Assembly (NCBI GenBank): GCA_022539475.1
Contig: VCMS01000410.1
Coordinates: 1-38,311, forward strand
DNA: 38,311 bases
Origin: Gracilaria domingensis
Lineage: Eukaryota > Rhodophyta > Florideophyceae > Gracilariales > Gracilariaceae
Direction: 5' to 3'
A program made the translations under genes and the position numbers. This document shows positions 1 to 38,311 of this stretch, in pieces. The notes below the pieces were generated by a model. That model did no database searches. It was not told the DNA's origin and saw only the letters and a list, made by a program, of their open reading frames with translations. Each line of letters opens with the position of its first letter. The stretch's first letter is position 1.

Positions 1-230
1 TGCTCTTGCTCACGCTCCATGCTTGAACGTACGGTAGAGAAGCAACCGTGAACACCGAATTTACAAAACCCTACTCACTGGAACATGTGATGGTTTGGAT
101 ACCCAATGGTAGCTCAATGAATTCTAGCTTTGTATAAAGGAGAAACTTGAAACTAGTAGTCCAAAGTATCGATCGTACAAGGAATAGTTGGTAGAAAATG
201 ATTTGAGCGCAGCCTCTGTACTACTGTATA
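1..230. other. left flank, no gene seen
   Basis: This is unique DNA up to the target-site duplication of the first retrotransposon. I see no convincing ORF or RNA gene. It was continuous with the DNA that now begins at 11602 before the insertion. Confidence 0.5.
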
Positions 231-235
231 CGACA
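231..235. repeat. target-site duplication CGACA, left copy
   Basis: CGACA directly precedes the TGTGGA start of the 5' LTR. The same five bases follow the TCCACA end of the 3' LTR at 11597-11601. A 5-bp duplication is usual for Ty3/gypsy integrases and shows that both element ends are intact. Confidence 0.92.
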
Positions 236-251
236 TGTGGAGCGGATGCAG

Positions 252-282
252 GGGAGTGTCCCGCCACCCCAGGGACACTCCC
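252..282. repeat. 11-bp stem hairpin at the LTR start, followed by a T run
   Basis: The arms GGGAGTGTCCC (252-262) and GGGACACTCCC (272-282) are perfect complements with a 9-nt loop, and seven or more T follow within about ten bases. The copy in the 3' LTR lies at 9470-9500. The form resembles a terminator or RNA end signal, but no function is shown by the sequence. Confidence 0.7.
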
Positions 283-389
283 GAACAATTTTTTTCTATA
301 TCTCCGACACCTTCCACCCCTGGACTGCGCCGTCACTCCCGCCGTCTGCGCCCACCGCTGCGCGCCGTGCGCTGCGACGCGGCGGCAAG

Positions 390-590
390 GATGATGAGGT
401 TTCGCGCCGCGCGCCGCGGCGCGCCCCCGACGGAGATGAAGAAGTCGCGCGCCGCTCGCTGCGGCGCGCCTGAAGAGGAGTATAATGAGGTTGCGCGTCG
501 CGCGCCGCTGGCTGCGGCGCGCCCGCCGCTAAGCAGTCTTTGGAAGCTGGCGCCCCGCACGTTGCGGCGCGCCAGCTGCAGGGTAGGAAA
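390..590. repeat. GC-rich modular block in the LTR (four units ending GCGGCGCGCC)
   Basis: About four degenerate units of 40-60 bp each close with GCGGCGCGCC or a close variant (near 412-421, 461-470, 513-522 and 562-571). Short A/G-rich spacers such as GATGAAGAAG and GAAGAGGAG separate them. The 3' LTR copy spans about 9608-9808. ORFs crossing this block are arginine/alanine-rich composition shadows, not genes. Confidence 0.55.
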
Positions 591-776
591 GGAACGTGCG
601 CGCAGCACCTGACGCTGGAGGACAGTGAGTGGAGCGCTCTCTTCGGGGAGCTCAGAAAGTTGTGGCGCGCTCTGTCCGCCGCGTCGGAACACATACGACC
701 AGGGGATACAAATCAATTTAATCGAGAAGCAGGAGTTCTATGACAAAGAGGCAATCGAAGATACGAGAAATGGATA

Positions 777-1186
777 TCAATCAGAGGACAACAAAGCTTT
801 CACAGCGTCATGAACGAGATGAAGCGCCCGTGCGCGGGAGGGAGAGCGTAGCACCATCATGGAAAGCGCCAACCCAACACCAATCCCGCGCACGAACAGT
901 ACTGGGAGCTCGTTAAGATTGTCTTTGAGCTCATCCATCGATATTCCACGCTTGAAGAGGAAGTCATATAGAGCCTCCTCGCAGGCGAAAAGTTGCGCTT
1001 CGGTACGTTCTTCGGTGGCAACATCGTCTTCGTTCGCAAATGCGGCGTCCTCCTCGAGCTGAATGGTGTCCGCAGTAACTTCTTTTGCTTCGCTCTCGAT
1101 CAGGACGGTTGATTTGGCACGCGAACATCGGAATGGTCGGTATCGTCGTCGGTCATAGTAGCAATAACTTCGTTTGGAGTTGACAT
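777..1186 (-). pseudogene. frameshifted copy of the LTR antisense ORF
   Basis: This is the 5'-LTR copy of the ORF intact at 9995-10405. One G is missing near 1122 relative to the other LTR. The reading frame is therefore open from 777 to about 1120 and then changes, so the normal N-terminus is lost. Because the two LTRs are otherwise almost identical, the break is either very recent or a base-calling error. Confidence 0.5.
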
Positions 1187-1410
1187 CGTTCAAAAGATGG
1201 ACACCTGAAAGGCGTGGTAAGATAGGGGAAGCATGGCAGACCTGAGAGGCACCGAAGGGTAACTATAATATCGAATATACCGCCATGATAACTGGTCACG
1301 CACGCACAATCGTGATAGTGCCACGATGGCACGACATGGAAGGTGGATGTCATCCGGAGGACTAGTTGAAAACCTAAATAGCCAGAAGAAATCTGGCCAA
1401 CCACCGACCT

Positions 1411-1548
1411 ACATAACGAAGAACCGTACGTTGACATTATTACCTATTATGGACATGGTGAGCAATATTAAGTTGTTTGTCACAAGACGACAATCGGCGC
1501 ACCGTATCACCAACAGCCAATGAACAGGAGACATAACGAAGAACCGTA
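1411..1548 (+). promoter_or_regulatory. paired 18-bp direct repeat upstream of the LTR TATA box
   Basis: ACATAACGAAGAACCGTA occurs at 1411-1428 and again at 1531-1548, exactly 120 bp apart. A CCAAT sequence lies between them near 1517. The same pair is in the 3' LTR at 10631 and 10751. The position 110-250 bp upstream of the TATA box suits U3 enhancer repeats. That role is inferred. Confidence 0.5.
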
Positions 1549-1656
1549 TAACGGTATCACAACCAAGTATATGACCTGGTGAGCCGTTCTGAATGCCTTG
1601 GTGAAAATGATATTAGGTGTTCGCTTGCGGTGACCATGCATTATCACAATTGTAGA

Positions 1657-1662
1657 TATAAA
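1657..1662 (+). promoter_or_regulatory. TATA box of the element 1 LTR promoter
   Basis: TATAAA sits about 710 bp before gag and downstream of the U3 direct repeats. It is followed by a strongly C/T-rich leader. Transcription would be expected to start about 30 bp downstream, making 236 to about 1690 U3. The 3' LTR copy is at 10878-10883. Confidence 0.5.
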
Positions 1663-2366
1663 CCCCCGAGTTCGAGCGCTCGCTGCAAACTCAACTCGGG
1701 CAGACCACTTCCCCTCCGGACGACTTCCCCCATCCTTGCCTCTCTCGCCTTTCTTCCTCCCCTTCCGTCGTCGCCAACCTTCCTTCCTTTCACTCCATCT
1801 TCCCTTAGCGCAGTCTGCGCCTCCTGCACCAGCCTTTCCCCCTACATTTCCTTATTCCCGGCGGCCCGGTCTCCCGCCGTTCCCTAGCCAGTCGCCTTGT
1901 GCTGCCCTCCATTGGGCTCGTTCGCACACTGCGACCATCACCCATCACTACGTCTCCGTTCTCCCAGACGGACGTTGGCAGTGTTACGCATTGCGCTGGT
2001 TTTATTTCTGTCGCTACCTCGCCTGGTTGTTAGGTTCGTGTGGCATCGACGACAGACTCTATCGCTTTAGTCCTACCACACTATTGTCCCGCCGACAGCT
2101 CTTGTGTGTCTTGGTCTGTTGGCCCTGCTTTCTGTTGTTGTGTTGGCTCTCGGTATCGGACGCTGAGCCATATCCTCGGTTGATTCTTACCCCTGCTTTC
2201 AGTTTGCGGGGAGTTTCCATCTATCTTGGGTTATCTTGTCTGCTCCTGCAGGCATCTGAGCTACGTGAATCTGTCGCCCTTTGGGCTGGTACTCTCGAGC
2301 ATTTATTGTGTCGCTCTCCTTGGGTTTGTCACCACCCGCGCTGTTTCCCCCAAAAATGGCGTCCAC

Positions 2367-3560
2367 ATGGTACTCTCGAGGAGGGCTGGTTCTCCTGAGT
2401 CTGGTGTGATTTCCTTCGATGGTTCTGCCGTCGACGTAAGGAAGTTTCTGTTTTACTTTGAGAATGTCGCTACCCCCAACGAAGAGGATAGTGTTCGAGC
2501 TATGAAGTTGCTCGGCTATCTTGAGGGGGAAGCGTTTGACTTCTACTATGACAACTATGCTGTTGATGGCTCTCTTTCGATTGAAGCAAAGGAATATCAG
2601 AAGGTGAAGTTTGCTTTGATCGAACGTTTCGGTGCAATCGAGGAACCGGCGGAAAGGATTCGTCGGGCAGTTTCGGCGCGTTTAGATTATGTCGATCTGC
2701 TAGGGTCCTTGAAGAAGATGGACTCTTTCTTCGATCAGGCTGGTTTTAACTCGAAAGCTAAGTTCGGGTTACTACGAAACGCTGTCATGGAGTTTGCAGA
2801 TCTTGCGCAGTTTGTCATATTCCGTGGAGCAGATGACTATGAATCCTTGAAGGCCCTCGTTAAGGACTTTGTTGGCGGAAAGAAAGCTCTCGGGTCGTAT
2901 GGTACCCTTAACGCTTTCCCACCGGCAAAGCACATTCTTCAACGTGCTAAAGAGCCCGCTCGTCCAAGTCCGCTGGAGTCGAAAGTGGATCAGTTGGCTG
3001 ACCAGATGGCACAGTTGCACCTCCTAGTGAAGAAGACTCAGAGCGCTGCGACAACCATTGGACGTCAGGATACGGAGAAGGTTTGTTCGTATTGTAGCCA
3101 ACCTGGTCACTTCGCAGCACGATGTGAGCTTAACCCGCATCGAGGCACACGATGTAGTGTTTGTGGCAAGTTAGGTCACTCTGCAACTACGTGCTGGAGA
3201 AGGAATAATGATGATACTGTGCGAAAAGTGTCATTCGAAGATGTGAAGTCTGAATCAGAAAGGGAGAAGTTGCTCAAAGAGAAACGAGCTTCTCAGAAGA
3301 CAGACGAGAACCAAGTCTCAGTTGTCATTGCTGACCCTTCAGATGATGAAGACCCCGTTGCAACCGCGAAAAGGGACGCAGATGGGGAGCCTCTGCCCAA
3401 GCAACCTCGAACTGGTCCTCTCTCAGGGATTTCTCCTGTAATGTTTCCCGACTCCCATACTACCAGGACTGCCTCTCAGCAAGCCAAAAACCCTCCCAAG
3501 AAGTCTACAAGGACCAGGAAGGGCACTGCGAAGAAGTCTAAAGGGAAGTCCGGAGAGTGA
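2367..3560 (+). CDS. gag: Gag (element 1), nucleocapsid with two CCHC zinc knuckles
   Basis: Gag is the structural polyprotein that packages the element RNA into virus-like particles. The frame is open upstream into the LTR. I chose the ATG at 2367 because it is the first at the LTR/internal boundary and the upstream part would be LTR-encoded. The middle of the protein contains the helical capsid-like retrotransposon gag region. Two CX2CX4HX4C knuckles follow at nt 3084-3125 and 3153-3194, then a lysine-, serine- and acid-rich tail. The stop at 3558-3560 overlaps the start of the protease frame, which lies one base back. A -1 frameshift would therefore be needed to make Gag-Pol. Confidence 0.9.
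   Translation: MVLSRRAGSPESGVISFDGSAVDVRKFLFYFENVATPNEEDSVRAMKLLGYLEGEAFDFYYDNYAVDGSLSIEAKEYQKVKFALIERFGAIEEPAERIRRAVSARLDYVDLLGSLKKMDSFFDQAGFNSKAKFGLLRNAVMEFADLAQFVIFRGADDYESLKALVKDFVGGKKALGSYGTLNAFPPAKHILQRAKEPARPSPLESKVDQLADQMAQLHLLVKKTQSAATTIGRQDTEKVCSYCSQPGHFAARCELNPHRGTRCSVCGKLGHSATTCWRRNNDDTVRKVSFEDVKSESEREKLLKEKRASQKTDENQVSVVIADPSDDEDPVATAKRDADGEPLPKQPRTGPLSGISPVMFPDSHTTRTASQQAKNPPKKSTRTRKGTAKKSKGKSGE
2368..2385 (+). other. candidate primer-binding site
   Basis: The sequence directly after the LTR starts TGGTACTCTCGAGGAGGG. A PBS normally begins TGG, complementary to the tRNA CCA end, at or within a few bases of the LTR. The implied tRNA 3' end has a plausible acceptor and T-stem layout, but I cannot name the tRNA. 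The first 13 bases also occur inside the LTR at about 2286-2298. Confidence 0.45.
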
Positions 3561-4336
3561 AGATCCAAGAACACGTTGGGAAATATAACATTTACGAAGA
3601 GTTGGCGAGAGCCCCTTCTGGCATCACTTTCGGTCAACTAGTCCGCGGTGATGCGGACGAGGCCAAGAAAGACATTCGGCGCATTCTTTCCGGAGGTTTT
3701 TCGTCAAGGCGTGTCAGTTACGCTCATACTCATTCACTCCCTCAGACTCTCAAAGTGGTGAATGTTACTGTCTATGGCACTAGTTCCCAGGCGCTGCTGG
3801 ACTCTGGTGCTATCCCTAATCTTATGTCTATTGCGTTATGCAACCGGTTATCGTTGGAGATGAAACCGTCGAGTAGGAGAATTGTCGTTGCCGACGGAAC
3901 CAAATCCTTAGTTCGCGGAAGCCTGCACGATGTTCCCCTCGAGTTTGGTTCTCTCCGCGTCCCGTTGGATTTCCTGGTCGTTGAGAAGCCTCCCTTCAAT
4001 GTGATCGTTGGCTGTCCTGCTCTTGAGTCACTCCAAGCCTGCTTGGACCTCGGTACTCAGCAAGTCTCTATGCAATTTGACGGCGCATCTGTTGTTTTGC
4101 CTCTCGATTACCATCGCCCTAGTGTAGTGTTCGACGAAGAGAATGAACACACCGATAGTGAGGATTTCACTTCCGCTTCAGAGTCGTTCTTCTCTGAGAG
4201 TTCAGAGAGCGACGACGAAGGATACGCGATCACTTTCTCGAAAGACAAAGTTGACACGTCAGTATATGCTTTGAATACTATGAATGAAGAACAAAACTCC
4301 TTACAACCACCGAAGAGGAATCCGCGAACGAACTGA
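3557..4336 (+). CDS. retropepsin-type aspartic protease region (element 1)
   Basis: This protease processes the Gag-Pol polyprotein. The catalytic signature L-D-S-G-A has its aspartate at nt 3800-3802. A typical beta-rich retropepsin body follows, with a late I-V-G-C-P-A-L segment taking the place of the usual I-L-G motif, then an acidic serine-rich tail. The frame is -1 relative to gag and overlaps its stop, so expression probably uses frameshifting; the first codon listed is not a real ATG start. Its C-terminus overlaps the next pol frame, which is shifted again, around 4284-4336. That second shift may be programmed or an indel. Confidence 0.85.
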   Translation: MKIQEHVGKYNIYEELARAPSGITFGQLVRGDADEAKKDIRRILSGGFSSRRVSYAHTHSLPQTLKVVNVTVYGTSSQALLDSGAIPNLMSIALCNRLSLEMKPSSRRIVVADGTKSLVRGSLHDVPLEFGSLRVPLDFLVVEKPPFNVIVGCPALESLQACLDLGTQQVSMQFDGASVVLPLDYHRPSVVFDEENEHTDSEDFTSASESFFSESSESDDEGYAITFSKDKVDTSVYALNTMNEEQNSLQPPKRNPRTN

Positions 4337-6281
4337 GAATATTGGTGCTACGAGTCTCGGTCAGGAAAGCCCCTCCCCTGCTGATCCTCAGGATTTGGAG
4401 GAGGGCATTAGGCAATTGCGTGTGAATGATGTTGAACCAGAACCTGCTATTACTACTCCTCACGCCACTGGGGAAGCAAGTAGAGAATTTGAGAACGATG
4501 AAGAATCGGAGGAAAGCGCAGACGACAACGACTCCGAAGGTTCTCCATCGGATGGAGGACACGAACGCGATCTCGTTGTCCCAGTCAGGGATGACGTTGT
4601 TCTTCTACGAGCCGAAGATGTGAGACGACAGCCTGATTATCTTATCTTTCGAGTCTACCGTCGTTACCCTCAGCCACCGGATAGAGAACAACTTCATCCA
4701 CACACCTCTGAACTTCCGTACGGAGAAATGGGTGTCCTAGAGCTGGACAACCGTTCCGAACCAATAGTCCGTTTCGGAGTAGGCTGGCCTATACCTGCAC
4801 CGGCTGATGAAGAAACCCTCGCGGTTCCATCGCAAAGCGAAGCCCATGAAGACCATGTGATGGTTATAAGTCTTGACAACACTAACGATGAGGCCGATAA
4901 CCAGCTGAGCGGTTTAGCTGAGCCGAATGACGATCAACGACGATCGGTCTATCACACCCCGAATCCCTCGTCTTTTCAGAGTTCCATGACAGACACTAGC
5001 CTTCAACCACCTGACCCTCCCCTTTTGTCAACTGACAACGATAGAGGAGCTGAAGAGAGGAACTCTGGAAGGGACGACGAAGAAGATGAAGATTGTGTAG
5101 AAGTAGAAGCAGGAGTTCATGAAGCAGAAGTAGAAGTAGAAGAGGAAGTGGTGAATAATGGAAATGAAGATGAACATGAAGAAGATGAAGATGGTTCCTC
5201 ACCAGAAGAAGTCGAGCTGTCTGGTACCCCTCTCTACCGCGACCCTGTCCTCACCATCCCGATTACGGACGAGGTCACTTTGCTACCACCTGAAGAAGGG
5301 GAACTTATCAGCGACTTTCTTTTGGTTCGTGTCCAGATTCGGTACCCTGTACCCACTCCAGCGCACCCCCCTCACCTCGGCGTGCACAACATGCCTTTCG
5401 GTCGTACCGGGCTACTGGAGGAGGATGACGACGGCCGTTACGTGATTGCTTTCGAGGAAGAGCTCCCTCAAGAAGAGTTCTCGACGCAGGTCCCCCCACC
5501 ACCTGTTAGAGAGTTGGAAGATCAACCCGACCCCTCGCAAACAGAGCCGCGTACCACTGGCTCTGGTGAAGGACACTCTACTTCACGTGATAATGAGCCG
5601 ACGGTTGCGTGTCCCGCCCCTGAGATCGAATACTCCCTATTAGATCCGGTCGCGATTGATGGCAAGGGTCGTATACTGGATCGAAGAGATTACCCTCCTG
5701 ACACGAGTCACGAAGAAGTCATCCTCAAAAGGCTTTCACACTTGCCCAGCAGGGAGCAACAGGAACTACTTCGTGTTTTACTTGACCTTGGTGTGGTCGC
5801 CTGGTCTTTGTATGATCTTCGACCTGCAGATGTACCAGTCATGCATGAGTTCTCACTGACGACCCAGACTCCGATACACTCAAGAGTTCGTAGGCTTCCG
5901 CCGCGACATGACGAAGTTGTCAAGAAGGAACTCGGTAAAATGCTTGACGCTGGGATAATCCAACCTTGTACCTCGCCATGGTCCTTTCCGATCGTCATTG
6001 CGACCAAAAAGGATGGCAAGCCAAGGTTCTGTGTAGACTACCGAGCTCTGAACCGAGTTATGAAAGCGGACAGATGGCCCTTACCTCATATTGAACAAAT
6101 CTTTGATGACTTAGGCGGCTGTTCGTTTTTCACTACGCTTGACCTTTTCTCTGGGTACTGGCAGATCAGAATGTCACCTCGGTGTAAGAAGATGACCACC
6201 TTTGTTTGCCGTCAAGGAACCTATCAGTTTGAGGTCATGCCCTTCGGCTTGATGAAGCCCCCTCAACATTCCAAAGAATGA
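4284..6281 (+). CDS. pol: pol part 1: acidic linker with duplicated domain, then N-terminal reverse transcriptase
   Basis: Residues 1-450 are not a known gypsy module. They contain two related domains of about 80 aa (residues 95-176, nt 4566-4811, and 319-398, nt 5238-5477). Both start R-D-x-V and share an R-x-x-R-Y-P-x-P core and a G-x-x-G-x-L-E segment. A glutamate/aspartate-rich linker separates them. From about residue 530 the RT fingers and palm begin: a proline-rich RT entry, the K-D-G-K-x-R-F-C-V-D-Y-R-x-L-N motif, then the first catalytic aspartate in T-T-L-D-L-F-S-G-Y. The frame breaks near 6257, just after the conserved M-P-F-G-L motif, because one base appears to be missing. Confidence 0.88.
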   Translation: MKNKTPYNHRRGIRERTENIGATSLGQESPSPADPQDLEEGIRQLRVNDVEPEPAITTPHATGEASREFENDEESEESADDNDSEGSPSDGGHERDLVVPVRDDVVLLRAEDVRRQPDYLIFRVYRRYPQPPDREQLHPHTSELPYGEMGVLELDNRSEPIVRFGVGWPIPAPADEETLAVPSQSEAHEDHVMVISLDNTNDEADNQLSGLAEPNDDQRRSVYHTPNPSSFQSSMTDTSLQPPDPPLLSTDNDRGAEERNSGRDDEEDEDCVEVEAGVHEAEVEVEEEVVNNGNEDEHEEDEDGSSPEEVELSGTPLYRDPVLTIPITDEVTLLPPEEGELISDFLLVRVQIRYPVPTPAHPPHLGVHNMPFGRTGLLEEDDDGRYVIAFEEELPQEEFSTQVPPPPVRELEDQPDPSQTEPRTTGSGEGHSTSRDNEPTVACPAPEIEYSLLDPVAIDGKGRILDRRDYPPDTSHEEVILKRLSHLPSREQQELLRVLLDLGVVAWSLYDLRPADVPVMHEFSLTTQTPIHSRVRRLPPRHDEVVKKELGKMLDAGIIQPCTSPWSFPIVIATKKDGKPRFCVDYRALNRVMKADRWPLPHIEQIFDDLGGCSFFTTLDLFSGYWQIRMSPRCKKMTTFVCRQGTYQFEVMPFGLMKPPQHSKE

Positions 6282-6697
6282 TGGACTCTATCCTCAACAA
6301 GTATCCGTTTGTAAGGGTCTATCTGGACGACGTGGTTATCTATTCAAAAACCTTAGAGGATCACGTCGAGCACATCAAGTTAGTACTAAGGACAATTGCC
6401 TCCCATGGGTTGAAGCTGAAGATCTCTAAGTGCGACTTTGCCCATCCCAAGATTGAACTGCTCGGACATGTTGTCGACCAGAGCGGAGTTGCAGTGGACG
6501 TGAAGAAAATAGAGGCCATCAAGGCGGCTCCGATCCCTAAGACAACCACTGAATTGAGGAGCTTTCTTGGGCTCGCTGGTTACTACCGCCGGTTTATCAA
6601 GCACTTTGCCAAAACTTCGGCAGTTCTCCATGCAGCAACGTCCGGAAATCGGAAACTAGTGTTCAACAATGAAATGGTTGCAGCCTTCAAAACCTGA
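6278..6697 (+). CDS. pol part 2: reverse transcriptase palm and thumb (Y-L-D-D)
   Basis: This continues RT in the next frame after the break near 6257. The catalytic Y-L-D-D-V-V box lies about 15 residues in. Standard gypsy RT segments follow: L-G-H-V-V and S-F-L-G-L-A-G-Y-Y-R-R-F-I. The frame is lost again near 6690, at an A run where one base seems to be missing. It is part of one RT domain rather than a separate protein. Confidence 0.85.
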   Translation: MMDSILNKYPFVRVYLDDVVIYSKTLEDHVEHIKLVLRTIASHGLKLKISKCDFAHPKIELLGHVVDQSGVAVDVKKIEAIKAAPIPKTTTELRSFLGLAGYYRRFIKHFAKTSAVLHAATSGNRKLVFNNEMVAAFKT

Positions 6698-6782
6698 AGG
6701 AGAAGCTAACCAGTCCTCCAGTGTTGGCCTTTCCCGACTTCGACATTCCGTTTCGGGTCGAAACTGATGCTTTTCATTTGCG

Positions 6783-7556
6783 TTGGGCGCCGTTCTCGCT
6801 CAGAAGAAATCTGATGGCATGTTTCACCCAATTCAGTATGCCAGCCGGACTATGACTGCAGCTGAAAGGAACTACGCGGTCTGTGAGCAGGAGGCGCTTG
6901 CTGTCATCTTCGCGTTCAAGAAATTTCGGCTATACCTTCTTGGAGCAAAGCCATTTCAATTGATTACAGACCATCAGGCGCTGAAGTATGCGTTTCAGAA
7001 GAAGGATGTACATGGGCGTTTGGCCAGGTGGCTCGATTTCCTAGCTGAATACGAGTTCGAGGTTGTGTACCGCTCAGGGGATAAGAATTGCGCTGCTGAT
7101 TATCTTTCGCGCTGCTCCACAGTAAGGGGGCATCATGCTCCAGAGGTGGCGACTACTGTTTCTTCCCCTACATGTGAAGCTTTTTCAGGCGTCGAACCTT
7201 ATTATGCAAATATTGGTCGATATCTGAGCGCCCTTCCGGTCGATGAGCCCAACTCGAGCCTCAGAGGGGCGATCAAAAGGAATTCTAAGAAGTTTATGGT
7301 ATGGAATGGGCAGTTGTATCGTAGAATGGGGTCCGGGTTACGACTCCTTCCTAACGTCAATGAAAGGCGTAAACTCTTGAAAACATTTCATGACGATGTG
7401 GGACACTGGGATGTCAGGGCGACCAGAAGGCACGTCATCGATCGATTCTGGTGGCCCAATATTCACTCTGATGTCACAACCTACGTCAAGAGTTGTGATG
7501 GCTGCCAGTTCATGGGATCTTTTCTTGCTACCGAGCGGGGCAACGAGCCCCGCTGA
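6783..7556 (+). CDS. pol part 3: RNase H and integrase zinc-binding domain
   Basis: RNase H removes RNA from the RNA-DNA hybrid. Visible motifs are G-A-V-L-A-Q-K near the start, the catalytic glutamate in E-Q-E-A-L-A-V and the aspartate in T-D-H-Q-A-L. The first RNase H aspartate is in the sequence just upstream (near 6765), before another one-base break near 6778. The C-terminal part is the integrase HHCC zinc domain (F-H-D-D-V-G-H then C-D-G-C). The frame ends at 7556, with integrase continuing in another frame. Confidence 0.85.
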   Translation: MGAVLAQKKSDGMFHPIQYASRTMTAAERNYAVCEQEALAVIFAFKKFRLYLLGAKPFQLITDHQALKYAFQKKDVHGRLARWLDFLAEYEFEVVYRSGDKNCAADYLSRCSTVRGHHAPEVATTVSSPTCEAFSGVEPYYANIGRYLSALPVDEPNSSLRGAIKRNSKKFMVWNGQLYRRMGSGLRLLPNVNERRKLLKTFHDDVGHWDVRATRRHVIDRFWWPNIHSDVTTYVKSCDGCQFMGSFLATERGNEPR

Positions 7557-9397
7557 CGGATATCTTCCACACGTTTTCAATTGATTTCGCTGGACCCCTC
7601 AGGGTGACAAGGAACGGAAACCGATTCTTGCTCATTGGGGTCGAGCACCTCACGGGATGGCCGATCGCAGTGGCAACTCGAACATCTACTGCAGTCGACG
7701 TAGTCAACTTTATTAGAAGGGAGATCGTCACACCCTTCGGCTACCCCAGCACGATTGTCTCCGATAACGCTACCTCCTTTCTCGCGTCAAGTGTCCAAGC
7801 TTATCTAATGCGTCATGATATCACCCTCAAACCGGTGCTCGCATATGCACCTATGTCTAATGGACGCGCAGAAAGAATGGTAGGGACGATCAAGAGGGCG
7901 ATCGCGAAAACGATTCATGATCAGAACTCCGATTGGGATGAAGTACTCCCGGAGGTTCTCTATGGTTATCGCACTCGACAAATGGCCGAAGGATATTCTC
8001 CATTTCAGCTCATGTATGGAGTACGGCCCCGAATGCATCCATCAGATCCTGCTTCCCTGATAGCCACGCCGTCACTTGATCATCGTGAGGTGGAACTACA
8101 AGCCTCCACTCTTGGGAGGGCCACAAGGGTATTGCAGCAGCCTCGCCGTCAAGACGATGAGCGTCGTGGACATCGGTTCGCTGTTGGAGACCAGGTACTG
8201 GTAATGCGTGGTGAAGCCCTTAATCCTTCGGTGAAATGGCCATCATTCAAATCGAGGTTCTATGGACCATGCCACGTCGTTCGAGCTAATCATCCTCGGT
8301 ACATATTGGTTTCTCCACACCGACGTATGTCGAGAAGGGGCATTCATGCGAGACGCTTAAGACCTTACCGTCCTAGACCAAGGCATATGATCCCGAGAAC
8401 AGTACGATATGAAAGAAATAATCAGCCCGAAGCGGCATGCCCGGTCGTGGTACAAGAAGGAACAAATCCAACCAGACCCCCTGCTGACTATCTGAGGATA
8501 ATTGTGGCTGGATGGAGACTTTCCGAATGGCTTTCCCCTGTCAGCACGAGTACGAACGATCTACAGAAGGTGGCATGGAACCTATTACATGTTTACCTTG
8601 GGACTTTCAAACGACATGGACCCTACATAACCGAGGGTCTTCTTACTAAGCTGGTCTCATTGACAGGAAGGGTGAACCCTTTCATTATACCGCTTGTGGG
8701 TCAGCAGTTTGTCTTTTACTACTATCACTTTGCAGTGGCTCGCTATGGACATCTTACCCCGCAGAGAACTTACGGGGTGGAGGTGTCAAGCTTCCTGCAG
8801 CGGATTGAAGCTGGAGAGGCTTTCGAGATCGATCTGGCATATGACCAAGATCGCGGTGACGTACCTCCTCCGCTCCAGATTGAAGAAACCACCCCAGTAA
8901 CGCCGGCTCTTCTTGCAATGCCGATAATTGTTGACTACGAAGTCTACAACCAGGACGTGAATTACTTGGAAATGGAAATCCGTGGGCGTACACTTGAGAA
9001 CTGGCTCTCCCCACTAGAATGTGAGGACTGGGAGAAGCATTGTATTGTTTGGAATGGCTTTCATCTCTGCTTGAGTATTCATCTCGTATACGGTCAGTAT
9101 TTTACACAGTATGCCCATGTGATGCTTGGCAGATTGGCTAGAAGGCTCCATCTGCAGATGAACAGGCTTGGCGCGGATAGGACGATATTCTTTCTATATC
9201 ATTATGTCATTGGAAAGTATGGACATCTACCAGCTGCTGCGACGCACGAAGAGCAGGTGGAAGACTACATTCGTCGTATTGAAAATCATGAAGAGTTCCT
9301 AGTTGACTTTGAACCAGATTCTGAGTATCCAGAACCTCCACACCCTTTCAGGTATACTACCGAAGAGATTTCGCGGGACGGACCCTTGGAACATTGA
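7551..9397 (+). CDS. pol part 4: integrase core plus duplicated C-terminal domain
   Basis: Integrase inserts the cDNA into the host genome. The D-D-35-E triad is complete: aspartates at nt 7583 and 7763 and glutamate at nt 7871 (S-N-G-R-A-E-R). The frame is open before the ATG at 7604 and must include the first aspartate, so the real frame starts near 7551. A GPY/F-like segment follows (F-Y-G-P at about residues 219-222, counted from 7604). The remainder is unusual. Two homologous domains of about 117 aa lie at residues 295-412 (nt 8486-8839) and 454-569 (nt 8963-9310), sharing W-L-S-P, a Y-H-x-x-x-x-x-Y-G-H-L block and an R-I-E-x-x-E-x-F-x-x-D ending. There is no chromodomain. Confidence 0.88.
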
Positions 9398-9436
9398 TCA
9401 AAACCGTAAGTTCATGGTCGCCCAGGCGTAGCGACC

Positions 9437-9452
9437 GCTGAGTTGGGGAGTG
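9437..9452 (+). other. polypurine tract before the 3' LTR
   Basis: A purine-rich stretch (CTGAGTTGGGGAGTG, about 9438-9452) lies directly before the TGTGGA start of the 3' LTR, where plus-strand DNA synthesis is primed in LTR retroelements. The tract is short and broken by T, so the exact ends are uncertain. Confidence 0.5.
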
Positions 9453-11596
9453 TGTGGAGGCGGATGCAGGGGAGTGTCCCGCCACCCCAGGGACACTCCC
9501 GAACAATTTTTTTCTATATCTCCGACACCTTCCACCCCTGGACTGCGCCGTCACTCCCGCCGTCTGCGCCCACCGCTGCGCGCCGTGCGCTGCGACGCGG
9601 CGGCAAGGATGATGAGGTTTCGCGCCGCGCGCCGCGGCGCGCCCCCGACGGAGATGAAGAAGTCGCGCGCCGCTCGCTGCGGCGCGCCTGAAGAGGAGTA
9701 TAATGAGGTTGCGCGTCGCGCGCCGCTGGCTGCGGCGCGCCCGCCGCTAAGCAGTCTTTGGAAGCTGGCGCCCCGCACGTTGCGGCGCGCCAGCTGCAGG
9801 GTAGGAAAGGAACGTGCGCGCAGCACCTGACGCTGGAGGACAGTGAGTGGAGCGCTCTCTTCGGGGAGCTCAGAAAGTTGTGGCGCGCTCTGTCGCGCGC
9901 GTCGGAACACATACGACCAGGGGATACAAATCAATTTAATCGAGAAGCAGGAGTTCTATGACAAAGAGGCAATCGAAGATACGAGAAATGGATATCAATC
10001 AGAGGACAACAAAGCTTTCACAGCGTCATGAACGAGATGAAGCGCCCGTGCGCGGGAGGGAGAGCGTAGCACCATCATGGAAAGCGCCAACCCAACACCA
10101 ATCCCGCGCACGAACAGTACTGGGAGCTCGTTAAGATTGTCTTTGAGCTCATCCATCGATATTCCACGCTTGAAGAGGAAGTCATATAGAGCCTCCTCGC
10201 AGGCGAAAAGTTGCGCTTCGGTACGTTCTTCGGTGGCAACATCGTCTTCGTTCGCAAATGCGGCGTCCTCCTCGAGCTGAATGGTGTCCGCAGTAACTTC
10301 TTTTGCTTCGCTCTCGATCAGGACGGTTGATTTGGCACGCGGAACATCGGAATGGTCGGTATCGTCGTCGGTCATAGTAGCAATAACTTCGTTTGGAGTT
10401 GACATCGTTCAAAAGATGGACACCTGAAAGGCGGTGGTAAGATAGGGGAAGCATGGCAGACCTGAGAGGCACCGAAGGGTAACTATAATATCGAATATAC
10501 CGCCATGATAACTGGTCACGCACGCACAATCGTGATAGTGCCACGATGGCACGACATGGAAGGTGGATGTCATCCGGAGGACTAGTTGAAAACCTAAATA
10601 GCCAGAAGAAATCTGGCCAACCACCGACCTACATAACGAAGAACCGTACGTTGACATTATTACCTATTATGGACATGGTGAGCAATATTAAGTTGTTTGT
10701 CACAAGACGACAATCGGCGCACCGTATCACCAACAGCCAATGAACAGGAGACATAACGAAGAACCGTATAACGGTATCACAACCAAGTATATGACCTGGT
10801 GAGCCGTTCTGAATGCCTTGGTGAAAGATGATATTAGGTGTTCGCTTGCGGTGACCATGCATTATCACAATTGTAGATATAAACCCCCGAGTTCGAGCGC
10901 TCGCTGCAAACTCAACTCGGGCAGACCACTTCCCCTCCGGACGACTTCCCCCATCCTTGCCTCTCTCGCCTTTCTTCCTCCCCTTCCGTCGTCGCCAACC
11001 TTCCTTCCTTTGGCAATCCCATCTTCCCTTAGCGCAGTCTGCGCCTCCCTGCCACCAGCCTTTCCCCCTACATTTCCTTATTCCCGGCGGCCCGGTCTCC
11101 CGCCGTTCCCTAGCCAGTCGCCTTGTGCTGCCCTCCATTGGGCTCGTTCGCACACTGCGACCATCACCCATCACTACGTCTCCGTTCTCCCAGACGGACG
11201 TTGGCAGTGTTACGCATTGCGCTGGTTTTATTTCTGTCGCTACCTCGCCTGGTTGTTAGGTTCGTGGTGGCATCGACGACAGACTCTATCGCTTTAGTCC
11301 TACCACACTATTGTCCCGCCGACAGCTCTTGTGTGTCTTGGTCTGTTGGCCCTGCTTTCTGTTGTTGTGTTGGCTCTCGGTATCGGACGCTGAGCCATAT
11401 CCTCGGTTGATTCTTACCCCTGCTTTCAGTTTGCGGGGAGTTTCCATCTATCTTGGGGTTATCTTGTCTGCTCCTGCAGGCATCTGAGCTACGTGAATCT
11501 GTCGCCCTTTGGGCTGGTACTCTCGAGCATTTATTGTGTCGCTCTCCTTGGGTTTGTCACCACCCGCGCTGTTTCCCCCAAAAATGGCGTCCACAC
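9453..11596 (+). repeat. 3' LTR of element 1
   Basis: This 2144-bp copy begins TGTGGAGG, directly after a G-rich tract, and ends TCCACA before the target duplication. It retains the intact antisense ORF (9995-10405) that is frameshifted in the 5' copy. Its TATA box is at 10878-10883 and its 18-bp repeats at 10631 and 10751. Confidence 0.95.
9995..10405 (-). CDS. hypothetical 136-aa protein encoded antisense in the LTR
   Basis: This ATG-to-stop ORF runs against the retrotransposon's own direction and lies wholly inside U3 of the 3' LTR. The product is acidic in its N-terminal half (many E and D around residues 30-65). It then has a helix-like, hydrophobic C-terminal half rich in leucine and alanine. 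There is no signal peptide and no motif I recognise. Its composition differs from the arginine/alanine shadows of the neighbouring GC-rich block. It could be an element accessory protein or a fortuitous ORF. A frame break in the 5' LTR copy leaves coding status open. Confidence 0.4.
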   Translation of the reverse strand: MSTPNEVIATMTDDDTDHSDVPRAKSTVLIESEAKEVTADTIQLEEDAAFANEDDVATEERTEAQLFACEEALYDFLFKRGISMDELKDNLNELPVLFVRGIGVGLALSMMVLRSPSRARALHLVHDAVKALLSSD

Positions 11597-11601
11597 GACA
11601 G
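11597..11601. repeat. target-site duplication CGACA, right copy
   Basis: This is the partner of 231-235, directly after the 3' LTR. The matching pair delimits the insertion exactly. Confidence 0.92.
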
Positions 11602-12210
11602 TCTTTTGTGTCGGCGGAATTTTGGCCAGAGCAATGTCGCACAATTACCGCAGCTGCTAATTGGAATGGAATTCTAACTTTATCATTGTTTCCTGTCGTG
11701 AAGATGTCGCTTGTCAGCAGACATTTGCGTTCTGTTTCACAATGGAGAAACGCATCGACCCAGCACCACACGCTTTTACTTTTGCTAGAGAACTTGAACC
11801 GAGGGCCCTGTCGTTAAATCTGGGGCGAATGAAAACAATGCCACGGATTTTTGGTCTCCATGATACGTGAGTGAAAGTGCTGAGTGGTGCAAAAAACTAC
11901 TCGTAGGTTTGCGCTCACGGGGAAGTAAAGAGCATGTAATCTGAGCAACGATGCAAGCTATTTTGGCCGTCCAGTTACGAGTTACACCACTATCTCTCAG
12001 AAAAGGTTGGGGAGATTGGTGGCTCTAGAATAGTTTTATCTCCGTCGTTTCCTAGCAGATGGGCTGTTGTAAGCAGCGAGGATCAAATATGATATACGTT
12101 TTCTACCTTTTGATACATTGTATATTTATGTTTATTGACTACCGCATGATCACACTCAAAGAAGAAGCTGCAATGGCAACTAATCGTGTTCATATTGTTT
12201 ATAGCGGTGA
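11602..12210. other. unique intergenic DNA, no gene seen
   Basis: This right flank of element 1 carries only short ORFs without recognisable features (for example 11661-11870 on +, 69 codons). I see no RNA gene or repeat. Confidence 0.5.
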
Positions 12211-12624
12211 ATGTGTGACACGAAGATGATCGAAAAGAATACGATCGATGAATTTTCGCGCTTTTCAACGGTGCAGACATGGAACAATTTCATCAAACAC
12301 GTTAAACAGCTCATTAGCGTCACACTGATGATGGATGCTAAACAATGGGACTTGGTGGACATGAAATGCGAATGCGAAAGCTGTTTTCAGTGGGCATGCG
12401 CCTTAGGATGGAACTTTGATTGCGAATTTGGAAGCAATGATATCGGAAAGCAGAGGGTAACTTATATATCCCATTTGGATCGACGAGGAAGGGTTACGAC
12501 GGAGAGACGACATACTCTCGGCTTGCAGGCGAGTGCGACGACTGCAATACTTGCTTTGGCGAAAGCCAGCTTGAGTGCTTTGTTGCTTACATTCGTTCAA
12601 AACTGGTTCAATACATTACAGTGA
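12211..12624 (+). CDS. hypothetical ORF running into the left TIR of the GC-rich element
   Basis: This is a 137-codon ATG ORF of unknown function. Its middle has a small cysteine group (C-E-C-E-S-C and two more). The last 10 codons lie in the TIR that begins at 12594, so the natural C-terminus, if this is a gene, was replaced by the insertion. A different frame over about 12525-12655 is also cysteine-rich and open. The coding frame is therefore uncertain and introns are possible. Confidence 0.25.
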   Translation: MCDTKMIEKNTIDEFSRFSTVQTWNNFIKHVKQLISVTLMMDAKQWDLVDMKCECESCFQWACALGWNFDCEFGSNDIGKQRVTYISHLDRRGRVTTERRHTLGLQASATTAILALAKASLSALLLTFVQNWFNTLQ

Positions 12625-13008
12625 ATGCACATCTCTGTAATGGTCAGGTGTAAGCCGCGCTGGCCGCGTGGCACGCCACGCCCCGCCGCGCTCGCCGACG
12701 CGGCGTGCGGCGCGCGCTGGTGTGCACCGCGGGGCGTGCGGCGGCGACCAGCTGCCGCCGCGCGCCGCAACAAGCTGCATTCGCTCCCACCGCGCGCGCG
12801 TCTTCCGCACCCACACGCCGCCGCCGCCGCCGCCGCCCGCCAGCGCGCGCCGCCATGCCGGTGGCCGCCAGCCAGCGCGCGCAGCCGTGCTCCCCCTCGC
12901 TCTCCGCGCTCGCCGTACGGCACTTTTGCGACTTGGAAGCTGGCCGAGATGGCTGTTAGTGCGCAGTGGTTTGAACGTTTGAATGGGACCTTTTTTATTG
13001 GTTGACTT
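12594..13008 (+). repeat. left terminal inverted repeat (415 bp)
   Basis: This arm matches the reverse complement of 15032-15553 throughout. The outermost 30 or so bases are almost identical. A GC-rich middle contains CCG and CGC runs. The inner end (12926-13008) is again highly similar, including TTTGAACGTTTGAATGGGAC. The arm lacks roughly 100 bp present in the right arm. Confidence 0.85.
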
Positions 13009-13029
13009 TAAAGCACGTGTGGCGCACAT

Positions 13030-13110
13030 GCTCGTCACACTGACGAGCAGCAGTGTTGTGATTCAAAGGAAAGCCTTACCATGTTTGGACAAGCGTTGTC
13101 ACAGTGACAA
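13030..13110. other. two small hairpins downstream of the LPMO-like gene
   Basis: GCTCGTCA and TGACGAGC (13030-13048) form an 8-bp stem with a 3-nt loop. TTGTCAC and GTGACAA (13096-13110) form a 7-bp stem with a 1-nt spacer. Both lie between the gene's stop and the inner end of the left TIR, where the 3' untranslated region would be. Confidence 0.4.
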
Positions 13111-13243
13111 GCGTCAGCCGATGGCGCTGCGGTTCACCACCCCCTGCGCCAGCGGCAGCTGGTGCACGGGCAACGCGCAGTCGGCGCCGGCCTCGGCAAA
13201 ATTTGAACTTGAAACAGATCGGCAGTTGCAAATTGGCGGCCGC

Positions 13244-14374
13244 CTAGCGCCGGCGCAGCGCGCACACGGCGCGCACGTTGGCGTGCCAGCACAGCGGCGC
13301 GGCGCGCGCGCGGTAGCACAGCCGGCAGCACAGCATCTTGCAGCCGCGCGCCTGCGCGCCGTGGGGCACGCGCGCGCGGCACGCCCAGCGCGTGGCGCGC
13401 GCCTGCCACGGCGCGCAGTGGCGCCGCGCCGCCAGGCAGCCGCACGCCGCGCCGCCCGCCGCCCAGTCGACGGCCGCGCGCGCCGCGCCGCCAAAGTGCG
13501 CCGCCGTGAGCGGCGGCGGCGCGCGCGCGCGCGCGAACGGCGCCGGCCGCCGGAAGAAGCCGCGCGCGTAGCACGGCTCGCGCGCGCACGGGCCGGGGCG
13601 GTCGGCCGACGCCATGCAGCCGGCGGCCGAGAACTGCGCCATGTCGTTCACGAAGCGCGGCTGAAAGCTGCGCGTGGTGCGCCCGCCGCGCACGCGCACA
13701 AACGCGCACGAGTAGTAGTCGCCAAAGTAGCCGTGCGCCGCGGGGCGCTGCGCGGCGGTGCCGCTGCGCAGCGGCCCGCCCGTGCCGCCGTACCACGCCC
13801 AGCCCAGCACGTAGTCGCCGTCGGGCACCACCGTGGGGATGGTGGCCGTCGTCACGTAGTAGCCCTTGCCAAAGCCGTGCTGCTCGCCGTCCGAGCCCGT
13901 CATGGAGAAGCCCAGCCGGTCGGTGCCGAGCTCGCGCGCCGCCGCGCGCACGGGCCGCGCGCCCCAGCAGCTGTAGTGGAACGCGTTGCGCGCGTGCGCC
14001 GCCGCGTCCATCATGCGCGCCGCCGCCACCAGCGTCAGCCGCACAAAGCCGCCGGGCCGTGGTTGTTGCGCGAGTACTTGACCACCACCTGCTGCCCGCG
14101 CGCGTACGTCGCCGCCGGGTGCGCGCTCGACCAGAGTGCGCGCGCGCGGGCGCGCGCGCGCAGCGCGCGCGCCAGCCGCGCCGGGCCGCGGCAGCGCCCA
14201 CGCCGAACGCCGCCTCGCCGCCGAGGCGGCACGTGTTGGCCGCCGTCGACTGCGGCTGCGCATCTGCGAGTGCGCGCGCGCGCGCGCCGCCAGCGCCAGC
14301 AGCGCGCCGAGCGCGAGCAGCGCGCGCAGCGCGCCGCGGAGCGGCGGCGGCGGCGGCGGCGGCGGCGAGCACAT
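13244..14374 (-). CDS. LPMO-like secreted protein (chitin-binding type-4 domain), two frame breaks
   Basis: Lytic polysaccharide monooxygenases cut crystalline polysaccharides using copper held by a histidine brace. The ATG at 14374 opens a leader with a proline run and a leucine/alanine hydrophobic core. It ends A-R-A just before a histidine (codon 14270-14272), so cleavage would expose the N-terminal histidine such enzymes need. A second candidate brace histidine is in Y-S-R-N-N-H-G-P (codon 14059-14061). A conserved-looking body follows: C-W-G, T-I-P-T-V-V-P-D-G-D-Y-V-L-G-W-A-W-Y-G-G, and G-Y-F-G-D-Y-Y-S-C-A-F. The C-terminal third is cysteine-rich, ending at 13244. The frame changes near 14250 and 14052. 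In such GC-rich DNA these may be sequencing errors or true decay. Confidence 0.65.
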   Translation of the reverse strand: MCSPPPPPPPPLRGALRALLALGALLALAARARAHSQMRSRSRRRPTRAASAARRRSAWALPRPGAAGARAARARPRARTLVERAPGGDVRARAAGGGQVLAQQPRPGGFVRLTLVAAARMMDAAAHARNAFHYSCWGARPVRAAARELGTDRLGFSMTGSDGEQHGFGKGYYVTTATIPTVVPDGDYVLGWAWYGGTGGPLRSGTAAQRPAAHGYFGDYYSCAFVRVRGGRTTRSFQPRFVNDMAQFSAAGCMASADRPGPCAREPCYARGFFRRPAPFARARAPPPLTAAHFGGAARAAVDWAAGGAACGCLAARRHCAPWQARATRWACRARVPHGAQARGCKMLCCRLCYRARAAPLCWHANVRAVCALRRR

Positions 14375-14379
14375 GGCGG

Positions 14380-14940
14380 CGGCGGCGGAGCGGGGGGGGC
14401 GGGAGGGACGGGGGGGAGGAGGGGCGGGAGGGAGCGCGGGCGCGACGCTGCGCGCGCGCGATGACAGCGCGCGGCGGCGGGCGGGCGGCGGCAAGCGCCG
14501 CGGCGCGGCGGCGCGCACGCGCGCGGCGGCGGGCGGGCGGCGGCCAGCGCCGCGGCGCTGGAGCGGCGCGTCATGATGCAGCGCGGCGCCGACGCGGCGC
14601 GCGCGCCGCGGCGAGCACGGGCGGCGGCGGCGCGGCGGCGCGCCGGCGGCGCGTGGAGCGGCGCCGGCGCGCGCGCGCGCGGCGCGCGCGGCGCGACCGG
14701 CGGCGCGGCGCGCGGCGCGCGGCGCGCGGCGCGCGGCCGCGCCGCCGGCGCGGCGGCGCGCGGCGCGCGGCGCGCGGCGGCGGCGCGGGCGCGGCGGCGG
14801 GGCGGCGCGCCGTGCGCGACACGCGGCGCGGCGGCGTGAGCTCGCGAGCGCGCCGCGGCGCTCGCGAGCTCACGCCGCCGCACGTGGCGCACGTGGCGCG
14901 GCGCGGCGCGCTCGCGCGCGCACGCCGCCGCGCCGCGTGT
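14380..14940. other. nearly pure G/C tract upstream of the LPMO-like gene, with a 24-bp-arm palindrome
   Basis: About 560 bp are built almost entirely from G and C in GGCGGC and GCGCGC patterns. This is where the promoter of the minus-strand gene should lie. At 14828-14881 two perfect 24-bp arms (left arm starting GCGGCGGCGTGAGCTCGCGA) flank a 6-nt spacer. All ORFs here are arginine/alanine-rich shadows of composition. Confidence 0.6.
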
Positions 14941-15031
14941 CGCTGCAGTTTCGAGATCACCGGAAAACAATGCAACTTTATACGCTCGTTACATTGCTGG
15001 AGCTTCTAACGGCGCCTTTATACAAACGTTG

Positions 15032-15553
15032 AAGTCAACCAATGAAAAGGTCCCATTCAAACGTTCAAACGATTGCGGACTAACAGCCATCTCGGCCAGC
15101 TTCCAACCCAGTGTGAGATGGGCGGCGTTCTCGTAGCGATCGCGCCAAACCTAAAGTCGCAAAAGCGCCGTTGGCATCGACCTGGCGGCCGGCCGCGGCG
15201 CTCAAGCTTGCGGCGCGGCGCGCGCGGCACGGCGAGCGCGGAGAGCGAGGGGGAGCACGGCTGCGGGCGCTGGCTGGCGGCCGCCGGCATGGCGGCGCGC
15301 TCTGGCCGGCGGCGGGGGGGGGGGGGGCGCGTCTGCGATGCGCGCGTCGCGCGCGCGGGGTAAAGGCGGTAGAGCGGGCGCGGCGGCGGCGTGTGGGTGC
15401 GGAAGATGGGCGCGCGGTTGGAGCCAATGTTCGCTGTTGCCGCGCGCGGCGGCGCTGGCTGATGGCGCGGCGTGTCCACGCGGCCAGCGTGGCTCACACC
15501 GTACCATTACAGCGGGCTGCATTCACTGTAATGTATTGAACCAGTTTTGAACG
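15032..15553 (-). repeat. right terminal inverted repeat (522 bp)
   Basis: This is the partner of 12594-13008. It carries extra sequence near 15110-15225 and additional length around 15300-15370, including a run of more than ten G. The length difference points to internal indels since the arms were identical. Confidence 0.85.
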
Positions 15554-15639
15554 CCGCTTGTTTCAAATACGTTTGAAACCGGTTTAAATCATGGTTCAAA
15601 TCGTTTCGTTTTATTCGAAACCTGTATTGAGCGCTTGTA

Positions 15640-16390
15640 TACAGGTCTTTGATGATCGTGAAAAGCTCAAAGCAAAAAAGTCATGAAAACGAACCACCAT
15701 GGTGGTAATTAAACACACCCGAAACCATTTCCGGATGTTGGTTTGATGTTATATAAGCAAATTTTGCTCAGCAAAATTGGCTTATTTAATATCGAGCCAA
15801 TATCCGGAAATGGTACCAATACACGCGGCCAACAATGAAACAGAACCATTTTTGCCATCTCTATCTGTTGAGTAGTTGCACTGCTAGAGCTCCATAACGA
15901 CCTGCTGCTTTCAGGTATTTGATGATTTTGAAAAGCTAAAAGCAAGAAAATCGTTAAAAGGCACCAGCAATCAAACGCATGAACAGATATCGATCCAATA
16001 TTCGGAAATGCTACCGATAAACGCGTCCAACAATGGAACAAAACCCATTTTGAGATCTCTACCTGCTGGAGCTCCCTTACGGCTCCTTGCTTTCAGCTCT
16101 GTGATGATCGTGAAAAGCTGAAAGCAAAAAGTCGCTCAAGCTCCAGGAGCCAACCAAATGAACTCATAAACATCTAATATCCGGAAATGGTACCAATAGA
16201 CGAGCCCAACAATGGAACAAAACCCATTTTGAGATGTCTACCTGTTGAGTGGTTAGACTGCTGGAGCTCCCTAACGGCTCCTTGCTTTCAGCTCTGTGAT
16301 GATCGTGATAAGCTGAAAGCAAAAAGTCGCTCAAACGCTCCAGGAGCCAACCAAAGAACTCATAAACATCTAATATCCGGAAAAGATACC
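15640..16390. repeat. tandem repeat, about four units of about 180-200 bp, with internal hairpins
   Basis: Recurring landmarks are AACAATGGAACAAAACCCAT (near 15831, 16029 and 16208; steps of 198 and 179 bp), ATCCGGAAATGGTACCAAT and a hairpin with arms GCTTTCAGCT and AGCTGAAAGC. The hairpin is perfect at 16089-16125 and 16284-16320. The last two units are the most alike and the first two are diverged. The array starts just outside the TIR element and looks like a short satellite or minisatellite. Confidence 0.7.
15724..15814. repeat. 91-bp near-palindrome inside the first tandem unit
   Basis: Outer arms 15724-15741 and 15797-15814 differ at one position. An inner hairpin, 15753-15768 with 15770-15785, also has one mismatch. 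The bases between are mostly complementary. The whole folds as one long hairpin, MITE-like or a small-RNA-precursor-like shape. The right arm is part of the tandem unit, so the structure probably arose by inverted insertion of repeat sequence. Confidence 0.6.
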
Positions 16391-16500
16391 AAAAGACGCC
16401 GCACCAACTGGCTCAGTTTTCCTCTCTTCGCACAACCGCCTGCTGATATTTATGTCGAAGGGTCGCAACAGTGACACAGCGGCAACCCCGCGCTCCTCTC

Positions 16501-16908
16501 TCATTTGCGTACTCCGCATTGCAATTTGTGGCCCTCCATACACTTGTTCACAATCCATTTGCCACAAACCGAACACGGACTCTTCCATAATGATGCATCT
16601 GAATACGCACCCAACCCACCCCGTACGCCCGGTAAGATTCGATATTCAATCACAGCATTGTCGCCCGACTGTGCCGAATTGCTCCGTTTCGGTGCTTCGC
16701 CTGAAAGCCAACCACGGAGCTGAGTTATCTGCTTTGTTACGACTGATGTTTGCTTCTCGGCATTTCCCGAGCTCTGTTTGTTCCAGCCGTGGCTGCACAT
16801 GGTGTCTGAAGCGTCGGATTCCTCTTTGTTCGGGAATAAAGCAGTTTGAGGATCTACTGTATTTCCAGAAAATTTTCGCCTGTCTGCGCAAGCGGTTAAA
16901 TACCACAC
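16501..16908 (-). CDS. hypothetical protein with a C-terminal Cys/His zinc-binding motif
   Basis: This is an open frame of up to 135 codons with a polar middle. Close to the C-terminus it has the pattern C-x2-C-x7-C-x3-H-x3-C, a plausible zinc site. An in-frame ATG 36 codons in is an alternative start. A neighbouring frame just upstream (about 16920-17092) contains another C-x2-C pair, so the gene could be spliced or frameshifted. I do not recognise the family. The zinc site is seen, the coding status is inferred. Confidence 0.35.
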   Translation of the reverse strand: MWYLTACADRRKFSGNTVDPQTALFPNKEESDASDTMCSHGWNKQSSGNAEKQTSVVTKQITQLRGWLSGEAPKRSNSAQSGDNAVIEYRILPGVRGGLGAYSDASLWKSPCSVCGKWIVNKCMEGHKLQCGVRK

Positions 16909-17771
16909 ACAAAAGGCGCCGTTCTTTTATTTCAGCAAATGAAACGTCACATCTGGAACAAAATGTGATAGGAAATGTTTTTCTTTGGACGATTCTCATA
17001 AATGGTTTTGGCGTTGAAAATTGTTTCATAAATGTTATGAGCATATTTGAAGTGAAAATAATTCTAGAAATAAAAGTGCTGTAAACGATCATACCATAGT
17101 CTGGCCTAGTAGACCAAACTCAGGTACGAGTCATACCCAGGGTAGAAGACGGTAGCCCTCTCTTGAAGGTTACCTGTTTGTACGACGATTCTTAGTCGGA
17201 GAGTTGTATTCTCACGGCAAAATTTTCAGCTCTCGGTTCAATTTTTTAAAAATGGAAAATGTAATTCGGAACGTGTCAAGGTTTTCGAAAAACCAGAACG
17301 AAAAGCAAGACCGCGCTGTCATAATGTCACACTGTCAGCGAACCCGTCACATTTCATGGAAATTGAGTAATCCTGCTGTACGTGTGTCCACGCCCACACG
17401 GAAACTTCGTGTCACTTGACTGACTACGTGTAGCGGACACAGCCCACCAGCAATGCAAAACAATTTTGTAAAATTAAACATATTCGAAGAAAAACACAAA
17501 TTCCTCTCATTAAAAGTAGCAATGTTTCGTACAACCGCTAAATGTGTGATTTCCCGCTCTCTCCAATGGAAACAAAAAAGTGTTCTTTAACAGATATCTA
17601 GCTTGTAGAGTCACAGGTACCTGTAGCTACGAAAGTGACAAGTCTAGGTACTGCAGCTTGTTTAGTACCTACTACTGTGTCACAGGAAGTGTAAGAACGA
17701 CAACTATACTTTACGCTGCACAAACGCAATCTTTCATAGAGTGGAAGGATATGTGCAACCTCAATGCCAAA
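16909..17771. other. intergenic, no clear gene
   Basis: This AT-leaning DNA holds only short ORFs. Near 17605-17700 there is a cluster of GTACC/GGTAC words, including the palindrome CAGGTACCTG, and short TGTCACAGG-like repeats. Nothing supports a gene. Confidence 0.4.
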
Positions 17772-18731
17772 TCATTGGCATCTACCTATCACACTGAAAA
17801 ACTGACCTCTCTCGCATAGCGTACTCAGACATTCTCCTCGAAGACTGAGACGAATCATATTCGGACCGCATGGCACACACTCCGTTGAGCCTTCTGGCGA
17901 CTTATCCCTCGTAGAACAAACATAACAACGTCTTCGAACATTTTCAACATCCATAAACTCATTTATCTTGCACGGCGAGCACGACAATGTTGCTTCGTCG
18001 TAGTGACTTCCAGGTGGGCATGAGCCACATGATCCGTCTGCCAACAGCGCAGTTCCCTCCGTGCACGTCACACATGATGAACGGTCTTCTCTGGAGTAAC
18101 CGTTGCCGGAACATGGCAGACAACTGATTCCCCCGTGTTCTGCCGAGCGAAACGTTCGCGGAGCGCACTTCTCACATCGTTTGTATCTTATTCCAGTCCC
18201 TGAAGGGCATGAAATGCAGCCGTCTTCGCTTTGTGCTTGGCCCTTCGGGCATCTTATGCATCGCGTGTGCGCTTCGTTATTGATTTCATCAATCAGACAT
18301 TCGTTGCAAACTCCCTGCCCTGGCAGGTTCTGGAAAGTATTTGCGTCGCATTGTTCACAATCATTTGGGTCACCTGAGTAATAGTCGTACCGTTGAAACA
18401 GCCAATGAGTGCCTGGTGGACAGAGTTCACATACTCCTGTTTCGTCGTTTCGATTTTCACCTCGATTGCAGTGACAAAAACTGAAGTCGTGATTTGGGAT
18501 CATTGCATTTTCGCATGTTCTACATTCGGAAAGGCCTCCAGAGGAAAGCAATGACTGAGGTGGGCAAGGGATACAACCACGTTGGTTCGCTTCTGGCTGC
18601 GCAAATATGGCTGGACATTGTGTGCACGATCCATTTGGCGCAATATAATTGCCAGGAGCACACTGGGCAGCGATCTTTGAGATGAAGAGGAGAGGAGGAA
18701 ATAGAGCCAGAATAGTGCTTACGACCACCAT
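17772..18731 (-). CDS. secreted cysteine-rich protein with GCC2/GCC3 (ephrin-receptor-like) repeats
   Basis: This 319-aa product has a clear N-terminal signal peptide (hydrophobic residues 4-20, probable cleavage at A-A-Q-C). About ten cysteine repeats follow, of the type C-x2-C-P-x-G-x(n)-C-x2-C found in GCC2/GCC3 and TNFR-like extracellular domains. There is no transmembrane helix or anchor after the repeats. It is predicted to be exported, probably to the cell surface or wall, and the ligand is unknown. It is a paralogue of the divergent gene at 19707-20999; both carry an F-M-D-V-E-N-V segment followed by a paired-cysteine motif. The ATG at 18731 is chosen because it begins the signal peptide. 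No introns are needed. Confidence 0.8.
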   Translation of the reverse strand: MVVVSTILALFPPLLFISKIAAQCAPGNYIAPNGSCTQCPAIFAQPEANQRGCIPCPPQSLLSSGGLSECRTCENAMIPNHDFSFCHCNRGENRNDETGVCELCPPGTHWLFQRYDYYSGDPNDCEQCDANTFQNLPGQGVCNECLIDEINNEAHTRCIRCPKGQAQSEDGCISCPSGTGIRYKRCEKCAPRTFRSAEHGGISCLPCSGNGYSREDRSSCVTCTEGTALLADGSCGSCPPGSHYDEATLSCSPCKINEFMDVENVRRRCYVCSTRDKSPEGSTECVPCGPNMIRLSLRGECLSTLCERGQFFSVIGRCQ

Positions 18732-19706
18732 AATGATAGAGAAAACGACTGCGTCGGTTTTCTCGACAAAAGCCCGAGATGAAGCCAGGCGCGATGCGGA
18801 AGTTAGGGATCAAACCACTTACTGAAGCACATGTTCGAAAATATATGCTGAGCGTTCTCCCTGTGGGTACATTGTTATATCTATAATAACAAACCCTGCT
18901 GTTAATTTGCCGTGGAATGATGTTCATGCAATCTGGAAAAGAGCTGTCACATTGATTCAAAAGTGTTTCGAAACCACTGACGATTCGTAAGCAACGAACA
19001 AACTCCTTAAGTCCTTGAACTCCAATAAGAAGAGTGCTGGGAAGATTACTATCATAGATCCTTAGAGAATAGCTGTTTCTATTTCCAGCGGACCACATAT
19101 TCTTGACACTTTGTAGGATTTATCCAATCCAATGGAACCCAGTGTCTTCATCCTATCCTAATATTTCACTGATATTGTTGGTTCGGGCCAAAATCACCAC
19201 TTCAGCAGTCTGATAAAACCGTGAAGGACACCACGCAAAGAGTAGCCCTAAAATATCCACCACGTAAAGTGGAGAATCTTGTATACGAAAGGCGGAGGAA
19301 TACATTTCTTACAAACTGATGAGTTGTCAGGTCGTGATCGGCAGTCCCTGCTCAGGAGGTGCAGTCTCGACTCGTACCTACTCCTTCGCAGCGTGCGTTG
19401 AAGGCGGCTTGAAGCGCTAGTGGCCAGTGAAGATAACGCTAAGCCTCGCTTAACTACTTACAGATACACTAGATCTTAGCTCGTAGGTCACTCTACTGCC
19501 TTACAAAACGTATTTGATGCTCTGTTGTTATGCCTTGCTGCAAATGGAGCGAAGGATTAAAATCTTAGTTCGTCACAAGTTGAACCCTTCCAATACTTTC
19601 CAATCGCTGAGGTGTGCTCCTGACTGAGGCAAGGAAAACATAAGCCCTTTCGCCGAAGACCGCAGACGGCACCACCATTCTCTCAGATCAGCAATAAACT
19701 TGGAAA
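18732..19706. other. divergent intergenic region of the two cysteine-rich genes
   Basis: This 975-bp region must contain both promoters. No TATA-like element stands out. The minus-strand frame 18750-19098 is open and cysteine-containing, and could be an exon or the end of another gene. It runs into, but is out of frame with, the 18731 gene. Confidence 0.45.
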
Positions 19707-20999
19707 ATGGGTTTGATTGCCATTCTCTTCGCTCTGTCCGTTTCGCATTTTGTTTCCATAATACTTGGCCAAGATTGTGATGCGGGAAATTACATTTCCT
19801 CAGATGATGGGTGCCAACAATGTATCCCTGGCTCATCTCAACCGCTTTCGAACCAACGTTCTTGCATCCCTTGCGAAGAAGGCCTGGTGAGTACCTCCAA
19901 TTCATCAACAGATTGCCGACCATGCGGTGAGAATGAAACACCCAACATGTTCCACAACAGATGCGATTGCGTTCCAGGATTTATTCGGTCTCAGGAATTG
20001 AATGAATGTGTTCCTTGTCCGCCTGGAACATATCAGTACGCTTACGGTTTCGATCGCGCGTCAGAGGGTTGCGCCAGTTGCGGTGCAAATGAGTTTCAGC
20101 CGAAGTTTGGTCAAACCGAGTGTCTCCCATGTCCAGAAGGCATGAGACCAGATACAGATGGTGATCGGTGTGTTCCATGTGACAAGTTTACGTGTGGCAA
20201 TTGCCCTGAGTTTCACACACTGCCCAGAGACCGTCTATGTGTTCGAACTGCATTTCCGACACCCAGATCTAGGCCGGATGGAGCTTTGGAACAGGTACTG
20301 TGCCCAGGCGGACTTGGAAGTCAAGTGGACATATCGACATGCAGATTCGTTTCATGCCCAGATGGGACTGGCGTTATGAGCGATGGCAGCTGCAGCACTT
20401 GTAGTCCTGGTACGTTCTACAATAGAACAACCTACGAATGTCAGCCTTGTGGACTTCATCAGTTTATGGATGTGGAAAATGTAATAGATGGTTGTTTCGA
20501 ATGTGCAGAAGATAGCTTCTCGCTTCCCGGGGCCAGCGAATGCATACAATGTCCCATAAACCAAGGCCTTATGGCAGATGGAAGATGTGCCACATGTGAA
20601 GCAGGAACTTTCTATAATGAAACTGAGCTTCGATGCGAGCTTTGCCCGCCAAATACCTTCAGTCGAGGAGATGTGACTGGCAGTCTGGTGACTAGTTCCA
20701 ATCTTTATAATGATTGCAGACCGTGCCCTCAAAATACTTTTTCTTTTGCGGGTTCTTCTACATGTCGCGAGGACCTATGTGCCAGAGACAACGCTCCAAT
20801 GATAGAAACCGGGGAATGCGGAACGTGTCCACCCGGGAAGGAATACATCCGAGCGCTTGCCACTTGTCAAAGATGCACTGCTCGAGCCTCTTTCGAACCG
20901 CTTGTAAAGGGAAACTTTGGTCTGTTTGGATGCCGACCATGTTTTCGTGGAAGCGTTGATGCGGATCTGACGATGTGCAACGTTTCGCCTCGTTCATAG
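19707..20999 (+). CDS. secreted cysteine-rich protein with GCC2/GCC3 (ephrin-receptor-like) repeats, longer paralogue
   Basis: This 430-aa product has a signal peptide (hydrophobic residues 2-20, probable cleavage around L-G-Q). Cysteine-pair repeats fill the rest, for example C-P-P-G-T-Y, C-S-P-G-T-F-Y-N and C-P-P-N-T-F. N-glycosylation-type sites (N-S-S, N-R-T, N-E-T) are present. No transmembrane segment is visible. It has the same domain type and several shared segments as the 17772-18731 gene, but is about 110 aa longer, with an extra block around residues 155-215. Head-to-head arrangement suggests local inverted duplication. An extracellular adhesion or recognition role is possible but unproven. 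Confidence 0.85.
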   Translation: MGLIAILFALSVSHFVSIILGQDCDAGNYISSDDGCQQCIPGSSQPLSNQRSCIPCEEGLVSTSNSSTDCRPCGENETPNMFHNRCDCVPGFIRSQELNECVPCPPGTYQYAYGFDRASEGCASCGANEFQPKFGQTECLPCPEGMRPDTDGDRCVPCDKFTCGNCPEFHTLPRDRLCVRTAFPTPRSRPDGALEQVLCPGGLGSQVDISTCRFVSCPDGTGVMSDGSCSTCSPGTFYNRTTYECQPCGLHQFMDVENVIDGCFECAEDSFSLPGASECIQCPINQGLMADGRCATCEAGTFYNETELRCELCPPNTFSRGDVTGSLVTSSNLYNDCRPCPQNTFSFAGSSTCREDLCARDNAPMIETGECGTCPPGKEYIRALATCQRCTARASFEPLVKGNFGLFGCRPCFRGSVDADLTMCNVSPRS

Positions 21000-21165
21000 A
21001 TAGGATGTTTCTTTGTGTGTCGAACATCTGCTTCATAAATAGAAAAATGGTTGAACTTTATATAGGAACGTGGCCAGAAGACTTGAATGATTGTCCATCA
21101 GGACTGATCTTTTCGAGGGACGAAGAATATCAGAAGTTCAGAGAAGCACGTCTTCTCTGAAAAGG

Positions 21166-21205
21166 GGACCGCAAAGCTCTATAAAATTTGAGAGCTTTGC
21201 GATCC
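21166..21205. other. 15-bp stem hairpin downstream of the cysteine-rich gene
   Basis: Arms GGACCGCAAAGCTCT (21166-21180) and AGAGCTTTGCGATCC (21191-21205) pair with one G-T wobble and a 10-nt AT-rich loop. The hairpin is 165 bp after the stop, in the likely 3' untranslated or downstream region. It may be an RNA-processing structure or the trace of a small inverted repeat. Confidence 0.5.
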
Positions 21206-23380
21206 CATTTCTACAGCAAAATATAAAGATGATTCTGTTTATCTGATATTTGTTGTCGAAGAGTAAGAAATATCATGTTGCAAAATGACTTCACTCATTA
21301 AACTGAACTAGAAATATGTTGATATCTAAAGATCGTTTGAAAAGTACGAGATGAACATTGAAATAGAATAAGTTTTTCGAAAACGATTTAATATTTAAAC
21401 TAGTTTTCGTTGAAAGCTTGAATATCGGGTGTAAGAAACTATTGTCCTTTCAAAATCTTATTATTTGTAATCAAAAAATATATATGGTGGGCAATCGACA
21501 TTATGCCAAAGGTTTCTGTCTACAAATCAGGGCCGTATTTTCGACTACGACATTGAAAGGCTAAGAAGTCAAGTAGTCATGCTAATTTGGCTGTAGTCGC
21601 TCTTTTATAGTCGAAAAGTAGTCACAAGAAGCATCGAGACAAAGATCAATGGTACTTTACTCAGTTTCGGACGGAGAGCTCTCTAACACTTTGCGAGATA
21701 CTTTAATGACTGTCCGACAAACTGCTGTAGCTCTAGGATGCATCAAAGTTTGCTGTGATACCGTAAGCCTTGTGTCTCAAAGTGAACAGAAGAGCGTACA
21801 GTCACTACATTTGTGCATTCAAACTGAGCCTTCCATTCTGTCTTATCAATGCGTGCTGCATGCGTTGTTCATACGGAAAATTTGGCCTGACCCGATGAAA
21901 TCTTCGACTTCTTTTTCCAGCTCATTTGCTGCTTGTTTTCTCGCATGATCAGCTTTTGAGCATTCTCGTGCAAGACCTGAGTTAACGACGGCTGTGCTAT
22001 TTCATTTTGTAAGTGACCTTCCTTATTTAGAAGAGGAAAAGCATTTAAAGAACTCTCTGTGTTGGTCATTACCGCTGCGCTTAGTGAATGATCACAGCAT
22101 GGGTCCTGATAGAGATAAAACTTGAAAGAGTGGGCAAAGATAAACACTGTTGCATTGATCTATGTTGTAGTCGACGACGGGTTGAATTTGATTGCTCTAT
22201 AGAGCTTGTATTTCCATAGATCATCTCACGGTGCGTTCTGGTTGTCTTATGTATCAGCGCTTTAAGAAGTAAACTTCTCAAAGTAAAAGACGCAAAGCTC
22301 CTCTAGAAATTATCTTTTGATACATAACACATAATTATTTTTCTTAAAGCGTTCCATCAAGCCAAAACCACTTCTTTATTTTTTATATTAGTATTCATAA
22401 CATTAGTATATAAAGAAGCTTTTGTTCCGTGAGTGTACAAAATGTAGCTCTTCTTTATATTTTTATGTAGCATCAAGCAATTCTTTAATATATAATATAA
22501 TTTAGTTAAATATTGTTCGTGCCTTGGAATGGAGTCTGTTGGTTATAAGAGCTACTTCGGAACTCTGCCAGACCTGATAGTCTGGCAGTGACACGTGAAA
22601 ATTATTGCAAGATAGATAGAGTGTTTGTAAAAAGTACCCATTACGAAAAGGATGATTTCATGAAGAATCAATGCTTTGACTTCTTAGCTTTGAATTAGAT
22701 ATTTTTAACTTAAAAATAAAAAACAAAAGTTCTCGTACGCCACTTGAAATATTACAAAACAGAACTTTTACACATGTTTGAATTTTAATGTTGTACTGCA
22801 ACGAATAGAGCTGGAGAAAGGTAATAAATAAAAACAATACAAAGCAGAACAGCGTTTTTTGGCTGTTTGTAACTATATTTAGTGATACCTAAATATTTCG
22901 AGGTAATGCCAGAAGAAACATCTATATTTGCCTTGTACAAAACCCTTCTTTTTGGATATCATCTAAGATACATTTCCCAAATGTGTGCATGGTAGGAACT
23001 TTTTATTCTCAGGAGATCATTTGTTGGAATGGCAGTGATCGAATCACAGCAATGTTCCAAAAGAAAGGTTAAATGCGCCGTGTGACACGGCGCATATTTT
23101 AAAATAATTTTATTATAATATGAATGATACTCTGAAAAAAAAGAGATCATTCTATATATAAGCGCGCACTTTTCGTCTATATATAAGCGCGCACTTTTCG
23201 TCTGTGTACCAACAACCTGGAGAGATTACCAAAACTACTGTTATTGCTAGTATTTATTCTACCTTCGCTAAAATTGGCTTTACATTTTGAGCTAATTAGC
23301 GATTGTCCAGGCCAGTAAGAGCTTTGCAATTAATTTTTCGCCTTTTGTACTTGCAGGTCTTTTTTTGATGTATAAAAAAC
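21206..23380. other. AT-rich intergenic DNA with short ORFs and hairpins
   Basis: There is no secure gene. The minus-strand ORF 21869-22147 (92 codons) ends in a lysine/glutamine-rich stretch and is the most protein-like, but no family is recognisable. Two perfect hairpins stand out: 22565-22588 (9-bp stem CTGCCAGAC, 6-nt loop) and 23073-23095 (10-bp stem ATGCGCCGTG, 3-nt loop). A duplicated TATA unit lies at 23151-23200. Confidence 0.4.
23151..23200. repeat. 25-bp tandem duplication containing a TATA-like box
   Basis: Two exact 25-bp units lie head to tail (each TCTATATATAAGCGCGCACT plus TTTCG), and a third begins but diverges after TCTG. The TATATATAA followed by a GC-rich word looks like a duplicated core promoter. 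No strong gene follows at the expected distance. Confidence 0.65.
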
Positions 23381-23868
23381 GTGAGAATAATCAATGCGAA
23401 GGAATTTTGTTTTAAGCTTTGCAGCAGATTGGGTGCCAAAAAATCAACATGTGTGAAATATGTTCGGGACTTGACCGGAAAGAAAACTAAAGTGAAGAAT
23501 AGAAGCTATCAAAAAGATCTTGTTCTTAATTGCTTTTTTTTCAAGGCGATGATGATTGTGACGCGCATTTATATGCTGTTGCAAGCTATTGTGAAATTTT
23601 GGCTTCAGAAGGCATCTATACGACGCTTGCTTCCAAGATTCTTAGAGCATCTGCAGATCTAATCAAGGGGCTGATCTTATATGCTGAATGCAAAAAAATT
23701 AAATGGAGCAAACGCGCGATCTCACGAAAGTGTTTTACAATGATCACGTATTTGCGAGGTTTGCGTAATCGCCATAGCGAATGCGGTTCAAACGAATTCA
23801 TTGTAAGTAGCAGCGGTGTAGGGCAAGCGGAGCGGATCGATAATTTTCACGCGTTGACTATTGCCTAG
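23381..23868 (+). CDS. hypothetical protein, probably one gene broken at a T run
   Basis: Two overlapping frames are open: 23381-23662 and 23530-23868. The second reads like a protein (a D-D-D-C-D start and a helical, lysine-rich, leucine-containing body). The first reads best before the eight-T run near 23533-23540. A one-base error or real frameshift at that run would join them; an intron is also possible. The first start codon is not a normal ATG. No family is recognised. Confidence 0.3.
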
Positions 23869-24436
23869 TCGAGCACTCGCCGGAACGGTCCGGCATTTTA
23901 TTTAGTGCCAGGCGCCACAACGGGCGGCGCCACTGTGCGCCCCCGTAACGACGTGACAAACGTGGCGCGCGTTCTCTGCGCTAGCCTCGCAAGAGGTCAT
24001 TTTCGAGTAACAAAGTCTCTCGAGGCGAAGCGCAACTCTTCCCACACCACTTTGCATCTCTCATATAGAGTTGCCAAACACATAAACACATGAACATAAA
24101 AAACCGAAAAGCAACGCTTCTAAATGGCTATAAAAAAGTCATCTCTTCCAAAAGAGCGTCTTTCCGAACCTGTAGGCGTGGTGCAAACTTCAACCTCTAA
24201 ATCCATAAATGCAGTCACCTAACTACCAAACATCTCAGACCAGTAAACTCCTAAAAGCTAAGTAACACACCAAACACCCTGTAGGAAAAAAAAAAGGTAC
24301 CCTGTAGGAAAATGGAGAACGATTGTGAGACACAACAAACGTAATCATTAAACAAAGCTACCTACGAGATAACATGCGAAAACAAGAAAAGACAAACAAA
24401 CATAAAGAACAGTTAGATTAGTTTGTGGCCCCAACA
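23869..24436. repeat. probable 3' LTR of the copia element, outer end unresolved
   Basis: On the minus strand the copia pol is followed by a GAGGAGAAT purine tract and then TGTTGGGGCC, a usual copia LTR start. This puts the inner LTR edge at 24436. The outer edge cannot be set because the second LTR is outside the window. Inside there is a repeat of ACCCTGTAGGAAAA near 24278 and 24298. Some of the span may be host DNA. Confidence 0.4.
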
Positions 24437-24464
24437 ATTCTCCTCAGAACGAGTCAAGATGCAT

Positions 24465-25019
24465 CTAGCTGACCAATCTCCTTATATTAGTGAGGGATGC
24501 ACACCTTTTCTTATAGTCAGCGATCCTTAGACTCCTTGGAATGAGCAGCAACTTAATAATGTTTTCAGCAAAAATATCTCTCACATAGGGCATCTTCAAG
24601 TCAATATCCTTGTTGCGACCAGAGATCTGAGGATTCGTAGTGAGTGAAAGTGCAGCCGAGCTTTCCAGTAGAGTCTCTCTAGGCTCATACCAGAACTCTT
24701 CGCTCCAAGGCTGTTGGTGTGCGAATTCACAAAACATCTTTCGGACCCATGTGATGTTCTTTGCGCTTGTCGAAAGAGCCACATACTCTGTTTCTGCGGA
24801 CGAGAGAGCAATGACGGTCTGACACTTCGAGTTCCACATGATTGGTGCGTCGGTGACGACGATTACGTACCCAGTAGTAGACCTTCGAGTCTCTATACAT
24901 CCCCCCCAATCGGCGCCAGCGTATGCAGGAAGTGAGGCGGGAGCAATGGAAATGTTCGATCGGTAGTGCAGTCCGTAGTCCAATGTACCAGCCACATACC
25001 TGAAGAGACGCTGAAGCAA
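24465..25019 (-). pseudogene. copia RNase H
   Basis: The frame starts in the RT/RNase H connection (R-Y-V-A-G-T-L-D-Y-G-L). It contains A-G-A-D-W-G-G-C and S-S-A-E-T-E-Y, the standard copia RNase H motifs with catalytic D and E present. It ends at 24465 shortly before the purine tract. This is the best preserved domain of the element. Confidence 0.85.
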
Positions 25020-25941
25020 GGAAAAGTGGCGCTCGCGCCATTGTGAAGATGCTTCGAAAGAGCCGAAACTGGGAAAGAAAGATCCGGCCTTGTAGATACA
25101 GCCATGTAGAGAAGTCCACCAATTCCTGCCCTATAGTTAGCATGATCTACTGTAGAGAGAGCTTGCTCGTCCTCACTTGTCGGGAGTAAGTTGGCAACGT
25201 ATGGGAAGGGAGACTGCACGGTGTTGCATCGTTCCATGCTAAACTTCTTAAGCAGTTGTACCGCATATCCATACTGCGTAACCTTTATGCCAAGTGGAGA
25301 GCGTTGGATACTCCAGCCAATGAAAGACTTGAGCTCACCATACAGCTTCACGTCAAAGGTCGCCACGAGTCGTTCCTTGAAGTATGTCAGTAGGTCGACG
25401 CTGTTCGCGGCAAAGGCGCAGTCGTCAACGATTACTGCGACTAGAATAAAACGGTCTTCCTCACGGTACATGAAGAATCGTGAGTCGAGAGCCGATGTCA
25501 CGAATCCTCATGATAGAAGTGTGTCCGAAAAGAGGGAGCCCCAGATAATCCCAGCTCGGACAGCACCGTAGAGAGAGTTCAGTAGTTTGCAGACGTGACC
25601 GGGTTTTGGCTTGGATGCCTGTGGAGTCGGTTGCCTGTTCCATGATGATTGGAACATCCAGTTTGCCATAGAGGTACACGTTCGAAATGTCAGCTCCTTC
25701 CGGTATAAGGTTCTCCTCAGCCGAGACGGCTAAGAGAATACGAAGAGCTTCGTGGCAGGCAACAGGAGCGTAAGTGTTGTGTAGATCGAAGTCGATGAAT
25801 GGCTTCTGCTTGTCTCCCCGTAGACAGCAACGTGCCTTCTTCAAGAACTTCTTTCCAATACCATCGAGCATTTTCTCCTTGAAGACCCAAGTGTATGGCA
25901 CGGGTTTCATCCAAGTTTCGCGAGGGATGTGTTCCCATGTC
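24893..25941 (-). pseudogene. copia reverse transcriptase in two frames
   Basis: Fragment 25461-25941 begins with the P-Y-T-W-V-F-K-E-K region and continues to the R-C-C-L-R-G motif and the catalytic aspartate region (G-A-D-I-S-N-V-Y-L). Fragment 24893-25501 continues in another frame with the I-V-D-D catalytic box and the S-F-I-G-W motif. The two overlap near 25500 at a one-base break. Another break near 25025 leads into RNase H; the last 40 codons of the second fragment are out of frame. Confidence 0.83.
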
Positions 25942-26019
25942 GTGTGAAGCTATTGACCGAGAAATGAATGCCTTGGTCCGGCGACCAAGGCATTCATTTC
26001 TCGGTCAATAGCTTCACAC
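25942..26019. repeat. perfect 37-bp inverted repeat with a 4-nt loop inside copia pol
   Basis: Arms 25942-25978 and 25983-26019 are exact reverse complements around CGGC. The right arm is the genuine pol sequence (it encodes E-A-I-D-R-E-M-N-A-L-V on -). The left arm is an inverted copy placed between this and the downstream pol sequence. It ends the integrase frame and therefore arose after, or caused, element death. Confidence 0.85.
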
Positions 26020-27191
26020 CATCCTGGATCTCTGCACACTTCTTTGAAGGAATGCGGTACAGATGGGTCGTCGAGTGTCTTTTTTGAGACCCAGATCCGG
26101 CGGAAGTTGTGCGTAATGGTCGTGAAAGCTTTCACAAGATGCTCCTCCAAGTCCGTTCTCTCTGCATCCGGCTGTTCAGTTGGCTCCACCTCCGCTTCTT
26201 CTGCCTCTTGTTGTCTCGTGATACCTTCAAGGAGGCTTGATATGTTGGGGAGTGGAGAGAAGTTGACCGGCTTGAAGTCCAAGTTCCGACACGTCACGAC
26301 AGAGTTCATCTCTGGAACGAAGACGCGGAACAGTGTGTTGTCACTCTGCATGCCAACGAAGTGCGAGAGCACGGAGCGTGGGAGGAACTTTTTGTTTGGG
26401 ACCGTTTTCGAGCGGTAGACGAACGCATAGCCGGGCTGTCCGAAGTTCGGAATATGGGAGAAGTCGATCTTCGTCGATGGGTCCCACTCCAACATTGGAA
26501 TCCGTCCCTTGATGCGTGAGGACGGTGCCCGGTTTCGAAGCCAGTTCGCGTGCTTCATGGCCTCGGCCCAAAAGGATATGGGCAGCTTGCTCGCAAAGAG
26601 AAGAACGCGAGTCCGCGTCCAATGCTTTTGGATGACCCTCACGGCAGCCCCGTTTGATTCGGAGGCGTATGCCGGAGAGGAGTCCATTTTGATGCCTCTG
26701 TCGCGGCAAAATACATCCAACTCGTTGCTCTTGTGTTCACCTGCCCCGTCCAGGCGAACATTCTTGGGTCGGAGCGAGTGGTTGAGCTCGAGTTTCGAGC
26801 GGCGCTTATACCATTCAATGTTCTTCAGGACAGATGCACCTGTCTTGTCCATGAGAAAGGACACGTCCGACTTTGAAGTGTAGTCGTCCAGAACGGCCAT
26901 AGCGTAGATAGCGCCAGAGAGAAAAGGCGAGATCTTGCCAGACAGCTCCATATGAATAAGCTCCAATGGGCTTGAGGTGGAGACAGACCTTGGCCTAGCG
27001 ATGAGCGGATTGCGCTTCATCTTGCCGGTGAGACATGGGACGCAAGTTAAGGACTCAAGGATAGAGCGCTGGAAGAAAGGAACGGAATCCAAGGCCTTTG
27101 CCAAGTTCTGATATCTACTTGGGTGCAGATGACCAGTTCGTCCATGCCAGTCGAGAGCTAGTTCTTGTTTGGTGTTGCTGGCATTCACGAC
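25950..27191 (-). pseudogene. copia GAG-pre-integrase and integrase (inactive)
   Basis: The reading frame enters directly from the LTR boundary. An HHCC zinc region (W-H-G-R-T-G-H then C-V-P-C) precedes the integrase core. Of the usual D-D-E triad only the middle aspartate is clear (V-R-L-D-G-A-G-E). The first position reads H-M-E-L-S-G, with E for the usual D. The last reads S-N-G-A-A-V-R, with V where E is expected. The frame ends in a palindrome at 25942-26019, just as RT should begin. Family known, inactivity inferred from the residues. Confidence 0.85.
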
Positions 27192-27492
27192 TGTGGTATA
27201 GCCGATCGGTGCGAGCTGCTAGTGGGGAGCCCTGCGTGGGCTCGACCCGGCGGAGGAGTGAAACACGTGACACCTAATAGGGCAGCACCCACCGTTGCCT
27301 ATAGTGCACGGTGACCAAGTGGTAAATACGCCTGCACTGGTGTGCGGCAGGCACGTATAACCCTCGAGGTCAGCAAAACTATTAGAGGACTACTAGACTT
27401 ACCAATTGGTGACTGTAGAACCGAACTGGTGTCAAATTAGCCTAGTTGGTGCTTGACTTTACCATTTGGTGTGGGAGGTTGGCGTCTCGGGG

Positions 27493-28417
27493 GTTTAGTA
27501 CACCCGAGCGCCCCTCCGGCTCTCACGGGCCTAGTGCCACGTGGGCCACCGGGAGGTGCATTTGTGGTGCATCACCCCGGCCACATATCTACACTACCTA
27601 GTAAATATTAATTCTAAATTAACGAGAATAAACTAATTAGTCTTGTCCAAGCCTGCGCTTGCGCGTCCCCCGTGGTACAGGAGGCACACGTGCCCGGGAG
27701 CCCGTGACGTCACCACTTGGTCTTGTAGAGCCCCCGTTGATCTGGCCGAGCTATACTACAGACCCCCCTCCTACCGACAGGCACGCCCCGTGGCTGCGAA
27801 GTTCCCACGGCGGTTGCCGCCTTTTCGCCAAACGGTCGTTGGCGCGCGTCGCCTGGCGCACAACACGTCTCGCGATGACGCGGAGACGGCGCGGTGCACG
27901 GCGCGGCTCGCCACATGCCCTGCAGCACCATTACCCACGCCGCCGTACCCCCTGTGGTAGGTACGACCGTACCTTGCATCCCTCGTGGTATTGGAACGCG
28001 AACCCGCGAACCGCGACCATTCAGGTTGATCTTGTCGCGCGCCTGGTACCACGTGGTTGTCTTCGCCTCTTCGGTCCCTCCCGGAGGAGTCCGCCACTCC
28101 ATCTTCCCCTGTCCGTCCTCCCCCTGGGCGGGTTAGTCCCGGCTTACCAGTTGGTTTCGAGCTTCCCGTCGGTGGGGTTCGTAGTTGTCGACCGATCGGC
28201 ACACGGCCCCCTCGTGGTGGTTGTGACTTCTCGTGTTCCCGAAACTCGTGCAGCCTGCGCACCAATCTGGTCGTTTTCACGGTGTGTCAGCTCACTCGAG
28301 CGTGCGAGTTCTCCGTGACCCCTCAGGTCTCATCTGTCATCCAAGTGGTGGTGTTCCCCTTTCCAATTGGTGTCCTCCGTGGCGCGCTCTCGCTCCATTC
28401 CGCTCCTTTCATACCCC
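27493..28417 (+). promoter_or_regulatory. LTR segment upstream of the antisense ORF, candidate + promoter
   Basis: The segment includes an AT-rich stretch at about 27590-27645 (AAATATTAATTCTAAATTAA) that could hold a + start site, then about 770 bp of GC-rich leader. Five CCANNTGG palindromes lie in it (27713, 28049, 28147, 28341, 28363). Short arginine/proline-rich ORFs here look like shadows. The promoter role is inferred from position only. Confidence 0.3.
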
Positions 28418-31144
28418 ATGGGTGAACGACCAGCCTCCCCAACGGGGTGGTCAATGACGTTCGAACGCCGTGAAGACGAAACTGAAGAGACTACCGCTCC
28501 CTCTCCTTCCAATATGGTAGATCACGGGGACGAAGCAGCGCCGCTTCAGTCGAGTTACCACACGGTTGAACCTTTGCAGCTCTATCTGCCATGCCAGGCC
28601 GGTACACCCGTGTCCATTCCATCGGGCGCTGAGGCCCCCGTGGTGGCCAACCAATTGGTACTGGATGAGCCGCACTACGACCCTATAAAGGGATATTCCG
28701 CTTCTGAAGTTTCCCCCTCATCGGAAGCCACCCGCTCGGTTCGCGAAACCGCTGTCGCCCGGTCGAGGATGTCCGGCAAAACCCCTGGGGTGGCGCGCGG
28801 CCGTGGCGGTGGCATCTTCAAACCCAACACGCGGTCGAGTACACGCGCTCGTCAAGATCCGTACGGTCGCGGTGGGTATGATCCTTATGCGGCCGCCGCC
28901 GGTCCGAGCAGCGTCAACCCTCTTGCGGTCGCTGGTACGGTGGAAGCTCAACAGCTGAATCCTCATGACCTTAACAGGACGCACGGGCAGCCGCATGCCC
29001 ACTATGGTGCGCGATTTGCTGATGTCTCTACCGAGTTGGTCGCTCTGGGGAACTGGCCTTTCCACATCAGTTCCTCCTTCTGCCCCTTGCGGTTTCGCCA
29101 CATGAGTCTGCAGCAGTATACTACGATTGCTCGTTGGGATTGTCGCCGCTTGGAGGCGGTGCCTATGGCGCCTCCTCCACCACGCAAGGGCGAGAAGCAG
29201 AGCCGGTTCGGTCGACAACAGTGTTTCCATGCGCGGCAGCGGCACACGAAGTTCCTGTACTATATCCCCGTGGCCATACCGTCGGATCTCCCCTTCATCC
29301 GCTGCGATGGGGAGGTCCACTACTTTCGCCGTTTGGTCGATATCCTTCACCGCTTGGACGAACCTGCTACCCATATCGAGGTCGATCTGGATTACGTCGC
29401 GTTCGAGCGCCCTTTAGATACCAACTATTGGACCGACCGTGGGAGGTGGGCGACCGATGCGATGGCTGAGAGCCGTGTTCGTCACCGTAACAACCGTACG
29501 AGGACCATGTTCCTGTTCCACAACGTTGAGTATTGGTCGCAGAGCGACCAGAACCGCCGGGCATGGTATGTCAATCGACCCTCTTGGTGGGACCACTATG
29601 AAGTATGCCAGTGGCTGGAAGTGCCGACCCCGCCGGTCCTTGCGTACTTTGGTAGTAGCATCTCCCTCGATAGGAACAACGCATATGCCGTTTGGTCGGT
29701 CGCGCGCAGCGAGTGGGCCGTCATGGTGGCTATCCTCGCCCTTCAGGCTTCCGTGGAAGGTGTGACTTGGGACACGCGTTGCCCTGACAAGTCTGTCGGG
29801 ATCAGCGGAACTCAACCAGTTGGTCGTATCTTCAACATTCCCAACGATGTGGTCGGCGACATTCGTGCCATGGGGCTCTCCAACATCGTGGAGGGCACCA
29901 AATATACTGCGCAGCAGTTGGATGGTTACCTCACTGCGGTAAGTAACCACAATTGGGGGCCTGAACAGGGTTGGGATGTCTACGACCCGGAGGTTCATAG
30001 CATCGTGCCTCTCCCACAGCAGCACATGGCTGGCGAAGACCCATTTGGTAATGACGATACCGTGATGGTGGCTGCCGAGAACTATGAGTCCCCCGCATTG
30101 CCTCCGTCGGCACCTGTACAGGCTACTCCTCCGACCAGCGTGGCTGCGCCTGTTCCAAGTGGTCCGGCGAACCCTCAGGCGACTGCTCACCCTCCCGGAC
30201 GGGCTGCCCAGGGGCCTCTTCGGGTTGGTTTCCAGTCGCTTCCGGTGAATCCGGTGCCCCCTGGTGGTGATAGTGGCGCGATACGGAGCGCTCTGGCTCG
30301 TCTCAACCACGCCTCGATGGTGCACTTCAACCGTCCTGGTCCAAATGACATCCTCACCGCTGTGGATACTCTTACCAACTTGCTCCCCGTGGTTGCTCAC
30401 CACGAGCGGCGCACTTCTGAACTGCGACAGTTCCGCGACTACTTCCAGCGCAATCTCTACCGTGAGGTGACAGCCTATGTTGGTCAGTTGAGCAACCTTG
30501 TGGAAGGCCACGCGCCGTTACATCGACCCCCGGTGGAAAGTTTCAACCCGTACGCTCCTGCGTCACAGCAACCTGCGACCCCAATGGTAGGCTTTGGTGG
30601 CCTTGGTACGTATCAACTCCCTGATGGACCTCCTGGTGGTGATTCTTCGGCACCTTTCCATACTCCGCTTGGTCCTCACAACGTTCCTCTTCCTCCAGCA
30701 AGTACTGGGACAGGAGCACCAAGTGGTTTCTCAACTGGTTTCCGTTCGGCTCCGCTTCCGCCGACGTCCGGTGCTCCTAGGCCGCCTACTGGTCTGACCC
30801 CCGGTGCAGGGCCGTCTAGTGGTCTTGCTCCTCCGACCTCTGGTGGCATCCCTCCGTCTAGCTTACCGCCTTCCTTCCATCCACCCACTGGTCCTGCGAA
30901 TACCATGCCGGTAGTCAGCAGCGGTACCCCTGCGGGACCTGCTGGTACTTCTGCTCCCTTACCAAGTGGTGGTGCGCCACCGAGCGCGGCTAGCGGCGGG
31001 GGCGGAAGCTCCGCCGGACCTATGTCGGTGTCCTCTGGTCGTGGAGGTTCCGCTTCATCTCGCGGGACCTCCCGTGGACGTGGTCGCGGTCGTGGAACCA
31101 GTCGTGGACGCGGACGTGGCCGTGGGTCCTCCAAGGCCTCCTAA
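28418..31144 (+). CDS. 908-aa ORF of unknown function, antisense to gag-pol, inside the LTR
   Basis: The ORF is uninterrupted although gag-pol beside it has many frame breaks. The ATG at 28418 lies in CCATGG, a favourable context; the frame is open 17 codons further up without an ATG. The N-terminal third is polar and disordered. A globular, tryptophan- and tyrosine-rich middle (about residues 215-545) has F-L-Y-Y-I-P-V-A-I-P and W-S-V-A-R-S-E-W-A-V. A long proline/glycine/serine-rich region follows, then a C-terminal R-G-R-G repeat typical of RNA-binding tails. AATAAA lies 38 bp after the stop. Antisense ORFs are known between pol and the 3' LTR in some plant gypsy elements. I recognise no family here. 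Confidence 0.7.
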   Translation: MGERPASPTGWSMTFERREDETEETTAPSPSNMVDHGDEAAPLQSSYHTVEPLQLYLPCQAGTPVSIPSGAEAPVVANQLVLDEPHYDPIKGYSASEVSPSSEATRSVRETAVARSRMSGKTPGVARGRGGGIFKPNTRSSTRARQDPYGRGGYDPYAAAAGPSSVNPLAVAGTVEAQQLNPHDLNRTHGQPHAHYGARFADVSTELVALGNWPFHISSSFCPLRFRHMSLQQYTTIARWDCRRLEAVPMAPPPPRKGEKQSRFGRQQCFHARQRHTKFLYYIPVAIPSDLPFIRCDGEVHYFRRLVDILHRLDEPATHIEVDLDYVAFERPLDTNYWTDRGRWATDAMAESRVRHRNNRTRTMFLFHNVEYWSQSDQNRRAWYVNRPSWWDHYEVCQWLEVPTPPVLAYFGSSISLDRNNAYAVWSVARSEWAVMVAILALQASVEGVTWDTRCPDKSVGISGTQPVGRIFNIPNDVVGDIRAMGLSNIVEGTKYTAQQLDGYLTAVSNHNWGPEQGWDVYDPEVHSIVPLPQQHMAGEDPFGNDDTVMVAAENYESPALPPSAPVQATPPTSVAAPVPSGPANPQATAHPPGRAAQGPLRVGFQSLPVNPVPPGGDSGAIRSALARLNHASMVHFNRPGPNDILTAVDTLTNLLPVVAHHERRTSELRQFRDYFQRNLYREVTAYVGQLSNLVEGHAPLHRPPVESFNPYAPASQQPATPMVGFGGLGTYQLPDGPPGGDSSAPFHTPLGPHNVPLPPASTGTGAPSGFSTGFRSAPLPPTSGAPRPPTGLTPGAGPSSGLAPPTSGGIPPSSLPPSFHPPTGPANTMPVVSSGTPAGPAGTSAPLPSGGAPPSAASGGGGSSAGPMSVSSGRGGSASSRGTSRGRGRGRGTSRGRGRGRGSSKAS

Positions 31145-31182
31145 GTCACCTCGTGGTTCCCTCTCGTGGATTCTTCTCGACT

Positions 31183-31188
31183 AATAAA
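31183..31188 (+). terminator. poly(A) signal AATAAA for the antisense ORF
   Basis: AATAAA lies 38 bp downstream of the TAA stop of the 908-aa ORF, followed by a GT- and T-rich stretch (GTGTCTTGCGTTGTGATC). This suits 3'-end formation for a + strand transcript that stops before the convergent pol. Confidence 0.6.
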
Positions 31189-31282
31189 GTGTCTTGCGTT
31201 GTGATCTCTGATCTTCTCTGTTTCCTGTTAGGTTAGTTAGTTAGCTTTTCGTGTAGCGTGGCGTTCAACGGCTTCGATAACA

Positions 31283-31295
31283 CCCCCCCCCTTCC
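31283..31295 (-). other. polypurine tract of element 2
   Basis: On - the tract reads GGAAGGGGGGGGG, directly after the pol stop codon and directly before TGTTATCG. It is the expected primer site for plus-strand DNA synthesis and fixes the proposed LTR edge. Confidence 0.65.
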
Positions 31296-33998
31296 TTAGC
31301 GACGCGTACCACGCGAAGCAATACCAGTTGGTGGGGGCGTTCGCCCTTGTTTGCGCCAGTATCGGATGATGAAGTTGTTAGGGATATGACCAGGTGGTTC
31401 CATAGAGTCGTACTCGGGCGACCATCCATACCATCTTACCCGGTAGCGCATACCCTTTGTGGTGTGTTCGTGACCTACAATGGTGTCAATAGCGCACTCC
31501 TGAGTGTCTACTTGAGGGTGTGACTCTTCCATTTGGTCATGGGGTGCGTGGCTCCCCGTGGTGGGTGTGACCCGTTGGTCTTGCGGAGGGTCGATCTCCT
31601 GTGCCGTTTGGGTCGTGGGGTCAGCCGTTACGGCTCTGGTGGAAGGTTGACCGCTCGGCTGACTCATCATAGGAGGGTGTATGGGAGACGTTTGCTCCCT
31701 CTCCGCTTCCTGCTGCGTTGGCTCACCTATTGGTTGTGCATTCGCTGTCGTCGGTTGTGCGGCCTTGACAATCCTGTCGATGGAGACCGTGTTCTCCAAA
31801 CCTTCCATTATGACCGTAGCGGTATGCTCGTCGGAGCGAATCACCTTGTATGGTCCCGTGGACTTGGGTAGTAGTTTAGAATTGATATCCTCCTCAAGGC
31901 GGATGTCCTCTTCCATCTCCGCTGGGGTTGGTCGCTTACCTTTTGGTGGCACGTCGAGGAAGACCATGTCTCCTGCTACCACTTTGGTCACTTTGCTCAC
32001 CGTTCGGTCATAGTCCGCTTTATACCGTTCTTGGGCTGCTGTCATCTTAACTTTGGCAGCAGCCAAAGCGGCGCGTAACTTCTGGAGTATGTCTCTCTTG
32101 ACCTTCGCCGGTGTGAGTGTCCCGGCCGCTTCCGAGCGGTCAGGTCCGGGCTGGACGATAATACCATGTGGTGTTCGCGAAAGTACCAGGTCGAATGGGG
32201 TTGTTTGAGTGACCCTGTGGACCTGGAGGTTGTACGCATATGTCAATAGTTGGACATACTCCGACCATGTGGTTTGGTGCTCTTCGACGTAGTGCCGTAG
32301 GCGTGCCACTAGGGTCTTATTGAAGCGTTCCACTTGGCCGTTTGTTTGCGGATGATAGGCCGTGGTAAAGTAGTGCTTGACCCCTAGCATTGTACAAACC
32401 GCCTCGAAGAACTTAGAAGCTAGGTTCGAACCGTTATCGGTCAGTAGGTACATGGGAGCACCGTACGGGTAGACCCAATTCTCCAGGAAGGCTGTCGCTA
32501 GTGTCGTTGCCGTTTGGTTCTTCAGGGGTATGGCTCTGGTGAGCTTTGTGAACCTGTCGGTTATGACTACTACAAAGCGATAACCCTCTGAGGTCTTGGG
32601 CAGGGGCCCCAGTATGTCGATTGCTACGAATTCCAGGGGCCCCGCCGCCGGGAATAGCTTCAGGTACTTCCGGTGCTTCGCCACACCACCTCGGGTCTTA
32701 ATGCACGAATTGCATTGCGCCACATAGGTATATACATCGTTAGCCATATGCGGCCAGTAGAATTGCCTCCGAAGGGTATAGTACAACCGCGTGGCTCCAG
32801 GGTGCCCCGAAAGCCGTGGATTGTGTGACAGATATAACACCCTTTGTCTTAATGACTCAGGTACGACCTTCTGGAGAGCTCCGTCTAAAGGTGAGCGTCT
32901 GATGAGGTACCCATTGTGGTCGACGTCGAAATGAGAATCCTTCCTTCCAAGTACGTCAGCGAGCGTTTTGCACAACCTATCGATCGATTGTTGGCGTAAG
33001 AATTCCTCACGGGTGATTGGAGCGTGTTCCCCTTCCTCCACAGGAAGGAGGGTCTCCACTACCACTTGGTACGTACTGTCATCATGCCAATATCCCTTCA
33101 GAACTTCATTGACCTCGTGGTTAGCTAGTTCTATAGTAAAGCATGGGATGTCGTCGTCCACTGGGTCAGCGTCCAATCCTTCGGTATTCAACCGGGACAA
33201 TGCATCCGCCACTCGGTGCTTGACCCCGGGGCGGTACTGCACATCGTACTCAAACTCCGAGAGTCTCAGACGCCATCGGGCCAGACGACCCGATGCGTCC
33301 GCCAAGCCTAATATCCACCTCAAGGAGTCGTGATCCGTTCGGAGCGTGAAGCGCACACCATATAGGTAAGGACGTAGCATGAGCATGCTCCAAACAACCG
33401 CTAGGCATTCCTTCTCCGTTACGGTGTAGTTCTGCTCCGCTTGGTTAAGAGCTCTACTCCAATACCCAATTGGTGCGAGCTTGCCGTCCTCCTGTTCCTG
33501 CATTAGGCAGCAACCTATTTGGGCGTCCGACGCATCCGTGTCCAGTGTATACGGGAGTCCCGTTTTGGGCAATGCCAGTACCGGTGGGGAGAGAAGCGCT
33601 GCTTTCAATGTATAGAACGCCTCTACCTCGTCCTCTTCCAGGTGGTCAAAGTGTGTGGGCTGCCCCTTCTGCAACCTCCGGTTCAAGGGTGCGGCTATAT
33701 TTGCAAAACCCTTGATGAACCGCCGGTAGACGTTGCATAGACCTATAAAGGATCGTATGTCCGTTTGCGACGTAGGGAGCTTCGCTTCCTGTACCGCTCG
33801 GATATTCCGTTTGGTCACCTCGAGTTTCCCAGGGCTTATTGTATGCCCTAGGTACTCTACCTCTTGGTTGAAGAACATACACTTTCGTAGTTTGAGGGTC
33901 ACGCCTGCCTCTTGTAGCAACTGCAGTACCACTTGGACGTGCGAGAAGTGCTCCTCTATGGACCTCGAGTAGATGACTACGTCATCTATGTATACCAA
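31296..33998 (-). CDS. pol: pol of element 2: RT C-terminus, RNase H, integrase, chromodomain
   Basis: This is a 900-codon frame. It starts in RT at Y-I-D-D-V-V-I-Y-S, in the same frame as the fragment above it and separated by one stop codon. RNase H shows T-L-D-T-D-A-S-D, E-K-E-C-L-A-V and R-T-D-H-D-S-L. Integrase has the HHCC zinc domain (G-H-P-G-A then C-N-S-C) and a complete D-D-E core (V-A-I-D-I-L-G-P, L-T-D-N-G-S, N-G-Q-V-E-R-F). The last 65 codons (about 31341-31493) form a chromodomain: I-V-G-H then Y-R-V-R-W-Y-G-W-S-P-E-Y-D-S. Chromodomains steer chromovirus integration toward particular chromatin. Confidence 0.92.
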   Translation of the reverse strand: MVYIDDVVIYSRSIEEHFSHVQVVLQLLQEAGVTLKLRKCMFFNQEVEYLGHTISPGKLEVTKRNIRAVQEAKLPTSQTDIRSFIGLCNVYRRFIKGFANIAAPLNRRLQKGQPTHFDHLEEDEVEAFYTLKAALLSPPVLALPKTGLPYTLDTDASDAQIGCCLMQEQEDGKLAPIGYWSRALNQAEQNYTVTEKECLAVVWSMLMLRPYLYGVRFTLRTDHDSLRWILGLADASGRLARWRLRLSEFEYDVQYRPGVKHRVADALSRLNTEGLDADPVDDDIPCFTIELANHEVNEVLKGYWHDDSTYQVVVETLLPVEEGEHAPITREEFLRQQSIDRLCKTLADVLGRKDSHFDVDHNGYLIRRSPLDGALQKVVPESLRQRVLYLSHNPRLSGHPGATRLYYTLRRQFYWPHMANDVYTYVAQCNSCIKTRGGVAKHRKYLKLFPAAGPLEFVAIDILGPLPKTSEGYRFVVVITDRFTKLTRAIPLKNQTATTLATAFLENWVYPYGAPMYLLTDNGSNLASKFFEAVCTMLGVKHYFTTAYHPQTNGQVERFNKTLVARLRHYVEEHQTTWSEYVQLLTYAYNLQVHRVTQTTPFDLVLSRTPHGIIVQPGPDRSEAAGTLTPAKVKRDILQKLRAALAAAKVKMTAAQERYKADYDRTVSKVTKVVAGDMVFLDVPPKGKRPTPAEMEEDIRLEEDINSKLLPKSTGPYKVIRSDEHTATVIMEGLENTVSIDRIVKAAQPTTANAQPIGEPTQQEAEREQTSPIHPPMMSQPSGQPSTRAVTADPTTQTAQEIDPPQDQRVTPTTGSHAPHDQMEESHPQVDTQECAIDTIVGHEHTTKGMRYRVRWYGWSPEYDSMEPPGHIPNNFIIRYWRKQGRTPPPTGIASRGTRR

Positions 33999-34007
33999 TG
34001 CGGTTGT

Positions 34008-34685
34008 CTACTTCACTTTAGACAGTATGATGTCTAACGCCCTTTGGAAGGTAGCGGGGGCATTTCTTAAACCAAACGGCATGCGTAAGAAGCGATACAG
34101 GCCTGCGTGGCATGTAAACGCAGTCTTATCACGGTCACCCTCTGGTATTTCGATCTGCCAATACCCGCAGTTGGCGTCCAGTGTGGTAAAGATGTTCGCA
34201 TCTCCTAGGGAGTCGATGCATTCATCCATCCTCGGGATGGGGTACGAGTCCCTTACCGTTACGGCATTAAGTTTTCTGTAGTCAATACAGAACCTCATAC
34301 GGGTCTCTCCTCGTTTTTGGACTAGCACTACAGGGCTAGCCCATTCCGAGTTTGCCGGTTCTATAACCCCCTCGCGGAGCATCCGCTCTACCTCCTCCAG
34401 CTCTACCTCACGGGCCTTATGTCCCGCGCGGTATGGCTGTTGGTGGATGGGACGGGAGTCCGGTTTGAGGTCAATCCTGTGCTGGGTGGCCTTAATGGCT
34501 CCCAGCTTACCCGACCACATGGTACTGAATGGCTCCAGGAGTCCAAGGATCCGAGCTCTGAGCTCTTCCCCTTCAAGTCCTATATTCACCTCCGTCTTCC
34601 AATTGGTCACTGGGTCGAGCTCCAGTTTCTGGTCTTCTCGCTCAGCTAGTCGCTGCACCATATGGTCTGTTCGCGACGAATTCAA
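34008..34685 (-). CDS. reverse transcriptase N-terminal part of element 2
   Basis: This has the RT fingers and palm with standard gypsy motifs: R-x-x-P-Y-R entry, M-R-F-C-I-D-Y-R-K-L-N, the first catalytic aspartate in F-T-T-L-D-A-N-C-G-Y-W-Q-I, and M-P-F-G-L-R-N-A-P-A-T-F-Q-R. It ends with TAG at 34008-34010, in frame with the pol ORF that resumes with Y-I-D-D. The stop occupies a position that is usually tryptophan in relatives, so a TGG-to-TAG change is likely. Upstream the frame is open back to the TAA at 34710. Confidence 0.88.
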   Translation of the reverse strand: MNSSRTDHMVQRLAEREDQKLELDPVTNWKTEVNIGLEGEELRARILGLLEPFSTMWSGKLGAIKATQHRIDLKPDSRPIHQQPYRAGHKAREVELEEVERMLREGVIEPANSEWASPVVLVQKRGETRMRFCIDYRKLNAVTVRDSYPIPRMDECIDSLGDANIFTTLDANCGYWQIEIPEGDRDKTAFTCHAGLYRFLRMPFGLRNAPATFQRALDIILSKVK

Positions 34686-34698
34686 CGAATTGACACTG

Positions 34699-34712
34699 CC
34701 CCCCCTTCCTTA
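34699..34712 (-). other. second polypurine tract with stop codon, candidate central PPT
   Basis: On - the sequence GCTAAGGAAGGGGGGG matches the end of pol and its PPT (31289-31300), including the stop codon. Here it lies in frame between the protease-side frame and RT. Similarity continues on the far side (TTCAACG on + near 31264 and 34681), so more than the G run is shared. Confidence 0.5.
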
Positions 34713-35009
34713 GCATCCACGACTCGTGGGACCATTGTGGTATAATCGTAAAGATCGTACGGGGAGCCGGTAAGGCAAGACAATTACGGTGTGTTTTGGC
34801 AACTTGACCGGGCGGTTGCTGAAGTTACTGAGGTAGACCTGAAACGGTTTTGTCGGTATGTTGTCGACTATACCATTCGCCATTAAGGTCATGTGTCGTT
34901 CGGCCAACCGTGAATGGTTCTGAATGGATAACAGGCCAGGTTGTTGGCATGTGACCTTCACTACCAAGTGGTTCATAGGCGGTATTGTTACAGCCTTTGC
35001 CAATCGCAC
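34710..35009 (-). CDS. protease-to-RT connector of element 2
   Basis: This open frame carries the segment between protease and RT, with V-K-L-P-K-H-T-V-I-V-L-P-type sequence that gypsy elements often have just after the protease. It overlaps the end of the protease frame by 22 bases, so a one-base break lies near 35000-35050. It ends at the TAA that begins the second purine tract and is in frame with RT. Confidence 0.7.
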   Translation of the reverse strand: MRLAKAVTIPPMNHLVVKVTCQQPGLLSIQNHSRLAERHMTLMANGIVDNIPTKPFQVYLSNFSNRPVKLPKHTVIVLPYRLPVRSLRLYHNGPTSRGC

Positions 35010-35734
35010 CTTGTTGGAGAGTGTGTTTTCCGGGACCGGTTGGTGTTGAGTGCGGTTCTCTTTCGTAGAGGCACCCTTGTGGTTACCAATAATGGCGATC
35101 CGGGGGCCATTATGGAACAGAACTGTCTTAGAACGTGGAAAATTGCCCTGACATGCTGGTCTATAAAAGTTGTTCCAAGGATACAGTCTGTTGCCAGTTG
35201 GTTAACGACTATGAAGCGAACTCGGACCCTCATGGTGTCAATCAATACCATTATGGTAAGCGCTCCCATGACGGTTAGTGGTCTGTTGTTGGCGTCAACC
35301 AGTGGGTTAGTTAATGTACATGGCTGAAGCTTATTAAGTTGTCTGTTAGTTAATAGTTTGGCATTCACCAGATTAGGTCCTGCCCCGGTGTCCAGGACAG
35401 TGACGCATGGTACCAAGTGGTTAGAAGTAAACCCGAGGGTGACGTTTACCTTATAGTTACTATGCTTGAGAAAGCATATCGGTTCGGTGCCGTCCATGAG
35501 GCTCTCCTCCCCTGTAACCAATGGGTAATTGTCCATACTTGCACCACTTGGTTCTGGAAGGCCTTCCGTCTTCGGACAGTTGGGGAAGGCCTCTATCCCA
35601 ACTGTTCGGCGTTTTCCGCCTGCGGGCGGGATCCGTTTGGTCCTGCTCCGTGACGAGGTGTACCTGATGAGGTGTGGCTGCATTGGGTCGCGCATTTGCG
35701 TGTCCCGTGCCTGCGCTCCGTGCCGGGGGCCCAA
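34988..35734 (-). CDS. retropepsin-type aspartic protease of element 2
   Basis: The catalytic motif V-L-D-T-G-A-G-P-N-L-V is followed by a flap region and D-C-I-L-G-T-T-F-I-D, both usual in Ty3/gypsy proteases. The N-terminal 80 codons overlap the gag zinc-knuckle frame and may not all be translated in this frame. The last 25 codons appear to be out of frame. Confidence 0.85.
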   Translation of the reverse strand: MGPRHGAQARDTQMRDPMQPHLIRYTSSRSRTKRIPPAGGKRRTVGIEAFPNCPKTEGLPEPSGASMDNYPLVTGEESLMDGTEPICFLKHSNYKVNVTLGFTSNHLVPCVTVLDTGAGPNLVNAKLLTNRQLNKLQPCTLTNPLVDANNRPLTVMGALTIMVLIDTMRVRVRFIVVNQLATDCILGTTFIDQHVRAIFHVLRQFCSIMAPGSPLLVTTRVPLRKRTALNTNRSRKTHSPTRCDWQRL

Positions 35735-36185
35735 ATATATCCTGGTGGTTCTGCTGGCGAGCAGTCAGGAGAGCGTTCCTGTTCTGCGGAGCCACACTTG
35801 GGCACGCTGTTGCCAAGTGGTGGGGCGACAAACAGAACCAACAGAGGAGATTGCCGGTTGTGGGGTCCTTCATCGCGAGCGACGACGCGCGCGATGGGGG
35901 ACGGCCTCCAGTAGGTACTGCACTCCGTTGCTGCGGGTATGGTCCTTGTTCACCATATTGCTTGAATGGTACCGCTAGGACCGGGCTGACCGGTACGGAT
36001 ACCTGTGATGGTGGAGCTGAGGTTTGTCTTGAGGGTGGCTCGCTGGATAGCGAGCTGGACCAAGAGGTATTACCGTGCGATCGAGTTGTCGGTTGTGCAT
36101 GCACCAAGTGGACTGGGTGACCCTGGGAGGCGTATTGTGTGGACGCCTCCCCCGTAGTGGTCTCCTCTTCCTCTACGTCAAACAC
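35460..36185 (-). CDS. gag C-terminal part of element 2, CCHC zinc knuckle
   Basis: This fragment begins at an acidic stretch (D-V-E-E-E-E-T-T) and carries one CX2CX4HX4C zinc knuckle at about 35802-35843 (C-W-F-C-L-S-P-H-H-L-A-T-A-C), the nucleocapsid RNA-binding motif. It continues in a different frame from the capsid part, with a break near 36230, and probably changes frame to protease near 35640. Confidence 0.82.
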   Translation of the reverse strand: MFDVEEEETTTGEASTQYASQGHPVHLVHAQPTTRSHGNTSWSSSLSSEPPSRQTSAPPSQVSVPVSPVLAVPFKQYGEQGPYPQQRSAVPTGGRPPSRASSLAMKDPTTGNLLCWFCLSPHHLATACPSVAPQNRNALLTARQQNHQDIFGPPARSAGTGHANARPNAATPHQVHLVTEQDQTDPARRRKTPNSWDRGLPQLSEDGRPSRTKWCKYGQLPIGYRGGEPHGRHRTDMLSQA

Positions 36186-36795
36186 TGACCGCCTGGTCTT
36201 TCCTTTCTCCTTCGATGGTTTGCCGAGTGGTGCGGAGTCTTTCCTGGCCCTGACCGAACGGTGTCGCCTAGTCCCTGTGCATGGCGGGCTAGTGCGTTGT
36301 AGTCGACCGTGCGGTTGGTCGCTAGGTAGTTACGAACCTGTGATCGGATAGACTTCGCCACGTTGTCGGCGTACATCGATTTCAACCTTTTGGTAGTAAA
36401 GACGCTTCCACAGCGGGAGGCTAATGCCCATAAGGAGCGAGCGAATTCCAATTCGGTTTGTCCCGCGCGCTGGCGGTACGCAAGCACCTCTGCGTACGCC
36501 TCCTGGATTACCTCATCGGTCGCGTAGGTTTCCAGTAGGAAGTTAACCACCTGTGGGTATGTTGTCAACATTTCCGTTTGGTCTTCGTCCACCGCCATGG
36601 TGTTCCCTTGGAGGCGGCTGTGGAGCAACGCTCCAGCCTGACCAGTTAGGTAAAATTGAAACAGCCACATGGCTGCTGCCTCTGAAAACCCATTCTGATC
36701 ACAAGCGATCTTGAACCTTTGAAGGAAATCAATGACCGCAATAGGGTCATCCCCGCTAAAGCGAGTTTCACCAGTTGGAAACGAAGCTTCCTATG
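36173..36795 (-). CDS. gag capsid core of element 2 (retrotransposon gag domain)
   Basis: The frame is open from about 36795, well before the first ATG at 36670. It contains the typical retrotransposon gag pattern: F-S-G-D-D-P followed by F-L-Q-R-F-K, then M-W-L-F-Q-F-Y-L-T-G-Q-A. The helical second half (Q-T-E-L-E-F-A-R-S-L-W) is also usual. The last 20 codons are out of frame. This is one protein with the fragments on either side. Confidence 0.85.
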
Positions 36796-37611
36796 ATGCT
36801 TCGTTATCTTCTGAGCTACCTCTTTGGTATACTCAGCCTGTCTGTTCTCTAACCTATAGGTACGATAGTCGACCGCTTTGGTGAATAAATCATTGAGCAG
36901 TGTAAGCACCTCTAGGTCAGTCTCCTCGTCGGAAGTTGAGTCCGAATCGTTTATACCTTTTGGTCTTACCCTTGCGGGGATTCTTTCCTTTCTTCTTGCG
37001 AGAGTCCTTCCTCTTGCGTCGTGAACCTGTACGGTCGTCGTCTCCTGACGAATCCGAATCGGTGTCTGAGGACGAAGAGTCCGAGTCCGACCGGCGACTC
37101 TTTCTCTTTCCCCTTTTGGTTTCTTCTTCTTACCATTTGGTTTACGTCGACGCTCGTCTCCTGAGCTCGACGAATCTCCATCAGGGTCTCCACCACTTGG
37201 TCCTGACGGAGCTACACCAGTAGGTTGGGGGAGGTAAACATACCTCGGGCCCTCCATCCCTGGAGGCTCTGCCCCTTTCCCCATACGGTCGATAAATCCT
37301 TCACCAGTCCGGTTTGTAGGAAGGTTAGGGTGGAGAATACCAAGTGGTTTGGTGGCGTCTACTGCAGGCGGAGGAGCTTGCTTCATGAGCGCGGCCTGGG
37401 CCACCATCTCAGGTTGAAGCTTAGCCCCCTGCTGCTGCAGAGCCAGCATAACCAATCGGTCGATGTGTCCTCGCACCTCGTTTTCGAGGTACTGTAACAC
37501 CACCACAGGTACCTTGTCGAGGACCTCCTGGGAGGCTCGATCAACTACCACTCGGGTGACCTCGTCCAAGTCCAGTCGCGGTCCGACTGGCACCTCCATT
37601 TGGTCTACCAC
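36646..37611 (-). CDS. gag: gag N-terminal part of element 2
   Basis: The frame starts at the codon for 37611 (GTG; the first ATG is five codons later). It is open upstream to about 37750 without an obvious ATG, so the true start is uncertain. The product has helical N-terminal segments, a long serine/aspartate and lysine/arginine-rich disordered middle, and an acidic stretch. The frame is right until about 36790, after which it diverges from the capsid core in the next frame. Confidence 0.75.
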   Translation of the reverse strand: MVDQMEVPVGPRLDLDEVTRVVVDRASQEVLDKVPVVVLQYLENEVRGHIDRLVMLALQQQGAKLQPEMVAQAALMKQAPPPAVDATKPLGILHPNLPTNRTGEGFIDRMGKGAEPPGMEGPRYVYLPQPTGVAPSGPSGGDPDGDSSSSGDERRRKPNGKKKKPKGERERVAGRTRTLRPQTPIRIRQETTTVQVHDARGRTLARRKERIPARVRPKGINDSDSTSDEETDLEVLTLLNDLFTKAVDYRTYRLENRQAEYTKEVAQKITKHHRKLRFQLVKLALAGMTLLRSLISFKGSRSLVIRMGFQRQQPCGCFNFT

Positions 37612-37993
37612 TGGGGTTGTTACCAGGAGCGGGCTCCGCCCTTGCGGAGCCTGCTCCTCCGTCCACTTGGTCAGCCCGGGGAAGGGTCGAGGGGCCCCAG
37701 CCTCTCGGTCTACCTTCTTCCCCCTCGGTGGGCGTTCTTCCGAATCAGGTCCTCCGGGTTATCCAACACCGGATAGGACACTGAACCCCGTATGGGGTGA
37801 CCACTTGGTGGAGCGCGCTCCGTGCGCCTATTTTGGGATAGCGGCCGCCGCCGTTATCTCCATTTCAGGTAACTGGCGCTCGGAGCCAATTGCTTCGGCA
37901 ACGAGAACCAACACTCGGTATCCAGGTGATTCCAAATCCTTGCTTCCCTAAAAACCACTTGGTATCAAAATATCTATAGTCGGGAACAAAATA
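37612..37993 (-). other. 5' leader of element 2 between LTR and gag
   Basis: This is about 380 bp between the LTR and the first gag codon used here. It contains four CCANNTGG palindromes nearby or inside (37596, 37663, 37801, 37955). I could not find a convincing TGG-type primer-binding site directly next to the LTR edge at 37994. Confidence 0.5.
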
Positions 37994-38311
37994 TGTGGTA
38001 TATTATTACATGGCCGATCGGTGCGAGCTGGTAGTGGGGAGCCCTGCGATGGGGCTCGACCGCGGAGGAGTGAACACGTGACACCTAATAAGGTCCGGAG
38101 CACCCACCGTTGCCTAAGGTGCACGGTGACAAGTGGTAATACGCCTGCAAACTAGGGTCGTGCGCAGGCACCGTATAACGTCGAAGGTCAAAAACTATTA
38201 GAGCGACTACTTAGAGATTAGCCAATTGGGGACTGTAGAACCGAACTGGTGTGCAAATTAGCCTAGTTGGTGCTTGACTTTAAACCATTTGGTGGTGTGG
38301 AGGTTGGCGTC
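37994..38311 (-). repeat. 5' LTR of element 2, partial (cut by window end)
   Basis: This aligns with 27192-27487: it shares TGTGGTATA, GCCGATCGGTGCGAGCT, CACGTGACACCTAATA and GACTGTAGAACCGAACTGGT. It carries many small differences, including a 10-bp insertion near 38001-38010. Divergence is clearly greater than between the LTRs of element 1, so element 2 is older or this end is poorly called. Confidence 0.85.

Follow-up and report, generated by a model that had tools for sequence, protein, structure and literature searches.

Structure of the element

The window analysed is an entire contig (C410; 38,311 nucleotides) of the Gracilaria domingensis assembly, and the genome searched comprised 77.9 Mb in 680 contigs. 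Positions 27192..38311 contain a chromodomain-bearing LTR retrotransposon of the gypsy type, which is coded on the minus strand and truncated by the contig end; it consists of an LTR, a leader, an antisense open reading frame (ORF), pol, protease, a gag side, and part of the second LTR. The first LTR (27192..27760, TGTGGTATAG...CTATACTACA) is followed by a stretch (27761..28318) that leads to the antisense ORF. The latter is located between pol and the LTR on the strand opposite to pol (28418..31141, plus strand; 908 aa from the first Met) and is part of an open frame of 941 codons (28319-31141). The pol frame (31299..34709, minus strand) encodes reverse transcriptase, RNase H, integrase, and chromodomain, and contains a stop between 34007 and 34011. 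Reverse transcriptase, RNase H, and integrase core were matched by Pfam above cut-off, as was the chromodomain (Chromo, E 8.6e-6, 26.0 bits vs a cut-off of 25.1). LTRs, reverse transcriptase, RNase H, integrase, and a C-terminal chromodomain were all found, and the chromodomain gypsy class was assigned from these Pfam domains and the LTRs.

Upstream of pol in the coding direction, an aspartic-protease-like ORF (34991..35764, minus strand) gave a Pfam match under the curated cut-off. The gag-like ORF (36176..36790, minus strand) was labelled by eye and position, as the Pfam search for Gag returned no match above cut-off; its neighbouring frame (35460-36329) shows a CCHC-like stretch by eye. It is overlapped by a further gag-side ORF of 370 aa (36649..37758, minus strand), likewise with no family above cut-off. 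Only part of the second LTR (38010..38311) precedes the contig end; it shares 86% identity with the first and differs by numerous small indels, which are probably due to poor sequence quality at this end.

A second copy of the family (C4:147824-159204) has an LTR of 572 bp and represents a young insertion, because no difference between its LTRs was seen over the 477 bp compared (100% identity) and a target-site duplication of 5 bp is present. The window family is young and numerous: at least 40 scored genome matches were obtained with a 1.5-kb DNA query and at least 143 matches, fragments included, with part of the antisense protein, both numbers being lower bounds for places, not copy numbers.

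A bipartite palindrome throughout the element

The initial annotation had reported at least 43 and 26 occurrences of two nested palindromic words. By direct count, CCANNTGG occurs 45 times and ACCANNTGGT 26 times in 27192-38311 (45 and 24 complete sites, respectively, in 27315-38292), and CCANNTGG is present at all ten positions that had been given as examples. Expected numbers had been set too low (2.7 and 0.17), as 300 dinucleotide shuffles resulted in means of 4.1 (maximum 10) and 0.22 (maximum 2); the large excess nevertheless stands.

The CCANNTGG word is the commonest form of a broader motif, ACC-N(4-7)-GGT, of which the element (27192-38311) holds 125 sites. Spacers of 4, 5, 6, and 7 nucleotides were counted 59, 36, 19, and 11 times, and the remaining spacers between 0 and 15 between 0 and 9 times each, i.e., a minimum length followed by a decaying tail, while the opposite orientation (GGT-N-ACC) was flat at 3 to 11 per spacer. 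In a scan of triplet pairs at spacings 0-39, ACC-N4-GGT ranked top (59 vs 8.0 expected), and other 3-bp stems with a spacer of 4 reached at most 11. Lone ACC/GGT triplets are also above shuffles in this C+G rich element.

Sites are found at 6-15 per kb in each part measured (LTR, leader, antisense ORF, pol, and gag side): 7 are located in the first LTR (with 5 CCANNTGG sites), 5 in the stretch between LTR and antisense ORF, 27 in the antisense open frame, 32 in pol, 11 in the protease-like ORF, 10 in the gag-like ORF, and 18 in the further gag-side ORF. Examples are ACCAAGTGGT in the LTR (27314..27323), which is the most frequent 10-mer in the element (12 times, counting both orientations), ACCAGTTGGT within the antisense ORF (29815..29824), and ACCACTTGGT within pol (33061..33070). 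Gaps between CCANNTGG sites were indistinguishable from random placement (P 0.28). Occurrence in all three codon phases, as noted previously, was recovered with 28, 30, and 22 of the starts of 80 ACC-N(4-7)-GGT sites in five coding segments. For the LTR site pair at 27402 and 38222, which had been described as shared, CCAATTGG is kept in both copies, but the A/T flanks are lost at 38222.

The remainder of the contig is poor in these words. Positions 1-11604, a separate element for which about two sites had been noted, contain 3 CCANNTGG and no ACCANNTGGT, and positions 11605-27191 contain 6 and none. On contig C1, 11 ACCANNTGGT were counted in 789,604 bases. Genome-wide, ACCANNTGGT occurs 4164 times vs 1620 for the reversed control word, an excess that would be of the size expected from about a hundred copies.

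Related families and their spellings

Relatives were retrieved by searching the same genome with the antisense-ORF and pol proteins. Twenty-two stretches were fetched, of which L043 and L044 represent parts of the LTRs of the C4 copy; the others were profiled for CC-Nk-GG or flanked forms. Counting L049, L051, and L052 as one family, this resulted in eight antisense-ORF families plus family X (L042, L045, and L046). In this genome, a homologous antisense ORF thus occurs in eight or more related gypsy families, each of which is enriched, and at least five spellings are in use (ACC-N4-GGT, ACC-N6-GGT, CCG-N2-CGG, CCG-N4-CGG, and CC-N3-GG), with several families sharing one spelling.

In the window family, ACC-N4-GGT prevails, followed by N5, N6, and N7, and L035, L036, L037, L039, and L040 are alike. 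L038 (pol 70% aa identity) has 21 ACC-N5-GGT and 13 with N4, and family X uses N4 or N5 (35 and 46 in L042). L041 (62% aa identity in pol, 31% in the antisense ORF by tblastn) displayed no ACC..GGT excess in its spacing profile and is instead enriched in CCG-N2-CGG (31 vs 8.1) with a tail to N3-N4, the same spelling being found in L047 (24 vs 4.8) and L048 (35 vs 2.8). CCG-N4-CGG was counted 31, 39, and 24 times in L049, L051, and L052, respectively, vs about 5, with N3 and N5 as well, and L050 carries CC-N3-GG (73 vs 26.5). L055 and L056, two stretches overlapping by 0.5 kb, have 12 and 14 ACC-N6-GGT. Enriched spacings cover 3-4 lengths in most families. Two further observations concern single relatives: L047 shows a second enriched spacing (CCG-N7-CGG, 16 vs 4.8; CCGT-N5-ACGG, 7 vs 0.4), and L041 contains a 377-bp tandem duplication (L041:2654-3407, 99.5% identical) that spans the end of the antisense ORF.

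Such a density was not reached in the other DNA examined. No comparable excess was detected in window positions 1-11604 and 11605-27191, in L053 and L054 (two distant gypsies with 31-34% aa identity in pol, 5 kb read), or in four 3-kb stretches of C1 around single sites, with the highest control z at 2.7 vs 3.9 to 14.2 in the motif families. L055 had been chosen as a third distant control, but its pol turned out to be 47-50% identical, and it carries ACC-N6-GGT (z 5.4); the adjoining stretch, read after the motif had been seen, contains an antisense ORF of 621 codons (tblastn 25.5% identity to that of the window, E 1e-8).

Coding constraint and conservation of half-sites

Synonymous-codon shuffles yielded means of 8.1, 8.1, and 5.6 ACC-N(4-7)-GGT sites for the antisense ORF, the main pol segment, and the gag-side ORF, in which 27, 28, and 18 sites are observed. 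Control spacings were not raised in the same segments (9 vs 12.2, 11 vs 10.0, and 3 vs 3.5, respectively), and three shorter segments had 4 sites vs 1.5, 11 vs 2.9, and 10 vs 2.2. A stricter shuffle that also kept codon-boundary dinucleotides increased the means of the three long segments to 9.7, 11.0, and 7.4 only; it scarcely moves the three shortest segments and is uninformative there. The initial annotation had argued that protein constraint does not explain the sites and had proposed codon-preserving shuffles as a check; both versions of the shuffle fell short of the observed counts, in agreement with that argument. Across the families, enrichment over synonymous shuffles was found in 14 of 14 segments at z 2.5 to 12.7. 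The lowest value belongs to L050 (observed 32, maximum of 300 shuffles 33); in the L056 antisense ORF 19 sites were found vs 5.4, and in L055 pol other spacings were likewise above shuffles (32 vs 14.6).

Divergence was determined against L035, L036, and L040, each about 88% identical to the window element. Half-sites differed at 3.7-4.1%, other positions at 12-13%, and unpaired ACC/GGT triplets at 11-13%; restricted to third codon positions, the values were 5-6% for half-sites, 19-21% for spacers, and 23-24% elsewhere. The effect was weaker with the closer relatives L037 (p 0.007 vs other positions, 0.08 vs unpaired ACC/GGT) and L039 (p 0.037 and 0.31, respectively). Within other families, half-sites were lower at third positions between L051 and L052, both in pol (3/32 vs 99/271) and in the antisense ORF (5/21 vs 105/159). 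No third-position effect was seen between L051 and L049 in pol or in a poorly matching pol piece of L052 (24% aa identity), and p was 0.06 for the antisense ORF of L051 vs L049. In family X beyond pol, where no long ORF is present, 19 of 258 half-site positions differ vs 372 of 2248 elsewhere, and 28 of 203 in spacers.

Variation among close copies was assessed in 29 copies, which belong to the top-scoring part of 40 matches scored from 138 candidates and cover positions 27500-32000. With all variants pooled, half-site avoidance was not significant (9.6% vs 12.1%, p 0.25), and variants present in 2-9 copies showed none (3.7% vs 2.8%, p 0.35). Private mutations, i.e., those in one copy of the 29, hit half-sites at the normal rate (4.8% vs 4.4%), whereas differences common to at least 10 copies avoid them (3/272, 1.1%, vs 197/4019, 4.9%; p 0.0016). 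Hence, the sites mutate normally and are kept, i.e., they are under selection.

Tolerated changes and flanking positions

In the window family, changes of the middle C to A are raised (ratio 2.0 in the left and 2.45 in the right half-site), and every change at the inner C is underrepresented (0.15-0.54 on the left, 0.18-0.28 on the right). For the L049 group, the middle C to G (1.44/1.57) and the inner G to C (2.25/2.54) are raised. This mirror symmetry is clearest in the window and L049 groups and uneven in the X and L041/L048 groups. Variants with a mismatch (AAC..GGT and its mirror ACC..GTT) are raised in the window family, while those with a wobble pair (ACT..GGT and its mirror) are depleted; a mismatch is thus allowed where a wobble pair is not, which makes base pairing between the half-sites an improbable target of conservation. 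The mirrored tolerance points to two like subunits on duplex DNA, which would explain it best.

Flanks were examined at positions -1/+1 for sites of the window element, L041, L042, L045, and L047-L052. Watson-Crick extension of the palindrome is avoided (105/658 vs 166.6 expected, z -5.8), whereas control stems show a Watson-Crick excess (784/2733 vs 686.9). A model with a pairing term fitted the flanks better than one of mixed orientations in three of four groups (summed -lnL 1682.4 vs 1690.2), with a tie in the window family (339.0 and 338.9). Simple dimer binding would not lead one to expect this avoidance of Watson-Crick pairs.

Antisense ORF and family X

The antisense product of the window element has a conserved domain at about residues 205-600 and an RG-rich tail. 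In a full alignment of eight, antisense ORFs were 23-29% identical to that of the window. No match to the domain was obtained in Pfam, PDB sequences, or folds; the whole ORF had no Pfam family at E<=0.1, including TRP28 (PF04195), and a search of 12 domain sequences against Pfam gave two stray matches only, from one member each. A fairly good structure model was obtained for the domain of L051 (mean pLDDT 72.2, pTM 0.79), with no match in PDB or viral structures. The domain of the window copy is slightly acidic (37 K+R, 45 D+E).

An antisense ORF is present in ten motif-bearing locus types (window, L038 with two broken frames, L041, L047-L052, and L056), and conversely every antisense-ORF locus type profiled carries the motif. 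It was not found in the stretches of L042, L045, and L046 that were read (tblastn with ten antisense-ORF pieces at E 0.01; best value 0.029, inside pol). In family X the density of the motif is nevertheless undiminished, also beyond pol in the stretch without long ORFs, and the pol frame is open (1087 aa in L042). Since X has the motif without a recognisable antisense ORF, it would have to borrow the factor, unless a different protein is the reader; family X is a possible dependant on another family's factor.

Candidate readers of the motif

The elements appear to be covered along their whole length by candidate sites at which a factor of the element, not of the host, would bind DNA sequence-specifically and with two-fold symmetry. 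Each site would be composed of two half-sites (ACC or CCG and the complement) that face each other across a short spacer, the preferred length of which goes with the family. The factor is presumably element-encoded, because five spellings in one nucleus would be too many for one host factor. Judged from sequence, the leading candidate reader is most likely the antisense-ORF protein, which is favoured because it is present in every motif family examined except X. The factor is predicted to let each family recognise its own chromatin along the entire element, most likely countering silencing as VANC does in Arabidopsis, because for a promoter function sites close to the LTR would be enough. The word would then be written through synonymous positions of gag, pol, and the binding protein's own gene. 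Whether such an element-owned, two-fold symmetric factor, likely the antisense-ORF protein, marks its family, likely for anti-silencing, is in our estimation evenly poised. A wider proposal is put forward tentatively, at a confidence below even: a clade-wide, antisense-encoded dimeric protein of new fold may read tens to more than 100 bipartite palindromes per element, co-evolving half-sites and spacers may form private chromatin codes, and families lacking the ORF, such as X, may be served in trans. Against the antisense-ORF protein as reader stand family X, the slight acidity of the domain in the window copy, and its failure to match anything in Pfam, PDB sequences, or folds, and spacings spread over 3-4 lengths are unusual for a DNA dimer.

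A different protein of the element, such as the chromodomain-bearing integrase or Gag, might read the sites instead, for self-targeting, cDNA coating, or packaging. The open pol and the motif of family X, which has no recognisable antisense ORF, would suit this explanation, and pol also varies among families (62% aa identity between the window and the L041 family); the presence of the motif in all ten antisense-ORF locus types profiled counts against it, and we regard it as unlikely. The two proteins are not separated by L049 and L051, which share the motif, because their pol segment is near-identical (94% over 326 codons). The sites could also act as short hairpins, in RNA or in a single strand, with a stem of fixed length, e.g., as dispersed packaging signals bound by Gag. 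Their self-complementarity, the minimum spacer with its decaying tail, the avoided Watson-Crick extension with control stems in excess, and the better fit of the pairing term at the flanks are all in line with hairpins. However, the window family favours mismatch over wobble variants, other 3-bp stems are far below ACC..GGT at spacer 4, and the loops of CCG-N2-CGG and CCA-N1-TGG would be too short for RNA, which makes hairpins improbable in our assessment. RNA packaging had been among the roles suggested initially; it is weakened by mirrored mismatches without wobble, and the avoidance of Watson-Crick extension leaves it some room.

An E-box-like reading with a host bHLH-type factor had been suggested as well, and the commonest form indeed contains CANNTG. 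Sites with N5-N7 are nevertheless enriched and do not require CANNTG, and this genome harbours sister families with other spellings and spacings (CCG-N2-CGG, CCG-N4-CGG, or CC-N3-GG), so that a host factor driving the sites is very unlikely and the E-box reading is not supported. A CANNTG core as a requirement was rejected, being dispensable in N5-N7 sites and in the CCG families. Codon bias, composition, or a mutational process without function would be compatible with the raised lone ACC/GGT triplets, the C+G richness of the element, and the non-significant result for pooled variants in the 29 copies. Such an origin is considered extremely unlikely given the roughly threefold excess over synonymous shuffles in the long segments (27 vs 8.1, 28 vs 8.1, and 18 vs 5.6), the flat counts at other spacings and in reverse orientation, the normal rate of private mutations with avoidance of half-sites by widely shared differences, and the conservation of half-sites in family X beyond pol, where no long ORF is found.

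Comparison with known systems

VANDALs are DNA transposons, and the parallel to VANDAL and VANC drawn by the initial annotation proved apt insofar as related families carry different versions of a motif. VANC21 binds YAGTATTAY, and targets of VANC6 carry AGTTGTCC/AGTTGTAC; protein and motif evolve together, the effect spans the whole element, and VANDAL motifs are non-coding tandem repeats, with coding probes bound much less by VANC21 (PMC5735166, PMC10398659). The present families resemble this system in that related mobile elements bear different short DNA motifs, each enriched in its own family vs other DNA examined. They are unlike it in being LTR retrotransposons with palindromic half-sites and a variable spacer, and their putative binding sites are dispersed, about as dense in coding DNA, and kept at third codon positions. 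The antisense product had no Pfam match, so that no homology to VANC was indicated in this comparison via Pfam. By analogy, the pattern would work like VANC-type self-recognition but lacks two defining features tested, namely non-coding tandem repeats and a VANC-homologous protein of a DNA transposon.

Retand LTR retrotransposons of plants have antisense ORFs between pol and the 3' LTR, i.e., in the same place as here, with function unknown; these mostly encode a TRP28 domain predicted to be DNA-binding, and the parts of the article available mention family-specific tandem repeats and, as far as seen, no dispersed palindrome (PMC11963269). Retand belongs to a non-chromovirus plant lineage, and its TRP28 domain has no counterpart among the Pfam results given above. 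The oomycete elements Chronos and Archon are gypsy elements; in Chronos, pol ends in a chromodomain, like that of the window element, and an additional archaeal-type RNase H is present (PMC5348765), which is not among the Pfam matches of the window pol; the word "antisense" does not occur in the main text of that paper. No description of dispersed palindromes in the coding DNA of LTR elements was found in the literature searched, which is not proof of absence.

If true, the proposed reading would show that sequence-specific self-recognition is not confined to DNA transposons, the VANC case, but also operates in LTR retrotransposons, where synonymous sites of the coding sequence would carry the code. 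It would also give a testable role to a kind of antisense ORF that has been puzzling in plant elements. One genome with at least eight families, several spellings, and homologous candidate binders represents a natural experiment on the co-evolution of protein-DNA specificity and spacer, and the motif signature can be used for finding such systems elsewhere.

Other features of the window

A reverse-strand frame at 25950-27218 resembles a copia-type pol by eye and adjoins the LTR, an arrangement that insertion of the element at this place would produce. At 12594-15553, long frames that overlap on the two strands are enclosed by inverted repeats, the arms of which measure 62-109 nt, lie 2.0-2.8 kb apart, and are 85-95% complementary. 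The interval 242-11604 contains direct repeats at a distance of 9.2 kb (97-100% identical in blocks), apparently the LTRs of another, motif-free element.
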